From the NCBI RefSeq assembly GCF_016888165.1, contig NZ_JACSWC010000260.1:1-61124 (forward strand): a stretch of 61,124 bases of DNA, given 5' to 3'. This DNA is from Halomicronema sp. CCY15110. Lineage in GTDB: Bacteria; Cyanobacteriota; Cyanobacteriia; Phormidesmidales; Phormidesmidaceae. Of the stretch, positions 1 through 61,124 are shown piece after piece. Made by a program: the position numbers and the translations under genes. The notes beneath the pieces are model-generated. The model saw nothing but the letters and a program-made list of their open reading frames with translations, did not search any database and was not told where the DNA came from. Position 1 is the first letter of the stretch; each line of letters starts with the position of its first letter.

Positions 1-73
1 TGCCGATCGCGCTTTGCCGACGACTCATCCGCCTATGTAGTTGTCGCGACACGCCTATGTACTTGACATTTAA
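1..73. repeat. Left terminal inverted repeat of an insertion sequence
   Basis: Bases 1-73 are the exact reverse complement of 61052-61124. The copy is followed by TA (74-75), and its partner is preceded by TA (61050-61051), which is what a TA target duplication leaves. Inside the repeat two 14-bp units (30-43 and 52-65, sharing cgcctatgta then ttg) lie 22 bp apart around the palindrome tgtcgcgaca, a pattern expected of several transposase binding sites. A TA target is typical of IS630/Tc1-mariner elements, but 73 bp is long for that family, so the assignment is open. The transposase lies outside the window. Confidence 0.75.
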
Positions 74-3000
74 TAGCTTCCATCCGGTCACTGACCGAAT
101 AGAACTCATCCCCTACGGCTCCCATCAGATTTTCATCCAGGTAGACATCCTTTTGCTTTTTGCCCGTCTGGAGCAAGTAGCCCTCCGCATTGGGGGCCGC
201 TTTCAGGGTGATTTGCTCATCGCTGGTTTTGACGATGCCCTGCCGGTCACTCACCTCCATGAATTGCCGGACGTTGCGAGCCGAGGGGAGAGCGACTGGC
301 GACTCGGATACTTGTTGTTGCAGGTCATAGCCACGCGGTAGCAACAGCATGGGCTCGACTCCTCCGGTAGACATGGTGGCATTCACCACGTTGCCCTCTT
401 TGCCGTACTTTTCCGAGGCCCGCAGCAGGTTGCCCCGCAGCACCTGTCGCACCTCTCGTTCCCCGGTCTGACGCTCATCAAACTGGCCCATGACGTCTTT
501 GCCCATCATGGTTTTCTGGACGGGGGTCATATCCACTGCGCCCATGCGATCCGCGTTGATTTTGGAGAGAGGCAGGGGAATCTCACGGCTGGAGTCCGCC
601 AGCGACACATTCACCAGCCATTTCGAGGGCGCGACTGGATTGGAATCCCCCAGCCGATTTTGAGTCTCGGAGTCGCCCGCCGCCGCCAAAATCTTATCCA
701 AGGAGGTGCCCCGTTTACTGACGCCGGAAATCGCGCCGTAGAAGATCCGGCCATTTTCAGTTGAGAGTCGCACCGTTTGCCCTGGCTGGAACCGTCGCAA
801 CTGCGTCAGCTGCGTTTGTTGTTTATCCAAACGACGCGAGGCCCGGTTGAGGGCCGTTTGCTGTTTCTCAGGATCGGCAATCCGCTGCTCAATTTTGGCG
901 GTTTGTTGAGCCAGATAGCGTTCTGCGGCTTGACCCGCTTTCCCGAGCAGATCCTCGGTGTAGGCTTGAGCCGCCTGCTCCACGCCCGCCGCATCATTCT
1001 CCTCCGGGGACGCCACCGGATCAAGGTCGAGGCCGGTGCGAATCTCGTTGATGACTTCTAGCTGCGTCTTGGGTTTGCTCTGGGCCTTGGCATCAATCAC
1101 CTCGGCCTGAACACCGGAGCCAAAGGCGCTCTGCACCCCTGGCATGGCGGGAATCACCTCGGCCTGTGCCAGGGGCCGTGCATCCAGGTCAATGGCTTCG
1201 GCTTCGAGAATGTTGTTGCCCAGTGCCTTCTGCTGTTTGACGAAGGAGGTGTATTCGTCTTCCAGGATGCTGTAAAAGGCTTCCTGCTCTTCCACACTCA
1301 GTAGAGGCAATCGGCCTGTGACCTTCGCGATCGCTCCTTCAGTGGCATCATCCAGGCTGGCAATGCCGTCCGGGTTGACCGTGATGGGATAGTCCAGCTT
1401 GGCGTTGATTTCGGGATACTCGCTCAAGACCTGCTCGACTACCGCATCGCCGTACTGGTTAAAGAAATCGGGGATCTGGGAGGTATCAAACCCGGCATTC
1501 TTATCGGCAGTAGTATTGGCATTCAGGCTCGACATTTTGCGCTCTAGCAGTGCTGCCGGACGTTTTTCATCGGGAGTATCGCCCATCAGCAGCGAAATCC
1601 GGGGTGGCACCACCTGCCCGGTACGGTGGGCGCGGCCTAGCGTTTGCATGAAGTCGTTCACATTCCGCTCCGCCTGACCCACAATCATGTGGCGGCGACG
1701 CTGGTCGGCAAACTTCTCGGAAGCATGGAGGGAGATGCCCGTGGCCCCCGAGCGGTTGAGGAGCATCACATCGGTTTTGCCGTCGTTGAAGCGATCAGTG
1801 GCCCGGACTTTTCCGGCTTTACTGGTTTCGCGGGAGCTGCGCCGCTGATAGGTGGCGTGGCCGTCGCTGTCATATTCCAGGCGGGCTTTGCGGCCTGTGA
1901 TTTCACCAAAGCGGTAGCCTGCCTGCTCAATGCGCTGCTTAATGGTATCGATGGGAGAGACCGGAAAATCTAAATCGGTATGGGCAATCAGCTCCTTGGC
2001 CTCTTCGTACTGCTGGACGGCTTCAGGCCCTAGTTCTTCATCGCTTAGCCGCCTGCGGGTCTGGGTGCCGTCGTAGTCTTTCTCCAGCACGTCGCGGCTG
2101 CGCTCCAGGTAGCGCCGCATGATGTCGCCAAAGCTGGCATCGAAGTCATCACCGGGGGCAATGCCGTTCTCATCGCTGTAGTGCTCAATGAAGCTGCCCA
2201 TCGTGTTGGAAACCGTCAGGATCGGCTTTTCACCTCGCTCTAGGCTGGCGATCGCTTCATCCGCCATTTGCCCTGCCTTGCGGGAGAGCAACGACTGATC
2301 CATCACGTTGTGCATAATGGCCGTGAAGTTGGTGGAGTCCGCTCCGGCTCTGCCGACTGACGTATCGGTGCCGACTTTCTTAGCGTCGGCCTTGAGCTGG
2401 GTATCCAGATTTTTGAGGGCATCCTGCTTGGTGCGGTCAAACTCTAGAATCTTGCCCATGATCTGGCTGAGGCCATCGGTAGACTCGCGATCCACAGGGA
2501 CACTCTGGATGCCGAAATCCACCCCGTCGTAATTGCGTTCACGGCGGTTGTAAAAGCCATCCTGGGCCAGCATGTTGGTAGACACCTGTTGCAGGGGCGT
2601 TCCGCCGATTTCCAGGGCTGACTGCAGTTCTTGAATGGAACCGGCTGCCTGCCGCATCCCGGATCGCCGCCCATAGAGATCCATGACATCGGGGCGCTTA
2701 ATCGCCGTGGCCGAACTGAAGGTAACGCCATCGGCTTTATCCACCAGTTGACGGGCAAAGTCAGCCCGATTGGGGGGACCGGCTTGTTTCCAGGAATTTT
2801 CGGGCTCCGGGGAGCCGCCCGCCTCGTGGGCCTCATCAAACAGGATGAGCGACTGGGGAGCCATCATGTCGAGGAACTGACGCCGAGGGGTCTCCTGGCC
2901 TTTGACGGTCTGCATCTGACTGTAGGTCGTGAAGACGCCATCGTAGTCATCGGTGGCCGTAAAGCCCCCCTGCTGAATCAGACGATCCAGCTCCGCCGCA

Positions 3001-4997
3001 TGACTGCCCCGCTTGGTCTCCAGCGTCCGACCATCGGGCAGCGGTACCTTTTCTTGACTATTTGTGATGAAGGGCTTGAAGCCCTGGGTGCCAATATCAT
3101 CCAGGTCACGCACCATGTCCGAGTAGAGTCCGGCGTCACGGGTAACAAAGATCGGCGTCCGGTCGGTTTCCTGGGCGTAGCGAATCATCGCCGCCATCTG
3201 GCGTCCTTTACCCACCCCGGTTTGATCCCCGATGAGCGACCCATCACCATGCTCAATATTGTCGATGGAGAGCGCGACCCCATCCACCTGCTCTGCCGCC
3301 AGCACCTCATGCATCGCCTCCACGGAAGGATAGTTCAGCTTTTGCGCCACAAACTCATCCACATCACCGACGCGCCCTTCTAGATCATCGAGAGCACTCT
3401 GCACGGCTGAGGCCATATTGCGCGGTGTGAGCGTATCCAACCGAGGCCCATTGCTTCTGGGGATGTACGGCACCTGGCTCGCGAGCTGCCTTTGCTCCCG
3501 TGCTGCCTTCGTCGCCATTTGATCCTCCCTCAACTGCTCCTCTACCCTTGCTTCCCGAAGAACAGCAGCCACTCTTCCAGCGTCTGTTCCTCCACCGTAG
3601 CGATCGCGTCCTGGCGGTTCTCGCCCTGCGCCATTGCCAGCGGATAATCCTCCGGCTCCGGGGCTACCTCCAGCGTCCAGATCGTTGACATCCAGGGACT
3701 CTGAGCGAGCGCTTGACCCCAGCTCTCGGGGGTCGCCTGGTGTGGTGGCGGCATCGCGAAATCGGGCACCTGATCCTTCGTTAGCTGATGGCGAATCATC
3801 GAATCGACCGCTGCCATTGGCACCTGCTGATCCGCGCTCCACTGCTGCATCATCCAGGCGATCCGCGCTGCCAGGAGGGCTTGATAGTCCCCGTAGCTCG
3901 CGATCGCGCTCTGGTTCTGCGGAGCCAACACCGCGAAAAAGCTGTCCATCCGGGTCAAGGTCATCCCGGCGACGACTTCCTGGTTTGGCATCCATGCCTG
4001 GGGATTCTCGAAATAGGGCATTGCTCAAGACCTCTTTGAGTTCGTCATAACTGCGATACATCGGCGGCACATCGGCAGCAGGCAAGCGACGTTGAGATTG
4101 CCCCCGCCCCCGAATGCGAATGACATCGATGGGAAAGCCTGCCCCCTGACGGCTGTACAGCCCGCCATCAATGGTGAAGTGTTGATCAACGGTGTAGTTC
4201 TCATAGAGATTTTTGAAAAACCCACGATTCTGCTGTTCGTTGTATTTGTCCGAGCGACTGGCCTGTGAACCCCGCTCACTGCCAATTAACAGCACTGCTG
4301 TGCCGTCGTCCTTCATGGCATCGAGCGATCGCCAAGCAATGACGTGATCCAATTGGGAAGTACGAATCGGGGTCTGCTGCGCCCCGATCGTGAACTGCTC
4401 GGCTCGACCGTCCTGCCGTCTGCGACCAAAGGGCGGATTGCTGATCACCACATCCTGGCTGCGGGAATCCGGGCTAAACTCCGTGGCATCGTTCTGGGTG
4501 ACAGTAAATCCCTGTCGCCTCAAATCTTCGGCTCGCTGATCGTCTAGTTCATTCACCGTGGTCGTTTGCGGATTCGCCCCCATAAGCAGAGCTCCATGCC
4601 CAGCAGTCGGTTCATAGACAGTGGTGGTGGCATCAATTTCCGCTAATTGCGAGGCCAGGTAAGCGATAGGGACAGGGGTGCTGTACTGCTGACGCTGGAT
4701 GGAGGTGGAAGAGCGGGTGCCCAGTCGCGGCTGACGCTGATAGAGATCAACAAGCTGCTCAAAGGTTTCCAGGGACGACTGGTCTGAACGAATCGTCTCC
4801 TTTGCCGCCCCAACAATGCCCTGTTCGATGGATTCCTCCAGTTCCTTCGCCTCCCGACTACCGCTGGCAAAGGAACGCCCCACCAACTGCTGAGCAAACT
4901 TACGGGCATCGGCGATCGACTGGAAGGCTTGACCCTCCAGGAAAGCCTGCTCGAATCCTTCACGAATAGTGGTGCGCTCTTCAGCGTTCAGCATCAC
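33..4997 (-). CDS. DarB/strawberry-notch-like methyltransferase-helicase, C-terminus cut by IS
   Basis: This protein of about 1650 residues has an N-terminal DNA methyltransferase fold: motif I YEPTAGHGALLMG near residue 128 and catalytic NPPF near 187. A low-complexity Gly/Asp/Arg-rich linker (about 340-490) follows. Next comes a superfamily 2 ATPase with Walker A DQTGVGKG near 592 and FDEAHEAGG near 720. A strawberry-notch-type C-terminal half follows, with QTLGRAHRTGQ near 1120. Proteins of this build occur in plasmids and phages; P1 DarB, which is packaged and protects incoming DNA from type I restriction, is the studied example. A similar role during conjugative entry is inference. The last residues, from KCQVH onward, are read from the IS inverted repeat. 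Deleting the IS plus one TA restores an in-frame tail at 60982-61049. Its start overlaps the stop of the upstream gene by 4 nt. Confidence 0.85.
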   Translation of the reverse strand: MMLNAEERTTIREGFEQAFLEGQAFQSIADARKFAQQLVGRSFASGSREAKELEESIEQGIVGAAKETIRSDQSSLETFEQLVDLYQRQPRLGTRSSTSIQRQQYSTPVPIAYLASQLAEIDATTTVYEPTAGHGALLMGANPQTTTVNELDDQRAEDLRRQGFTVTQNDATEFSPDSRSQDVVISNPPFGRRRQDGRAEQFTIGAQQTPIRTSQLDHVIAWRSLDAMKDDGTAVLLIGSERGSQASRSDKYNEQQNRGFFKNLYENYTVDQHFTIDGGLYSRQGAGFPIDVIRIRGRGQSQRRLPAADVPPMYRSYDELKEVLSNALFRESPGMDAKPGSRRRDDLDPDGQLFRGVGSAEPERDRELRGLSSPPGSADRLDDAAVERGSAGANGSGRFDDSPSANEGSGARFRDAATTPGDPRELGSSARSESLDVNDLDAGGSPGAGGLSAGNGAGREPPGRDRYGGGTDAGRVAAVLREARVEEQLREDQMATKAAREQRQLASQVPYIPRSNGPRLDTLTPRNMASAVQSALDDLEGRVGDVDEFVAQKLNYPSVEAMHEVLAAEQVDGVALSIDNIEHGDGSLIGDQTGVGKGRQMAAMIRYAQETDRTPIFVTRDAGLYSDMVRDLDDIGTQGFKPFITNSQEKVPLPDGRTLETKRGSHAAELDRLIQQGGFTATDDYDGVFTTYSQMQTVKGQETPRRQFLDMMAPQSLILFDEAHEAGGSPEPENSWKQAGPPNRADFARQLVDKADGVTFSSATAIKRPDVMDLYGRRSGMRQAAGSIQELQSALEIGGTPLQQVSTNMLAQDGFYNRRERNYDGVDFGIQSVPVDRESTDGLSQIMGKILEFDRTKQDALKNLDTQLKADAKKVGTDTSVGRAGADSTNFTAIMHNVMDQSLLSRKAGQMADEAIASLERGEKPILTVSNTMGSFIEHYSDENGIAPGDDFDASFGDIMRRYLERSRDVLEKDYDGTQTRRRLSDEELGPEAVQQYEEAKELIAHTDLDFPVSPIDTIKQRIEQAGYRFGEITGRKARLEYDSDGHATYQRRSSRETSKAGKVRATDRFNDGKTDVMLLNRSGATGISLHASEKFADQRRRHMIVGQAERNVNDFMQTLGRAHRTGQVVPPRISLLMGDTPDEKRPAALLERKMSSLNANTTADKNAGFDTSQIPDFFNQYGDAVVEQVLSEYPEINAKLDYPITVNPDGIASLDDATEGAIAKVTGRLPLLSVEEQEAFYSILEDEYTSFVKQQKALGNNILEAEAIDLDARPLAQAEVIPAMPGVQSAFGSGVQAEVIDAKAQSKPKTQLEVINEIRTGLDLDPVASPEENDAAGVEQAAQAYTEDLLGKAGQAAERYLAQQTAKIEQRIADPEKQQTALNRASRRLDKQQTQLTQLRRFQPGQTVRLSTENGRIFYGAISGVSKRGTSLDKILAAAGDSETQNRLGDSNPVAPSKWLVNVSLADSSREIPLPLSKINADRMGAVDMTPVQKTMMGKDVMGQFDERQTGEREVRQVLRGNLLRASEKYGKEGNVVNATMSTGGVEPMLLLPRGYDLQQQVSESPVALPSARNVRQFMEVSDRQGIVKTSDEQITLKAAPNAEGYLLQTGKKQKDVYLDENLMGAVGDEFYSVSDRMEAIKCQVHRRVATTT

Positions 4998-5197
4998 GCT
5001 CCATCAATAACCTGGACATAGACGGGATAGGGATCATCATCAAAATGCAAAGTCAACAGCCCGAATCCTGGGCAAACCTGGGCTTCCCACACCACTTGCC
5101 CCTGCTCAATCCGCAGAATTGGCTGACCATTCCAATAGGCCGATACGGTATCCGGCTGCCGCTGCTGGGCTTTTTGCAGAAACGAATGCTGCACCAT
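4994..5197 (-). CDS. Small conserved-looking protein of unknown function
   Basis: This ORF encodes 67 residues and no family was recognised. It is translationally coupled on both sides: its stop overlaps the start of the large methyltransferase-helicase by 4 nt, and its start touches the stop of the gene above it. The composition is that of a soluble, acidic, aromatic-rich small protein with no signal peptide or membrane segment. The tight coupling is the main reason to accept it as a gene. A role as a helper of the large helicase is only a guess from position. Confidence 0.6.
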   Translation of the reverse strand: MVQHSFLQKAQQRQPDTVSAYWNGQPILRIEQGQVVWEAQVCPGFGLLTLHFDDDPYPVYVQVIDGA

Positions 5198-6327
5198 TAA
5201 TCCATCTCCATCCCTGCTGACTGTTGCGGTTCAGCCGCCTGCTGGGGTTGAGCCGCCTGTAATTGCTCCGGTGACACTTGGGCCAGCGTTTGGAAGCGAG
5301 CCTGATCTTGTTCGGTCAGACCGTCTGCGGCCAGTACATCGCCATTGCGGGCAGCTAAGGAACCACCCGTTTCCTGGTTCTCGACCACCGTGACTCCCGC
5401 CGTCCGGCTCATGGTGTACTTATTGCCCTGGGCCACGGTGGTGCCGCCCACGTTAGTGGTGACTCCGGCCTCATTCGCAACGTTCATAAACTGCTCGGCA
5501 TTGGCCGCGATGTCAGTTTCCATCGGCGAGGCCAATCCATCGGCACTGGCGTAGACGGCTTGCAAAAATTCAGCATCCTCCGGCGAGTCAGGATTGCCGC
5601 CCGTTTGAGCTTCAATCCGCGCCGCTTTTGCCGCCATGTCGGCATCCACCCCGGCATCTTCGAGCCCCTGGGAAATCCGGCCTTCTTGATAGGCCATACC
5701 CACCCGGTCTTCGAGATACCGTTGCGCTTGCGCTCGCTTTAACTGACCTTCCGGGCTGCTCAAGTAGCGGTCCGCCTGCTCTACCCGCTGCTCCTGCGCC
5801 TCGGACAAATCTTTCTCAAACACATAGTCTTGAGCCTTGATATCCCCTGCGGCCTTGGCCACTGGGGCGGGAGCCCCCGACGTTTCGTAGTCTTGCCGGA
5901 GCTGGCGCGAGACTCCTTGCTGGCGCTGAATGTCAGCAGCCTGCAACAACCGGGCTTGCTTGTCACTCGGCGTGTTCTCATAAACCCGCTCACTGGCGCG
6001 AATCTGAGCGGCGGCATCCGTCAGCTTCGGATCACCCAGCCCGCCCAGATCATCCCGGTACTGCTCCTTCAGATCATTAATGGTGCGACCGTATTCTTTT
6101 CGCTTAGCCTCCACCAGTCCTTCGGCGGCCTCAATGGCGTCGGCCTCTTCGGTGGAAACCGACTCCCCTAAGAACTGATGGCGCTGCCCCAGCGCCGCTG
6201 TCCCAGCCGCCTCGGGTTCAACGCCTGCGTTCTCATAGGCTGTTTGATAGCCCTGCTGCACCTCAGCCGCCGATTGACCGACCAGATCGGCATACCCCTC
6301 AGCCGGGTCTTCGCCAAAGACCTTATG
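5197..6327 (-). pseudogene. 5'-truncated gene, C-terminal part of an unrecognised Gln/Ala-rich protein
   Basis: The frame is open from 6327 down to the stop at 5197, but it has no ATG near its upstream end. The first usable start is GTG at 6261, yet the 22 codons above it (beginning H-K-V-F-G-E-D-P) look like ordinary protein and end abruptly at an in-frame TAG at 6328-6330. That is where the AT-richer restriction/defence block begins. I read it as a gene whose 5' part was lost when that block was inserted. The remaining product is helical and rich in Ala, Gln and Glu, with a Gln/Pro tail ending in Met-Glu-Met-Asp. No domain was recognised. It could be the tail of a large plasmid protein such as a relaxase, which is otherwise missing here, but nothing in the sequence shows that. 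Internal restart from the GTG is possible. Confidence 0.55.
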
Positions 6328-6367
6328 CTAAGCTTGGCACTTAAAATCTTTTTGACTTTTACGATAC

Positions 6368-7429
6368 CTAGGTTATCGCTGCTTGAACTTCATCTAACCA
6401 AGACGATAATTCATCTTGAAACGCTAAAACCCTTTCAAGTATGGCTGTCTGCAAAAGGGCATACGGCTCTACAGTTTTATGTTCCTCAGAAGCAATTTCC
6501 TTCAATAGTTGAATTTCTTCTTGTAAAGCAGGCATTGATAATGTCTGACGTCTAAAGCGTTTACGCAACTCACGCTGAAACCTTTGTTTTTGGGGTGTGC
6601 ACTCTTTTGACCACAACGTAGATAAACCTAATAAGGTATCCAGATTTTGTGCTCGAACAGCATCCAAAGTGTCTATTGATTCGAGTCTAGCAGAGGACGC
6701 AACTACCAAGATTCGCACTTTCCCTACAGCTTGTCGCTCATAGGGATGAAACCAGTTTGTAAATGGCTCAGCAGAATTTATGTCGAGAGGCGGAGTGGTA
6801 CTTTTCTCAAGTGCATTGCAATCATGGCAAGAAGGAATTAGATTCCGAGGATGACAAGAAAGAGCTGGATATTTAGCTTTTCCTAGCCAATGTTCGACCT
6901 CAGCTCTTTTCATTGGGCTATCGCAAAGAGGACACACACGAGGAAAATTAGCTTCACCGTGTATGCGAACATAGTCATCGCGATCAAACTCACTCCCGTA
7001 ATTTCCATCTTGATCAACAGGCAAACTTATTTCCCGTAAAGCTTTTTCATAAAAAGCTTCTAACAAACCTAAAACTGAGGCTGAAGCGGGGAAATCATTG
7101 ATTTGTCTGATTGTTGGATGATTTGCTCCGTCCAAAAAAGCCGTTGAGAAGTTGAGGGTCTCGTGAAAGTAAGTAAGGATAGTTTGTTTATCGCTAGCGG
7201 ACAGACCAGCGATAACTTTCATATGGTTAATAATTTTGTAAGTACGATGTTTGAGATTAACAAATCTTTCAACCCAGTCGGCAACGTCAGGTCTGAGGCT
7301 CCGTGCCCAAGAAATTGTCACATCCGTCGAACTCATGGATGAGTCACACAGTCCTTCCAAGATATCTTTCTGTAACTCAACAGCCCATGAAAGAGCGCCT
7401 TCACAACTAGGTCGTACTGGATGCAGCAT
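6368..7429 (-). CDS. HNH endonuclease of a Septu-like ATPase/nuclease pair
   Basis: This protein has 353 residues. An HNH nuclease core lies at about 160-215: CPLC, then AEVEHWLGK with the catalytic His, NLIPSC with the structural Asn, and CHDC completing a zinc site. The N-terminal 150 residues are helical and unassigned; they make it longer than the PtuB proteins I know of. The start lies 23 nt inside the end of the ATPase gene at 7407-9191, so the two are co-translated. An ABC-like ATPase coupled to an HNH nuclease is the arrangement of Septu (PtuA plus PtuB) and of ATPase/HNH pairs linked to type I restriction operons. Cleavage of nucleic acid during phage infection is inferred from that family. 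Confidence 0.75.
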   Translation of the reverse strand: MLHPVRPSCEGALSWAVELQKDILEGLCDSSMSSTDVTISWARSLRPDVADWVERFVNLKHRTYKIINHMKVIAGLSASDKQTILTYFHETLNFSTAFLDGANHPTIRQINDFPASASVLGLLEAFYEKALREISLPVDQDGNYGSEFDRDDYVRIHGEANFPRVCPLCDSPMKRAEVEHWLGKAKYPALSCHPRNLIPSCHDCNALEKSTTPPLDINSAEPFTNWFHPYERQAVGKVRILVVASSARLESIDTLDAVRAQNLDTLLGLSTLWSKECTPQKQRFQRELRKRFRRQTLSMPALQEEIQLLKEIASEEHKTVEPYALLQTAILERVLAFQDELSSWLDEVQAAIT

Positions 7430-9191
7430 TCTCTAATCTCTTCAGAATCAAACGGAGTTCGGTACGGTAGAAACCTGGCCCAATATTGTTGATGAGGTCT
7501 TCTAACTCAGAACGTCGGTCTGGTGTCCAGTAGTCTTCCTGGATACGTTCCTCAAGATATTCCATCGCTCTTTGACCTACACCATCCGGAACACCAAACA
7601 GTCGAATCATCACCTCACTTGGATCTGAGCCAAAGGTATTAGTGTTGATGTCTACATATACAGATTGCCCATCTTGCTTGTCGAAGAGAATAATCTCATC
7701 GCTAAAAACGTCAGTTAGGGCAATGCTGGAATGGGTAGCGATCAGAACATCGTTAGCCTTCTCCTTGAGCACATCGTCTATGATGTCTACGATTTCGCGC
7801 TTCCATTTGTCGTTGAAGTGGACCTCTGGCTCATCGAGGATCAGGAGAGCATCGCTTTCACCTGCCAGCAAGTGGAATAAGGCCATGCGCCCTAAGTAGA
7901 CTTGCTCACCATCGGATAGTTCGTCAAAAAGTAAGAGATCATCTATGTCGGCCTTGCGGACGGCAATTTGAATATCCGTCAAGAGTCCTTCCTGATGGAG
8001 GTTTACCAGGCGATTGAAGCCTTCAAAAGGAGATGTCTCGGCTCTACTGATGAACTCCTGAAGCGCATCGCCCACATAGTCGAACTCATCACCCCCAAAA
8101 AACTGGTCGATTATGTCGGCATAGTCAGCTTGCCTGGAGTATTCATCTAGTTGACAAGTAGACTTGAGGTCGAAGAATAACCGTCGTTGAGTGCTGGGTT
8201 CAGGTTCGCGAACCACTTCGTTAGCCAGAATGTAAAGCGCCTTTAGTATGCTTCCCTTTTGTTGGCGCGCACTTTCGCTCCATGCCTCTAAATTAAAATC
8301 AATATGGAAGACAACACTTACTGGCCACAACCAACCAACTTGTGAAAGCAAACGTCGTAATCCGGTTTGCTCAGTATCGGCAATATCCTGGATGTTTTGT
8401 TTGAAGGTTTCAACATCTTCATCAGTAGTATATTGCCGATACTCCTGCATAGCTTGCGGAAGAGACACCGCTAGCAAGGCAAATTTGAGAAGTGTTGGAG
8501 TCAGTAACAAACACACATTCTGATCATGCTCACTTACACTGGCTTCTTCAGCTAATTCTTGGAGGTTTTGTACTACCTTAAGACTTTCTTCTGTTCCTTG
8601 AGAGGCTTGATAGTCTAGCTCCTGCCGCAAGCTCCAACCAATAGGACGTTCAAGGCTCATGTCATAGTCTTCTAGCTGAGAATCAACATCAGCAGAAGGA
8701 GGTTCATCAAACAGACGCTGCCAAGATTCCAGATTGCCAGTAGTGTAGGTAAGTACGGTCATCGGTAGACCAGTACCCTTACCAGGCCAATTACCTTCGT
8801 CAATCAACGGTCGCCATGCTTCATTACCAGATCGTAGTTCGGTGATGAGTTCATCCCAGTCTTCTTCGTTTGATATGTCGTCAATTAACAGGTCGCTTTG
8901 CCACCATGCTGCTTCTTGACCTTGACCTGGACTGTCAAAGATTAGGGTACGGCGACGTTCACCTTCGCCAAGTTCCCAGGCTAATGTAACGGGGAAGTGA
9001 GGCCGTTGCTGACGAGCTAAAGCTAGAAAGGTCTCAGCTATAGCTTGGAGCAGATGGGTTTTACCGCTGCCATTTATACCAACGACAAAGCGAATGGAGC
9101 ACTCTCTATCTTTGAGAACAGGGGCGCGAAAGCAAAGGGCGATGTCTTCTATGGGGGAGTAGTTACGCAGGTGTAGGTAGCGCAGCCTCAT
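7407..9191 (-). CDS. ABC-like AAA ATPase, PtuA-like / restriction-system-associated
   Basis: This 594-residue protein has a split ABC-type ATPase. Walker A GINGSGKT lies near residue 36, a long helical insertion spans about 100-400, then the signature-like DGEQVYLGRMALF near 428, Walker B LLILDEPEVHF near 448, and the H-loop ATHSS near 485. This is the RecF/OLD-like layout used by PtuA and by the family annotated as restriction-system-associated AAA ATPase. Its start lies 1 nt below the hsdS stop and its end overlaps the HNH gene, so it belongs to the hsd operon. It probably senses or gates the partner HNH nuclease; that role is inferred from Septu. Confidence 0.8.
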   Translation of the reverse strand: MRLRYLHLRNYSPIEDIALCFRAPVLKDRECSIRFVVGINGSGKTHLLQAIAETFLALARQQRPHFPVTLAWELGEGERRRTLIFDSPGQGQEAAWWQSDLLIDDISNEEDWDELITELRSGNEAWRPLIDEGNWPGKGTGLPMTVLTYTTGNLESWQRLFDEPPSADVDSQLEDYDMSLERPIGWSLRQELDYQASQGTEESLKVVQNLQELAEEASVSEHDQNVCLLLTPTLLKFALLAVSLPQAMQEYRQYTTDEDVETFKQNIQDIADTEQTGLRRLLSQVGWLWPVSVVFHIDFNLEAWSESARQQKGSILKALYILANEVVREPEPSTQRRLFFDLKSTCQLDEYSRQADYADIIDQFFGGDEFDYVGDALQEFISRAETSPFEGFNRLVNLHQEGLLTDIQIAVRKADIDDLLLFDELSDGEQVYLGRMALFHLLAGESDALLILDEPEVHFNDKWKREIVDIIDDVLKEKANDVLIATHSSIALTDVFSDEIILFDKQDGQSVYVDINTNTFGSDPSEVMIRLFGVPDGVGQRAMEYLEERIQEDYWTPDRRSELEDLINNIGPGFYRTELRLILKRLENAASSTT

Positions 9192-9192
9192 A

Positions 9193-10836
9193 TTAAGCGT
9201 TTGCCCCCAACCTTTTGAGGTCGTCGGCTTTGGTTAGTTCACCTTGCCGAATAGTGCGGTAACCAGCAACATATTCACCATTTTGATTAGGAAGGCTGAC
9301 TTGTTTGATTAGTCCTAACCCTGCTAGTTGGTTAAGCGCCCGCCGTACTTGTTCCTGTGCATCTTCTACTTGATCATCAACCATCCATTCTTCTACAAAG
9401 CGATCTAGGTTTTCAGAGGCAATCAAAACTCCTTCCCAATTATCTAATGCACGGTATACCGCAGCTTGTGATTTGCTGAGTTGAGCAATTATCCAAGACC
9501 GACTTGAGTGGCCAAGTTTAGTTTCCTTCATCCGCTCAGTTTTCTTGGATAAAATCCGTGTTGACTTCTTAGGAAGATATCCACCGTTTTCTTTAAGCCA
9601 TGCCTCTATTTCCTCTTGATGCTCCTCTCGCCAACCTTGAGTCAATTGACCAGTAAAAGCCGATGCTGTTAAAACATTGATTAGATCTTCAAGTTTTTGA
9701 CTTTCTTGTTCTTGAAATACAGTAAGTTTTTTAATTTCATCAACAATTCCTGCAAACTTATCCTGCAACTCGCATGGTGGCGTAGGAACTGGTATTTTCT
9801 TAATAGTTGGTGCATTTAAATTGGCTTGCGTCATGCTTTGACTACCACCAGTCAACAGAGCTTGTCCATAAGCCGATAAAAGAAAGCTTGTGAGAAATTG
9901 ATGATTTATGGCCTCAGACAAACCAAATTCAATTAAATAGGCTCCAGCTACACAGGGTTCCTCTGAGCCAGAGAAAAGTGCAACTGGTCCAATTGTCCCG
10001 CTGCGACTTATCAATAAAGTACCTGGTTGTAAGCAATGCTGTTCTAATTCATCTATACTCAACTCCATGGAAGGCGACTCCCACCAACGTAGTGAGCCAT
10101 CTCCTTCCATATCCGTTGTCCTTAAGATTCTAGCCCCAATCTCTGAATATTCTCTGTCAGGAAACCGTGGTCCATACTTACTATAAGAAACGAAATCACC
10201 AAACTTCTTAGTCCCCCATCTTTCTGCATAATCTCGGGGATTACCAAACATCTCCCAAAATAATAAAGAGGGAATTTCTTTAAGTTCTTCAATTATTTTC
10301 AATCTTTGCAGACGCAAATCATGAGCTTTCTCAAGTATTTCAACTATATATCTTTGCTCGGGAATTGTAGGCAAGGGAAAAGGTGATCGAGCCAAGAAAT
10401 CTGCTGGCACTCGCTGTTGTCCCGCTGACCCTACAAAAGATGATTTTGCTCGTGCTCTAAAAGATGCTTGACGAATAAAATAAAAAACGAACTCGGGAAT
10501 CACTTGATCTGAACAACGGATCACATGAAATTCAGTTGAACCAAATCCGACTCCATCCGCTAAATCTCGTGCTATTGCGGCCTTTCCATTTTCCATAGAT
10601 GGTGTTATTTTGGCAAATAGAACATCATTTACTTGGAAAGGAGTAAATCCTTTTTTGATTTCGCCATAAGCTCTTTCTTGTTTCTCTAAAATCTCTCCAT
10701 GAATTTCATCAACAGAAGACATCGGAACAAATGAAACACGAGTTTCGTCTTCGAGAATTGTGGAGCTTGGTAGTCGTGGATTAATGTCACATACTTCGCC
10801 AAGACGAACATACTGATAATTAGAAAAAAAAGCCAT
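9193..10836 (-). CDS. hsdS: Type I restriction specificity subunit HsdS with C-terminal winged-helix extension
   Basis: HsdS selects the target sequence for the HsdR2M2S complex. Two target recognition domains can be seen at about 10-160 and 200-370. Each is followed by the conserved helical spacer: IPEQRYIVEILEKAHDLRLQRL near 157, and LQDKFAGIVDEIKKLTVFQ near 355. An unusual extension of about 110 residues follows, predicted to be winged helix (LSKSQAAVYRALDNWEGV and onward). This makes the protein about 547 residues, longer than typical HsdS. I chose ATG 10836; a TTG at 10845 overlapping the hsdM stop would add three residues. Confidence 0.88.
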   Translation of the reverse strand: MAFFSNYQYVRLGEVCDINPRLPSSTILEDETRVSFVPMSSVDEIHGEILEKQERAYGEIKKGFTPFQVNDVLFAKITPSMENGKAAIARDLADGVGFGSTEFHVIRCSDQVIPEFVFYFIRQASFRARAKSSFVGSAGQQRVPADFLARSPFPLPTIPEQRYIVEILEKAHDLRLQRLKIIEELKEIPSLLFWEMFGNPRDYAERWGTKKFGDFVSYSKYGPRFPDREYSEIGARILRTTDMEGDGSLRWWESPSMELSIDELEQHCLQPGTLLISRSGTIGPVALFSGSEEPCVAGAYLIEFGLSEAINHQFLTSFLLSAYGQALLTGGSQSMTQANLNAPTIKKIPVPTPPCELQDKFAGIVDEIKKLTVFQEQESQKLEDLINVLTASAFTGQLTQGWREEHQEEIEAWLKENGGYLPKKSTRILSKKTERMKETKLGHSSRSWIIAQLSKSQAAVYRALDNWEGVLIASENLDRFVEEWMVDDQVEDAQEQVRRALNQLAGLGLIKQVSLPNQNGEYVAGYRTIRQGELTKADDLKRLGANA

Positions 10837-10841
10837 GTAAC

Positions 10842-13412
10842 TCAATCCACCATTCCCAAGAGGCGATCCAATCCTTCCATTAATTGGGCTTCTCGACTTT
10901 TAAGATTACGAAGTATTTCAGACACACTTTTGTCACTAATAATAGACTCAAAATTGAAAGGCTTATATTGACCTGAAGAAAGATTCCATGCACGAGATTC
11001 GATACAATCAGGGTCTAGTAAATCATCGTTAAGGTTTCCTTTCTTATCATAAAGATTGATATCGGCAAGATATTCAAGGCGAGGACTTCCTTGATCGTCG
11101 TGACTTCCCTTGATCTTGCCATCTTCACTTTCCCAATCTGGATCTTCAGCATATACTCGTACCAGAGCAACCCAATGCTTTGCTTCTTTTAACTTTGCCT
11201 GGTACTTAATGTATTGCAGACTTTGCAACATCGCGTCATAGCCATCCAACCGCGCATATTGCCGTGCAATCTCACCGATTTCTTCTACAACTTTAGTTTC
11301 ATCAAAATCCTCAGCCTCAACCGATTCATTGGAGAGAAGCTGTTCCTTTAGGATCCTGGTAATGCTATCAGAAGCATTTCTATAAGCTTTTTGAAAGAGT
11401 TGATAGGCAACTTTCTCTTCCGTATCAAAAAGCTCCTTATGACTTTCACACATCCGGCGAAAACTAGCGGCAGCTTTCTTTAGAGCTTTATCAATAACAG
11501 TCTCAAAGTTAGACGATTTAGAAGACTTACTCTTATTAAGTTCTTCACTAACAACTTTACTGACTATAGCCTGGGCAAAAGCCTCAAGCTTCGGCTGCTG
11601 TTCATCGTGAATTTGCTCGTATGCCTCTTCAGGATCACGCGGCAATTCAGCAAATAGCTCATGAATAGCCGCCACTCGATCTTTCCAGTTCACTACCTCC
11701 TGATTATCTGAAAAGATCTTTAAGGTTTCGTCATCTACCATGCGCCAGCGCTCGGTCCAGTAATCAGGTTGAAAATAATCTAGTTCTTCGTATTCCGGAT
11801 TATGCCGCTGCTGATATTTCTCAAGCATGTCCCATAGATCATTATCCTGACCCCTTCGTTCATTTCGCTTAGCATCTAGCGAATAAGCCTCCTCCTCTAC
11901 TTCATAGAACCAAACCTTATCGGTGCGGGGCTGATCTAGAGGTTTCCATTGACGGCGCTCATCCTTTGGCGTCTCCTTTTGGAATACCAGAATAGAGGTT
12001 TTAACTCCTGTGTAGGGCTGGAAGACACCTGCCGGTAGAGAGATTACTGCTTCGACCCGATGTTCAGTTAACAACTCCCGACGCAGCCGTACATGTGCAT
12101 CAGTATTACCAAATAGTACTCCTTCGGGAACAATGACTGCACAGCGGCCACCAACAGTTAATAAGTCCAACATCCGCCAGACAAACAAGAGTTCACTTTT
12201 ATTCGTAATCGCTTGTTTAGCTTTTATCCCCTTATTCCCAGCTCTTGGAAAAAGGGTGATATCCAGGCTATTAGTATCAACTCTGCCAGTAAAAGGTGGA
12301 TTGGCTAGGACCACATTATAACTTTCAGATTTCAAGAGTTTTTTGAGTGGATCTTGCTTCTGTTTTGCATTCTTTTCACCAGCATTCTCATTTTGATTGG
12401 TTCTTTCATTTTGATTGGTTCTTTCATTTTGAAGCTCATAAGTATCATTGTGAGCTTCACTATCATTGCTGTTTAAAGGTTTTCCCAGGCTATCTCGCTG
12501 GTAAATATAAGGACTTTCGACGCCATGTAGAATCATATTCATCCAGCCGATTCGCACCATAGTGCGATCATTATCAAGACCGACGTAGTACTGGCCATCA
12601 AAAACCGCTTCATAAGTTTCAGGTGTAGCAACCAACTGATCACCATCGGCTCGGTGAACGGTACCATCCCACTCAACCCTTAGCAACTCCGAGGTTGTGT
12701 GTCTGGCAAGAATATGAGTCAGACTAGAAAATAGAAAACCTGCTGTCCCTGCTGCCGGGTCAATAATACGCTCGCCCGGTTCTGGATCAAGCATTTGCAC
12801 CATGCAGCGGATAATATGACGAGGAGTGCGAAACTGACCGTTTTTGCCTGCTGTAGCAATCTCCGATAGCAAGTACTCAAAGGTATCGCCCATAACATCG
12901 GTAGATGAACTCTGGTCATCCACATGGGCAAACAACTGGTTGATCAGGTCAATTGCCTGCTGGAGAATTGCTCCCTTATTAGGATCAAGCTGAAAGTAGG
13001 CGTCGCTCATGCGGTTGCCGATTACATTTATCCCGTCCTCAGGCGCTTCGCCAACATCCTGGGATAACTCAGCTTCTTTCTCAGAGGTTTGCCCAGCAGC
13101 CAGATGCTTCTCCAGATTCCGCAACCACGGAAACACCACATCAATAAGATGCTGGGGCGTCTTGTCTTGCTCAATGTAGCTCCAGCGACACTGGCTGTAG
13201 TCAACCTCGACTTCCTTCCCATCCTGTACCTCCGTACCTTTGTAGATGGAAGGACTACCCTTGCTGACCCGTTCATGATCAATGGCTTCTAGCCGTTTCA
13301 GAAACAGCAAGTAGGTGATCTGCTCGACAGCCACTAGAGGGTTGGTAATACCAGCGCTCCAGAACAGATTCCAAAGCTTGTCAACATTTCTCTTGATGTG
13401 CGGTGCGAGCAT
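10842..13412 (-). CDS. hsdM: Type I restriction N6-adenine methyltransferase HsdM, long form
   Basis: At 856 residues this is longer than classical HsdM (about 500). The helical HsdM N-domain (1-180) is followed by SAM motif I DPAAGTAGFLF near 218 and catalytic NPPFTGR near 370. A helical C-terminal region of about 300 residues resembles the long HsdM forms. Between motifs, near residues 328-341, is a repeated Asn/Glu/Arg/Thr/Gln stretch encoded by an 18-bp tandem repeat at 12389-12431. It sits in a linker and its copy number can change without breaking frame. The protein methylates host sites and is required for both modification and restriction. The stop overlaps the alternative TTG start of hsdS. 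Confidence 0.92.
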   Translation of the reverse strand: MLAPHIKRNVDKLWNLFWSAGITNPLVAVEQITYLLFLKRLEAIDHERVSKGSPSIYKGTEVQDGKEVEVDYSQCRWSYIEQDKTPQHLIDVVFPWLRNLEKHLAAGQTSEKEAELSQDVGEAPEDGINVIGNRMSDAYFQLDPNKGAILQQAIDLINQLFAHVDDQSSSTDVMGDTFEYLLSEIATAGKNGQFRTPRHIIRCMVQMLDPEPGERIIDPAAGTAGFLFSSLTHILARHTTSELLRVEWDGTVHRADGDQLVATPETYEAVFDGQYYVGLDNDRTMVRIGWMNMILHGVESPYIYQRDSLGKPLNSNDSEAHNDTYELQNERTNQNERTNQNENAGEKNAKQKQDPLKKLLKSESYNVVLANPPFTGRVDTNSLDITLFPRAGNKGIKAKQAITNKSELLFVWRMLDLLTVGGRCAVIVPEGVLFGNTDAHVRLRRELLTEHRVEAVISLPAGVFQPYTGVKTSILVFQKETPKDERRQWKPLDQPRTDKVWFYEVEEEAYSLDAKRNERRGQDNDLWDMLEKYQQRHNPEYEELDYFQPDYWTERWRMVDDETLKIFSDNQEVVNWKDRVAAIHELFAELPRDPEEAYEQIHDEQQPKLEAFAQAIVSKVVSEELNKSKSSKSSNFETVIDKALKKAAASFRRMCESHKELFDTEEKVAYQLFQKAYRNASDSITRILKEQLLSNESVEAEDFDETKVVEEIGEIARQYARLDGYDAMLQSLQYIKYQAKLKEAKHWVALVRVYAEDPDWESEDGKIKGSHDDQGSPRLEYLADINLYDKKGNLNDDLLDPDCIESRAWNLSSGQYKPFNFESIISDKSVSEILRNLKSREAQLMEGLDRLLGMVD

Positions 13413-13429
13413 AGGTCACTTCTAAACGG

Positions 13430-16180
13430 TTAAGCAGCTTCATCCACTAAGCCATTGGCAAAGTTGATGATCTCATCAATGTCTTCAGAGGTAAATAGGT
13501 TTTCGACCTTACCCAGCCTCGAAAGCGGGGGACGGGTAAGCTGATTGCGGGTGAGCTTATGACGTTGGAGCACGGCAGTACGAATTGCTCGGAGGAAGTT
13601 AATTTGACTAGCGCTCATATAACCATGTTCAGCCACAAATCGATCAAACGCTTCTTGAATCTTTTCCTCTGGGCTCGGCAACTTGACGATATCTAGAATG
13701 TGCTGCAGGAAGTCCGGCAAAGTCGCGGAGGGCTGCCGATACAGGTTGCGTAAAATGTCTTCGGTAACAAATAGATCGGCCTGGTTAAGGGCTTTGGCGA
13801 TTTCCTCACTATCTCTATCGTCTAAGGGCTCACCCCGCTTTAGCTTAATCAAAGCCGGGAGGTTGCCTGCTAGACCGCGTACCCAGGTTTCTACCTGTTC
13901 TCGGTAACTGTCAGCAAAAGCCCCTTCCCCTTTGGGGCCGTAGATGATCCAGCGACGGCTAGCAATTTGGTCTGGCAAGTTTATTTCAATAACCTGGCTA
14001 CGTTCTCGCTGGCGGAAGCGCATCAGCGGAGCAAAGGTTTCTTGCAGCATATCGAGACGGTCGAGGTCGAGGTGCGTCCAAAATCCATCGCTAAGAACCC
14101 AGGCCCGTTGCGCAGCGACAGCTTTGACCTCTTCAATGTTGTTGGCCAAGCTGGCAACGGCTTCACATGCCTTTTCAGCTAGATCGTCAATTTCTGAATC
14201 ATTACCCGCTAACCAGGCGACAGCGATACGCTCTACGGCAACGCGGAACTGAAGTTCAGAGAGTGATGCCGTCCAGGCGTAGCGCATCAGTGGGGCAATG
14301 GTTTGGTGTAACCCCTGTTCCACCTCAGGAGCCGGTTCCGGCCACTCTTGAACCAGATGGCTGATCTCTTCTCGATGGGGACGAACGTTGACATTGTCTA
14401 AAGGCAATTGGCTTAACATGCCCTGCAAGTGCCGAGTGACCCGTTTATCCTTGGGATCTCTAGCCCGCAATAAAGCCTGCTTCTCTAGCCGTAAGCGAAA
14501 CAACCGCACAGGTAAAGGCTCAGTAGCGTGAACAGTTTCCCCTTCTGGGTTGAGCTGGAAATACTCAAAGTTGTTCCAACAGTCGATGATCAGAAAGTTT
14601 CTCTTCGGTTCATCAGTTTTAGGATCAGTGTAGAGACGAGTTCCCCGACCAATCATTTGCCAGAACTTCACCCGGCTGTAGACAGGCTTAGCAAACATCA
14701 AATTTTGAATTGCAGGGACATCAATACCGGTGTCCAACATATCTACAGAAATCGCGATGCGGGGCATATCCTTAAACTTGAAGTCTTCTAGGGTTTCTTC
14801 CGCCCGCTCCATGTGGCTATCGATAATTTCAGCTAATCCCCGGCGTTGATAATTAGGAAACAGCTTGTTAAAGCTCTGATAGAGACGCTTAGCGTGGTCA
14901 TGGCTGATGGCGAAGATAATGCTTTTGACCGGTAGGCCCAACACATCTTTGCGGCACTTATCCATAAACTCGCGGACCAAGGCATCGGTTGTACCGACGT
15001 TCGTGACCTTCTTCTCAATATCTGTTCCTTCAAAATCAAGCTCTTCCAGGTCGATACCCTGCTCAACTAGCTTCTGCTGAAGCGCAGGAGGCAGTTGTTC
15101 ACCATGAATACCACCAACTTGAAAGCTGGTTTGGGAATGAAGCACTCGATAGGGTACTAGATGCCTTTCTTCAACAGCTTGCTCGTAGGAGTAATAGAAG
15201 GTTGGAATACCATCCTCACAACCAAACAGCTCAAAAGTGTTGTGGTCAATAAAATCGGTTGGTGTTGCTGTCAACCCTAGATGCAGTGCATCGAAGTACT
15301 CAAAAATTTCCTTGTACCGGTTATAAATAGACCGGTGACTCTCATCGGCAATGATCAGGTCGTAGAACCCTGGAGACAAGGCGCGATAACTCCGAACCAT
15401 GCTGGGGTAGGTCGCGACATGAATACGGGTGCCGATGGGTATCTCTCCCCCCTCGATTCGAGCTTGACTTTCATGGGGTAAGTGTTCCTTAATGGCACTC
15501 ATTGCCTGGCGAACCAGTTCCCGACGGTCAGCCAAAAACAGAATGCGCTGCGCCCGCTTAGCACGTAGCAAGATATCCATAACCGAAATTACGGTACGAG
15601 TCTTACCCGTACCCGTCGCCATGACTAAAAGGAACTTACGGCGTGCATCCTCTATAGCCTCTGTAACTCGCCGGATGCCTTCAGTTTGGTAAAGGCGACC
15701 TCCACCTCCTGCAATTTCAGGATTTAGCTTTACTTGGGCAAGAGGGATGCCGTAGCGTTTTTGATGTAGAAGACGCTCTAAGTCCTCACGGGTAAAGAAT
15801 CCGCTGATGGTACGCAAAGGGTAGCGGTCTCGGTCCCAAAATAGAATCTCTTGCCCATTCGTCAGGAAAATGAAGGGGGGATCAATATTTAAGTCCTGCT
15901 TAATTTGGTTAGCGTAGTCCTCTGCCTGTCGCTTCCCTACCAGGGGGTCTCGGTCAACCCGCTTGGCTTCTACAACGGCTATAGGGTTTCCGTCTTTGCC
16001 CAGTAAAACGTAGTCGGCAAAACCTATCTGGTTGGCGTAATCTGCCGGTTTTTCCTTGGTACTGCCTGATACTCCAACTCGAAACTCTGAAAGAGCTTTG
16101 CGATCATTGTTTCCCCAACCAGCGGCTGCAAGCTGGCTGTCAATATATTGCTTACGGGTTTGTGCTTCAGATAGCGCCAT
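13430..16180 (-). CDS. hsdR: Type I restriction endonuclease/translocase HsdR
   Basis: HsdR is the motor and nuclease subunit. The N-terminus carries a PD-(D/E)XK nuclease: ADYVLLGKDG near 50 and VVEAKR near 66. The superfamily 2 helicase follows, with Walker A MATGTGKT near 186, DESHRS near 290, and motif VI MIGRGTRL near 520. The C-terminal HsdM-binding region is helical. I chose ATG 16180 (Met-Ala-Leu-Ser-Glu) over an upstream TTG at 16204 because it matches the usual start of the family. It is the first gene of a five-gene minus-strand operon (hsdR, hsdM, hsdS, ATPase, HNH); only 17 nt separate it from hsdM. All motifs appear intact, so the system is probably functional. Confidence 0.92.
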   Translation of the reverse strand: MALSEAQTRKQYIDSQLAAAGWGNNDRKALSEFRVGVSGSTKEKPADYANQIGFADYVLLGKDGNPIAVVEAKRVDRDPLVGKRQAEDYANQIKQDLNIDPPFIFLTNGQEILFWDRDRYPLRTISGFFTREDLERLLHQKRYGIPLAQVKLNPEIAGGGGRLYQTEGIRRVTEAIEDARRKFLLVMATGTGKTRTVISVMDILLRAKRAQRILFLADRRELVRQAMSAIKEHLPHESQARIEGGEIPIGTRIHVATYPSMVRSYRALSPGFYDLIIADESHRSIYNRYKEIFEYFDALHLGLTATPTDFIDHNTFELFGCEDGIPTFYYSYEQAVEERHLVPYRVLHSQTSFQVGGIHGEQLPPALQQKLVEQGIDLEELDFEGTDIEKKVTNVGTTDALVREFMDKCRKDVLGLPVKSIIFAISHDHAKRLYQSFNKLFPNYQRRGLAEIIDSHMERAEETLEDFKFKDMPRIAISVDMLDTGIDVPAIQNLMFAKPVYSRVKFWQMIGRGTRLYTDPKTDEPKRNFLIIDCWNNFEYFQLNPEGETVHATEPLPVRLFRLRLEKQALLRARDPKDKRVTRHLQGMLSQLPLDNVNVRPHREEISHLVQEWPEPAPEVEQGLHQTIAPLMRYAWTASLSELQFRVAVERIAVAWLAGNDSEIDDLAEKACEAVASLANNIEEVKAVAAQRAWVLSDGFWTHLDLDRLDMLQETFAPLMRFRQRERSQVIEINLPDQIASRRWIIYGPKGEGAFADSYREQVETWVRGLAGNLPALIKLKRGEPLDDRDSEEIAKALNQADLFVTEDILRNLYRQPSATLPDFLQHILDIVKLPSPEEKIQEAFDRFVAEHGYMSASQINFLRAIRTAVLQRHKLTRNQLTRPPLSRLGKVENLFTSEDIDEIINFANGLVDEAA

Positions 16181-16339
16181 AGCTGGATATTTTCTTGCTC
16201 GCAATTGTAATCAATATGGAGCTGAGGTACTGCCTTTGACCCTATACAGGTCGCTATATCCAGGATGCCCTGAATGATGAAAATGAGAGGCAATCTCCAA
16301 CTACGGTTTATCTAGCCTTTTCAAGCCAGCATTTTTGGA

Positions 16340-16383
16340 GAAACCGGATTCCTGGAGTGCTACCTTTCCAGGAATCTGGTTTC
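16340..16383. terminator. Strong hairpin at the edge of the restriction block
   Basis: Two 17-bp arms (16340-16356 and 16367-16383) pair with one mismatch around a 10-base loop. The hairpin lies just beyond the stop of the minus-strand gene 16390-16674 and about 160 bp above hsdR, so it may end transcription of the former and insulate the latter. No long T-run follows in either direction, so it may instead be a dispersed cyanobacterial repeat or a scar of the insertion. Confidence 0.5.
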
Positions 16384-16389
16384 ATTTTC

Positions 16390-16674
16390 TTAACCCAACT
16401 GCCGATCGCGCCTCAACAAGCTAAACACCTCACCCTGCTCTGGCGTAATCAAAATCCCCGACTCCGGAACCGTAATCATCTGGCTCCACGTCGCCTGCTC
16501 CGCATACTGGAGCTTGTGCAACGTATGGATGACAGACCGCACCCCCTCCGGTGAACCAATCACCAGATGCAACAACCGCTCCCGCTCCGGCTGAGACTGC
16601 GTATTCGCAAGCAACAGCGGACTCGCCGCCGCCCGTTGACGGGCCGACGACGCCAAAAATGGCAAACACAACAT
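16390..16674 (-). CDS. Small protein of unknown function
   Basis: This ORF encodes 94 residues from ATG 16674, preceded at 9 nt by a ggaggaaa ribosome binding site (complement of 16682-16689). That RBS decides this start over a TTG at 16707. The N-terminal 25 residues are hydrophobic/Ala-rich and could be a weak signal or a helix. The rest (HLVIGSPEGVRSVIHTLHKL near 42) reads like a compact alpha/beta domain. I do not recognise the family. It stands apart from the hsd operon, probably belongs to the plasmid backbone, and flanks the right edge of the inserted block. Confidence 0.6.
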   Translation of the reverse strand: MLCLPFLASSARQRAAASPLLLANTQSQPERERLLHLVIGSPEGVRSVIHTLHKLQYAEQATWSQMITVPESGILITPEQGEVFSLLRRDRQLG

Positions 16675-17043
16675 AATCGGGTTTCCTCCGAAGAAACGAA
16701 TGGGCAAGGAAACCCAAAAATCTGGCCGCCCCAGACGTATCGCAGTTCGGGACGGCCTAGAATACCTCTAGCCTCCGAGACAGCTTATCCCTGTCTTAGG
16801 GGTTAGCCGCTGGTTGGAGGGCCTAATCTCCTTCCAGTGGCGCATGACCAAATTTTTGGGAAATCAAGCTGCCCGCAGACAGCTCTAAGTTTGAAATCTA
16901 ACCCATCCTGATCGCTCAAGCAAGTCAAAATCGCTACAGAGTTGATCGCCGTCGTGAACCTTAACACTGCCAGCCAGTCAGCAAAGCAAACAGCCCTCAC
17001 TCCTGAGTTGTCACCCGGCACAAGGCTGCATTCAACCACCACA
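16675..17043. other. Intergenic region without a clear gene
   Basis: No convincing coding sequence was found. A minus-strand frame (16803-17294) is open here, but its upstream half is simply the translation of the 21-bp repeats. The region carries the RBS of the gene at 16390-16674 and presumably its promoter. Confidence 0.4.
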
Positions 17044-17295
17044 CCTTTGCTGTGTCGCCGCCCACCCTTCCTGTCAGTCGCCACACCTTTCGTGTCAGCC
17101 CGTGGTCCTTTGCTGCGATCGCACAACCCTTTGCGGTCATGGCTCAATGCTTGAGTGCGATCACGCCATCCTTTCCTGCAACTGCTCAACCCAAGCGATC
17201 GCGACGTTACACCTTTGCTGCAACTGCTCAATTGCTTCCTGCATCTATGCAACCCTTTCCTGCCATAGAGCAATCTCGACTCTACACCCGCCACA
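17044..17295. repeat. Tandem 21-bp degenerate repeats, about 12 copies
   Basis: Units start every 21 bp at 17044, 17065, 17086, 17107, 17128, 17149, 17170, 17191, 17212, 17233, 17254 and 17275. The better copies begin cctttgctg or cctttcctg and often end in a gctcaa or atcgcac-like stretch; 17149, 17191 and 17275 are weak. The period is a multiple of three. Both strands stay open across the array, and the minus strand would read a heptapeptide repeat with the core Arg-Lys-Gly. Iterons of a replication origin (commonly 17-22 bp) are one possible reading, because no Rep gene or other origin was seen. A coding heptad repeat is the other, but no good start or RBS supports it. Confidence 0.75.
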
Positions 17296-17651
17296 CTTTG
17301 ATCCGCTCAATACACACCGTTACTACCATTGCCATCACTTAATGATGTAACCCTGGCTTCAAACCTGCGAGTCCACCCTCACAGCCAACCCACCTAACAT
17401 TCATCTCAACTTCATTCAAACCGTGGGTTTCTGGTCACACTCTTTGCAATTAAAGCAGCGATCGCCCTGCAACCCTGGGCAATCTGGCAATAGCCGAGAC
17501 AAACAGACGCTTCACCCCTAATCGTCGTCTCATCCAGCCTGATCTGAATCCTTTCGTCACTCCCCCAAACTTTGCTATCGCTCCTGAACTTCATTCAGGC
17601 AGGCTTTTCGATCCTGTTCATTTATTCAATTACTCGCAGAGGTGTATCACC
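17296..17651. other. Leader region of the conjugation block, no gene seen
   Basis: No gene was seen on either strand. The last 15 bases contain cagaggtg about 8 nt before ATG 17652, a usable ribosome binding site. A promoter for the rightward operon is expected here, but no -35/-10 pair was clear enough to call. Confidence 0.4.
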
Positions 17652-18026
17652 ATGCCTGTTGTCAATATCACGCGCCGTTTGCCCGTTAAAACCATCAGTG
17701 CCGACATCGATTCCCTGAACGGCCTCGGCACCGTCAACAATTATCTCCCCGTCCGCAGCGATGCCGCTCCCGAAGCGCTCAGAACTAGCTTTACTACCAT
17801 GCAAGCCATGCAGCAAAAAGAAACTGAACTACAAGCAATGCTAAAAGCCGCTGCCGATGCCGCCCGTCAAGCCGAATGGGACTTCCATAATGGCGTGTTG
17901 GGCATGAAAGAAGCCGTTCGCGCCCAGTTTGGCCCCGATAGCAACGAAGCCCAAGCGATCGGCTACAAGAAAAAGTCCGAATATAGGCGTCCTCGTCGGA
18001 TGCCCAAAACAGCAGAAGCCATGTAA
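17652..18026 (+). CDS. Small helical protein of unknown function at the head of the conjugation block
   Basis: This ORF encodes 124 residues. The N-terminal third is mixed. Residues 45-85 form an Ala/Gln-rich helix or coiled coil (TTMQAMQQKETELQAMLK). The C-terminus is basic (GYKKKSEYRRPRR near 105), suggesting nucleic-acid or membrane contact. It has a good RBS and is followed by a terminator at 18050-18082, so it is probably its own transcript with variable read-through into the secretion genes. The C-terminal motif FGPDSNEAQAIGYKKKSEY looks like a conserved cyanobacterial family of unknown function, but I cannot name it. Confidence 0.7.
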   Translation: MPVVNITRRLPVKTISADIDSLNGLGTVNNYLPVRSDAAPEALRTSFTTMQAMQQKETELQAMLKAAADAARQAEWDFHNGVLGMKEAVRAQFGPDSNEAQAIGYKKKSEYRRPRRMPKTAEAM

Positions 18027-18049
18027 ACCGTTTGGACAATTGAATTCTC

Positions 18050-18082
18050 AAGGCTCGTGAGCATCGCTGACGGGCCTTTTTT
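18050..18082 (+). terminator. Rho-independent terminator or attenuator before the T4SS genes
   Basis: Arms aaggctcgt (18050-18058) and acgggcctt (18070-18078) pair with one G-T wobble and run into a six-T tract. It lies between the 124-residue protein and the first secretion gene, directly before that gene's ATG, so it may limit read-through into the conjugation operon. Confidence 0.65.
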
Positions 18083-18083
18083 A

Positions 18084-18578
18084 ATGGACACTTGCCCAGG
18101 CTCAAGGGTCAGCCCAGCAGTCCTGATGACCGCCACCGTCATGGGCTTGATCGCGATCGCCTTTGGCCTGCTCAACCGCAGTGCTCAATCCGTTGCCGGA
18201 TTTGGGTTGCCCATCCAGGGCTGGCACCTGGCCAGTGTGGTGATTGCCGTTTCAGCAGTGGCGGGGATGGGAGCCATTGATCCGGTTTCTGCCCAGATGT
18301 TTAACAACCTGGAAACCGCCGTGAATGATGCCATCAACAACACGGGCGGCACCACGATCGCGCCGGAGACCATCACCACGATTTTCAATATCTTCCGCAT
18401 CCTGATCGTCCTGGCCTTCCTGATTGGGGTAGTGATTGTCTTCACCCAGGCGACGCGGGGCGGCGACTGGCAGCCGATTGCCAACCTGCTCGCCATTGGC
18501 GTAGCTTTCGTCATCGGCGTTGAGGTGATCTCCACGCTGATTATTGGCGGCGGTGGTGGAGCCGGTGCCGGTGGTTAA
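18084..18578 (+). CDS. VirB2-like pilin candidate
   Basis: The product has 164 residues and three hydrophobic segments. A long signal-like N-terminus (about 15-70) ends in Ala-Gln before MFNNLETAVND. Two membrane spans at about 103-123 and 133-155 are joined by a short polar loop (TRGGDWQP), and the protein ends in a Gly-rich tail. A long leader plus two closely spaced spans with a short loop is the layout of VirB2/TrbC pilins, and the gene lies directly before the VirB3-VirB4 gene. The start is uncertain: GTG 18057, ATG 18084 and ATG 18126 are all possible, and none has a strong RBS. Family assignment rests on topology and position rather than a motif. Confidence 0.6.
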   Translation: MDTCPGSRVSPAVLMTATVMGLIAIAFGLLNRSAQSVAGFGLPIQGWHLASVVIAVSAVAGMGAIDPVSAQMFNNLETAVNDAINNTGGTTIAPETITTIFNIFRILIVLAFLIGVVIVFTQATRGGDWQPIANLLAIGVAFVIGVEVISTLIIGGGGGAGAGG

Positions 18579-18607
18579 TGACGCCCTGTTGATTTGCAGT
18601 TGAACCT

Positions 18608-21600
18608 ATGACCCTTGACGTAGACAGAGACCCGATCCGCGTCAACAAGCTGCTGGGGGAACGGGCCAGCATTGGCCCGATTCCCGCTGAGCAACTGTTG
18701 CCCTGGGTCGCCATCGGTGGGGTGAGCTTCTTTGTGTTCAAGATGCTCCTGGCCGTCTCCTTTATGGCCTGGTTACTGATCTGGTTCTGGCTGAATGGCA
18801 CCTGGTGGCTTCTCACCGGGCAGAAGACCTATCAGTTCATCAAAAGCTGGGTGCAGCCTCCGGGCTGGGATTGGACCAACGGCGAAACCCTCTTTTTTCG
18901 TGCTCACGAAGATGCAGCCATGTGGCAAAAATTTCGTAACTTCCTCAAACGGAACAAATCTATTAAGCGAGAAACCCAGGCGGGCGAGAAACAGTTCGCG
19001 CCCTTCCAGGATCTGACTCACCTGCACTCCATTGTTGAGGTGGAATTGGGCGGGCATCGCTTTGCCTGCTTACTGCTCTACAACGCCGCTAAGGATCAGT
19101 GGTCAGCCGAAATTCCCTTCAAGCTGCAAGGGCTGCACCCGCAGCTCTATCGCTCGGAAGTGGAAGCGGCGATCGCCTCGATTCAGCAGGGTATGTCAGA
19201 AATCTTGGAAGGGGAACGGCTGCGGTTTCACACCGAATGCCGATCATCCATTCAGGCGCGTAAGTCAGAGCTACGCACCCTCTCGCGGATCACCAAAATG
19301 CCCTCCGTGGCGGTGATGCTGCTGGATGAAGAAGTGCGGACCCGTGAGCTGACCGAAAAAGGAGCCCGACAGGTCTGGTCACAAACGGTTTGGGCCACCT
19401 GGTCTACCGCCCATGCCCACGAGCAGGGCACCGATGCCATCGGCAAAGGGGTGCTACAGGTCAAGAAACTGATCGATCAGCGGATTCGGAAAGTGGCCGG
19501 GACAGAAGACATGCACTTTCAACGGTTCTACCTGAAGCTGATTCGCCAAATCCACGACAGCGGCTATGTCAACTGGCGCAACATTCTCGAAACCAAGGCA
19601 CGACTGAATGTCGAGCCCATGACCGCCCAGGAACTTTGGGAATCGCTCTGGTATCGCTTTAATCGGCGGCAGGCTCCTCAACTGACTCAGTACATTCGGG
19701 TGCAGTCTACCGACGATGGCATCCGCCAGCGGATTCCCCCTTCGGGTCAAAAAGACCTGGTGACGCTGCTCTTGCAGGGCGATCGCGGTCGGTCTTCTTG
19801 CCCCAAGCACAAGCGACAGCACGGCTACGTGTACGTCAATGGCCTGGTAGGCAAAGTGGCGGTGATTGAAGCGCCCCCCGAGCTGTGGCGCAATACCCGG
19901 CAGCAGCTCAAGTGGATCTGGGATCGGCTCGCCCAAGCCTGGATCAGGGACACCGAATGTGTAGTGGAAGTGACCCACAAGGAAGCCTGGTCTACTCAGG
20001 ATGAACTGGAGAAAATGAACCGTCAGAGCCACTTTGAGGCGCAGCGAGCGGCCCTTTATGGCACCGGGCAAGATGTCTCCGCCAGCCTGCAGCGGCAGCA
20101 AGCCGAACAGGCCCTGATGAAAATCTATGAGGGGCAAAGGCCGCTGCTGGTGGCCTGCACGTTCACCGTCTGGCGCGAAAGCGAACGCGCCTGTGACGAG
20201 GCGATCGCTCAGCTCTGTAACTCTTTTGGCGCGGCTGAAGCGGTCGTGGAAAACGATGTCTGCTGGCGGGTCTGGCTGGAGTCATTGCCGCTCAATACTT
20301 TCCCACTATTGACCCGCTATAACGCCTTTTCCGAACGGCGCATTGTGCTAGATACCGAAACCGTCGCAGGCTTTCTGCCGCTGACCTGTCCCCGTGACAT
20401 TCATCAGCGGGGGGTAGAGTTTTTGACTGAGGAAGGGGGCAAGCCGCTCTATGTGGATCTCTTCAGCGGTACGGGGCGGGTACTGATCACCGGCACCACG
20501 GGATCTGGGAAATCGGTGCTGGGCTGGCGCTTTATTGAAGATGCCCTGGCGCAAAATATTCCGGTAGTGGGCATCGACCTCAGTAGCGGCGGCGATTCCA
20601 CCTTTCAAACCGCTGTGCAGTCCCTGGGGAAGTATGGGGCCTACGTCGATATTCTGCATGAACGGCTGAATCTGCTGGAACCGCCTAACTTATTGAACCT
20701 GGAGCCGGAGGATCAACTGCAACGCTTCAAGCGCTGGAAGGATTTTGTCCGGCAGGCCATCGTCGCGATCGCGATGGGGCAGATTAACGACCAGCAGTTG
20801 CTAGAGCGGGTGAACAGCATTGTGCTGCGGACGCTGGATGTCTTCTTTGGTGATGCCGAAATCACCGAGCGCTATAACGAGGCAATCGCCCACGGGTGGC
20901 AGTCCGAGGCTTGGCAGAAGATGCCCACTCTCCATGACTTTCTCAAGTTTTGCTCACGGGAGCAGCTGGACCTGAAAAGCTATGAGGACATGGACGCTCG
21001 CGCCATTAACCAGATTGTGGCGCAGGTGGGGGCCAAGCTGGTTGATCCAAATATCGGCGATGCCATTGGTCGGCCCAGTTCGGTCAACCCTGAACCGATG
21101 ATCACCTTCTATGCCCTCTCCGGGCTGACCAATGAAAGCAATTCCTACATCATGGCGCTTTCAGCGCAAATGGCGGCGCTGCGTAATGCCCTGGCCCATG
21201 ACCGCTCGCTGTTTGTCGGCGATGAGCTATCGGTGCTGCTGGGCAAGCGGGGATTTGCCGACCTGGTGGGGGAGACCTTTGCCACCGGGCGGAAAGAAGG
21301 GATTTCAGCGGTGATTCTGGCCCAAGACCTGGACGCGATCGTCGAGTGTTCCGCCAGCGCCAAGATTCTGACCAACATCAGCACCACGATTACCGGGCGC
21401 ACCACCCATGCGGGCTGCACGGCCTACATGCAGGCCCTGGACTATCCCGCTGAGGTGATTAAGTACAACGCCACTGAGCGATTTAAGGGCAGCAAAGCCG
21501 ATTTGTTTACCCGCTGGCTGGTAGAAGAACAGGGCCGCTTCTGGCGCACGCGCTACTACGCCAACCCGCTGATGCTCGCAGCCTTGGCCAACGGCGAAGC

Positions 21601-21817
21601 CGAACAGCTCGCCCGTCGTCGGGTGATGGCGGTCTATCCCGCCACCACTCGCGGCTATCTGGAAGGGCTGAAAGACTTCACTGCCCAATATGTGCAGGCG
21701 ATGCGCGGCGCTATCCCGTTTGAAGCCATCACCGCATCGCCCCAGGCCCGTCGCCGTCAACTCACGCCAGGCGAAGCGGGCAAGGCCAATCATCTGGTAG
21801 AGACGAGGAGCACTTAA
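18608..21817 (+). CDS. VirB3-VirB4 fusion, type IV secretion ATPase
   Basis: This 1069-residue protein begins with a VirB3/TraL-like segment. LLGERASIGPIPAEQLLPW is followed by two membrane spans at about 35-75, which is the signature of the small inner-membrane VirB3 subunit. The rest is VirB4/TraC: an N-terminal domain to about 580, Walker A GTTGSGKSV near 628, GIDLSSGGDS near 655, and Walker B LFVGDELSVLLGK near 867. It powers pilus assembly and substrate transfer at the inner membrane. VirB3 and VirB4 are usually separate, but fusions are known in some systems. It shares a 1-nt overlap with the next gene. Confidence 0.88.
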   Translation: MTLDVDRDPIRVNKLLGERASIGPIPAEQLLPWVAIGGVSFFVFKMLLAVSFMAWLLIWFWLNGTWWLLTGQKTYQFIKSWVQPPGWDWTNGETLFFRAHEDAAMWQKFRNFLKRNKSIKRETQAGEKQFAPFQDLTHLHSIVEVELGGHRFACLLLYNAAKDQWSAEIPFKLQGLHPQLYRSEVEAAIASIQQGMSEILEGERLRFHTECRSSIQARKSELRTLSRITKMPSVAVMLLDEEVRTRELTEKGARQVWSQTVWATWSTAHAHEQGTDAIGKGVLQVKKLIDQRIRKVAGTEDMHFQRFYLKLIRQIHDSGYVNWRNILETKARLNVEPMTAQELWESLWYRFNRRQAPQLTQYIRVQSTDDGIRQRIPPSGQKDLVTLLLQGDRGRSSCPKHKRQHGYVYVNGLVGKVAVIEAPPELWRNTRQQLKWIWDRLAQAWIRDTECVVEVTHKEAWSTQDELEKMNRQSHFEAQRAALYGTGQDVSASLQRQQAEQALMKIYEGQRPLLVACTFTVWRESERACDEAIAQLCNSFGAAEAVVENDVCWRVWLESLPLNTFPLLTRYNAFSERRIVLDTETVAGFLPLTCPRDIHQRGVEFLTEEGGKPLYVDLFSGTGRVLITGTTGSGKSVLGWRFIEDALAQNIPVVGIDLSSGGDSTFQTAVQSLGKYGAYVDILHERLNLLEPPNLLNLEPEDQLQRFKRWKDFVRQAIVAIAMGQINDQQLLERVNSIVLRTLDVFFGDAEITERYNEAIAHGWQSEAWQKMPTLHDFLKFCSREQLDLKSYEDMDARAINQIVAQVGAKLVDPNIGDAIGRPSSVNPEPMITFYALSGLTNESNSYIMALSAQMAALRNALAHDRSLFVGDELSVLLGKRGFADLVGETFATGRKEGISAVILAQDLDAIVECSASAKILTNISTTITGRTTHAGCTAYMQALDYPAEVIKYNATERFKGSKADLFTRWLVEEQGRFWRTRYYANPLMLAALANGEAEQLARRRVMAVYPATTRGYLEGLKDFTAQYVQAMRGAIPFEAITASPQARRRQLTPGEAGKANHLVETRST

Positions 21818-22878
21818 TGCGACACCGAACCCGAAAACGGACACTGACGCTGATGCTGACGGCAGTTTCCCTGTTCAGTGTCAGCACCGGCAGGGCCGTC
21901 TATGCCCAGGCTACACCGCCGATTAATCCCAATGCCGATAGTCCCGTCGATGACCTGGATCTCAGCGATGTTGATCTGGGCGATGGCGGGCTGGAGGACA
22001 TTGAAGGTGCCGCCGAAGATATCGAAACAATCACCGATGACGTGGATGCCGCCATCCAGGATCAGCTCAGCGATATCGGCGGCACCATCGAAGACGCGAC
22101 CGGCGACATCTTAGATGGCAATGACACCATCGGGCAAGTGCAGGATGCCTTCGATGCCGTGGAGTCGGTGCAGGATGCCTTTGCCTCGCTGCAAGAGACT
22201 TTCAGTTCCATCTTCGATATCAATCGGCTCTTTGACCTGTTCAATTTAGACCTGTTCGACATCTTTGAAGATCCCCTGGGCGGGCTGTCTACGTCGGGTG
22301 AAGGCGGTGCCGGAGGCAATACCGTCGAGATTTCAACCGGCGCATTGGGCCTCCCCGATCCGAAACAGATTGAGCAGGAAATTGAGAATGCCCAACCGTC
22401 CGCGTTTGAGGAGGTTGCCGCCACGAAAACAGGGGGTAGTGGCTCGCCCGTCATTAAGCGGGATCTGGTTACCCAGTTTGAGCGCGAGATGACCGATGAA
22501 GTGGCCGACCAAACCGCCCTGACTGAGGAAGGGCAGCAAAAGCTGCGGGAGAATGCCGAAGCCGCCAAGACGGCGCTGGAAACTTCCCAGGAACTGGCAG
22601 CCGATTCCGAAGGGCAGGACGTTTCTCAAAACATCCTGCGGAATTTGAGCGCCCAAATCGCCGCCCAGCAGCAAACCAGCACCCTGGACACCGTGGGGCA
22701 ACAACTGCGAGCCCGTGACGATGCCCTGCGCAATAAGATGCTCGTCGATGCAGTGAGGGAGCTACAAGGCGATCGCATTCAAGATCGGCGAGAAACGGCA
22801 GCGGCTTACTCCGACAGCATCGTGCAGGGCGGGCAGATCATCATGCCGGGAGTCGGCATTAATCCGGGAGGGGTGTAA
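21817..22878 (+). CDS. Secreted acidic protein in the VirB5 position
   Basis: This ORF encodes 353 residues. A clear signal peptide (basic start, hydrophobic core, cleavage after VYA near residue 31) is followed by an acidic, Asp/Gly-rich region (35-150) and a long helical C-terminal half with a likely coiled coil at 215-310. It lies between virB4 and a virB6-like gene, where VirB5/TraF-type minor pilins and chaperones are encoded. No VirB5 motif is evident, so the role is positional inference. Its ATG overlaps the virB4 stop. Confidence 0.7.
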   Translation: MRHRTRKRTLTLMLTAVSLFSVSTGRAVYAQATPPINPNADSPVDDLDLSDVDLGDGGLEDIEGAAEDIETITDDVDAAIQDQLSDIGGTIEDATGDILDGNDTIGQVQDAFDAVESVQDAFASLQETFSSIFDINRLFDLFNLDLFDIFEDPLGGLSTSGEGGAGGNTVEISTGALGLPDPKQIEQEIENAQPSAFEEVAATKTGGSGSPVIKRDLVTQFEREMTDEVADQTALTEEGQQKLRENAEAAKTALETSQELAADSEGQDVSQNILRNLSAQIAAQQQTSTLDTVGQQLRARDDALRNKMLVDAVRELQGDRIQDRRETAAAYSDSIVQGGQIIMPGVGINPGGV

Positions 22879-22881
22879 CCG

Positions 22882-24036
22882 ATGGTTGATTTGACCCAAA
22901 CCCTCATCCTGGCCCAACAGGGATCCGAAGCCGCAGCGGATGTCATTCAGGGAGCCCTGCAGCTCAGCGAGGACACTATTGCCTCCTGGAATGAAACCTG
23001 GGTTGATCTGATCCGGGCAGATTCTCCTTTCTGGCAGACCATTGTGCAGTTCTCTAGAGGCATTCTGGCCCTTTGCTTTCTATATATGTTCGTGCGCTTC
23101 GGCAACGAGATTATGAAGTCGCGCTATCTGGGCACGGTGGTGGAACTGTTTACCTTTCCCCTGGTGGTGCTGCTGTTTCTGGGCAGTAACGGCAGGCTGC
23201 TATCGGAATCCATCCTGGCGCTGCGGGCCGTGGGGTATCGGCTCACGTCGGGGCTGCTCTCTCAGCAGATTGTGGGCTACACCCTGCAAGATGCTGTCAC
23301 TCAATTCGGCCTGAATAACCTGGGCGTGCAGCGCATCAAGCAGGTCTACAGCGAATGTGAGGGGCTAACCGGCGATCCGTTTCTGGAGTGCTGGGACAGT
23401 AAGGCCGACGAGGTGCGGGCCATCTATCAGAATCTGGAAGCCCAGAACGGCAATATCAGCTTTGGGCCGCTGGAAGCTTTCGCCGAATCCGCGATTAATC
23501 GCACCGGCATCGCGGCCATTGGCGATCTGGTGGAGGTGGGCTCCGGGGCACTGCAAGGGGACTTCAGCGGTGCTTTTGCCAGCGTGCTGCAAGACCGACT
23601 GCTGCCAATCATCCAAACCATTCTCTACGGACTCCAGTGGGCCTTCGTCAACATTGTCGAAGCCGCTCTGTTAATTGCGGCAGTAGTGGCCCCGATCGCC
23701 CTGGCGCTTTCCATTTTGCCCGTGGCAGGGCGACCCATCTGGGCCTGGTTATCGGGCTTTGTCGGGCTGATTGGTCTCCAGATTGGCTACAACCTGCTCG
23801 TGGGTATCGTGGCGGCGGTGCTGGCCAACACCCAGGGTGGGGCTTTAGAAGTTTCCCAGAATCTCGGCTTCTTGCTCTTTATTTCGGTGTTTGCGCCGGG
23901 TCTAGTGACCGCGCTGGCTACCTGGAGCGCCACGTCTTTGTTCTCCGCCATTAGTCGGCGGGCCAACAGCATTGCCAGCACCGTGACGGGCGGGCTATCT
24001 ACCGCCGCCAAATTTGCCGTTCTCAAATCAAGATGA
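22882..24036 (+). CDS. VirB6/TrbL-like inner-membrane channel protein
   Basis: The product has 384 residues with five or six membrane spans: about 48-75, 85-105, a cluster of two at 248-300, and 325-350, then a short cytoplasmic tail. Between them is a large periplasmic loop (about 105-240) with two cysteines near 155-170. This is the topology of VirB6/TrbL, the polytopic subunit of the inner-membrane complex. The gene overlaps the next by 4 nt and follows the secreted protein by 3 nt. Confidence 0.75.
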   Translation: MVDLTQTLILAQQGSEAAADVIQGALQLSEDTIASWNETWVDLIRADSPFWQTIVQFSRGILALCFLYMFVRFGNEIMKSRYLGTVVELFTFPLVVLLFLGSNGRLLSESILALRAVGYRLTSGLLSQQIVGYTLQDAVTQFGLNNLGVQRIKQVYSECEGLTGDPFLECWDSKADEVRAIYQNLEAQNGNISFGPLEAFAESAINRTGIAAIGDLVEVGSGALQGDFSGAFASVLQDRLLPIIQTILYGLQWAFVNIVEAALLIAAVVAPIALALSILPVAGRPIWAWLSGFVGLIGLQIGYNLLVGIVAAVLANTQGGALEVSQNLGFLLFISVFAPGLVTALATWSATSLFSAISRRANSIASTVTGGLSTAAKFAVLKSR

Positions 24037-24863
24037 TGCAGCAGCTCAAAGGATTCTTTCACTCGCAACCGGACGATGATCAATTCACCACCGCCCAGGC
24101 CGGGGCGGCGGAGACGGCCCGGAATGATGCGGAGATAGAGGGCGCAGAGACAGATCAAACTGTTTACCTGCCCATCAAGAGCGAGAACTCGCTGATTATC
24201 CTCATGGGGATTCTGGGGGTAGGGCTGCTGGTAAGCCTGTTTGCCAATGTCTTTTTGCTCTTCAACAACCGCGCCCTGGCCCAACGGGAGAGCATCTACG
24301 TGCAGCAGCCCGATGGCACCACTGCCAAGGCCGCTGCGTTCGACGTGACCCACCGCGAAGCGGAGGTCATCAAGAACACTGCCGTGCGCTGGATGCAGCT
24401 CACCTTTGAATGGGATAACCAGATCCCCGGCTCCAATGCCGAAGACCAGGGCTACACCGTCGAGGGCACCACCCAAAAAGTGCCGACTGAGGTGTATCTG
24501 GCTTCTTATCTGATGGACACCGGCTTTCGGCAGGAATTTCTGCGCCTGATGGGTACCGAGAAAATCTCTCCGGGCGTCTTGCAGGGCCGCATCAAATCTT
24601 CCGTGCGCTTCTTTGCCATTTCCGATCCCCGCCAGGTCGGTGAGGGCCTGTGGGAAGTGGATATTGTCGCCACGCGCATTGAGCGCGATCGCAATCGGGA
24701 AGTCGCCGAAGTACCGATGAATCGCACCATCACCCTCAAGGCGATTCCGCCCGTTGAACCTGTGTTTGAAGAGCTAGAGCCGCTCGCGTGGCGGCAGCAA
24801 ATGTATGACCTATTGGCCAATGGCCTGGTCATTGTCAAAGTTGAACCCCTGGAGGTGGATTAA
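24033..24863 (+). CDS. VirB8-like assembly factor
   Basis: This 276-residue protein is bitopic. A short acidic cytoplasmic segment and one membrane span (about 52-78, LIILMGILGVGLLVSLFANV) precede a periplasmic domain of about 190 residues with alpha/beta character. The topology, size and position before a VirB10-like gene match VirB8/TraE/TrbF, a periplasmic nucleation factor of the inner-membrane complex. The sequence is too diverged for a family motif. It overlaps the next start by 1 nt. Confidence 0.72.
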   Translation: MMQQLKGFFHSQPDDDQFTTAQAGAAETARNDAEIEGAETDQTVYLPIKSENSLIILMGILGVGLLVSLFANVFLLFNNRALAQRESIYVQQPDGTTAKAAAFDVTHREAEVIKNTAVRWMQLTFEWDNQIPGSNAEDQGYTVEGTTQKVPTEVYLASYLMDTGFRQEFLRLMGTEKISPGVLQGRIKSSVRFFAISDPRQVGEGLWEVDIVATRIERDRNREVAEVPMNRTITLKAIPPVEPVFEELEPLAWRQQMYDLLANGLVIVKVEPLEVD

Positions 24864-26587
24864 TGAACGGAATGCAGCCAGACCATCAACCCCGGCCCTT
24901 TCCAGGGGATGAGGCCAACTTTAAGGGCAGTCGCATTGAGACGGCTCCCGTTGAGGCCGACACCGAGGCCAATGGTCACGCCACCAACGGCCAGGGGGAT
25001 GATGAGATCCCTTACGAAGAACGGGCACAGTTTGCGGGCGTGGAAGCCGATGACGATGATCAACTCGTCACCACCGATGAGCTGATTGAGGCTCCCAGCA
25101 GTGCCGCCGATCGCGGGGTGGAAAATTCGCCCCTGACGCGACTCGCTTTTGTGGGGAGTGCCTTGGGGGCGATCGCCTTAATTATCTGGATATTCTCTGG
25201 CTTCTTTACCGGGGGCAATCAACAGGCGCAAGAGTCCGAAGCGGAGAGCCCCCTTCCAGCGGAGTCAGCGAGTACCTTTGGCGAAGATGATCGGATGCGG
25301 GCGGAGCTGGCCCTGATTGAGCAGGCGCGATCGCAACCGGAACAGCGGTTAGCGGAAACGCCGCAGCGACCGACATCTGAGACCGAGGAGGAAACCCCGG
25401 CAGACACAGCACCGCCCACCACCACTCCGACGCGGGTTTCACGTCCGACGCCAGCACCGACACCGGCGAGGCCAGCAGCGACACCACCTCCAGAACCTGC
25501 CGCCTCACGTACGGTTAGACCGTCATCGGTAGCGGCAGAAGCAGAAGCAGAAGCGGTTGATCCGCTAGAGCAGTGGTCGCGGTTGTCAGAAGCAGGGGCG
25601 GCAGGCGCAGAGGTGGCGCTGGTGCCTGAACCGGAGATTGATGCGCCGATTGAAGCAGAGGCGCAAACTGCAAGGGCAACCCCGATTTCTGATCGTCTAG
25701 AGAGTGGCAGCGACTCAGAGGCTTTGCCGTTTCCATCCGCCACCGTGGGCGATGATCCGGTGCCGTTACCCGATGAGGGCGGCATCAGCAATAAGGAAGC
25801 CGCGCCCGTCGCTCAGCGGAATTCCAATGCTGAGGTGCAGCTAGCCTCTTCCTCACCGGGAGCGGCAGGCATCATCCAGCAGCGCCCGGTCACTGCCAGC
25901 GAGGCCGCAGAGACGGCTCAGCTTCAGCAAGTCGCCATTGGTGAATCCGCTCCGGGCACCGTCATCGTGCCGGTGGTTTATGCCGGAGGGGAGGTCTCAG
26001 CGCGGGGACGCTTCGCGATCGAGCTGACTGAACCGCTGCGGGACATTAACGGTGAGGTAGCACTAGCGGCAGGCACGGTGCTGATTACCCAGCTCACCGA
26101 AATTCTCGATGCCAATATTCTCCGGCAGCAGGTGGTGGCGATCGTCTACCGGGATGACCAGGGCCAGGTCAGGCAGGAAGCCCTGGAACCAGGCGTACTG
26201 ATGGTGCGCGGGGAAGATAATCGGCCTCTGGTAGCCCAGGTCCGAAATGACGATAGCGGTAGTGACTTCGGTGACGATGTGCTGGTCGGTGCCCTCTCCG
26301 CTCTGGGCAATATCGGAGCGGTGTTAAATGCCCCGGATGCGGTGACCACGGCTACCTCGGAAGCCGCAGGCGGCACTTCTTCCACTAGCACGACGACGAC
26401 CGTCACCAGCGGTCAGGATGATGATGTGGTGGCCGCCGCCTTAGAAGGCTTCTTCACGCCGGTTAGTGAGCGCGTGGCCGAGCGCTTTGAGCAGCAGAGC
26501 CAAAACACGTCCGATCCCTATCTGTTTGTTCCGGAAGGACAGGCGGTTTCCGTGTTCGTCAATGGTGTGTTGGAGGTGGCGCAATGA
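24863..26587 (+). CDS. VirB10/TrbI-like core-complex protein
   Basis: This ORF encodes 574 residues in the classic VirB10 order. An acidic cytoplasmic N-terminus (1-88) and one membrane span (about 89-113, FVGSALGAIALIIWIF) lead to a Pro/Thr/Glu-rich periplasmic linker (about 120-330). The C-terminal beta-barrel domain starts near 365, with the TrbI-like run IVPVVYAGGEVSARGRF and GTVLITQLTEI. It spans the envelope and links inner-membrane ATPases to the outer-membrane pore. It precedes the VirB9-like gene, the reverse of the common 9-10 order. Confidence 0.82.
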   Translation: MNGMQPDHQPRPFPGDEANFKGSRIETAPVEADTEANGHATNGQGDDEIPYEERAQFAGVEADDDDQLVTTDELIEAPSSAADRGVENSPLTRLAFVGSALGAIALIIWIFSGFFTGGNQQAQESEAESPLPAESASTFGEDDRMRAELALIEQARSQPEQRLAETPQRPTSETEEETPADTAPPTTTPTRVSRPTPAPTPARPAATPPPEPAASRTVRPSSVAAEAEAEAVDPLEQWSRLSEAGAAGAEVALVPEPEIDAPIEAEAQTARATPISDRLESGSDSEALPFPSATVGDDPVPLPDEGGISNKEAAPVAQRNSNAEVQLASSSPGAAGIIQQRPVTASEAAETAQLQQVAIGESAPGTVIVPVVYAGGEVSARGRFAIELTEPLRDINGEVALAAGTVLITQLTEILDANILRQQVVAIVYRDDQGQVRQEALEPGVLMVRGEDNRPLVAQVRNDDSGSDFGDDVLVGALSALGNIGAVLNAPDAVTTATSEAAGGTSSTSTTTTVTSGQDDDVVAAALEGFFTPVSERVAERFEQQSQNTSDPYLFVPEGQAVSVFVNGVLEVAQ

Positions 26588-27441
26588 GACCGATCCGCTC
26601 ATGGTTTTCTGGATTAATGCTCAGCAGCGTAGTGCTGGTCGCCACGGGCAGCAAGGCCCAGGCGCAGTCGTCAGCCGCGCTGCCGGAGGTGCCGATTCCC
26701 GCTGCCAGTCAGGCGATTCCGGCGACCAGCATCGTCTCCCAAGAGCGGGCCAGACAGTATGCGTCGCCCGTGCGGCTCTTTCCCGGTCGCAGCAGCGTGA
26801 TTGACTTCTCCAGTACGGGCGAAGTCATTACCTACGTGCAGCTCAGCGACCTTTCGCGCATTGTCTACAACACCAATGCGCCCATCGACAGCGGGGCCGC
26901 TCGCACCATTATCTTGCGGCCCATTCAGGCGCTACACATTGAGGGCACCTACACCGCTGCGGTGCCCAACCTGGTGGTGACGACTGTCGATAGGGACGGG
27001 AACACCTACACCTATCTGTTTGACCTTTACCGCAGTGCCGAGGGCTTTCCCGAACAAAGTGAATCCAGCGGCATTACCATCGCCCCGGCCAGTGAGGTGA
27101 GAGCTACGCGGCTAGAGAATACCGGCTCGCTGCGGCCCAATGTGCTCAGCACCGAGGCTGGGGAGGCCACCCTGAGTGACATTGAGCGGGGGCTGGCGAT
27201 CGCCATTGAGGCCGACTATACGCCCCCTGATGATCCGGTGGTGTTGGCGGTGCGCGAGGCGATCGCCCTGGCCCGCAATGGCACGCCCCTACGGAATGCG
27301 GCACGTCAGCTGCAGCTCGATTTAGCGGTGCTGACCTCGTTAGGCGAGCTGGGCATTGAGGCGGGCATTGAAGAGGCGGTGGAGGAGCTGCCGGAATCGC
27401 CGCCCCTGGAGCGGCAGACGGAAATTGAGGAGCTGATCTAA
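26584..27441 (+). CDS. VirB9/TrbG-like outer-membrane core protein
   Basis: This 285-residue protein has a signal peptide (cleavage near KAQAQ, residue 26). The beta-rich N-domain contains SPVRLFPGRSSVIDFSSTGE near 60 and ILRPIQALHIEGTYTAAVPNLVVTT near 105; the pattern of an N-terminal strand followed by a TNL-type motif resembles VirB9/TraK. The C-terminal 100 residues are helical and acidic. It overlaps virB10 by 4 nt and virD4 by 1 nt, so it is translated with both. Confidence 0.72.
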   Translation: MRPIRSWFSGLMLSSVVLVATGSKAQAQSSAALPEVPIPAASQAIPATSIVSQERARQYASPVRLFPGRSSVIDFSSTGEVITYVQLSDLSRIVYNTNAPIDSGAARTIILRPIQALHIEGTYTAAVPNLVVTTVDRDGNTYTYLFDLYRSAEGFPEQSESSGITIAPASEVRATRLENTGSLRPNVLSTEAGEATLSDIERGLAIAIEADYTPPDDPVVLAVREAIALARNGTPLRNAARQLQLDLAVLTSLGELGIEAGIEEAVEELPESPPLERQTEIEELI

Positions 27442-29240
27442 TGCTGTTGGCGAACGCTTTTACCGAGCCGTTTATTGAAGCGTGGCAGGTCATTAAAGAC
27501 ATTCTCTGGACGCCACGGGGATTGCTGATGATTGGTCTGGTGGTGGGGGTCTATCTGCTTAGCGCGATCGCGCCCAAAAAAGCCAATCTCACGTCAGGAC
27601 GCTTTGCCGGACGGGGCGATAAGTTGAAGGCGAGCAATAAAGCTTACCAGCAGCTTCAGAGCGGCGAGGCTGATGATGTGGTGCTCTGGTGTGGTTCACC
27701 GCCCAAGTGGCAGCACAATGGGGTGATGGCTGGACTCACCACGGCCTGCATCGGGGAGCCACCTACGGTCTATGTGCCGGAGGCCAATCGTAGCTCGGTG
27801 GTGATTGGCAAGGCGGGATCGGGTAAAACCTTTTCGGTAATTGATCCGCTGGTGGCTTCTGCCGTGGAGCAGGGGCATCCGATTTTGCTGTACGACTACA
27901 AAGCCGATGCCTACGGCAAAGGGGGGCAGCTCAGCTACCTGGCAACGCTGGCCGCGCGACATAAGTACAACGTCCAGGTGTTTGCGCCGGGTCGGCCCTA
28001 TAGCTGCATTATCAATCCGCTGGATTTTCTGGCCGATGCCAACGACAGCACCACTGCCGGGGTATTGGCGGAGGTATTTCACCGCAATCTCACCCGTGGC
28101 GGCGGCAAGGCCGATGCCTTCTTTGGGCCTGCCGGACAGCGGTTGATTCAAGCCTTATTGCAATTCGCCAAGTCCACCCAATACCCGGATCTGGCAATGG
28201 CGTTCTGTGTGGTGCAGTTGCCTAATCTGGTGAAGCGACTCTCCCATGCGGCCAAAGAGGAACGATTGCCCTATTTTGTTCAGGTCAACTTTGCCCAGTT
28301 CATGAGTACCGGAGCCAGTGAGAAAACGGCTTCGGGGATTCTGGCGACCGCCAGTGATGTGCTGACGCGGTTTATGGCTCCCGATCTCTTGCGATCGCTG
28401 TTGGGTAGCACCAATGTTGCGGCCATTTTGGAGCGGCGGGAGCTATTGGTGTTTCAATCCGACATCTTCCGGCAGGATGTGATTAATCCGCTGCTAGCGG
28501 CGATTATCAACGTGGTGGTGAATCTGAACTGTTCGGTGCAGCGGGAAGCGCCGCTGATCTTCAGTGCTGATGAGTTTCCGACGATCTACATGCCCCAAGC
28601 TCCTAGTTGGCCCAACCAGCATCGCTCTAAGGGGTTTACGGGCATCTTTGGCTTCCAGTCGTTTCCGCAAATCGTGGAGACCTACGGGCAGGAGCAGGCG
28701 AAGGCATTGCTATCGGCCTGTAGCACCCGCTTCTGGTTTAATCCGGGCGATGTGCAGACGGCCCAGCGCTACAGTGATGAGTTGGGGGAAACCGAAGTCA
28801 CCTTCCGCACCCACTCCTACAGCCGCAGCCGGGGCGATGACTGGGGCCGCAATCGCTCCACTTCGGAGCAGGTACGCACCAAGAAGTTGATGACGCCCGA
28901 TGAGGTGATGCGCTTTGGGGTCGGGGAATGCCTGTACATCAATCCGGCCTACAACCAGTGGCCCATTCACTTTGACCGCATCCCGATTCCTAAGCGGGAT
29001 ATCAAGCTCAAGCAAGAGTGTGAGGGCATGTGGGAGACCATTCGCGATCGCATGATTCGGCGGGAACACAACCGTAGGCCCGACCTCGACATGGAAGAGC
29101 AGATCCGGATACGGCTCAAAGAGGCGGATCGGTTGCTGCCTCTACCTTCAGAGGAAGAGGAGGCTGACGGCAGTAATGCTGGTCCACATGGAAAGCAGAC
29201 CACGGGCGTCATCAACCTACCGGATGGGCAAGAGTTTTAG
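27441..29240 (+). CDS. VirD4-type coupling protein (T4CP)
   Basis: This 599-residue protein has one clear N-terminal membrane span (about 22-42; VirD4 usually has two). The P-loop VVIGKAGSGKTFS lies near residue 115, followed by ILLYDYKADAYGKGG near 148, and Walker B LIFSADEFPTIYMPQ near 372. The C-terminus is charged. It brings the relaxase-DNA complex to the secretion channel. As the last gene of the operon it confirms a conjugation, rather than purely effector, system. A cognate relaxase was not found in the window. Confidence 0.9.
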   Translation: MLLANAFTEPFIEAWQVIKDILWTPRGLLMIGLVVGVYLLSAIAPKKANLTSGRFAGRGDKLKASNKAYQQLQSGEADDVVLWCGSPPKWQHNGVMAGLTTACIGEPPTVYVPEANRSSVVIGKAGSGKTFSVIDPLVASAVEQGHPILLYDYKADAYGKGGQLSYLATLAARHKYNVQVFAPGRPYSCIINPLDFLADANDSTTAGVLAEVFHRNLTRGGGKADAFFGPAGQRLIQALLQFAKSTQYPDLAMAFCVVQLPNLVKRLSHAAKEERLPYFVQVNFAQFMSTGASEKTASGILATASDVLTRFMAPDLLRSLLGSTNVAAILERRELLVFQSDIFRQDVINPLLAAIINVVVNLNCSVQREAPLIFSADEFPTIYMPQAPSWPNQHRSKGFTGIFGFQSFPQIVETYGQEQAKALLSACSTRFWFNPGDVQTAQRYSDELGETEVTFRTHSYSRSRGDDWGRNRSTSEQVRTKKLMTPDEVMRFGVGECLYINPAYNQWPIHFDRIPIPKRDIKLKQECEGMWETIRDRMIRREHNRRPDLDMEEQIRIRLKEADRLLPLPSEEEEADGSNAGPHGKQTTGVINLPDGQEF

Positions 29241-29263
29241 CGTCAACTGGCCTCTTTAAAAAC

Positions 29264-29339
29264 CGATAAAACGTTTTATCGATCGCGGATCTCATTCCCC
29301 AGCACCCAAAATCGGTAAAACGTTTTATCGGTTTTGGGT
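29264..29339. promoter_or_regulatory. Palindromes upstream of parA, likely parS and/or par operator
   Basis: 29264-29281 is a perfect 18-bp palindrome, cgataaaacgttttatcg. A second copy with one change lies at 29313-29330, inside a longer 36-bp near-perfect inverted repeat (29304-29339). A further half-site (ggtaaaac) occurs at 29337-29344. They fill the gap between virD4 and parA. Such sites bind ParB-type proteins as a centromere, or ParA/ParB as autorepressors; which applies is not evident. Confidence 0.7.
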
Positions 29340-29392
29340 AAAACATCTTGGAAGCGCTGGTACAGTAAACGTGTACTTTGATCGGCGCTTCT

Positions 29393-30037
29393 ATGATCAT
29401 TACTACAGCATCAGACAAGGGAGGCGTTGGGAAGTCTACGTTATCTTTTCATCTGGCTGCCGCAATCGCAGAGATAGACCATGCCAAGGTTCTGCTCATT
29501 GATGGTGATGCCAACCGCTCTGTACTGAGCTGGTCAGAACGAGTAGACCCCAGCCAGCTTCCCTTCACCGTTGTGGGCGAAAAGCACGCCTCCAAATGGT
29601 TTCAGAAAGGGAATCAAGCAGATCACATTATCGTAGATACCCAAGCAAGACCCAGCGACGAAGATCTCAAAGATCTGATGGAGGATACGGACCTATTATT
29701 AGTGCCAACGACCGCGCAGGCTCTCAGCCTCGATACCCTGCCTCAATTTATGCAGCGACTATCGGCGCTAGGGGGAAATGTCCCCTATACTTTCTGCTTA
29801 ACGATCGTGGATACCCGCACCAAAGACGAGCAGGATGCCCGTGACTTTTTGAAAGCCCATGAGCAACCTGTCCTGGACGGCTGCATGCGGGCCTTTTCTG
29901 CTTACACCAAAGCATCGGCTCAAGGAGTTGTAGTCAGGGATGCTCGTACGGACAGCGGCAGAAAGGATAACAATGCGGGGATCGCCTGGAATGACTGTAT
30001 TGCGATCGCCAAGGAGATTTTGGAGGGCATGTCGTGA
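29393..30037 (+). CDS. parA: ParA-family partition ATPase
   Basis: This ORF encodes 214 residues. The deviant Walker A KGGVGKST near residue 10, LLIDGDANRS near 38 and HIIVDTQARP near 78 are the ParA/MinD hallmarks. It is a short ParA without an N-terminal HTH (type Ib-like), so autoregulation would rest on its partner. I chose ATG 29393, which starts directly before the P-loop strand as in the family; a TTG at 29378 would add five residues. It overlaps the next gene by 4 nt. Confidence 0.9.
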   Translation: MIITTASDKGGVGKSTLSFHLAAAIAEIDHAKVLLIDGDANRSVLSWSERVDPSQLPFTVVGEKHASKWFQKGNQADHIIVDTQARPSDEDLKDLMEDTDLLLVPTTAQALSLDTLPQFMQRLSALGGNVPYTFCLTIVDTRTKDEQDARDFLKAHEQPVLDGCMRAFSAYTKASAQGVVVRDARTDSGRKDNNAGIAWNDCIAIAKEILEGMS

Positions 30038-31014
30038 GCAAGTTTAAGAATATCGGGTCTTGGAATAGTGCAACCAAGACCGCCAAGCCGGAGGAGGCAA
30101 CCGTTGCTCAAAACGGGCAGTCGCCGCATGGTGGCAAAAAGTTGGTGGAGGAGAATCTGGAGCGGATTCGCCGAGGCAGGAAGCAGTACCGCACTACCAC
30201 CGAAGAAGAGCATATTCTACAACTCATGGCGAGCATCCGGGAGCATGGGTTTACGGGTAGCTTGCCGGTGATTGCCATTGAAGATGCCAACTACGACTAT
30301 GAGTATCTGGGGGGGCACACTACGGGAGAAGCGCTCAAGCGTCTGGGATATACCAAAGCGCTGCTCTCTGTCGAGGAAGTTGAAAATCCGCTGGCGCTGG
30401 CTGAATTCTCCTATCAGCTCAATGGGGCTAATCGTCCGCTCAATGCCCTAGATGACACGTTCGCTATCCTCGACATTCTGGCAGAGGCCCTTACATTGCA
30501 GGTTGGCAAGGTTGAGCCGGATGAAATTCCGACGTTGATCAGGCAAATTGCGCGAGATACGGCGAAGGTGGATACGGCGAAGGTGGATTGCATCAAGGAC
30601 ACCTGGGAGCGCAACCAGTTTGCCATCTCGATTAAAAGTTTTGCGGCCAGTCGCTTACCGTTGCTGCAACTGCCGGAGGATTTGAAGAGTGCTATCCAGC
30701 AAGGGGTATCTCCGGCCAGCGCGCTTGAGCTGAACAAAATTGAGGATGCCGCTACCCGAGCAGACTTGATTGAGCAGGCTATGGAAATGTCGGTAGCGGA
30801 CATCAAGCAGGCCGTTCGCGAAGTGGCTAAGGCTGAGACGCAGACTCGTTCGGCTCAGAAAAAGGAATGGGAACCGCTCAAGATTTTCCGGGCTGTCAGC
30901 ACTAAAGCCAAGAAAATCAACTTTGACTCGATTCCTGCCACTAAAAAGAAAGAACTGACGAAAGCGATTCAGCGGGTACAGGAGCTAGTTGAAGAGATTG
31001 AGAGTGCTTCCTAA
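30034..31014 (+). CDS. ParB-like DNA-binding partition protein
   Basis: The product has 326 residues. A ParB/sulfiredoxin-like N-domain is visible at about 45-130: IRRGRKQYRTTTEEEHILQL, then SIREHGFTGSLPVIAI, then GGHTTGEALKRLGYTK in place of the usual GERR motif. A helical, HTH-like middle (about 185-265) and a basic helical C-terminus follow. It is coupled to parA and probably binds the palindromes at 29264-29339. A 15-bp exact tandem duplication at 30556-30585 inserts a second Asp-Thr-Ala-Lys-Val in the linker. Confidence 0.75.
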   Translation: MSKFKNIGSWNSATKTAKPEEATVAQNGQSPHGGKKLVEENLERIRRGRKQYRTTTEEEHILQLMASIREHGFTGSLPVIAIEDANYDYEYLGGHTTGEALKRLGYTKALLSVEEVENPLALAEFSYQLNGANRPLNALDDTFAILDILAEALTLQVGKVEPDEIPTLIRQIARDTAKVDTAKVDCIKDTWERNQFAISIKSFAASRLPLLQLPEDLKSAIQQGVSPASALELNKIEDAATRADLIEQAMEMSVADIKQAVREVAKAETQTRSAQKKEWEPLKIFRAVSTKAKKINFDSIPATKKKELTKAIQRVQELVEEIESAS

Positions 31015-31056
31015 AGCGGTGACTCTAAAACTCAGTTCACGGCAATCTATCCTTAA

Positions 31057-32028
31057 CTAGCGGTCTAAGGGACTTCTTACACCACGCCCACCTCGATTAA
31101 GCACATGGGTATAGATCATGGTTGTCTTCACATCTTTATGGCCAAGCAATTCCTGAATGGTGCGAATGTCATAGCCATTTTCCAACAGGTGGGTGGCAAA
31201 ACTATGGCGAAACGTGTGGCAACCGACTCTTTTCTGGATACCCGCCTGTCGTACAGCTCGCTTTACTGCCTTTTGTAGTCCACTTTCATGCAAGTGGAAA
31301 CGCACAATCGCGCCACTACGAGGATCTTTACATCGCGTCGAAGCCGGGAAGACAAACTGCCAAACCCACTGGCGGTTGGCATTCGGGTATTTGCGAGCCA
31401 ACGCAAAAGGTAATGTAACCGCTCCATAGCCCAGGTTTAAATCTTGCTGATGAGTGTGCTTGACCTGCTGCAAGTGTTCCTTAAGCGGCATCTGCACACT
31501 GTTAGGCAACATTGTGAGTCGGCTTTCTTGGCCCTTGGCATCACGCACCACAATCTGAGACTGGGGAAAATCCAAATCTTTAATGCGGAGTTGCATCGCC
31601 TCCCGCAGCCGCAAGCCACTGCCATAAAGCAATTGCACAATCAATCGATGTACTCCTGACATGTGCTGGATCACGGCCCGGACTTCTTCCGAAGTCAAAA
31701 CCGTGGGCAGCTTACGGGAAGACTTTGCTCGAATGGCATCAATCCGCTCATCCAGCGGTAACTGCAAAACGTGTCGATACAAGAAGAGCAGGGCACTCAA
31801 TGCCTGATTCTGAGTAGAGGCTGCCACATGCTCTTGCACTGCCAGGTGGGTGAGGAAGGCTTCTATCTCAGGAACCCCCATCTCTTGAGGATGGCGCTTG
31901 TTATGAAAGAGGATGAAGCGGCGAATCCATTGCACGTAGGTTTGCTCTGTGCGGTAGGAATAATGCTTTAAGCGAACCGCGTCCCGAACCTGATCGAGTA
32001 GTTTCTTCGGACGAGGTTCTGCTTGCAT
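31057..32028 (-). CDS. intI: Integron integrase IntI
   Basis: This 323-residue tyrosine recombinase has catalytic Arg140 (YGSGLRLRE), His271 and Arg274 ([13 protein letters not shown]), His297 (LLGHKD) and Tyr306 (TTMIYTHV), so it looks active. The IntI-specific extra segment is present at about 203-228 ([20 protein letters not shown]), and the end, [12 protein letters not shown], is typical of IntI. This segment separates integron integrases from XerC/D and phage integrases. The gene is transcribed away from the attI/cassette at 32219-33019, the canonical integron layout. It recombines attI with attC sites to capture and reorder cassettes. Confidence 0.93.
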
Positions 32029-32109
32029 GGGTAGACGGCCTGGAAAGAGATGATAAATAAACTCTAAACAGGTTCAACCTGGAATCGGAGGGCTGATTAT
32101 ACTGAATCA

Positions 32110-32232
32110 TTCCACCTATTTACCCGTATAGGGATCTTAGGTAGACGTAATTCCACCTATCTGCCCTAAACAGGATCTTAGGTGGAAATATTTCCGCCTA
32201 TTTACCCGTACGGGGATCTTAGGTGGAAACTT
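32110..32232. repeat. Three tandem 41-bp hairpin-forming repeats between intI and attI
   Basis: Units begin at 32110, 32151 and 32192. Each opens with ttccacct or ttccgcct and closes with cttaggt(g/a)ga, so each can fold back on itself (ttccaccta against taggtggaa). The last unit runs into the attI-proximal sequence that is copied in inverse orientation at 43268-43300. Possible roles are integrase-binding sites, a regulatory array for intI or the cassette promoter, or a small repetitive element. Confidence 0.75.
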
Positions 32233-32278
32233 TCCCTCTACAAAAGAGTTAAATCGGCGGCGGATTTAAACGTTATTT
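32219..32278 (+). other. Primary attI region of the integron
   Basis: This is the intI-proximal end of the cassette array. The core is gttattt (32272-32278), a near match to GTTRRRY. Recombination would fall after its G, making the cassette start at 32273. The upstream 34 bp (32219-32252) recur inverted at 43268-43300, at the head of the other cassette array. The exact attI limits and integrase sites cannot be fixed by eye. Confidence 0.6.
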
Positions 32279-33013
32279 GTGAGGCAAATATATCAGTTAT
32301 CTGTTAGTGCTTGGGCACCCTAAAAGAGCGATCTCCGCCACGACTTAACTCAATCTTAGGTGCCTTGCCATCCCCCCTTGTTATTTGTCAACTTTGTTCT
32401 ACTCCTAAGTGAGAAAAATGTAAAATGTTATGTGATTGAGAGACTTGCTACCATTCATTGACATAGCCTGATGAGGAAAATGTCTACAGCGGTTGAACGC
32501 GATATCCTTAAGCTGATGTTTCCAGAGAATTCAACGGAAGCTATCCGTTATGTGGGGCATCAAATTAACGTTGTTGACAATATGGGGCAAGGGCTGATGT
32601 CTTTAGGTGGCATTTTGCTAGCCATTACTGCTTCCCTACTCCCTACTTTGAAGTCTCTTGCCAGTGGCGCACGTTTCTTCATCGTGATTGGGTCATCTTT
32701 TGTTCTTGCCTCAATCCTTTGCAATGCCCTATTTGTTTTCCGCGTTCGATGGGTTACACAAATGGAGAATTGCCCATCAGACCATAGCAAAGTTATGGAT
32801 GTGGCGTTGAAAATTCGCTCGAACAAGACACGGGCATATCACATTGCTTTGACAATCATGGTTATTGGCTTGCTATGTTACTTGCTCTCAGTGTATGTGC
32901 TTGCCTTTTCCTGAGCATCTCTGAAGAGCAGCACCTAACAATTCGGGTGCAGCGGATCGACCGATGCCGCTTGCGTGGGGTGCAAAGATGTCGGCAACCG
33001 CTGACCCGAAACG
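32273..33013 (+). mobile_element. Integron gene cassette 1
   Basis: The element runs from the attI crossover (after G at 32272) to the G of the attC right core at 33013. It holds one plus-strand gene (32480-32914) and attC at 32933-33019. Its leader of about 200 bp is longer than usual and may carry its own promoter. The sequence is AT-richer than the plasmid backbone. Confidence 0.75.
32480..32914 (+). CDS. Cassette-encoded three-span membrane protein, effector-like
   Basis: The product has 144 residues from ATG 32480, chosen because gagg lies 5 nt upstream; ATG 32471 would add three. Membrane spans lie at about 35-55 (GLMSLGGILLAITASLL), 65-90 and 118-142. The N-terminal helix ends in RYVGHQINVVDNMGQG before span 1. 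Small proteins with this layout resemble the membrane domains of CBASS/Pycsar-type and SLATT effectors that depolarise membranes on activation, but similarity is by topology only and no sensor gene is beside it. It ends 18 bp before its attC. Confidence 0.7.
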   Translation: MSTAVERDILKLMFPENSTEAIRYVGHQINVVDNMGQGLMSLGGILLAITASLLPTLKSLASGARFFIVIGSSFVLASILCNALFVFRVRWVTQMENCPSDHSKVMDVALKIRSNKTRAYHIALTIMVIGLLCYLLSVYVLAFS

Positions 33014-33019
33014 TTAGCA
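32933..33019 (+). repeat. attC recombination site 1
   Basis: This is an 87-bp imperfect palindrome. The left core acctaac (32933-32939) matches RYYYAAC, and the right core gttagca (33013-33019) is close to GTTRRRY. The inner arms cgggtgcagcgg and ccgctgacccg pair except for one extrahelical G in the left arm, the hallmark that sets attC strand polarity. It lies just downstream of the cassette gene, as expected. Confidence 0.88.
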
Positions 33020-33383
33020 AGACAAGAAAAATGTTGAACTACTTGACTTGTCCCACGTAGAGTAAGTTTTTGTGTAACTCTCCCTAAGGAATAGCTTAGT
33101 CGCTTTTAATTACACTAAAAATTACACGACGAGTTCAAATCGCTTGCCATTAAACGATTCACTTGGGCATAACTCCTTCATTACACAACAAAAGCATGAT
33201 CACTCAGCGATGATCGCAGACCTGAACCTTTCATAACAGGCATTACAACCTTTGTCGTTTGACTTGCGATCAATCAAACGACAAAAACATCAGTCCGCTA
33301 AAAGCAGAACGCCCGCATCCTTGAGGCTTGCCTCCATAGCTACAATACATGTATCTCGCAGCAGCCCCAACGCGGTAACTCGC
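33020..33383. other. Intergenic region between the integron and the Uma2 gene
   Basis: No gene was recognised. It contains the 35-bp inverted-repeat operator at 33251-33285. An AT-rich stretch with tacaatacatgtat near 33340-33353 may be the -10 region for the Uma2 gene that starts at 33384. A frame upstream of that ATG is open from 33252 but includes the operator, so I did not use it. Confidence 0.4.
33251..33285. promoter_or_regulatory. Operator-like inverted repeat, copy A
   Basis: Perfect 12-bp arms tttgtcgtttga and tcaaacgacaaa are separated by 11 bp. The same element, equal in length and spacing with one changed arm base, recurs at 34058-34092 before the next gene. A shared plasmid regulator is implied; the RHH or HTH proteins at 35388-36385 are candidates. 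Confidence 0.7.
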
Positions 33384-34019
33384 ATGGTCCAAACGCCTGT
33401 AGAAAGCACAACGCTCTACCCCGATTCAGACGGTAAGCCGATGGCCGACAACACCCTCCAGTATCGGTGGATTGTTCGCCTGGTCACAAATCTGAAGCAG
33501 CTTCTACAAGAGCAAATCGCTTTTGTTGCCGGAGATCTGCTGTGGTATCCCGTACAGGTCGAGGAGCCTCCCGTCCCAGCCCAGGCACCCGATACGATGG
33601 TGGTCTTGGGACGACCCGATCGCGACCGTGGCAGCTACAAACAATGGGAAGAGGACAACGTCGCGCCTCAAGTAGTCTTTGAAATTCTCTCCCCCAGCAA
33701 CAGCGCTCGGGAAATGCTGGCGAAGCAAGCGTTCTACGGCAAGTATGGCGTCTTGGAAATGTTTTTCTATGACCCAGACTCCTACGACTTTTGGGGCTTA
33801 ATCAGATCCGCCCCCGACGAAGACCTGACCCCCATCATGCAGATGGATTTTCCGTGGACATCGCCCACGCTCGGTATTCGGTTTGAAATGTTTGAGGACG
33901 GTCTCGCGGTCTTCCACCCCAACGGTGAACGCTTCAAAGACCCTGGTGAGTTCATTGATGAACGAGACCGCGCCTTTTCCAAGCTTCGCGAACTCGGCTT
34001 TGACCCCACCGATCTATAA
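33384..34019 (+). CDS. Uma2-family (PD-(D/E)XK fold) protein
   Basis: This ORF encodes 211 residues from ATG 33384. The Uma2 core is visible: acidic APDTMVVLG near residue 62 and VVFEILSPSN near 92 supply the D...E-x-x nuclease residues, followed by KQAFYGKYGVLEMFFYDPDS near 113. The C-terminal tail is helical (FIDERDRAFSKLRELG). Uma2 proteins are very abundant in cyanobacteria and related to restriction-like nucleases, but their biological role is unclear. Its promoter region carries the 35-bp operator, so it may be repressed along with the gene at 34133. Confidence 0.85.
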   Translation: MVQTPVESTTLYPDSDGKPMADNTLQYRWIVRLVTNLKQLLQEQIAFVAGDLLWYPVQVEEPPVPAQAPDTMVVLGRPDRDRGSYKQWEEDNVAPQVVFEILSPSNSAREMLAKQAFYGKYGVLEMFFYDPDSYDFWGLIRSAPDEDLTPIMQMDFPWTSPTLGIRFEMFEDGLAVFHPNGERFKDPGEFIDERDRAFSKLRELGFDPTDL

Positions 34020-34057
34020 GCTGAGCGATCGCCCTCCCCGTGAGCGTGGAATTTTTC

Positions 34058-34133
34058 TTTGTCGTTTGGTTTTTAGTTAATCAAACGACAAAAAGATAAA
34101 ATTGTCGTGTTGAAATAGTTCAACCAAACGACA
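34058..34133. promoter_or_regulatory. Operator-like inverted repeat, copy B, plus extra half-sites
   Basis: Arms at 34058-34069 (tttgtcgtttgg) and 34081-34092 (tcaaacgacaaa) repeat copy A with identical 35-bp length. A second, looser pair follows (ttgtcgtgttgaa from 34102, ttcaaccaaacgac to 34132) and touches the ATG of the gene at 34133, so binding could block initiation directly. Confidence 0.7.
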
Positions 34134-34444
34134 TGAACGCCTTACACCAAGCCCTCAAAGAGCTGCGTGCCCATCGCCAGCGCATTGAAGCCAGCGGCCC
34201 GATCTCACCAGCAGGCGTTTGGATTGAGGTGTATCGTCCCGGTGGCCGCGATGTAGACTATGCCCGACTCAAGGCCGAAAAGGCCATGTGGGGCAAGTCT
34301 CGCATGAAGGGCCTGAAACGGGTCGGGTCGGCTGAGCACCGAGATTGGCAGAACCGCATCAAGCGACGGGATGCACTGCTGGAGATTGAGCGGCGATCGC
34401 TGGCTATTCAAGCCATGCTCGATACCCCCATCTGGGAGCCGTGA
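34133..34444 (+). CDS. Small basic protein of unknown function
   Basis: This ORF encodes 103 residues and is largely helical and basic (RLKAEKAMWGKSRMKGLKRV near 45), with an Arg-rich C-terminal helix. No family was recognised. The operator half-site ends directly at its start codon, leaving little 5' leader. It could bind nucleic acid, but nothing specific shows that. Confidence 0.6.
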   Translation: MNALHQALKELRAHRQRIEASGPISPAGVWIEVYRPGGRDVDYARLKAEKAMWGKSRMKGLKRVGSAEHRDWQNRIKRRDALLEIERRSLAIQAMLDTPIWEP

Positions 34445-34602
34445 GAGAGGAGGGCGATCGCTCACTTATGCTGAAGCTGCTGCCATCTCAGGCTTGCCTA
34501 CCCGGATCGGGGCACACCAGCAAACTCGAACGTGGTCATAGTAGGGAGTTGCTAGACCAGCATTGGAGAACTCTTGGACAGTCGTGATTTGACATGGTCA
34601 TA

Positions 34603-35172
34603 TCATCCCAGCATTTCAGCGGCTGTCGCGCTCCAGTGCTCAAGTAGCTGCGAGTGAACCGTTTGCTCGCCTGCGAACTCTCCCATGAGGCTGTAGACCT
34701 CTCCGTCTAGTGCATAGACAGAGACCGTCTCGGTCATGGGATTGACGATCCAATACTCAAGCACTTTGGCCTCGGCATATTCTGCTATCAATTCCTGTGT
34801 ATCTTTTTCGACGCTGTTCGGGCTGACAATTTCAATAGTCAGTAGAGGGGGGTTATCGCTGAGGAATTCGGCCTTGGTCTGGGCTCTCACAATTTGCCAT
34901 TGCGCTTTTGTACAGATCAGCAGATCAGGGTTACGGCTGTTATTTTGGTTTGGAATTTTGATCTCAGCACCAGACCTGACTAGCCAGTCTGGTTGATGGG
35001 CGCGAAGGTAGGCTTTGAGCAAGTCCCCCAGGTCTGAAACGATATCTAGATGTCGTCCCGTGGGTGGAGCCACTTCAATAATCTCCCCATTTACGAATTC
35101 TGTCCGTCGCCCGTCATAGGGAGTAAGTAGATATTGCTCAAAAGTAAGCTTTTGTTTTAGCTCTGGTGGCAT
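34603..35172 (-). CDS. Uma2-family protein, second copy
   Basis: The product has 189 residues. It starts with the family's LTFEQYLLTPYDGRRTEFVNGEIIEV and continues with NPDLLICTKAQW near 88 and LLTIEIVSPNSVEKD near 110, giving the D and E-x-x catalytic pattern, then EYWIVNPMTETVSVYALDGEVY. This is the canonical Uma2 length and order, unlike the diverged copy at 33384-34019. Its partner and target are unknown. Confidence 0.9.
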   Translation of the reverse strand: MPPELKQKLTFEQYLLTPYDGRRTEFVNGEIIEVAPPTGRHLDIVSDLGDLLKAYLRAHQPDWLVRSGAEIKIPNQNNSRNPDLLICTKAQWQIVRAQTKAEFLSDNPPLLTIEIVSPNSVEKDTQELIAEYAEAKVLEYWIVNPMTETVSVYALDGEVYSLMGEFAGEQTVHSQLLEHWSATAAEMLG

Positions 35173-35222
35173 AAGCTGATCATCCTGAGTACTGCCGACT
35201 ACTAGGTGTTTTCTTATTATTG

Positions 35223-35404
35223 TCAGCTCATCGCTCTGAGTTCGGCAATAGTCGCCAGTTGCTCGGCGTTGGTGTGAGTGTCGGTCGCGATCGCCTCCAT
35301 GCGGCCATTGATGGACTCCAGTAAGGAGACTACAGACTGAAGCAATTATCGATACTCTCTAGTCGTGGCGATACGGCAAGCAGGACGTCATCGGCGTTCG
35401 TCAT
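35223..35404 (-). pseudogene. Frameshifted small gene downstream of the RHH regulator
   Basis: An ATG at 35404 overlaps the end of the RHH gene and reads 24 codons (Met-Thr-Asn-Ala-Asp-Asp and onward) to a TAG at 35330. A different frame then continues through SVVSLLESINGRMEAIATD to a TGA at 35223. The two pieces look like one helical small protein broken by an indel near 35330-35345. The second frame could also start on its own at a TTG. Confidence 0.4.
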
Positions 35405-35597
35405 TTTCTCCCTTCTCCTGCTTAGCCTGCTTAACGTCTTCAAATGAGGGCGCGATCCCATCTGCGATCGCCTGTCTTATGCCTTGTTCCAGCAGATTGG
35501 TGGCGATCGTGGTGGGCTTGCTGCCTTCTTTAGCAGCCCACAGGTCTAGCACTTCAGCGAGGCCATCTGCAACTCGGCAGTGATAAGACTTGCTCAT
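35388..35597 (-). CDS. Ribbon-helix-helix (CopG-like) DNA-binding protein
   Basis: The product has 69 residues from ATG 35597. SYHCRVADGLAEVLDLWAAK is a strand then helix, followed by SKPTTIATNLLEQGIRQAI, a typical RHH second helix. Its tail is charged. It is divergent from the HTH/coiled-coil gene at 35759, with a repeat-rich promoter region between them. Likely roles are plasmid copy or partition control, or autoregulation of this locus. Confidence 0.7.
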   Translation of the reverse strand: MSKSYHCRVADGLAEVLDLWAAKEGSKPTTIATNLLEQGIRQAIADGIAPSFEDVKQAKQEKGENDERR

Positions 35598-35643
35598 TTG
35601 CGAATCGTGATCTTTACCCAGCAATGATATCCCCTCCTATGAC

Positions 35644-35755
35644 CAATTGCTAACCAATCAGTTGACAACCTTGAAGCTAGTGGATATGCTCTCAGATGTC
35701 AATCAAATGACAACCAATTAGCAACTAATTGACAGCCAGTTGATAAAGGTTTCGA
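35644..35755. promoter_or_regulatory. Iteron-like operator repeats in a divergent promoter
   Basis: Related short motifs recur across 110 bp: atcagttgacaacc (35658-35671), atcaaatgacaacc, ctaattgacagcc and cagttgataaag. They lie between divergent RHH and HTH genes and probably bind one of those proteins. The core resembles the atcaaacgacaaa arms at 33251 and 34058, so one regulator may cover all three sites (inference). Confidence 0.55.
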
Positions 35756-35758
35756 CAC

Positions 35759-36385
35759 ATGACGACCCTCGCAGATATCGCCCGCAATCATGGCGTCACG
35801 CCCCAAGCTGTCGGCAAATGGCGCGATGCCGCCCTCACCAAATATGGAAAACTGCCTTATGAGCAGGTGGGCAAGCGCAAGCAGTACACTCCCGACGCTG
35901 TTGCCAAAATCCTAGAATTTGCGCCCTCTCGGCCCATCCGCCACGACTTCCCAACTGGGATGACAACGCCAGAGCCTCCTGCTGTTAAAGTTCCGGTCGA
36001 AATTTACGAAGGCAACGGCTCAAATGCTCTCGACCTTCCTGAACTACCAGAAGCTGTCGATTTGGAGCAATTTCGCCGCGAGGGCTCTGTCGAGATTGAT
36101 CTTTCAACGGCCCAGGCCGCGATCGCACTCACCCAACAGCTCGGCACCGCCATGGAAGCCGACATCGCCCAGCGCTGGCAACAGCTCCAGGCCACCCAGA
36201 AAGCCGCCAAAGACCTGGCAAAAGCCACTCAGGAACTGGATCGGCAAGCCATGGCCTATCGCATTGAAAGCGGCATTCTGGCTAAGTTCCAGGCCAACGA
36301 ATCTGAATCGGTTCAAGAACTTTTAGCCAAGGTCCAAGCCCTGGGAAAGGGACAGGCCGACCCGCAGCCCAACAACGGGGCATAG
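35759..36385 (+). CDS. HTH plus coiled-coil protein, KfrA-like layout
   Basis: This ORF encodes 208 residues. An N-terminal HTH (TLADIARNHGVTPQAVGKWR, residues 3-22) is followed by a flexible, Pro-rich middle and a C-terminal coiled coil at about 115-200 (QRWQQLQATQKAAKDLAKAT). A DNA-binding head on a long alpha-helical tail is the plan of plasmid KfrA proteins, which repress their own promoter and support partition. Homology is not shown. Iteron-like sites lie directly upstream. Confidence 0.65.
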   Translation: MTTLADIARNHGVTPQAVGKWRDAALTKYGKLPYEQVGKRKQYTPDAVAKILEFAPSRPIRHDFPTGMTTPEPPAVKVPVEIYEGNGSNALDLPELPEAVDLEQFRREGSVEIDLSTAQAAIALTQQLGTAMEADIAQRWQQLQATQKAAKDLAKATQELDRQAMAYRIESGILAKFQANESESVQELLAKVQALGKGQADPQPNNGA

Positions 36386-36402
36386 CCTTCGCGGTCGCAG
36401 TC

Positions 36403-36516
36403 GTGGCGATCGCGGCGCTGACCTCACTTGTCCTGATCCTCCGCTTCACTCAGAAACATCATGACCCCAGCATCTACCCAGACCAACCCGTTCCAGCTCA
36501 CCCCGAATCCTTCTGA
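36403..36516 (+). CDS. Possible very small membrane protein
   Basis: From GTG 36403 this frame encodes 37 residues: a hydrophobic stretch (AIAALTSLVLILRF) and a Pro-rich tail. It lies between and overlaps the two larger plus-strand genes in another frame. There is no clear RBS, so it is reported only as a possibility. Confidence 0.2.
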   Translation: MAIAALTSLVLILRFTQKHHDPSIYPDQPVPAHPESF

Positions 36517-36904
36517 CCTGGATGTACACCTTCAAGCTCTCGTCGAGACCCACGGCATCGGCGCAGTGGGCGCATCGTTGGCCCATCAATACGGCAAAAC
36601 TCGCGTCATCGCCGCCACCCTGGGCCAGCGACCGGATACGATTTCCTGCATTTCCATCCAGCATCCACCGCAGAGTCCACCACTCAAGCCGATAGAGATA
36701 CCCCAACCCTGGTATCAAGACGTGCTGGGCGAAATCACTGAACAGCTCGCCGCGATGAGCGATAGCCTGGAGCGCCAAATCACCCATCAGTGTTTAGCTT
36801 CGACCAAGACGGTCTTGCTCAACAGCACCCTGGCTGCACTGGGGGTCGCAATTAACTGCATCCGGCTCTACCAGCAAGACCGCGATGGCGCAGCGCCACT
36901 CTGA
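36461..36904 (+). CDS. Conserved-looking plasmid protein of unknown function
   Basis: The product has 147 residues. HLQALVETHGIGAVGASLAHQYG near 24 looks like a helix-turn-helix-type fold. After a Pro-rich segment (near 72-88) a C-terminal helical region ends in a possible membrane-touching helix (TVLLNSTLAALGVAINCIRLY). It is followed by two more plus-strand genes, apparently one operon leading to the large coiled-coil ATPase-like protein. I do not recognise the family. Confidence 0.6.
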   Translation: MTPASTQTNPFQLTPNPSDLDVHLQALVETHGIGAVGASLAHQYGKTRVIAATLGQRPDTISCISIQHPPQSPPLKPIEIPQPWYQDVLGEITEQLAAMSDSLERQITHQCLASTKTVLLNSTLAALGVAINCIRLYQQDRDGAAPL

Positions 36905-36982
36905 GGAGTATCGCCCACTCCACCGCCTCTGACATCCCAAACCACCAACCCAACCAATCTTTGCTTGACCCAAGGAGATCCC

Positions 36983-37645
36983 ATGCCTCGCAGTATTCGT
37001 GACATCAAAGGTGCCACTGACCGAGCCGCCAAGCGATCGCCCGGTATCGCCAAAGCCGTCCAAACCGGAGCCAAACCCACCGCCCAGGAAAGTGTGGCCC
37101 AAACCCTGGTGCAAAGCGCAGCCCTGGTGCGGGATGAGCATTCCAAGCCGCCCATCCAAAACCTGGAAAACGTCTCTAGCCTCTCACCCACGGACTATAC
37201 CCAGGTCTCCGGCAACGCGCCAGAGATTGCGGATCCTGAATTCAATCGGATGCTGGCTGCCATTCGCCGCAAGATTAACGGGGTCAAAATCATGCGCGAG
37301 AACGCCATCCTCGGCAATGAGGTCGAGGGCCTGCGCGGTGATCTCGCCAAGATGCTGACCTCCCGCGTTAAAGCCGCTACGGGGCTGGAGGGCGTCAGCT
37401 CCGAAGTGGCCCGCCATGAAGCTCAAATCGAGACCACCCGCCTAGAGCGCGAGAAAACCCTCCACAAAGCGCTGGAAGCGGAGGGGCTGGAGGGCCTGCG
37501 GGAGCTGGTGACGCAAAAGTCCCAGCAGGAACATGCGTTCCGCTCGGCCCAGATTGCTCGGTTGGAACGCAAGACGGCCAAGCTGCTGGATGAGGACATC
37601 AATACCGACAGCACTGAGCCCCTCCCGATTGGGGCGGATTACTAG
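36983..37645 (+). CDS. Coiled-coil protein of unknown function
   Basis: The product has 220 residues from ATG 36983, set by aaggaga 7 nt upstream. The N-terminus is basic (MPRSIRDIKGATDRAAKRS) and the C-terminal half is a long charged helix (about 140-205). No catalytic motif was found. It is 46 nt upstream of the 859-residue membrane protein and probably acts with it. Confidence 0.65.
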   Translation: MPRSIRDIKGATDRAAKRSPGIAKAVQTGAKPTAQESVAQTLVQSAALVRDEHSKPPIQNLENVSSLSPTDYTQVSGNAPEIADPEFNRMLAAIRRKINGVKIMRENAILGNEVEGLRGDLAKMLTSRVKAATGLEGVSSEVARHEAQIETTRLEREKTLHKALEAEGLEGLRELVTQKSQQEHAFRSAQIARLERKTAKLLDEDINTDSTEPLPIGADY

Positions 37646-37691
37646 CAACATCAAACCGTAGACAACGCTGTACACAGAAGCAGGCAAGAAC

Positions 37692-40271
37692 ATGCAATAC
37701 CGTCGGCGATGCTCCTCCGGAGCGGTTTCACCAACGCCGCGACTCTGGCTCTGGGCTCTCGTCGCCGTTAGCGGCTTTATGGCCGGTGCCCACTTGGTGG
37801 CTCGCATTCAGGGAAACAACGCGCGAGCAGGCTTCACCACCGGCTTGCTCACCGGCTCCGGGCTGGTCGGGACGATCGCGACGCTGCAGGGCTATCAGGC
37901 CCACAAAGATCACTGCAACGAAGCAAAAGACCTGCGATCGCGGCTCAATGCCCTCAGCTATGAGCTGACCCATACCCAGCGCCTGAAAGACGGGCTGGAG
38001 ACCCGACAGCAGGCGCTCCAGAGCCAACTGACAGAGACGACGCAGCAGGCCCAGAGCGCGACAGCAGCCCTGGAACCGATGCAGCAGCGGGTCGTCGTGG
38101 CCGAAGCGGCGGTGGCCGCTTTGAATGCCTCGGAGAAATCCTTGATCGATAAACTCCGTAAAGCCGAAGCGCGGGTGCAGTCCCTCCAAAGCGTAGCCAC
38201 GGTTAACCGCGAAGAAGACTTTAAGCGGGGTCGCACCTATGAGCGTCGTGCCGCTGAGCAGCAGATAGGCAAAGCCCAGCGGGAGAAGTCGCGGGCGATC
38301 GCGGCTTTGGAACAGCACATGGCCCAAACGGTGGCCGCGCTGGAGACGGAATTGGCAGCAGCACGGGAAGAGATTCAGGAGTGGGAAAGCGAGTTTGAAA
38401 CCCAGATCCAACGCCTTGCCGATGAACAAGAGCAGGCGATCCTGGCGCGAGTGGTGGCCGAGGTCAGGCAAGACTATGAGGCCCGTCTCAAACAGGTCAG
38501 CCAAGCCATTCCCCAAGCCGTGCGCAAGCGCTGTGACAAGTACCGGGAAAAGTGGCTGGCGGAGCTGCGAGCGGAACTGGAGGCCGTTACCGCCGAGCGC
38601 GATCGCGCCTGCCAGCGGTTGGAACACTACGAGCGCGAATTTGTCGGCCTTGCCGCCGATGTGGAACAGCTCAATGACACCGACCTGCATCAGGCCCTGC
38701 AGGCCCAGGTGGAATCCCTTCAGGGAGCCCTGGAGCAGAAGAACCGCACCCTTGAGGACTACCAGGCGGCGATCGCCGATCTGGAAGCGCCCCGGTTGTT
38801 TCCGGGCGGGTATGAGCACCACCGGGGCAACCTGCTGATTCGTCATGCCCACGGCCAGGGCATCATCCTGGATGCCCTGCACCGCAGCCGCCATACCGAA
38901 GCAGGGCAAGAAACCTATTACTTTGCCGCTCGCCGTCCAGAACCACCCCGCGAGGTCTTAGCCAAGCTCAACGGGCAGGCCCTGAAGCTCCAGCACGAGC
39001 TAGATTCCAAGAAGACCGTGCAGTTTGAGTACGATTCGGAATCGCTCACCTATCGCTGTGCCATTCAGATCTTCCAGAAGCGTCTGACGCGGGATGAGAT
39101 TGACCGCAAGTGGCTCAAGGCATCCAAGTTCAAAGCCCTGGTCAAAGATGCCTGTGCCTTCCGCGTATCGGCCAATAAAGGCGGCTCCAAATCCCCCACC
39201 GTGCGCAATATTCTGGGGGCGAAGCTGCTGGAAGGCGAGAAGTTCAAGCTGCGGCGATACGACCCCAGTGCCGGAAGCCGCAAGGACTACTGGCGCATTG
39301 CGCCCACCTGGCGCTCTTACCACGATGCCCTGAAGATGGCGGCGGAAATCGAGAGCCTGATCCTGCGGCGACAGCGGGAGAAGAGTGCTCGCAACGGCGC
39401 GGAGTTTGACTGGGTGTTCTACGTCATCGATGAGTTGGACAACACCATGTCTACTCTGGCCGGGGAGAAGGTAGTCGAAGGAGAAGAGGAGATCTCGGCG
39501 GCGAAGGTGGTCATCAATGCGATCGCGAAAGCCGTCAAGGAGGGGGAGCACCTGCAAATCGGCATCATCATCTGCACCCAGACGCCCAACGTCATGCAGC
39601 TGCGCAAATCCGAGGTGATCGACAAAGCCTTCTTCAACAACCTGGCGCAGATCGTCGTGGAAGCCAACGTGTTTGACTACCTGGCCGCCTCTACCGATCA
39701 GACCAAGAGTGCCCGTCTGGCCAGCGACTACCGAGCCGTTTACGACTGGTGCGATAAGGAGAACGAAAGCATTACGGACGAGGCCCGCAAGTATCGTCCG
39801 GCCCTATTCGTGAACAAGGGCAAGCGGGAGGTGATTGAGCTGCCACCACTGGGTGAATTTGGCTTTGACAAGTTGGAGCCCGGTCAGCCCTATGACTTTG
39901 AGGAATTCAACGCTTATGAGTATGCCGGGGCCAGAAGCCTTGATCAGGCGCTGCTGATGGCCTCCAAAGAGCAGGTGGAGCGCACCAGTCTGCTGCCAAC
40001 GCGATCGCCAAACACCGCCCAAACTGCCGTCAACAATGGTTTGGCCAGAGGCACGATCCAAACTCACCAAAGTAACGGGAATGTGGCTGTCGCCGTCGAT
40101 CCAAAGGTTTTGCCTAAAACTGAAGGAGCACCAATTTGCCCGATTTGCGGGGATACGCTTAAGCCCAACGGAAAGGGGCGGGGCAAGTACACTGGCATGA
40201 AGCAGTTCGCCTGCCGCAGTCAGGACCACACTTCCCAGATGGGTAGCAAGACTTTCTATCAAAGTCGCTAG
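37692..40271 (+). CDS. Large membrane coiled-coil protein with degenerate P-loop ATPase domain and zinc ribbon
   Basis: The 859 residues read as follows. One or two membrane spans lie at 17-75 (LWLWALVAVSGFMAGA, then a Gly-rich second segment). A very long coiled coil covers about 85-370. A C-terminal domain with ATPase features comes next: ANKGGSKSPTVRN near 494 in the place of a Walker A (Lys-Ser kept, the Gly before Lys replaced by Ser), Walker B-like WVFYVIDELDN near 575, and a sensor-like IGIIICTQTP near 630. A zinc ribbon ends the protein (CPICG near 816, then a Cys near 838). It resembles FtsK/HerA-like membrane-anchored motors in layout only. The second Cys pair is incomplete by eye. 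Confidence 0.6.
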   Translation: MQYRRRCSSGAVSPTPRLWLWALVAVSGFMAGAHLVARIQGNNARAGFTTGLLTGSGLVGTIATLQGYQAHKDHCNEAKDLRSRLNALSYELTHTQRLKDGLETRQQALQSQLTETTQQAQSATAALEPMQQRVVVAEAAVAALNASEKSLIDKLRKAEARVQSLQSVATVNREEDFKRGRTYERRAAEQQIGKAQREKSRAIAALEQHMAQTVAALETELAAAREEIQEWESEFETQIQRLADEQEQAILARVVAEVRQDYEARLKQVSQAIPQAVRKRCDKYREKWLAELRAELEAVTAERDRACQRLEHYEREFVGLAADVEQLNDTDLHQALQAQVESLQGALEQKNRTLEDYQAAIADLEAPRLFPGGYEHHRGNLLIRHAHGQGIILDALHRSRHTEAGQETYYFAARRPEPPREVLAKLNGQALKLQHELDSKKTVQFEYDSESLTYRCAIQIFQKRLTRDEIDRKWLKASKFKALVKDACAFRVSANKGGSKSPTVRNILGAKLLEGEKFKLRRYDPSAGSRKDYWRIAPTWRSYHDALKMAAEIESLILRRQREKSARNGAEFDWVFYVIDELDNTMSTLAGEKVVEGEEEISAAKVVINAIAKAVKEGEHLQIGIIICTQTPNVMQLRKSEVIDKAFFNNLAQIVVEANVFDYLAASTDQTKSARLASDYRAVYDWCDKENESITDEARKYRPALFVNKGKREVIELPPLGEFGFDKLEPGQPYDFEEFNAYEYAGARSLDQALLMASKEQVERTSLLPTRSPNTAQTAVNNGLARGTIQTHQSNGNVAVAVDPKVLPKTEGAPICPICGDTLKPNGKGRGKYTGMKQFACRSQDHTSQMGSKTFYQSR

Positions 40272-40405
40272 GCAAGGCTTAGTTTTGGACTACATCGTTC
40301 AAAAATTATTGTTTGAAGCGCCAATTCGTCGTTCGCCCAATTCTGATGAATCCTTGCTGTGCTTGGAGAGTGGTTGCTGCTAATGGGGGGCAACTATTCT
40401 GTCAT

Positions 40406-40492
40406 TTTTAACGATGGAATGCAGCGGCAGTAGGCAACCTTGAAGTCCACACCAGTAACTCTCGCCCGTCCGCTGCCACGCAGTGTTTGGGC
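40406..40492 (-). repeat. Probable attC recombination site 3 (diverged)
   Basis: On the minus strand the site runs from gcccaaac (40492-40485), one base longer than RYYYAAC, to gttaaaa (40412-40406), close to GTTRRRY. The inner arms tggcagcgg and ccgctgca pair with one extrahelical G. The length of 87 bp matches the other two sites. It begins 33 bp beyond the stop of the DUF4236 gene, exactly where a cassette attC belongs. It is weaker than sites 1 and 2. Confidence 0.6.
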
Positions 40493-42031
40493 GACTGACA
40501 ACAACCTAAAACTTTACTTGACCTATCAAGACTTAAGAGGTAATAACTCACCCTTTTTACTACAGGCGAATTTACCATTTAAACTTGTAAATGCTGATGT
40601 TGGATCTAAGGAATCTAAATTCAACTGTTCAAAATCTTGCTTTGAAATCTTGATGTGGAGGGAAGTAATATTTTCAGGGTGTCCGTTAGCTGGATTTACT
40701 TGTTCAGTTAAGCCATGAAGTTCTGCTGTATCTACAGAGTAAATAACCCTGAATGTCTCATGAATCAGGCGCAGAGTTAAACCAGTACAAATGTCAGAAT
40801 ATAATTTGAACCTGTCTTTCTGAGCCATTTTTCTGGAAGACAACTTACCAGTTTTAGTTAAACTCATTTTCTCTTCAGGAACTACGTCTAGCTCTGGCAG
40901 CTCCATGAAAATACAAACCGAGTTAACGTCTACGAACTCAATATCAAAGACAAGAGGAATCGGTAAATCTTCGTTAGAAAGCTCGACTTCGAGCAGTTCT
41001 GCAAGTGGCTCTGGATCTTTTGAATTTACAGCGTTTCTTAACCGTCCTCGATATTGTTCTTCGCTATTCCAAATTCGCTTCCTTTCCTCCTGGGAATTTT
41101 GATGTTCTACCTTCTCTAGCTCAATTTTAGCCAAGTAATCTTTATAAGCTCGTTGCTTGCTACGATTAAACTTGTCATTTTCTTCCTTCAGCCTAGCTTG
41201 CAATCGTTGATCACATAATTTATCTAATCGGTTTCGTTCAAAAGCATAACTTGCTGCTGCTAAAACTAACACCGAAAGCGAAGCCCAAAAGCTTTGGAAC
41301 AGAAGGATAAAACCTAGTCCTATCAAGAAATATGTGATATAAAATCTGGAGCTTTTGCTTCTTATTTCCTGCTTCAGTGTTTCTTTCGAGAAAGTTTTTT
41401 CTGGCTCTGCAAAACTCGAAGGCTCATAAATTTCAGGTTGGTATTCTCCTCTTGGAGCAGTTAAGCTCTCCCAATCAAAAAGCTGCTTCTCTCTATTTTT
41501 TAATATATTTGCTAATGAATCAATTTTTGCTTGAAAAAGTTTATAGCCTTCCTCTGCTTCTTGTAATAGTCTCTGCTTCTCCTCCTCCTTCTGTTGCCTC
41601 AGCAATTCTTTATAAGCCGACCTGTTGCTTGAATGAGAAGAGCTAGACCTTGTGTTTCTACCCGAAGAGGTTTGTGTAACATAACTGATTCCTGTGCCGG
41701 GGATACTGTATGTGGAACGAACCCCTCTACTGCTTACGTTAACTGTTGCTCCCCGACCTCCAAGAGATAGACTGCCTCCGCTCTTACTCAGATTGATCTT
41801 GACACCTGGAGCTATTTTTACCGATTTTCTAAATCTGAATCCCATATAGCCACCATTTGGAATAACTCAGTCTTAGTTTGCCCAAAACATACTGAAGAAC
41901 CTACTTGAAGTACTATCTCGATCAATAGCTCTAATTTCGGGTCACTGCAATAATTTTCACGATAACTTGACCTAGATTCTTACAGATAACCTCTAAACCG
42001 CTGCCCTCACTATCAAGCTGAAGCCACCCAA
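40411..42031 (-). mobile_element. Integron gene cassette 3 (DUF4236 gene)
   Basis: The cassette is bounded by the crossover points of attC 2 (near 42031) and attC 3 (near 40411) and holds one minus-strand gene. It is AT-rich compared with its left neighbour. Its limits depend on attC 3, which is diverged. Confidence 0.55.
40526..41845 (-). CDS. DUF4236 membrane protein
   Basis: This ORF encodes 439 residues. The N-terminal DUF4236 domain is clear: MGFRFRKSVKIAPGVKINLS, then GGRGATVNVSSRGVRSTYSIPGTG in pieces near 28-52. A Ser-rich linker, a coiled coil (about 75-120), two adjacent membrane spans (about 168-205), a second coiled coil (205-265) and a C-terminal beta-rich domain follow. The function of DUF4236 proteins is unknown. 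Large proteins of this type are unusual cargo for a gene cassette, which normally holds a short ORF. Confidence 0.85.
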   Translation of the reverse strand: MGFRFRKSVKIAPGVKINLSKSGGSLSLGGRGATVNVSSRGVRSTYSIPGTGISYVTQTSSGRNTRSSSSHSSNRSAYKELLRQQKEEEKQRLLQEAEEGYKLFQAKIDSLANILKNREKQLFDWESLTAPRGEYQPEIYEPSSFAEPEKTFSKETLKQEIRSKSSRFYITYFLIGLGFILLFQSFWASLSVLVLAAASYAFERNRLDKLCDQRLQARLKEENDKFNRSKQRAYKDYLAKIELEKVEHQNSQEERKRIWNSEEQYRGRLRNAVNSKDPEPLAELLEVELSNEDLPIPLVFDIEFVDVNSVCIFMELPELDVVPEEKMSLTKTGKLSSRKMAQKDRFKLYSDICTGLTLRLIHETFRVIYSVDTAELHGLTEQVNPANGHPENITSLHIKISKQDFEQLNLDSLDPTSAFTSLNGKFACSKKGELLPLKS

Positions 42032-42110
42032 CGTTCCTGTTGAGCGGTCAAACATAACTCCTGTAGCTGATGACACTTTTGCTTAATCCGCTCCAACAGA
42101 ATTGTTATGC
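42026..42110 (-). repeat. attC recombination site 2
   Basis: On the minus strand the left core is gcataac (42110-42104) and the right core gttgggt (42032-42026), a perfect GTTRRRY. The inner arms ctgttggagcgg and ccgctcaacag pair fully except for one extrahelical G. The site is 85 bp long and starts 8 bp after the stop of the gene at 42118-43071. This is the cleanest attC geometry together with site 1. Confidence 0.88.
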
Positions 42111-43214
42111 GGCTTGTTTATCCCTCTTCAGGAACAATGATTGAGAAAATCCTCCTATGATGCTCATCTATAGTCGAAAGTAATCCTCTGTCTTCTGGAT
42201 CCCAAGTAAGCACACGTAACTCAGGTTTACAAACTCGATACAATTCCTCAAATCTTCGTTTATTACTGTGTGGAGAAGATGACAGCACGTGAGCGGCAGT
42301 ATAAGCAATTAGATCTGCTACTTCAAGCAGAGCAGGCTTTGCATTATCTGGAAAAGATTCTGGAATTAATGTTTTTTGAGTTTTTGGATCTTTACTCTGG
42401 TAGTTACGATGAGCTTGAACTCGCTTGCCAAACCAAGGAATCTTAGTGCGGTCTGGGTCAACCCAAACTCGTACATTATCCACACCTAATCTTTCAAATA
42501 GTGGCATTGCAACCCCCTGGAAGAGAATTCCTGCGAGTTGCTTCGTCTCCATTACACATCCAGAAAAATCAGCACTATCCGAAAATTCAGTAGGGTACTC
42601 ATTTCTGTTGACGGCACAAACACAATACATAGGACGGCAAGTACGCAGTTCTCTCAGCAGGATTTTCAAGAAAATGAAAACCTCTTCGTTTGACCACTCC
42701 CGCCAAGCTGATTTGGCTCTGGCATGGTCGTTAAAAAGAACTCGGCAGTGCAATATATCGGAAGGTGATAATCCATGCTCTTTCTTTAACTCTGTGAGTA
42801 AATTTTCTGCTGCTCTCCAATCATGCTTATGAAGAACAAGCAGCCCATAAACCACAACTTCCTTAAACGAACTTTCATCTCCAAAAGCATGAAATAGCTG
42901 CTCATTTACCTGCTGGAAGTGTAAAGGAACAATCATCTCAGAACCACAACCTAAACACACTACCCGTAGAACCCTTTCACCTGGTTGCGGAAATACCTGA
43001 ACTGGCGTTTGTAAGCCACAACCACCAGCCCGAAGATCATGAAGCACGTTAATTGTTAATGGGATCAACATTAGAGTCAGTTCACAAACTTATGATTATC
43101 CTAATAAAGATTTGAGCGTACTTAAGTTATCACCAATCAATGAATACCACTATTTCCTGGTTGGAATTGTGCTGCATAAGTAGGTACGGATAATTAATTC
43201 GAGGTAGAGATAAC
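42032..43214 (-). mobile_element. Integron gene cassette 2 (DUF3800-like gene)
   Basis: The cassette runs from a probable attI-like crossover (gttatct on the minus strand, 43214-43208) to the right core of attC 2, and holds the gene at 42118-43071. With cassette 3 it forms a tandem array on the minus strand, opposite in orientation to cassette 1. No integrase gene adjoins this array. Confidence 0.6.
42118..43071 (-). CDS. DUF3800-like protein in a gene cassette
   Basis: This ORF encodes 317 residues. After an N-terminal zinc-like segment (VVCLGCGSEM near 37) comes HAFGDESSFKEVVVYGLLVL near 61, resembling the D-E-S start of DUF3800, then a mixed alpha/beta body. LLEVADLIAYTAAHVL near 248 corresponds to the conserved Q/E-x-A-D-L-I-A-Y end of that family. 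DUF3800 proteins are predicted RNase H-like nucleases seen in mobile and defence contexts. The assignment is by motif recall. The stop lies 8 bp from attC 2. Confidence 0.65.
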   Translation of the reverse strand: MLIPLTINVLHDLRAGGCGLQTPVQVFPQPGERVLRVVCLGCGSEMIVPLHFQQVNEQLFHAFGDESSFKEVVVYGLLVLHKHDWRAAENLLTELKKEHGLSPSDILHCRVLFNDHARAKSAWREWSNEEVFIFLKILLRELRTCRPMYCVCAVNRNEYPTEFSDSADFSGCVMETKQLAGILFQGVAMPLFERLGVDNVRVWVDPDRTKIPWFGKRVQAHRNYQSKDPKTQKTLIPESFPDNAKPALLEVADLIAYTAAHVLSSSPHSNKRRFEELYRVCKPELRVLTWDPEDRGLLSTIDEHHRRIFSIIVPEEG

Positions 43215-43300
43215 GGCAGCTCAAGGGTTCCAGTCGTTTCCACCTCGGTTTATTTACCCCAAGCTACTTAACTCTTATTAGAGGGAAACTTTCCACCTAA
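43208..43300 (-). other. Second, inverted attI-like region
   Basis: Bases 43268-43300, read on the minus strand, match 32219-32252 beside the integrase gene in roughly nine of ten positions. Both are followed within about 55 bp by a gtta core (43214-43208 here, 32272-32278 there) that begins a gene cassette. The site therefore looks like a duplicated or inverted attI without its own intI, heading cassettes 2 and 3. Confidence 0.6.
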
Positions 43301-43507
43301 AATGATGGACTCTCAAAGTCATTAGAACACCTCAGCCATAAGGCTTTCTATGGCTTTCAAACCCATCTTACAGTAGATAATTATGTGGAATGGTATCACC
43401 CTCCTCAGCGAGAACACATACTCGATTGGTTGCCCTGCACCGCAAACATTCAAGCCTTAACGACCAGAATATTTCCGTTGCTAAAACTAAGTCAGCAATG
43501 ATGGTTA
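43301..43507 (+). other. Open frame without start, possible gene remnant
   Basis: A plus-strand frame of 68 codons runs from just after a TAA at 43298 to a TGA, with no ATG at its head. It reads SLEHLSHKAFYGFQTHL and later DNYVEWYHPPQREH. It looks more like protein than noise and could be a remnant of a transposase or host gene, but I cannot identify it. Nothing else was seen between 43215 and 43545. Confidence 0.25.
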
Positions 43508-43545
43508 CGAGCGAAAATTCCAGCAGGCGAAATCCTCCGACTCCT

Positions 43546-44091
43546 TTACGCTACGGCAGGCTGAATAGCTTCTCGTTGCCGAACCTGCAAAATGCCCTTC
43601 GCGGTCTCTTCAGCCGCTGTCTGGGCTAGCGCTTGCCAGTCATCCTCAGTGAGCATTTGTGCCAGCATCGCGATCGCCTGCGATCGCACCGTCTTCTGCT
43701 CAGGGACAATCTTCTGGGCATCTTCTGCCAGTAGAGCCTCCAGCCAGGTAGCTTGTTCGGGTGTGGGCTGCTGAAGATGCTCAAACAGTCGCCGTTGCGC
43801 TTCGATGTAGACAGCCTCGAAGCTCAGCCCCAATTCCCAGGACTGCAGCCACGCTTTCAGCTCTGGCAACAAAATCGAGAGCAGCTGCACCTGGCGGCGC
43901 CGCTGGCGAAAGGCAGCTGGGGTCACGGTGGCTAATTGCTCAACATAGCCTTTTAAGCCCAGACCGGCTTCAACCTGCCCGCCGCACTCGGCTTCAATGG
44001 CCTCCGTTTCGCGCACCCAGGCGTCATCGTTGAGCAAATCCAGTAAGTTGCCCGTTTTTTTGAGCTGCTGAGCCAAAATCTCGTCATTCAT
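43546..44091 (-). CDS. Helical protein of unknown function, partner of the GNAT-like gene
   Basis: This ORF encodes 181 residues, almost entirely helical with many Leu, Gln and Glu residues and no membrane span. It follows the GNAT-like gene by 9 nt on the minus strand, so the two are probably co-transcribed. No family was recognised. A chaperone, substrate or antitoxin of the acetyltransferase are all conceivable. Confidence 0.6.
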   Translation of the reverse strand: MNDEILAQQLKKTGNLLDLLNDDAWVRETEAIEAECGGQVEAGLGLKGYVEQLATVTPAAFRQRRRQVQLLSILLPELKAWLQSWELGLSFEAVYIEAQRRLFEHLQQPTPEQATWLEALLAEDAQKIVPEQKTVRSQAIAMLAQMLTEDDWQALAQTAAEETAKGILQVRQREAIQPAVA

Positions 44092-44100
44092 GGAAGCTGC

Positions 44101-44646
44101 CTAACGTTGTAATGCCGGGTACTCGAAGTATACCAATCCGTCTTTATCCGGGTCGGGGCCATAGTCGGCCATATTGTTGAGGTGATAAAAGGTTTCAGTT
44201 CTGGGGAGTGAGTGCAGGCCGACGCGCCCCCCATAGCCAAGTTCTACGCTGCGCTGACGAGCCAGCAAAAGGAGCGATCGCCCCACGCCTGCCAGGTAGG
44301 GGGGATCTTCAATGGGCCGACGATTCCACGGGGCCGAAGCCAGGTACTCCACGTAGACCAGGAGCGATCGCGCTGGCAACCAGGATCGGTGCCACTGGGT
44401 TTCTAGCAGCATGACGCCCTGCACCAACTCCTCCCACTCAATGGCGTAGGCTTCGTAGCGGCTATCGTTCACGGCTAAGCGCAGTTTGTAGGCCCAGTCC
44501 CAACTGATATCAGGTTCCTGAGCGGCTTGAAGGATGGCTCGCCAGAAAGTATCAATTTGCTCCACATGCGCCAGCGTGAGGGGACAGAAGGTGGCGGTGA
44601 CAGTTTCGTTAGGCGGCTTTTGGAGCAAAACGGGGCGGCGGGTCAT
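44101..44646 (-). CDS. GNAT-like acetyltransferase
   Basis: The product has 181 residues. The GNAT core is suggested by VMLLETQWH (strand), YLAGVGRSLLLLARQRSVELG near 118 (the Q/RxxGxG/A-type acetyl-CoA loop and helix, here LAGVGRSLL) and VGLHSLPRTETFYHLNNM (motif B region with the usual aromatic before the final helix). Substrate is unknown. It probably pairs with the gene at 43546-44091. Confidence 0.6.
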   Translation of the reverse strand: MTRRPVLLQKPPNETVTATFCPLTLAHVEQIDTFWRAILQAAQEPDISWDWAYKLRLAVNDSRYEAYAIEWEELVQGVMLLETQWHRSWLPARSLLVYVEYLASAPWNRRPIEDPPYLAGVGRSLLLLARQRSVELGYGGRVGLHSLPRTETFYHLNNMADYGPDPDKDGLVYFEYPALQR

Positions 44647-44837
44647 AAAATCCCTGATTCAGACTTCAAGGTGGGGAAACTTAATAAAGGAATAGACAGT
44701 TTTCCCTACAGAGCAGGAAAAATATTGATAAATCTCATACCCTGGGAATTTTACGTAACCTCTATCTGGCTAGCTCAGTAGAGTCATCAGTTATACCCTT
44801 TGGGGCCAACCTTAGAGGAAAGCATAAAGCGATCGCC

Positions 44838-47800
44838 ATGCTGAAAACAGTCAAAGATGCCTGCAAGGTTCATCCCTCAACACTGGACTACCAAGTTGCT
44901 GGAGGGGTTGAGAGCCTAGCTCAGATGATTGATGCGAGCGATGAGGGACAAGCCTTCTTTGCGAAAAGCTATCTCACCCGTGGCATGGAAGAACTGCTCC
45001 GAGAGGGATTGCTGCGATTATCAGGGCAAACCGATCAGGCCCTGTTTGAACTGGCTCAGGCGATGGGGGGTGGTAAAACTCACCTGATGTGCGCCCTTGG
45101 GCTGCTGGCTAAATATCCGTCGCAGCGATCGCACGTCTTACCCAGCGATGTCATTGCTCGTCTGGACAATCAGCCTGCCCGTGTCGCGGTGTTCGATGGT
45201 CGCGATAGTCCCGATCATTATTTGTGGGGCGAAATTGCTAAGCAGCTTGGCGCAGAAGAGCAGATGCGCCAATTCTGGAAAGATGGGCCGAAGGCTCCGG
45301 GTAAAGAGCACTGGAAAGAAATTATTGGCGATCGCCCCACCTTAATCCTGTTCGACGAGCTGCCCCCCTACTTTCTGGAAGCGCGAACGGTGCCGGTCGG
45401 TCGGGGCTCGATGGTAGACGTCCTGACCCGAGCGTTATCGAACTTGTTTGTGGCCGCGCTGGAGCTGCCCCGCTGCTGCGTTGTGCTAGCCAACTTATCG
45501 GACAGCTACCGCGAACAAGTGAAGGAGGTCAAGAAACTCGTTGCGGATGTGCAGCGAGAAGCCTCGCGACAGGCCAATAAAATTACCCCGGTTTCTCTAG
45601 AGGGGAGCGAAATCTACTCGATTTTGCGGAAGCGATTATTCTCAGAGCTGCCGACTGACGAAGAAATTGATGAGGTGGCAGAAGCCTACGCCGCCCAGGT
45701 GAAGCTGGCCGAAGACAGCGGCTATTTGACCGCTCGCAGCTTAGAGCAAATTGCCGACGAAATTCGGGCCACCTATCCCTTTCATCCGGCATTTAAGCAT
45801 CTGGTCGCGCTGTTTAAGGACAACCCGGATTTTCGTGAAACCCGTGGCCTGTTGCAGTTTGCGGCGCGGGTCATTCGCTCGGCCTGGAATCGTGATCAGA
45901 ATGATGTCTTTCTGATTGGCACTCAACACCTCAACCTGAACGACAGCCAGGTCATGAACGAGGTGACGGACATTAACCGGGCGCTGCGTCCGGCCATCAC
46001 GATGGACATTGCCGACAATGGCAACGCCCATGCCGAAGAAATTGATGCCAATCTCAACAGTGATGCCGCCTCTCAGGTCGCGGCCATGATTCTTTCCGCC
46101 TCGTTATCCCTAGCGGTGAAAGGGCACATGGGGCTGCGCCGAGAGGAAGTGATTGAGTACCTGGCTGCACCCAACCGCAAACCCGAGGAGTTTGCCCAGG
46201 CATTTGAACGGCTGCGGAAAACGGCCTGGTATCTCCATGCAGACGGCGAGCTGTTCTATTTCAAAGATACGGAGAACCTGACCAAGCGCATTCAGCGAGA
46301 GGCCCAGGGATTGCCCAAGGCCAAGGTTGATAAAGTGCTGCGCACCCGTTTAGAGGGGGAACTGGAGGCGGTGTCCAAGCGGGCTTATCAAGAAGTGCTG
46401 GTGATGCCAGAGATCGACGAGATTCGGTTGAGCACCCATCGCATTTTGGTGGTGGTGCCGCCGGACAACAGTGTGCCGCCAGAAGACATCCATCGGTTTT
46501 ACCGGTCGGTGTCAGAAAAGAACAACCTGCTGGTGTTGTCGGGTAACGACACCCACATGGCTAGTCGGGTTGAAGAGTCCCTGCGAGAGCTGTACGCAAT
46601 TGAGAACATCGCTAAAAGCATCAATTCCAGCGATACCCTCTATGCCCAGGCTCAAGATGCGCAGGAAGAGGCTGAGGGGGCATTTCTGCAGTCCCTTCAG
46701 GGCACCTATAACCGTGTGTTTTACCCTGCCGAAGATGGCCTTCAGCAAGCCACCATTGAGAATGGCCTGAAGTTTGGACACACCAGCGAGGACAGTGTCG
46801 AAACCCAGCTTGAAAAGATGCTGGAAAGTATGCGCTGCGACAACAAGCTGGCGACGGATGCTGAGCAAGACCCACTGCCCTACTTCGCGATGGCCGAAGA
46901 AGAACTATGGCCTCAGAACGATCGCCGCACCCCCTGGCGTGATGTGCTGATGCGTGCCAAGAGTAACCCCGCTTGGCCGTGGCTACCGGGCATAAAGGGG
47001 CTGGATCAGCTCAAGGTCAAGGCGCTGTCTCAGGGACGCTGGCGCGAGGGAAATGACGGTTGGATTGAGAAAGGCCCATTTCCAAAAGAGAAAACATCGG
47101 TCAATATCGTCAGCCAGAACCAAGACACGCAGACTGGGGAGACGGATTTCACGCTCACGCCTTTACATGCCGGACCCAGCCCGAAGGTTCACTACAGCAC
47201 GGTTGCTCAGGTCAACCAAAACGATCCGGTGGTGGAGGACTTGGATGCCTTTCGGACGAAAGAGCCGACACTCTATTTTCTGGCAATCGACACGACGAGT
47301 AACCATGCAACGGGTGAGCCGAAGCGGTGGGTGGCCAAGCTTAAAATCCGCTATCAAGTGCACGATCGCCCCGATCATCGAGAGGTAGAACTCGCTGTAA
47401 CGCCTAATGCCGTGCTGCGCTACACCGTTGATGCCACCAATCCTCGGGAGGGTCGGATCTATGAAGATCCCGTACCGATTTCTGATAGTCAAATCTTGCT
47501 TCAGGTTTATGCCAGTGCGGGTGAAGCCTCGGCAACGGAAACCTTCACCATCGCCGAGAAGGGCACCAAGCGGGTGGAACTCGATGAAACTCAACCGGCC
47601 AAAATTGTCCGGGTTAAACCTCGCTTTGACACCACTGGCGCGGTCTATGGTGTCATCGCCCACTTCAAAGATCGCCAGGGCGTCATTTTCCACGGAGTCA
47701 CCCTCAATGTGGGTGAGGGAGAACAAGCCGTCCAGGTCAGGTTCAATGACCGACCTGTCACCCCGGCCATTTTGGAAAAGGTTATTGAGGCCCTGCGAGA

Positions 47801-47933
47801 CAATCTGGGTGAGCCAGATGCTTTGGTACAGTTAACTATTCGGGATGGGGCTGCTTTTAATACTGGGTTTGATCTAAAAACCTTCGCAGAACTTGCAGGC
47901 ATTGAGTTAACCCCCAACACGGTGGAGCAGTAA
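44838..47933 (+). CDS. DUF499 AAA+ ATPase of a multi-gene defence module
   Basis: This 1031-residue protein has Walker A AMGGGKTHLM near 75 and Walker B TLILFDELPP near 167, with a sensor-like RCCVVLANLSDSYR near 214. A long helical domain (about 230-560) and beta-rich C-terminal domains follow. It is a DUF499-type predicted ATPase (COG1483). In the known neighbourhood it stands with DUF3780, a DUF1156 methylase and a PLD/SNF2 helicase, all present here, and the family is annotated as anti-phage associated. Its biochemical job in the module is not known. It is the first gene of the plus-strand operon, and the next starts 1 nt after its stop. Confidence 0.85.
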   Translation: MLKTVKDACKVHPSTLDYQVAGGVESLAQMIDASDEGQAFFAKSYLTRGMEELLREGLLRLSGQTDQALFELAQAMGGGKTHLMCALGLLAKYPSQRSHVLPSDVIARLDNQPARVAVFDGRDSPDHYLWGEIAKQLGAEEQMRQFWKDGPKAPGKEHWKEIIGDRPTLILFDELPPYFLEARTVPVGRGSMVDVLTRALSNLFVAALELPRCCVVLANLSDSYREQVKEVKKLVADVQREASRQANKITPVSLEGSEIYSILRKRLFSELPTDEEIDEVAEAYAAQVKLAEDSGYLTARSLEQIADEIRATYPFHPAFKHLVALFKDNPDFRETRGLLQFAARVIRSAWNRDQNDVFLIGTQHLNLNDSQVMNEVTDINRALRPAITMDIADNGNAHAEEIDANLNSDAASQVAAMILSASLSLAVKGHMGLRREEVIEYLAAPNRKPEEFAQAFERLRKTAWYLHADGELFYFKDTENLTKRIQREAQGLPKAKVDKVLRTRLEGELEAVSKRAYQEVLVMPEIDEIRLSTHRILVVVPPDNSVPPEDIHRFYRSVSEKNNLLVLSGNDTHMASRVEESLRELYAIENIAKSINSSDTLYAQAQDAQEEAEGAFLQSLQGTYNRVFYPAEDGLQQATIENGLKFGHTSEDSVETQLEKMLESMRCDNKLATDAEQDPLPYFAMAEEELWPQNDRRTPWRDVLMRAKSNPAWPWLPGIKGLDQLKVKALSQGRWREGNDGWIEKGPFPKEKTSVNIVSQNQDTQTGETDFTLTPLHAGPSPKVHYSTVAQVNQNDPVVEDLDAFRTKEPTLYFLAIDTTSNHATGEPKRWVAKLKIRYQVHDRPDHREVELAVTPNAVLRYTVDATNPREGRIYEDPVPISDSQILLQVYASAGEASATETFTIAEKGTKRVELDETQPAKIVRVKPRFDTTGAVYGVIAHFKDRQGVIFHGVTLNVGEGEQAVQVRFNDRPVTPAILEKVIEALRDNLGEPDALVQLTIRDGAAFNTGFDLKTFAELAGIELTPNTVEQ

Positions 47934-47934
47934 C

Positions 47935-48579
47935 ATGGTTTTAGTACAAAGGTACTCAGCTCCTATGGTCAACGAACCAAAAAAAACACGCAGACAGGCC
48001 AACCAACCCGCCCACGCCACTCAAGGTTTTGGGGTACCCCTCACCGCTGCGCCTCACCATTTCGTGGTGATCATTCCTCGGGGCAACAAGCAGCCGGTGC
48101 AGATTGTGGAAGACTTGGGCATGCACACCGTGGGTGATGACAGTGAACTGCTCGATCGCGTCGTTTTACCTCGCTCAGCCTGGACAGAAATTGCCAATCC
48201 GGTGAAGCGGATGTTTAATGAGCGCCTGAAAGCCCATGAGCTGAAACCAGGGCAGTGGAAGGTGGGGGAAAACCGCGTCGATCGCTTGCTGGGTAAAGAA
48301 CTTTGTGTGTTGGCCTGGGCGATCGAAGACCTGGAAGAGGAAAAGGTCGGCACGGCCCTACGGAACTGGTTAGCCTTACGCCCGGAGGAGCGCTGGTGGC
48401 TGTTTGGTATGACGGCAACCACGGTGGGTGGCCCTGGCGATGCGGGGCGAGGGTGGCGCATGGCGCTGAAATATGCCCTGGGCGATACCCCGCAGCCCAC
48501 GATTCGGGAACCTCGGAAAGCGGGAAAGCCTGATGCTGATGAAAATATCTATGAAACCTTGCCCCTCTTTCAAAATTAA
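47935..48579 (+). CDS. DUF3780 protein of the defence module
   Basis: The product has 214 residues (203 if translation starts at Met12). GFGVPLTAAPHHFVVIIPRG near 29, RVVLPRSAWTEIANPVKRMFN near 74 and LCVLAWAIEDLE near 124, together with RPEERWWLFGMTA near 151, match what I recall of DUF3780. It belongs between the DUF499 ATPase and DUF1156 methylase. The C-terminal ADENIYETLPLFQN is repeated out of context at 49298-49357. Function is unknown; its presence marks this module type. Confidence 0.82.
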   Translation: MVLVQRYSAPMVNEPKKTRRQANQPAHATQGFGVPLTAAPHHFVVIIPRGNKQPVQIVEDLGMHTVGDDSELLDRVVLPRSAWTEIANPVKRMFNERLKAHELKPGQWKVGENRVDRLLGKELCVLAWAIEDLEEEKVGTALRNWLALRPEERWWLFGMTATTVGGPGDAGRGWRMALKYALGDTPQPTIREPRKAGKPDADENIYETLPLFQN

Positions 48580-48622
48580 TGTTGGATTCTAAGATTTAGA
48601 GCAAGTCTATGGGAGTCCCCTG

Positions 48623-48940
48623 ATGAATTACCTGGCGACAGACTATAAGCATATTCAGCTGGATGAGCACCAAGTGCCAGTGATTGAAGGCAGCACTATG
48701 AAGGTGGTGGAGCTGATTACTTCGCATCTCACCTATGGCTGGAGTCCAGAAGAACTCCACTTTCAATATCCTCACATCGGCCTGGGCAAAATTTACTCAG
48801 CCCTGGCCTACTACTGGGATCACCAAGCCACGCTGGAAAACGACATGAAACAGCGCCTTGCCAAAGTGCAGACCCTACAGCAGCAGGCTCCCCCGTCGCG
48901 TATTGCCCAACAACTGAGGGAGCGAGGGGTCATCTCTTGA
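48623..48940 (+). CDS. DUF433 antitoxin (pair 1)
   Basis: This ORF encodes 105 residues. The DUF433 domain is seen in VPVIEGSTMKVVELITSHLTYGWSPEELHFQYPHIGLGKIYSAL (read in pieces at 18-61): a short winged HTH-like fold. The C-terminal helix would bind the toxin. It overlaps the DUF5615 gene by 4 nt, the usual arrangement. It likely represses its own operon and neutralises the PIN-like partner. Confidence 0.85.
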   Translation: MNYLATDYKHIQLDEHQVPVIEGSTMKVVELITSHLTYGWSPEELHFQYPHIGLGKIYSALAYYWDHQATLENDMKQRLAKVQTLQQQAPPSRIAQQLRERGVIS

Positions 48941-49284
48941 GCATCGCTTTCTACATGGATGAAAACGTGCCACGACAAATTACGGTGGGCTTGCGACTCC
49001 GCGATATTGATGTCCTGACCGTGCAAGCAGATGACCGGGCGGGTATGGCTGACCCAGAAGTCATCGCGCGAGCCACCGAACTGCAAAGAGTCTTGTTTTC
49101 GAGAGATGACGATCTCTTAGCCCTGGCCCATCAGCGCCAACGGGAGGACATCGCTTTTTCTGGCGTGGTGTACGCCCATCCCCAACGGATCAGCATCGGT
49201 GATTGCGTGAAGGATTTAGAGCTGATTGCCAAGTTCACCACCTTAGAAGACGCGCTGAACCAAGTTCAATATCTACCGCTCTAG
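48937..49284 (+). CDS. DUF5615 PIN-like toxin (pair 1)
   Basis: The product has 115 residues. AFYMDENVPRQITVGLR carries the first acidic PIN residues (Asp-Glu), and RVLFSRDDDLLALAH near 52 the second acidic cluster. DUF5615 proteins are predicted PIN-fold RNases that pair with DUF433 antitoxins. It ends just before the duplicated DUF3780 tail, so this pair sits inside a disrupted operon junction. Confidence 0.85.
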   Translation: MSIAFYMDENVPRQITVGLRLRDIDVLTVQADDRAGMADPEVIARATELQRVLFSRDDDLLALAHQRQREDIAFSGVVYAHPQRISIGDCVKDLELIAKFTTLEDALNQVQYLPL

Positions 49285-49297
49285 CCCCACTCCTGTT

Positions 49298-49357
49298 GTT
49301 GCCGATGCTGACACCGATGAAAATATCTATGAAACTCTGCCGCTCTTTCAAAACTAG
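49298..49357 (+). pseudogene. Duplicated C-terminal fragment of the DUF3780 gene
   Basis: The frame ends VADADTDENIYETLPLFQN followed by a stop. This repeats the last residues of the DUF3780 protein (ADENIYETLPLFQN, ending at 48579) with several silent differences (act ctg ccg against acc ttg ccc). It has no start of its own. It is best explained as the original tail left behind when toxin-antitoxin pair 1 entered together with a diverged copy of the DUF3780 end. Confidence 0.75.
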
Positions 49358-49415
49358 CTTTTAGTCTAAGGATGAAAGGGCACCCACGATCGCAATTCAT
49401 ACCACGGTGAGGCCA

Positions 49416-49640
49416 ATGGATCAGACTCATTCCTTAGATATGCTTGAACGACATCCAGACAAGGTCAGCGGTGCTTGGGTGTTTAAGGGCACGCGGGTGC
49501 CGGTGGCCGCGCTGTTTGAAAACCTCAAAGACGGGGCTTCCATCGACCAATTTCTAGAATGGTTTCCCGGCGTCTCCCGCGCCCAGGTCGAGGCCCTGCT
49601 GGACTATGAACTGACCATGCTGGAGCAAATGGCGAGTTAA
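49416..49640 (+). CDS. DUF433 antitoxin (pair 2)
   Basis: The product has 74 residues from ATG 49416; a GTG at 49407 would add three. KVSGAWVFKGTRVPVAALFENLKDG near 15 and FLEWFPGVSRAQVEALLDYE near 46 are typical DUF433 features, and the protein is the compact form of the family, unlike pair 1. Its stop overlaps the toxin ATG. Confidence 0.87.
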   Translation: MDQTHSLDMLERHPDKVSGAWVFKGTRVPVAALFENLKDGASIDQFLEWFPGVSRAQVEALLDYELTMLEQMAS

Positions 49641-49960
49641 TGAAAATTCTGTTCGATCAAGGAACGCCGGTGCCGCTGCGCCGCTTTCTGTCAGGACACA
49701 CCGTTGATACCGCTTATGAACGGGGATGGTCAGAGATATCAAACGGTAATTTGCTCAGCAAAGCAGAACAAGAGGGTTACGAGCTGTTAATCACCACCGA
49801 TCGCAACCTGCGCTATGAGCAAAATTTAACGGATCGCCAAATTGCGATCGCGGTCTTGATGACCACCTCTTGGCCGCGCATCAAGCCGCACACTGATCGC
49901 ATTCAAGCGATTATCGATGCCATTCAACCCGGCACCTACCAAGAAATTCCCATTGAGTAA
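49640..49960 (+). CDS. DUF5615 PIN-like toxin (pair 2)
   Basis: This ORF encodes 106 residues. MKILFDQGTPVPLRRFLSGH is the family start with the first acidic residue, WSEISNGNLLSKAEQEGYE follows, and LLITTDRNLRYEQNL near 50 carries the second acidic site. This is the canonical short DUF5615 toxin. It is unlike pair 1 in sequence, so the two pairs arrived separately rather than by local duplication. Confidence 0.87.
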   Translation: MKILFDQGTPVPLRRFLSGHTVDTAYERGWSEISNGNLLSKAEQEGYELLITTDRNLRYEQNLTDRQIAIAVLMTTSWPRIKPHTDRIQAIIDAIQPGTYQEIPIE

Positions 49961-49965
49961 CGCCC

Positions 49966-50012
49966 CCTCTAGTCCCCTCTCCCCAGGGAGAGGGCTAGGG
50001 TGAGGTTTTTCG
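49966..50012. repeat. C/G-rich palindromic intergenic repeat
   Basis: cctctccc and gggagagg pair around cca, extended by tag/cta on each side. It resembles dispersed palindromic repeats of the type cccctctcc-cagggagagggc found in many genomes. It lies between toxin pair 2 and the methylase gene, inside the reading frame that would extend the methylase to 50000; this favours the later start at 50039. Confidence 0.6.
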
Positions 50013-50038
50013 ACCACACCAAAGCCAACGTGACCACC

Positions 50039-53000
50039 ATGCCGACCCTCACGCCCCTTTCCCTGAAAGACGCACCCTCGCTGATTGAGCGGGTGTTTCC
50101 GGCGCAGAAGATTTCGGCGGAGGCGCAGAAGGAGCGGAAAGCCGGAGCAGGACAAACCCTGACGGCGTTGGGGTCTTATTGGAAGGGGCGCAAGCCGCTG
50201 ATTATGGTGCGGGCGATCGTGCTGGGCTGTCTGTTGCCGGTGACCGATGACCTGGAAGCGGATCTGCACATCTTTGAGAAATTGATGGGCATGGATGACG
50301 AGGCGTTTGGGCGGCGGGAGCCGAAGCTGAAGGTCTCGGAGATTGCCGAGCGCATCACCCTGGCGAATCCCTGGGATTATTTTGACTACACCAACAAGGT
50401 CTACGACCCGGATGACATCGAAGCGCTGCAATTTCCGCTAGATGCGGGGCAGTATCCCAAGCTGAAGGTGCGCTGGCAGCGGGGCTTAGCGGACGAGAAA
50501 AAGTATCCGCTGCTGGCGCAAGCGCTAGAGGGCTTGTCCTATGAGGAGAAGGTGGGGCTGTGTCGGCGACCGGAGGAGATTGATCCGGCGGTGCTCTATG
50601 GCCCGATTTGGGATGAGGTGAACGCGCACCTGGGGGCGTTGGGCGTTGAGGCGTATTCCCACGAAGAACTGGTGGAGCAGTTGGGGATATTGCGCTATGG
50701 GCATCGGCCCAGGGTGGGGGATACGTTTTGTGGGGGCGGGTCGATTCCGTTTGAGGCGGCGCGGTTGGGGTGTGATGTGTATGCGTCGGATCTGAACCCG
50801 GTGGCCTGCATGTTGACCTGGGGAGCATTTAATATCATCGGCGCGAATTCAGAACAACGAGCAAAAATTGAGAAAGCCCAGAATGAAGTAGCAGAGGCTG
50901 TAGATCAAGAAATCACCAAATTAAGTATTGAGCATAACGAGCGAGGAGATCGAGTTAAGGCATTTCTGTATTGCCTCGAAACTCGCTGTCCAGAAACAGG
51001 ATGGCTGGTCCCCATGCTACCGTCGCGAGTGGTTGGTACCTTGCAAAGAACCATTGCAAAATTAGTCCCCAACCATGAGGAAAAGCGATTTGAAATCGAG
51101 ATAGTTTCTGGTGTGTCGAAAGAAGAACTAGAAGAAGCTAAAGCAGGGACAATAGATGACATCTACTTGAATTATGAATTAGACGGAAAATCTTATAAGA
51201 CTCCAATTAGAACAATTCGCGGTGATAGAAAGTCTTCTGGGGAGAACACAGAGAACAATCTAAGATCTTGGAGGAAGAGTGATTTTCTTCCTGATAAAGA
51301 TGACATTTTTCGAGAACGCCTATATTGCATCTATTGGGTTACACGAGAAACAGTAGAAGAGGCTCGTCAAGATACATATTTCGCCTCTGTTACTGAGGCT
51401 GATCTAGATAAAGAGCATAAAGTTGAAGAGATCGTTGCAAGCAATATCCAGGCTTGGCAAGAGGATGGACTCGTACCGGATATGCCCATTGAAGGTGGGG
51501 CTGAAACAACGCGACTACATCGAGAAAGAGGATGGCATTATTGGAACCATCTTTTTAGTGCTAGGCAGCTACATTATCTAGCTCTTACAAAATCAAAAAT
51601 ATCAGATCCCTCCCTGTATATCTCCCTGGCTAAGACATTAAATAGGACGTCCAAGTTATGCACCGTTGATCCAAGAAACGAGGCTGCAAAACGTGAAATT
51701 ACAATTCAGGGGGTTTTTTACAATCAAGCATTAAACACCCTTTATACCTATGGTGTGCGTCCTTGGTTCATGGCACACCCTCAATTCGTTGAAGATACAA
51801 AGCAATTCAGGATAGCTGAGGTCGATACAAAGATTGATTGCATACCAGCGAATAAATTAGAGAAAGAATCAGATATTTTCGTCACAGATCCGCCATATGC
51901 TGATGCCATCAATTATCACGAAATAACGGAGTACTTTATATCTTGGCTCCGTAAAAATCCACCTGCCCCTTTTGACCAGTGGACTTGGGATTCTCGCCGT
52001 GCTCTAGCAATTAAAGGTGATGGTAAAGATTTCAAGCAGGGCATGGTTGATGCTTATCGCGCCATGACCCACCACATGCCCGACAACGGCCTGCAATGCG
52101 TCATGTTCACCCATCAAGACACCGGGGTTTGGGCGGATATGGTGTCGATCTTTTGGGCAGCGGGGCTGCAAGTCGTCAGCGCCTGGTACATCGCCACCGA
52201 AACCACCTCCGAACTCAAGCAGGGCGGCTACGTACAGGGCACCGTCACCCTATTGCTCCGCAAGCGCCTCGATACCGCCTCCACCTTCAAGCAACGCCTC
52301 CTGCCCAAAATCCGCCAAGAGGTGCAGGCCCAAATCGAAGCCATGCTCAACCTCAACGATGCCGCCCAGACCCACGGCGAAACCGTCTTCAACGACTCCG
52401 ACCTGCAAATGGCCGGTTATGCCGCTGCCCTCAAAGTGCTGACCCGCTACACCGAAGTCGATGGCCGCGATGTCACCACCCTGGCGCTCCAACCCCGCCA
52501 AAAAGGCGAGACCACCGTCGTTGATGCGATCGTGGAGTATGCCTCCGAGGTCGCCAACAACCTGCTGATTCCCGATCGCCTCAAAGCCCTCAACCCCGAC
52601 ACCTGGCGTGAGATTTCTGGCGTCGAGCGGTTCTACCTGCGCATGGCCGCCATTGAAAAAACCGGAGCCGCCAAACTCGACAACTATCAGAACTTCTCCA
52701 AAGCCTTCCACGTCGAGTACCAGCCGCTCATGGCTTCCCTCAAGCCCAACCAGGCGCGCCTCAAAGGTGCCAAGCAGTTTAAGCCCCGCGAACTCACCAG
52801 CGGCGACCTGGCCGGTACCCTCCTCAGCGAACTGCTCATGGCCATTCAGGAACTCCTCAACGACAAGGATCCCAAAGTCGTTCTGGGCCAAATTCGCACC
52901 AGCCTCGACGACACCTACTTCCAAAAGCGTCTGCACCTGATGGCGATGGCCCACTACCTCAGCGATATGTGGGATGGGGCACGCCCCGAAGAAGCCCAGA

Positions 53001-53044
53001 AAGCCGAGATTATCGGCGATCGCATCCGCAACGAAGGGATCTAG
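50039..53044 (+). CDS. DUF1156 adenine-specific DNA methyltransferase of the defence module
   Basis: From ATG 50039 the protein has 1001 residues. The N-terminal DUF1156 segment (SLIERVFPAQKISAEAQKER near 10) precedes motif I GDTFCGGGSIPFEAARLG near 229, then YASDLNPVA; the catalytic motif TDPPYADAINYHE lies near 618. It is a COG1743-type methylase and probably protects host DNA in the module. Base composition is mosaic: about 50825-52050 is clearly AT-richer than both flanks and falls between motifs I and IV, where target recognition would lie. That suggests exchange of the recognition region by recombination. Confidence 0.87.
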   Translation: MPTLTPLSLKDAPSLIERVFPAQKISAEAQKERKAGAGQTLTALGSYWKGRKPLIMVRAIVLGCLLPVTDDLEADLHIFEKLMGMDDEAFGRREPKLKVSEIAERITLANPWDYFDYTNKVYDPDDIEALQFPLDAGQYPKLKVRWQRGLADEKKYPLLAQALEGLSYEEKVGLCRRPEEIDPAVLYGPIWDEVNAHLGALGVEAYSHEELVEQLGILRYGHRPRVGDTFCGGGSIPFEAARLGCDVYASDLNPVACMLTWGAFNIIGANSEQRAKIEKAQNEVAEAVDQEITKLSIEHNERGDRVKAFLYCLETRCPETGWLVPMLPSRVVGTLQRTIAKLVPNHEEKRFEIEIVSGVSKEELEEAKAGTIDDIYLNYELDGKSYKTPIRTIRGDRKSSGENTENNLRSWRKSDFLPDKDDIFRERLYCIYWVTRETVEEARQDTYFASVTEADLDKEHKVEEIVASNIQAWQEDGLVPDMPIEGGAETTRLHRERGWHYWNHLFSARQLHYLALTKSKISDPSLYISLAKTLNRTSKLCTVDPRNEAAKREITIQGVFYNQALNTLYTYGVRPWFMAHPQFVEDTKQFRIAEVDTKIDCIPANKLEKESDIFVTDPPYADAINYHEITEYFISWLRKNPPAPFDQWTWDSRRALAIKGDGKDFKQGMVDAYRAMTHHMPDNGLQCVMFTHQDTGVWADMVSIFWAAGLQVVSAWYIATETTSELKQGGYVQGTVTLLLRKRLDTASTFKQRLLPKIRQEVQAQIEAMLNLNDAAQTHGETVFNDSDLQMAGYAAALKVLTRYTEVDGRDVTTLALQPRQKGETTVVDAIVEYASEVANNLLIPDRLKALNPDTWREISGVERFYLRMAAIEKTGAAKLDNYQNFSKAFHVEYQPLMASLKPNQARLKGAKQFKPRELTSGDLAGTLLSELLMAIQELLNDKDPKVVLGQIRTSLDDTYFQKRLHLMAMAHYLSDMWDGARPEEAQKAEIIGDRIRNEGI

Positions 53045-53091
53045 TAAGAAGCCGTTGGCAAACTCCCGATTTAGGCCCCCAACTACTGAGT

Positions 53092-55968
53092 TCAAGAACT
53101 TACGAGCAAATCTTGTATACCATCCATGCCACACATATCATCAAAGCAGGAAGCAATCTCCAGCGGTTCATCAGGGCTCGTACAAACTCTCAGCACCTGA
53201 TTCTTGCAATTCCCAATTGCCCGAATGAGCAAGGTTATCTTTGTGAGCGTATCTGAGAAATGGGCGTCAGCTTTACTTACCAAGGCACTTTCCAGCATGT
53301 TGGAAACTGCTGAAAATCGATTGATGGCTTCAGCTTCTAAAGCTTTCGCCGTTTCGACTTGCTTGGCCAAATAGTGAACGATGTCCAGGTCTTGTCCTGT
53401 ACGCTCAGTAAAGCCCCTCTGTACGCCTTGTAAAACAGCGATCGCTTCCCTGAAGCGCGAAAGGGCGGCTTCGATATCCGATAGCCTATCGTCCTTCAGA
53501 TAGTCTTTAATAGATTCTTCTTGATCCGAGGACAAGTATTTTCCATCACGGTAAGATCCATTGAAATAGATGGAATCTGCCTTTAAGGCTCCCTCTAACG
53601 CATCATTGGACAGATCACAATAGAGCATTTTGATCTGATACAAAGAAGCCCCTCGTAGATTCACATCCTGCAATTGATTACTGACGAACGTCGAGTAATC
53701 TAATTTTGCATTCGTAAAGTTGGCTGATCTGGTGTCTGCTCCATCTAAGCGAGAGTTTCTCAAGTCGGCTCCCACTAAGACAGCCTGGTTTAAGCAAGCA
53801 TCCGTTAACTGGGAGTTACGCAAGTTCGCTCCCGACAGATCGGCATTTCTGAGGTTAGCCGCAGAGAGATTGACTCTAAATAGTTGAGCACCTATCAGGT
53901 TGGTTTCACTGAGGTCAATATCGCTCAAATCACAATTTGAAAAACCAGACTCTCGAATCCTAACGTTTTCCATCAAAGTGGCCGAGAGATTGGAACGACT
54001 GAAATTAGTTTTCATCAAGAAGACATTTTTCAGCCGTGTACCGCATAGATTGGCCTGCTCAAAGCATGACTTCTTGATGGCGGTATCTTCAAACCTGGCA
54101 TACTTGAGGTCAGCCCCGCCGAATATTGACTGGTTGATTTCAGTATTGAAAAAGCGAGCACGCTTTAGTCCTGCTCTTGTGAATTGAGATTCACTGATAG
54201 AGGCTCTTCGGAAGGTGGCTCCTTTAAAGAAAGCTCCTTGAAAAGCTGACCTTAGAATGGTGACATCTGACAAATTGGCCTTTTTGAGATTTGAGCCTTG
54301 TAAAATAGCGTCCTCGAATTTGGCACCACTCAAATCAGCATCAACAAAAATAGCACCTTTGAGCCAGGTGCAAATGAAACTGGCCCGTTGAAGATTAGCC
54401 CGTTCAAAACTAGCATTTTCTAGTCGGCAATCATCAAAACAAACTTCCTCTAGATTGGCATCGTCAAAGTTGGCCCGCGTACAGCGACTCTCGCTAAGGT
54501 TTGCTTTTGCCAGGTTGACACCACCTAAATAAGTGCCCTGCAACAAAGAAAAACTGAGATTGGCTAAAGAGAGATTGGCCTTTTTCAAAGAGGCCCCCCT
54601 TAAGTCTGCACCATGTAAGTCAGCCTCCTCCAAATTGGCCGAGTTAAGCAGACTTCCCCCCAGCAATGCCCCTCGCAAATTAGCTCGCTTGAGATCAGCG
54701 AGGAGGAAGCTCGTATTCAGTAAAATGGCTGCTGATAAATTTGCTCCCTCGAGCTTGGCATCGCTGAAGTTGCTCCGTCTAGCCAATACCTTAGACAGAT
54801 TGGCATTTCGCAAGGAAGCCCGAGATAGCTTGACGCAAACGAGACTAGTGACCCTTCTGGGTTTATCTGATCGAGGCGAAAAATCAGCATGATCTAGAAT
54901 CGCCCCTTTCATCACGGCATTATTCAAAACTGCACCATCAAAAATAGCGCCGGTCAAGTCTGCCTCTGTGAGATTGGCTCGAATCAGTTGAGTGTTGGTG
55001 AATTCTGCTGAGACTAACTTCGCCTTTTGTAATTTGGCCCCTCTAAACGTACTTCCTGATAGATCAGCCTCGGATAAGTCAGCTTCCAGCAGATTAGCGC
55101 CTCTTAACCTAGAGTCGATAATCAAGCACTTCCTCAAGTCAGCCTTTTGGAGCGTCGCCGCACCCAGATTTGCATTGCAGATGCTGGCGCAGAATAAATC
55201 AGCCTCGGTTAAATCTGCTTGTCTAAAGCAAGTGCGATCTAGGTTTGCATTCCGAAACTTGGCTCCCTGAAGATTAGCCCCCACGAAGGATGCATTTTCA
55301 AGGTTCGTATCCTCAAAGTTGGCTCCTGCTAGATCTTTGCGATCGAAGTTGATTCCACTTAGATTCTTGCCTCTAAAGTCTTTGCAGAAAGCCCCATACT
55401 CATCAAAGGGAGAGCGCTCCTCGATGAATTCGAGTAACTGCGAAGCCTGATCTTGATAGTTCTTGTTGTTCGCTGCATCCAAGAAGCCAAGCCGTTGACA
55501 TATCTGCGAGTCAATCTCATGGAAAGCTGCGCTCAACTTGAGATGTTGTTGCGTTTCAGCATCGCCTGTTTCTGAATGCTCTGTAACGGTGGAACTTGGC
55601 TGGCGAGAGCGGACTTTTCTAGAAGGGTGATCACCAGACACGTCTTTTGCCTGTTGTCTGTCAAGCTTCTGATCTTGGCAGGCTGTCAGGTTTGAATCTT
55701 TCTCAATAGATGAACCTTTAATATGTATGCTCTCTACGATTTGGTAGAGCTGCCCGCTTTCTCTTTCAGACAGGTCATTGCGAATAGAAAGTTCAATATA
55801 TCTTTTGACTAGTTCAGGATGCTGATCGTTTATCTCGTAAGAGGTCAGTATCTTTATTGCATCAGCAAAAAGCTGATTCAAGGTGTTCTGATCAGTCTGT
55901 CTGAGTTGGCCCATTTCCGCACTCACAAAGTTCTCAACCACACCACTTTCAACCAGATGTTCTTCCAT
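53092..55968 (-). CDS. Giant pentapeptide-repeat protein
   Basis: The 958 residues start with a helical, charged domain (1-185). A very long run of pentapeptide repeats follows, A-(D/N)-L-x-x, from about 188 to 800 (for example LAGANFEDTNLENASFVGAN). The C-terminus is helical and coiled coil (840-958). The repeats fold as a right-handed quadrilateral beta-helix, here over 100 coils if unbroken. It has no recognisable enzyme domain. It is the last gene of a four-gene minus-strand block inserted into the defence operon and follows a sigma-like gene by 61 nt. Pentapeptide proteins can mimic DNA or serve as scaffolds; its job here is unknown. Confidence 0.85.
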   Translation of the reverse strand: MEEHLVESGVVENFVSAEMGQLRQTDQNTLNQLFADAIKILTSYEINDQHPELVKRYIELSIRNDLSERESGQLYQIVESIHIKGSSIEKDSNLTACQDQKLDRQQAKDVSGDHPSRKVRSRQPSSTVTEHSETGDAETQQHLKLSAAFHEIDSQICQRLGFLDAANNKNYQDQASQLLEFIEERSPFDEYGAFCKDFRGKNLSGINFDRKDLAGANFEDTNLENASFVGANLQGAKFRNANLDRTCFRQADLTEADLFCASICNANLGAATLQKADLRKCLIIDSRLRGANLLEADLSEADLSGSTFRGAKLQKAKLVSAEFTNTQLIRANLTEADLTGAIFDGAVLNNAVMKGAILDHADFSPRSDKPRRVTSLVCVKLSRASLRNANLSKVLARRSNFSDAKLEGANLSAAILLNTSFLLADLKRANLRGALLGGSLLNSANLEEADLHGADLRGASLKKANLSLANLSFSLLQGTYLGGVNLAKANLSESRCTRANFDDANLEEVCFDDCRLENASFERANLQRASFICTWLKGAIFVDADLSGAKFEDAILQGSNLKKANLSDVTILRSAFQGAFFKGATFRRASISESQFTRAGLKRARFFNTEINQSIFGGADLKYARFEDTAIKKSCFEQANLCGTRLKNVFLMKTNFSRSNLSATLMENVRIRESGFSNCDLSDIDLSETNLIGAQLFRVNLSAANLRNADLSGANLRNSQLTDACLNQAVLVGADLRNSRLDGADTRSANFTNAKLDYSTFVSNQLQDVNLRGASLYQIKMLYCDLSNDALEGALKADSIYFNGSYRDGKYLSSDQEESIKDYLKDDRLSDIEAALSRFREAIAVLQGVQRGFTERTGQDLDIVHYLAKQVETAKALEAEAINRFSAVSNMLESALVSKADAHFSDTLTKITLLIRAIGNCKNQVLRVCTSPDEPLEIASCFDDMCGMDGIQDLLVSS

Positions 55969-56029
55969 TTCTCCCTCACTATCAGATACTGTAACGCTTC
56001 AATGTGTTCATTGACTACAAGGCATCTGT

Positions 56030-56689
56030 TCACTCTCTAGGTTTAGGAATCTTTTTTAGAGCTCGATAAAATCGTCGTTTGATCATGTCGATGAATTGCT
56101 TTGATAATTCGCTATTGAAGTCGCCGTCATTGATCAGCGTTTGACAGACTTCATCCCAAGTCTTCTCGTGCAATACTCTAAGGCAAAGGATCTTGTAATT
56201 CAACTCATTATTGATTATTCTTTTTATGGATTCAATGCTATATCTTGGCAATTCCTCATCGCCAGATGTGTATTCTTCATCAAGGCAAGCTGACATAGAT
56301 GCCTTTATCTTTCTTTGTTTAAGCTCTATTCTGCTATATTCTCTCACTATATTGAGAGAGGTTATTTTATACCATCCACGTAGATTTGGAATCTCTTCTC
56401 CCTTTCTGATTTTTTTAACTGCTCGACTATATGATTCGCCGACAATCTCAAGGGCTTGATACTTGGGGTAAAGGTTAAATTGCCACAGTGACTTATTAAC
56501 ATATGCAAAAAAATCGTTCGGATTTTCTTGGGCGAGTAGTTTTGTCATCTCATGTAATTCAGCCTCCGAGGTACACTGAAGTGTTTCTAGATGGATGCCA
56601 TGAGATCTGCCTGGCAGATTATTTTCTGGTGCGACACCAATTTTTTTGTCAGACCTTGAGTCTGATCCTCCTTGATGAAACTTGTTCAT
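56030..56689 (-). CDS. Sigma-70-family-like protein
   Basis: The product has 219 residues from ATG 56689, chosen because ggag lies 6 nt upstream; earlier starts would add up to 19. Region 2 is suggested by LYPKYQALEIVGESYSRAVK and the helix IPNLRGWYKITSLNIVREYS near 100-130. Region 4 by LNYKILCLRVLHEKTWDEVCQTL near 175, though its HTH is diverged and the C-terminus is basic. ECF-type sigma factors of this size direct specific promoters, but in defence loci sigma-like proteins can be adaptors. It sits directly before the pentapeptide gene and may drive it (inference). Confidence 0.65.
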   Translation of the reverse strand: MNKFHQGGSDSRSDKKIGVAPENNLPGRSHGIHLETLQCTSEAELHEMTKLLAQENPNDFFAYVNKSLWQFNLYPKYQALEIVGESYSRAVKKIRKGEEIPNLRGWYKITSLNIVREYSRIELKQRKIKASMSACLDEEYTSGDEELPRYSIESIKRIINNELNYKILCLRVLHEKTWDEVCQTLINDGDFNSELSKQFIDMIKRRFYRALKKIPKPRE

Positions 56690-56988
56690 GTGTTCTCCAG
56701 AACTAGCATCAGGGGAAGACATATAAACACCCAAATTTGTGACCACTCAATTTGTTGCTGCTGCTATTAGTAAGTCAAAACCACATCATCTCCTGATGGC
56801 TCAAAGCCCCCGAGCCTCGGGGATATTGGATTTATAGACTCGCAAGGATGTGGCTTCGGTATAACGTCCTTTGTAGCTCCTGTAATTCCTTATGAGAGTG
56901 AGCCGCAGTCTGTGACAGGTTTCTTGTTGCGAAATGTAAATCCTGCCTCATGCTGTCCGTAGTCCATGGCGCGTCGGAAGCTTACAGA
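56690..56988. other. Gap between the sigma-like and membrane-protein genes
   Basis: No gene was seen. The hairpin at 56808-56822 lies here, and the sigma-like gene's RBS sits at its left edge. It probably carries the promoter for the sigma-like and pentapeptide genes. Confidence 0.4.
56808..56822. terminator. Short GC-rich hairpin in the minus-strand block
   Basis: ccccgag and ctcgggg form a perfect 7-bp stem with one loop base, between the membrane-protein gene and the sigma-like gene. Only three T residues follow on the minus strand, so termination is weak at best. Confidence 0.35.
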
Positions 56989-57444
56989 TTAGTGCAAGTC
57001 GCTGAAGGAGTTAGCTTCAGCTAGTTTGTATTCTGTTGTTCCGATGTTTTGGATATCGGCTGCTTCAATGTTGTGCTGCTCTATCTGCTGAGTGGTTTGA
57101 ATAAACGCAACTTCCGTTCTGATGGTGTCTAGTCTTAGGTTGGCTGCATCCAGTCTGTCTTTAGCGTCTTTGGCCATCTGAGAGAAACACAGGCCAGACG
57201 CGATACCCCCTGCCGTGGTTGCAGTGCCTTCGGATACTCGCTCCGTGAGTAATAGACCGACGCCGCCTAAACTGATAAGTCCGCTGGCCGCTGTCATCAT
57301 GAAAACCAGCTTAAAGCTCTGTTTTGATAGGTTAAAGCTTTCTTGGGCTTGACGTAGTCCTTCTTGTGCAATGTCTACTTTCAGTTGAGTAATGGGATCG
57401 AGCTTCTGTCTGTGTTCAAAATCAAAAGTTAGTTTTGGAGGCAT
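56989..57444 (-). CDS. Membrane protein resembling the TRADD-N-associated membrane domain
   Basis: The product has 151 residues. A helix QEGLRQAQESFNLSKQSFKLV (about 28-48) leads to two membrane spans at about 49-68 and 75-95, then a long helix (about 98-135, KDAKDRLDAANLRLDTIRTE). The pattern of Q-x-x-x-S-F-x-x-S before two spans and a following helix resembles the TRADD-N-associated membrane domain found in predicted cyanobacterial conflict systems. I recall it from family descriptions and cannot confirm it by search. It would be the membrane-acting component of the block. Confidence 0.6.
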   Translation of the reverse strand: MPPKLTFDFEHRQKLDPITQLKVDIAQEGLRQAQESFNLSKQSFKLVFMMTAASGLISLGGVGLLLTERVSEGTATTAGGIASGLCFSQMAKDAKDRLDAANLRLDTIRTEVAFIQTTQQIEQHNIEAADIQNIGTTEYKLAEANSFSDLH

Positions 57445-57516
57445 GTTGGTCTCCTAAAGTAGTAGAGAAGTGGAAATCTCTATAGCCTGATGATTTCAAG
57501 GCTAAAATCTTTATTT

Positions 57517-57726
57517 TTACAGAAGAGCTATGAGGAGAATGATTCCTCCTGCCATGGCAATTACAGCTACCGGTCCGCCATTTCTTTGAGATATATCTTT
57601 CCTAAATCCGCACCAGATACACTCAAAGATGCCCGCTTCTGTCTGGTTTAGAGTTTGTTTGTCACATTTGGGGCAGTTATGCAAAATATCCCTTGAATCG
57701 CGGGAATCAAATAGATTTTGAGTCAT
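57517..57726 (-). CDS. Zinc-ribbon protein with a C-terminal membrane anchor
   Basis: The product has 69 residues. CPKC at 18-21 and CIWC at 36-39 form a zinc ribbon, followed by one C-terminal membrane span (about 52-69, VAVIAMAGGIILLIALL). It is the promoter-proximal gene of the minus-strand block. Small zinc-ribbon/TM proteins often accompany sensor or effector membrane proteins; the specific function is unknown. Confidence 0.7.
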   Translation of the reverse strand: MTQNLFDSRDSRDILHNCPKCDKQTLNQTEAGIFECIWCGFRKDISQRNGGPVAVIAMAGGIILLIALL

Positions 57727-58119
57727 TTCAGGATCTCCGTCATTATATCTTTAGAAGGATTGTTGGTCCGCTAGAGACTTCTAGCGTTGTTAAACCCTAT
57801 TTTTCTCACCTCTACTTTTCTATGATGATTAGCTGGCGAAAGTGACATTCTGGATGGTACAAAAATATTGATTTTTGAAAAGTCGGTTCTTGTCGTACTG
57901 GAAGAAGACTCAGTTTGGCTGAGATAAACTTCTTATGCGGATTTGGATGCATTGTCACACCTGTTCCAAGGCATCAGAACTTGTGTACAGAGTCAGATAA
58001 ATGTCATGTTTCTTTTATCAAGGGCTTTCTGATCAGTTATCTACGTCACGAAAACGTCTTCTTCTTGAAGAGTCTGGGAACGCTGAAATCAATATCCTCT
58101 GAGTCATGCGGCTTGTAAC
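57727..58119. other. Divergent promoter region between the inserted block and the helicase
   Basis: AT-rich, with no convincing gene. A plus-strand frame at 57915-58118 is open but has no RBS or recognisable sequence. It should hold the promoter of the minus-strand block and, because the block separates the helicase from its usual operon, a new promoter for the helicase gene. No clear promoter boxes were called. Confidence 0.4.
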
Positions 58120-60894
58120 GTGGCCTCCAATATGAATTCGCCCCCAATCCAGCGTTTTTCTTCTCGCACCCATCGCCTAGACCAAACGGTACTCACTAAG
58201 TACCTGAAGCAGGCAAAACGCTACCACCGCATCGCCGGATACTTCACCTCGTCCCTATTTGAGATTGCGGGAGAACACCTCGACGGTATCGAAGATGTCC
58301 GCATCGTCTGCAACTCCGACGTGCGCTCTGAAGACATCAAAGTCGCCAAAATTCAGGAATCCAAGCTGCTAGGCCGCCTCAATAGCTTGCCAGTCGAAGC
58401 GGAATCACTGCTCAACCGCCCTCGGTATAAATGGCTTTACGAATTTCTGGATAAACACCCCAACGCTATCCGCGTTGCCCCAGACGACTTCTGCGGGTTC
58501 GTTCACGGTAAGGCAGGCGTCATCGAACTGCACGATGGGCGCCAGATTGGCTTCATGGGCTCCATGAACGAAACCCGTGCGGGCTGGCAATCTCACTATG
58601 AAATCGTGTGGTCAGACGAAAGCCCTGAAGGCGTGGCCTGGATACAAGCTGAATTTGATGCGCTATGGGCCAAGGCTGTCCCATTACCTAGAGCCGTCGT
58701 CCAGGAAGTGGGGCGTCGCGCCCATCGGGTGGAGATTGAACTGGGCGATCAACCCGATGAAGAGAGTCTGGCTCCTGCCGCCCTGGTGGAGTCGCCCATG
58801 TACCGGGAGGGACTGTCGCTCTCGCCCTGGCAGCGGGCCTTCGTCGCTGAATGTATGAAGCATCTGCGCTGGCATGGTGTTGTCAGGCTCTTGCTAGCCG
58901 ATGAAGTGGGGTTAGGTAAAACCCTGGCTCTCGCTACAGCAGCCCTCACCTTAACCCTGGTCCACGAACAGGAGATCGCCCAACGGGGCGCACGAGGCCG
59001 CCGCCGTCCTATCGTCATCTTTGCGCCCGCTCCCCTGACAGAACAGTGGCAGACCGAACTACTGGATAAGCTGGGCCTCCCTTGTGCTCGTTGGTCTTCC
59101 CAGAAAAAGGTGTGGCTCGATCCAGAAGACCGGGCGATTTCCCCCACGGGTGCCGAAAATGTGACACGCTGCCCGCTCCGCATTGGCATTATCTCCACGG
59201 GGCTGATCGTCCAACCCACGAGAGAGCGCGATCTCCTCAGTCAACTCAATTTTGAAATTCTGATTCAGGACGAATCCCACAAATCCCGCAGTAAGCAAGG
59301 CATGGGTAAAGACGCTGGTGAACCCAATGCCCTGTTGAAATTCATGCTGGCCGCCGCCGGGAGATCGCGCCATGTCTTGCTGGGTACGGCCACCCCTATG
59401 CAAACACAAGTCGAAGACCTGTGGGACCAGCTGAAGATTTTGCACCAGGGTGATGGACGTTTTGTTATGGGCAATGAGCTGAGTCCCTGGCATTACCCCG
59501 AACAGGTGGTTCCGGTGGTAACGGGCGAGTCACACATTGGCGATCTCGAAGAAGCTTGGCGATATTTGCGATCGCCTCTCCCGCCTCTCGATTCTTCCGC
59601 AGAAAGTGACTTTCGCCGCGTTATCCATGAAATTCGAGGCGAGCTGGGAATGCCGCCTAAAGACTTTGATACCGCTGCCCCCATAGTCAATCTGCCCTAT
59701 GCCGTTCGGGATGATTTGGAGGATTTGCTGGATACCGAACGGGCCAATATGCGGTTTTTCCAACGCCACAACCCGATCGTGCGCCATGTGGTGCTGCGCA
59801 AACGCAAGGTACTCGAAGACGCCGGACTGCTGGAAAAAGTCGGCGTAGACCTCCATCCCAATCAGGAAAAGTGCCGCGATCCCAATACCTTTGCCATTTT
59901 GTTCCAACGACGGGCATTAAGAACCGACCAGGCTTTTCTCAATGCTTACGAGGCCGCACAGACGTTTGGCCGAATCTACGGTAGACGAGCTGGAGCCGGG
60001 TTCATGAAAAATCTCGTCGAGCAGCGGCTCTGCTCTAGCTGTGTGGCCGGACTCAATACAGCTCAGCAGCTATTAAACAAGCAGGCGGCTGAAGACGAGA
60101 ACGAGCAAGAGTCAGTGCAAGATATTGAGCTAGCGATCGCGGAGCAAGAGGCCCTGCACGACCTGATCAATGCCCTCAAAGAGATGCAGGAGGAAGATCC
60201 GAAACTCAAGGCCGTTAAACATTACCTCACTCAGGAAAACTGGGTTCAGCACGGCTGCATTATCTTCAGCCAGTACTACGACACCGCCGCCTGGGTCGCT
60301 GAAAATCTAGCCGCTCTCTTTCCCAATCAGCTCATTGGCCTCTATGCCGGTGCTGATAAAAGCGCGCTCTTCCGGGGACCGGAGAATTCAAACCGAGCCA
60401 AGCGAGAAACGCTTAAAAAGATGGTCGAAGAGCAAGCCATTCGCATCATGGTGGCCACCGATGCCGCCTGTGAAGGACTCAACCTCCAGCGCCTCGGCAC
60501 CCTCATCAATGTTGATTTACCCTGGAACCCAACTCGCCTGGAACAACGGATAGGGCGTATCAAACGCTTCGGCCAAACTCGCCCCACCGTTGACATGCTC
60601 AACCTGGTCTATCAGGATACCGTCGATGAAACCATCTACGAACGCCTTTCAGAACGCATGAGGGACCGCTTTGACCTTTTTGGATCCTTACCTGACACAA
60701 TCGAAGATACCTGGATTAAAAATATTGAAACCCTGGACGAGAAACTCGACGAGTACATCAACGCTCAGAAGCGGGTCAATGGCTTCGATATTCGCTACAA
60801 CGCCAACCTTGATGCTGAAGAAGATGAATGGCGAAACTGTGCAAGGGTTCTTTCACGCCGCAGCATTGAAACCTTGATGCGTAATGGCTGGTGA
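58120..60894 (+). CDS. PLD nuclease-SNF2 helicase of the defence module
   Basis: The product has 924 residues from GTG 58120 (920 from ATG 58132). The N-terminus is a phospholipase D-type nuclease with a single HKD motif: VHGKAGVIELHDGRQ near 128, then GSMNE. A SNF2-type helicase follows with Walker A LADEVGLGKT near 259, ILIQDESHKS near 380, GCIIFSQYYDTAAW near 711 and the C-terminal ATDAACEGLNLQRLG and QRIGRIKRFGQ near 783-815. The whole resembles DISARM DrmD-like and PLD-helicase fusions, and is the fourth member of the DUF499-DUF3780-DUF1156 module. It is displaced from the methylase by a 5-kb opposing block. It ends before a shared terminator. Confidence 0.87.
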   Translation: MASNMNSPPIQRFSSRTHRLDQTVLTKYLKQAKRYHRIAGYFTSSLFEIAGEHLDGIEDVRIVCNSDVRSEDIKVAKIQESKLLGRLNSLPVEAESLLNRPRYKWLYEFLDKHPNAIRVAPDDFCGFVHGKAGVIELHDGRQIGFMGSMNETRAGWQSHYEIVWSDESPEGVAWIQAEFDALWAKAVPLPRAVVQEVGRRAHRVEIELGDQPDEESLAPAALVESPMYREGLSLSPWQRAFVAECMKHLRWHGVVRLLLADEVGLGKTLALATAALTLTLVHEQEIAQRGARGRRRPIVIFAPAPLTEQWQTELLDKLGLPCARWSSQKKVWLDPEDRAISPTGAENVTRCPLRIGIISTGLIVQPTRERDLLSQLNFEILIQDESHKSRSKQGMGKDAGEPNALLKFMLAAAGRSRHVLLGTATPMQTQVEDLWDQLKILHQGDGRFVMGNELSPWHYPEQVVPVVTGESHIGDLEEAWRYLRSPLPPLDSSAESDFRRVIHEIRGELGMPPKDFDTAAPIVNLPYAVRDDLEDLLDTERANMRFFQRHNPIVRHVVLRKRKVLEDAGLLEKVGVDLHPNQEKCRDPNTFAILFQRRALRTDQAFLNAYEAAQTFGRIYGRRAGAGFMKNLVEQRLCSSCVAGLNTAQQLLNKQAAEDENEQESVQDIELAIAEQEALHDLINALKEMQEEDPKLKAVKHYLTQENWVQHGCIIFSQYYDTAAWVAENLAALFPNQLIGLYAGADKSALFRGPENSNRAKRETLKKMVEEQAIRIMVATDAACEGLNLQRLGTLINVDLPWNPTRLEQRIGRIKRFGQTRPTVDMLNLVYQDTVDETIYERLSERMRDRFDLFGSLPDTIEDTWIKNIETLDEKLDEYINAQKRVNGFDIRYNANLDAEEDEWRNCARVLSRRSIETLMRNGW

Positions 60895-60915
60895 AACTTC
60901 CAAAACTCGATGCAC

Positions 60916-60953
60916 TTCAAAAGCCCCTGACTAGGCAGCCAGGGGCTTTTGAA
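60916..60953. terminator. Bidirectional rho-independent terminator
   Basis: A perfect 14-bp stem, ttcaaaagcccctg with caggggcttttgaa, surrounds a 10-base loop and has T-rich ends in both directions. It lies after the plus-strand helicase and, across the window boundary on the restored circle, after the minus-strand methyltransferase-helicase. It therefore serves two convergent genes. Confidence 0.85.
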
Positions 60954-60981
60954 CTTTTCTCTGGAATAGACAGCGCATCCA

Positions 60982-61049
60982 TCACGGATCCCGAATGTCC
61001 TCGATCCTGGTTTTCGCACACTTGGCAACAAGATTCATAAGGGAGCAGG
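60982..61049 (-). pseudogene. Displaced C-terminal end of the methyltransferase-helicase gene (33-4997)
   Basis: Joining 76 onward to 61049 downward through a single TA on the minus strand keeps the frame: Met-Glu-Ala then Thr-Cys-Ser-Leu-Met-Asn and about 16 more codons to a TGA at 60984-60982. The resulting tail ends 29 bp before the bidirectional terminator. Without the insertion this is the natural C-terminus. Confidence 0.7.
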
Positions 61050-61051
61050 TA

Positions 61052-61124
61052 TTAAATGTCAAGTACATAGGCGTGTCGCGACAACTACATAGGCGGATGA
61101 GTCGTCGGCAAAGCGCGATCGGCA
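61052..61124. repeat. Right terminal inverted repeat of an insertion sequence
   Basis: This is the exact reverse complement of 1-73 and is preceded by TA at 61050-61051. It is the other end of the same insertion, or of another copy of the same element. The two ends have identical lengths within the window because the window stops at the repeat. Confidence 0.75.

Follow-up and report, generated by a model that had tools for sequence, protein, structure and literature searches.

How can two gene cassettes come to lie in tandem, each with its attC site, when no integrase gene stands beside them? Arrays without integrase are common, and how they arise is a matter of debate, with off-target insertion, loss of intI and rearrangement under discussion (PMC8618304). 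The question is raised by a stretch of 61,124 nucleotides from Halomicronema sp. CCY15110 (contig NZ_JACSWC010000260.1), which was analysed as a whole and is called the window here. It harbors a complete integron and, about 11 kb from its intI gene, a second array in the opposite orientation. Genes for ParA, ParB and a coupling protein of the TraG/VirD4 type are present on the contig, which is therefore probably a plasmid or an integrative element; an 859-aa backbone protein gave weak plasmid matches only. The DNA adjoining the second array and its surroundings (44838-53044) carries DUF499, DUF3780 and DUF1156 methyltransferase genes resembling an anti-phage-associated set (PADLOC, NCBIfam). 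All features are compiled in Table 1.

Table 1. Features of the minus-strand array, its surroundings and the complete integron (window coordinates; the slash in G/TT marks the crossover point; R1, attC model; R2, attI model).
Feature	Position	Strand	Remarks
Putative whole element, non-autonomous Tn3-type transposon with truncated attI and two cassettes	about 40276..43493	-	terminal repeat, conserved inner segments, copies in relatives
Bases AGCAA flanking the element, candidate target duplication of 5 bp	43494..43498		pairs with GGCAA 40271-40275, 4/5 bases
Intact 38-bp terminal inverted repeat GACTTAGTTTTAGCAACGGAAATATTCTGGTCGTTAAG	43456..43493	-	repeat pattern in 4/59 genomes
Left inner segment, conserved	43304..43455	-	L192, L216, L217, L197
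Truncated attI	43269..43302	-	crossover between G43272 and T43271; R2
Cassette 1	42032..43271	-	1240 bp; limits are attI G/TT and attC2 G/TT
Cassette 1 gene	42118..43071	-	317 aa, weakly DUF3800-like, orphan
attC2	42022..42114	-	R1, 52.4 bits
Cassette 2	40412..42031	-	1620 bp; limits are the attC2 and attC3 crossover points
Cassette 2 gene	40526..41845	-	439 aa, DUF4236 N-terminus
attC3, diverged	40410..40487	-	R1, 52.0 bits
Right inner segment, conserved	40283..40411	-	starts at crossover TT; L192, L199, L217, L197, L194, L195, L196
Remnant tip GGCTTAGTTTT of right terminal repeat, rest deleted	40276..40286	+	adjoins GGCAA 40271-40275
IntI, full-length, candidate trans supplier	31057..32028	-	TIGR02249, 475 bits (cutoff 265)
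Full attI of complete integron	32110..32252	+	41-bp repeats, then core GAG/TTAAAT
attC1, intI-proximal cassette (gene 32471-32914)	32929..33023	+	R1, 71.5 bits

Two Tandem Cassettes on the Minus Strand

With hand-written finders, attC1 or attC3 escaped detection until the finders were relaxed, and therefore a covariance model (R1) was built from 21 attC sites, all of them from other loci and without any window sequence. The helix covariation of the model was 0.397, compared with 0.094 for shuffles. In the 61-kb window, R1 gave three strong matches only, attC1 adjoining intI and, both on the minus strand, attC2 (E 8e-10) and attC3 (E 9e-10). Rfam gave no matches in the window or in the array, neither with gathering nor with relaxed thresholds. 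The R'' box of attC3 reads CCCAAAC and the single-strand fold of this site is not above that of shuffled sequence, yet it reached 52.0 bits, and its sequence resembles a good attC of a relative (GCCTAACACTGCGTGGCAGCGGAC). Both attC2 and attC3 are genuine by sequence and by the structure model, attC3 being diverged, as the initial annotation had described it. The attC model and the exact attI and attC junctions also agree with the second array of two tandem cassettes on the opposite strand that had been proposed there, and position and size of both genes had been given correctly.

The labels of the two proteins fared differently. The DUF4236 assignment of the 439-aa protein was confirmed for residues 3-55 only (75.1 bits against a Pfam cutoff of 27, E 6e-21), and the DUF3800 label of the 317-aa protein turned out to be sub-threshold (14.9 bits against a cutoff of 21, E 0.044). 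At E ≤ 1e-15, relatives of the 317-aa protein were absent from 290 other genomes, a search of genome contigs and plasmids also returned none, and its AlphaFold model from the single sequence was too poor to use. The cassettes had been called unusually large. In the same genome, another attI-to-attC unit (L015, 4139-7543) begins with an attI that lacks an integrase and continues with an SDR gene, two more minus-strand genes, a plus-strand LysR-like gene and then an attC, and its cassette of about 3.35 kb speaks against that description.

If the two genes belonged to a backbone, they would be expected elsewhere in a context lacking attC, and homologues of both were sought. Homologues of the DUF4236 gene were found at 82% in a relative (L178) and at 67% in a more distant cyanobacterium (L179). 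L178 has the same cassette: segment 42011-40459 is found again there, with similarity that begins near the cassette boundary and stops inside a degraded attC. The homologue in L179 occurs without attC, and the DUF3800-like gene had no relative to compare. A sigma-70-like promoter sought in 43000-43560 was not found.

A Truncated attI Site at the Start of the Array

Because little has been described of attI sites other than those of class 1 integrons, and the standard program does not detect them (PMC9024848), an attI beside an integrase-free array goes unseen. A simple attI model reveals the start of the array directly. The model (R2) comprised 17 attI sites beside intI genes, 16 from relatives and one from contig C110 of this genome, with none from the window. 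Directly ahead of the DUF3800-like cassette it matched with 25.5 bits (E 6e-5 genome-wide), covering model positions 26-60 of 63. In the window itself, 37 bp of the intI-adjacent attI (32216-32252) are repeated in inverted orientation at 43303-43268 with 89% identity, and the similarity stops at the G/TT crossover. Most of the attI repeats are missing from this site.

In the complete integron, the attI of this clade (window 32110-32240) consists of 41-bp repeats with alternating inverted boxes TTCCACCTA and TAGGTGGAA, which stand ahead of many intI genes in relatives. The first sequence after it (window 32252-32400) matches, with 79% over 108 bp, the first cassette of the integron in G006, which contains no gene; the attC at 32252-32400 is apparently cut short after R''.

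A search of 43304-44700 found no intI; upstream there were weak, chance-level matches only. Compared with a complete integron, the array has part of an attI at its start and lacks the adjacent intI. It has what defines a CALIN, attC2 and attC3 without integrase, the intI about 11 kb off having an array of its own. A simple flip of the second array away from the first was considered and abandoned when the array proved to have an attI, end segments and a terminal repeat of its own.

The cassettes might also have been inserted off target into the transposon described below, at an attG-like site that resembles attI by accident. Off-target insertion is an accepted origin of integrase-free arrays (PMC8618304), but the resemblance comprises 34 bp of attI including the core-adjacent box, at the genome-wide E value given above, and this attI half is conserved in all five copies of the unit. 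We consider an accidental resemblance very improbable.

Terminal Repeat and Conserved Segments around the Array

Ahead of the truncated attI lies an inner segment of 152 bp, which four loci of relatives (Table 1) share with 76-91% identity along about 134-154 bp and which adjoins the same truncated attI in G005, G004 and G027. It is preceded by an intact terminal inverted repeat. On the other side, the 129 bp past attC3 recur in several relatives, either directly after the last attC or alone. A transposase ORF is absent from 40276-43493. The initial annotation had recognized the two-cassette minus-strand array and had overlooked the conserved segments at its ends, the terminal repeat of Tn3 type and the shortened attI; the nature of the object therefore differs from what had been described.

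The terminal-repeat pattern occurred at 10 places in only four of 59 genomes (G000, G004, G005 and G027), and the reversed control gave 0. An exact scan of 84,980 species for the repeat returned 21 stretches, all cyanobacterial by title. In Phormidium sp. FACHB-1136 (L230), the repeat (37/38) is located beside a 994-aa Tn3 transposase (PF01526, E 8e-134), and Symplocastrum torsivum contains plain elements of 272 and 378 bp with the repeat and perfect 5-bp duplications (CTTAA and CTAAT). Because of this transposase and these plain elements, we identify the repeat family, as judged from sequence, as a Tn3-derived miniature element, of which the array appears to be a member with an internal attI dock.

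Of the Tn3-related terminal repeats that characterize a TIME, the left one is intact and the right one mostly deleted in the window copy. Two TIME copies around the cargo, as in a TIME-COMP or IMU, were not found, since the left and right inner segments differ; the units L192 and L217 have a single repeat pair only. An empty site without the transposon was sought in the backbone homologues L200-L202, where no contiguous pair of flanks was present; the backbones of G011, G004 and G008 diverge at the right end.

At another locus of G005 (L213, 2036-6487), a pair of Tn3-type terminal repeats that face inward at a distance of 4.45 kb encloses a 1061-aa protein, which is NACHT NTPase-like by eye. 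Between them there is no transposase, and no clear target duplication was seen.

Copies in Relatives and Exchange of Cassettes

The same attI truncation together with the left segment was found at four other places in three genomes (L192, L217, L216 and L197); the assemblies compared are drafts or metagenome-derived. The units in G005 (L192) and G004 (L217) have both terminal repeats and, compared with the 4/5 bases shared by the window flanks, perfect 5-bp duplications (TGTAT in G005, GTTCC in G004). Their cargo is a B-lectin gene in G005 and GmrSD_C, PIN and DUF5615 genes in G004, and neither unit contains a transposase ORF.

In Leptolyngbya sp. RL_3_1 (G027), contig C241 matched window 44637-43260 with 93.0% identity over 1378 bp without gaps. 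This match spans backbone, terminal repeat, left segment and attI, and immediately after GAG/TTA contig C241 passes to a different cassette; the attI is identical in the window and in the G027 insertion, and the cassette is different. On the other side, contig C194 matched window 40001-40414 (88.4% over 415 bp), with a different attC joined at CG/TTAAAAATGACAG. No intI was detected in the G027 assembly at the 1e-60 threshold. We infer that the two sides, which lie on different contigs in an assembly with 73% completeness, form one orthologous insertion. Both diverge at G/TT, which places the change of cargo at the crossover point of the integrase and evidently dates it after the arrival of the transposon.

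A cassette could also be swapped by homologous recombination between copies, without any integrase, the homology being provided by the conserved segments on the left and on the right. Such recombination is not expected to respect integrase crossover points, though, and the divergence runs from GAG/TTA to CG/TT. We regard a swap of this kind as improbable.

attI Sites without Integrase in the Clade

In this 6.1-Mb genome, R2 matched 12 attI sites. Two of them, in the window and on C110, stand beside near-full-length intI genes, of which that on C110 contains a single internal stop; two others stand beside short intI fragments (C9, 66 aa; C322, 30 aa). Seven have no detectable intI, and one (C106) is too near the contig end to judge. 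Five of the seven are followed by a same-strand attC of at least 46 bits (C98, C222, C352, C388 and the array studied here), and C98 has retained the intI promoter region. A third intI gene (L013, C164; 63% identity) has an attI of another type, which is invisible to R2, and no attC was seen within 9 kb. At L014 (2780-3960), a full integrase-free attI with the intI promoter region and no intI is followed by a TIR-domain gene and an attC of 76.8 bits.

Among the 59 genomes, attI was found at E ≤ 1e-5 in 42, compared with 28 for intI at E ≤ 1e-60. Most of 20 integrase-free attI sites from relatives had a same-strand attC downstream within 6 kb. Six genomes (G003, G011, G012, G052, G054 and G056) had attI matches and intI fragments only. 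Because such genomes have kept attI sites but only fragments of intI, at least part of the integrase-free attI arrays are integrons that lost intI. We rejected the view that off-target or trans insertion alone had filled the dispersed attI sites, as C9 and C322 with their remnants of intI, and C98 with its intI leader, show some to be decayed integrons. In G054 (L166-L171), 19 attI matches were counted beside intI fragments only, some of the attI sites being located mid-array; three of them have about 300 bp of upstream sequence in common, which is not intI.

The window array could be of the same kind, namely a second complete integron that lost its intI in place and whose cassettes are fossils. 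The fragments at C9 and C322, the promoter region at C98 and the several relatives with many attI sites and only N-terminal intI fragments would fit this. However, the four further loci in three genomes agree with the window array in truncation point, conserved ends and terminal repeats, two of them have 5-bp duplications, and the orthologous insertion holds a different cassette. For this unit, the apparently transposed copies disfavour decay in place, and we consider it unlikely.

Discussion

With high probability, in our view, the array is the cargo of a miniature Tn3-type (TIME-like) transposon, the inner region of which has an attI end that would serve as a cassette dock filled in trans. 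IntI would insert and exchange cassettes at the truncated attI, and it may be supplied by a chromosomal gene or, plausibly, by the intact IntI about 11 kb away on the contig. A Tn3-family transposase, also acting in trans, would mobilise the loaded element; neither recombinase appears to be encoded by the element itself. In class 1 integrons, IntI acts in trans on the attI of another plasmid (PMC9668308). Sequence comparison documents the anatomy of the putative element, its apparently transposed copies and the natural cassette exchange. Points against this reading are the deleted right repeat, the duplication of 4/5 bases, the failure to find an empty site in the backbones compared, the separate contigs of the two G027 sides, the missing intI match in G027, the degenerate attC3 and the attI that is short of repeats.

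Only tentatively do we suggest that miniature Tn3-type transposons with an attI dock might be a working cyanobacterial cassette shuttle, with IntI and the Tn3 transposase both provided in trans, and that they might, together with the other integrase-free attI sites, make up a sizeable share of the integrase-free arrays of this clade. The two species form a natural pair that displays cassette exchange at attI without a neighbouring integrase. If the truncated attI is a substrate for IntI supplied in trans, an integrase in cis would be unnecessary for an integron, and a transposon could take the dock to new replicons. This suggests a route by which gene cassettes may spread without an integrase of their own.

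Miniature elements derived from Tn3 and associated with integron cargo have been described before (PMC13367494), as have recombining attI sites of truncated form (PMC12901181). In the literature covered, which is mostly that outside subscription, we found no miniature transposon with an inner attI dock, nor one in cyanobacteria. The element shares Tn3-type terminal repeats, integron cargo and the lack of a transposase with TIME-COMP (Poirel 2009, as cited), and its copies in G004 and G005 also share the 5-bp target duplications. In TIME-COMP, two TIMEs bound the cargo, whereas here there is one repeat pair and the attI dock lies within conserved inner sequence. As in CALINs (PMC8618304, PMC9024848), two attC sites are present without adjacent intI; unlike them, the array has a recognisable attI and is enclosed by a transposon with homologues elsewhere. 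It has the attI type, the attC type and the G/TT cassette joints in common with the complete integron of the window, from which it differs by lacking intI and most attI repeats. Truncated attI sites are also found as Delta-attI of class 1 integrons, where they take part in recombination (PMC12901181). Those sites are located inside mobile resistance integrons with IntI1, while the truncated attI described here is part of what is probably a miniature transposon.
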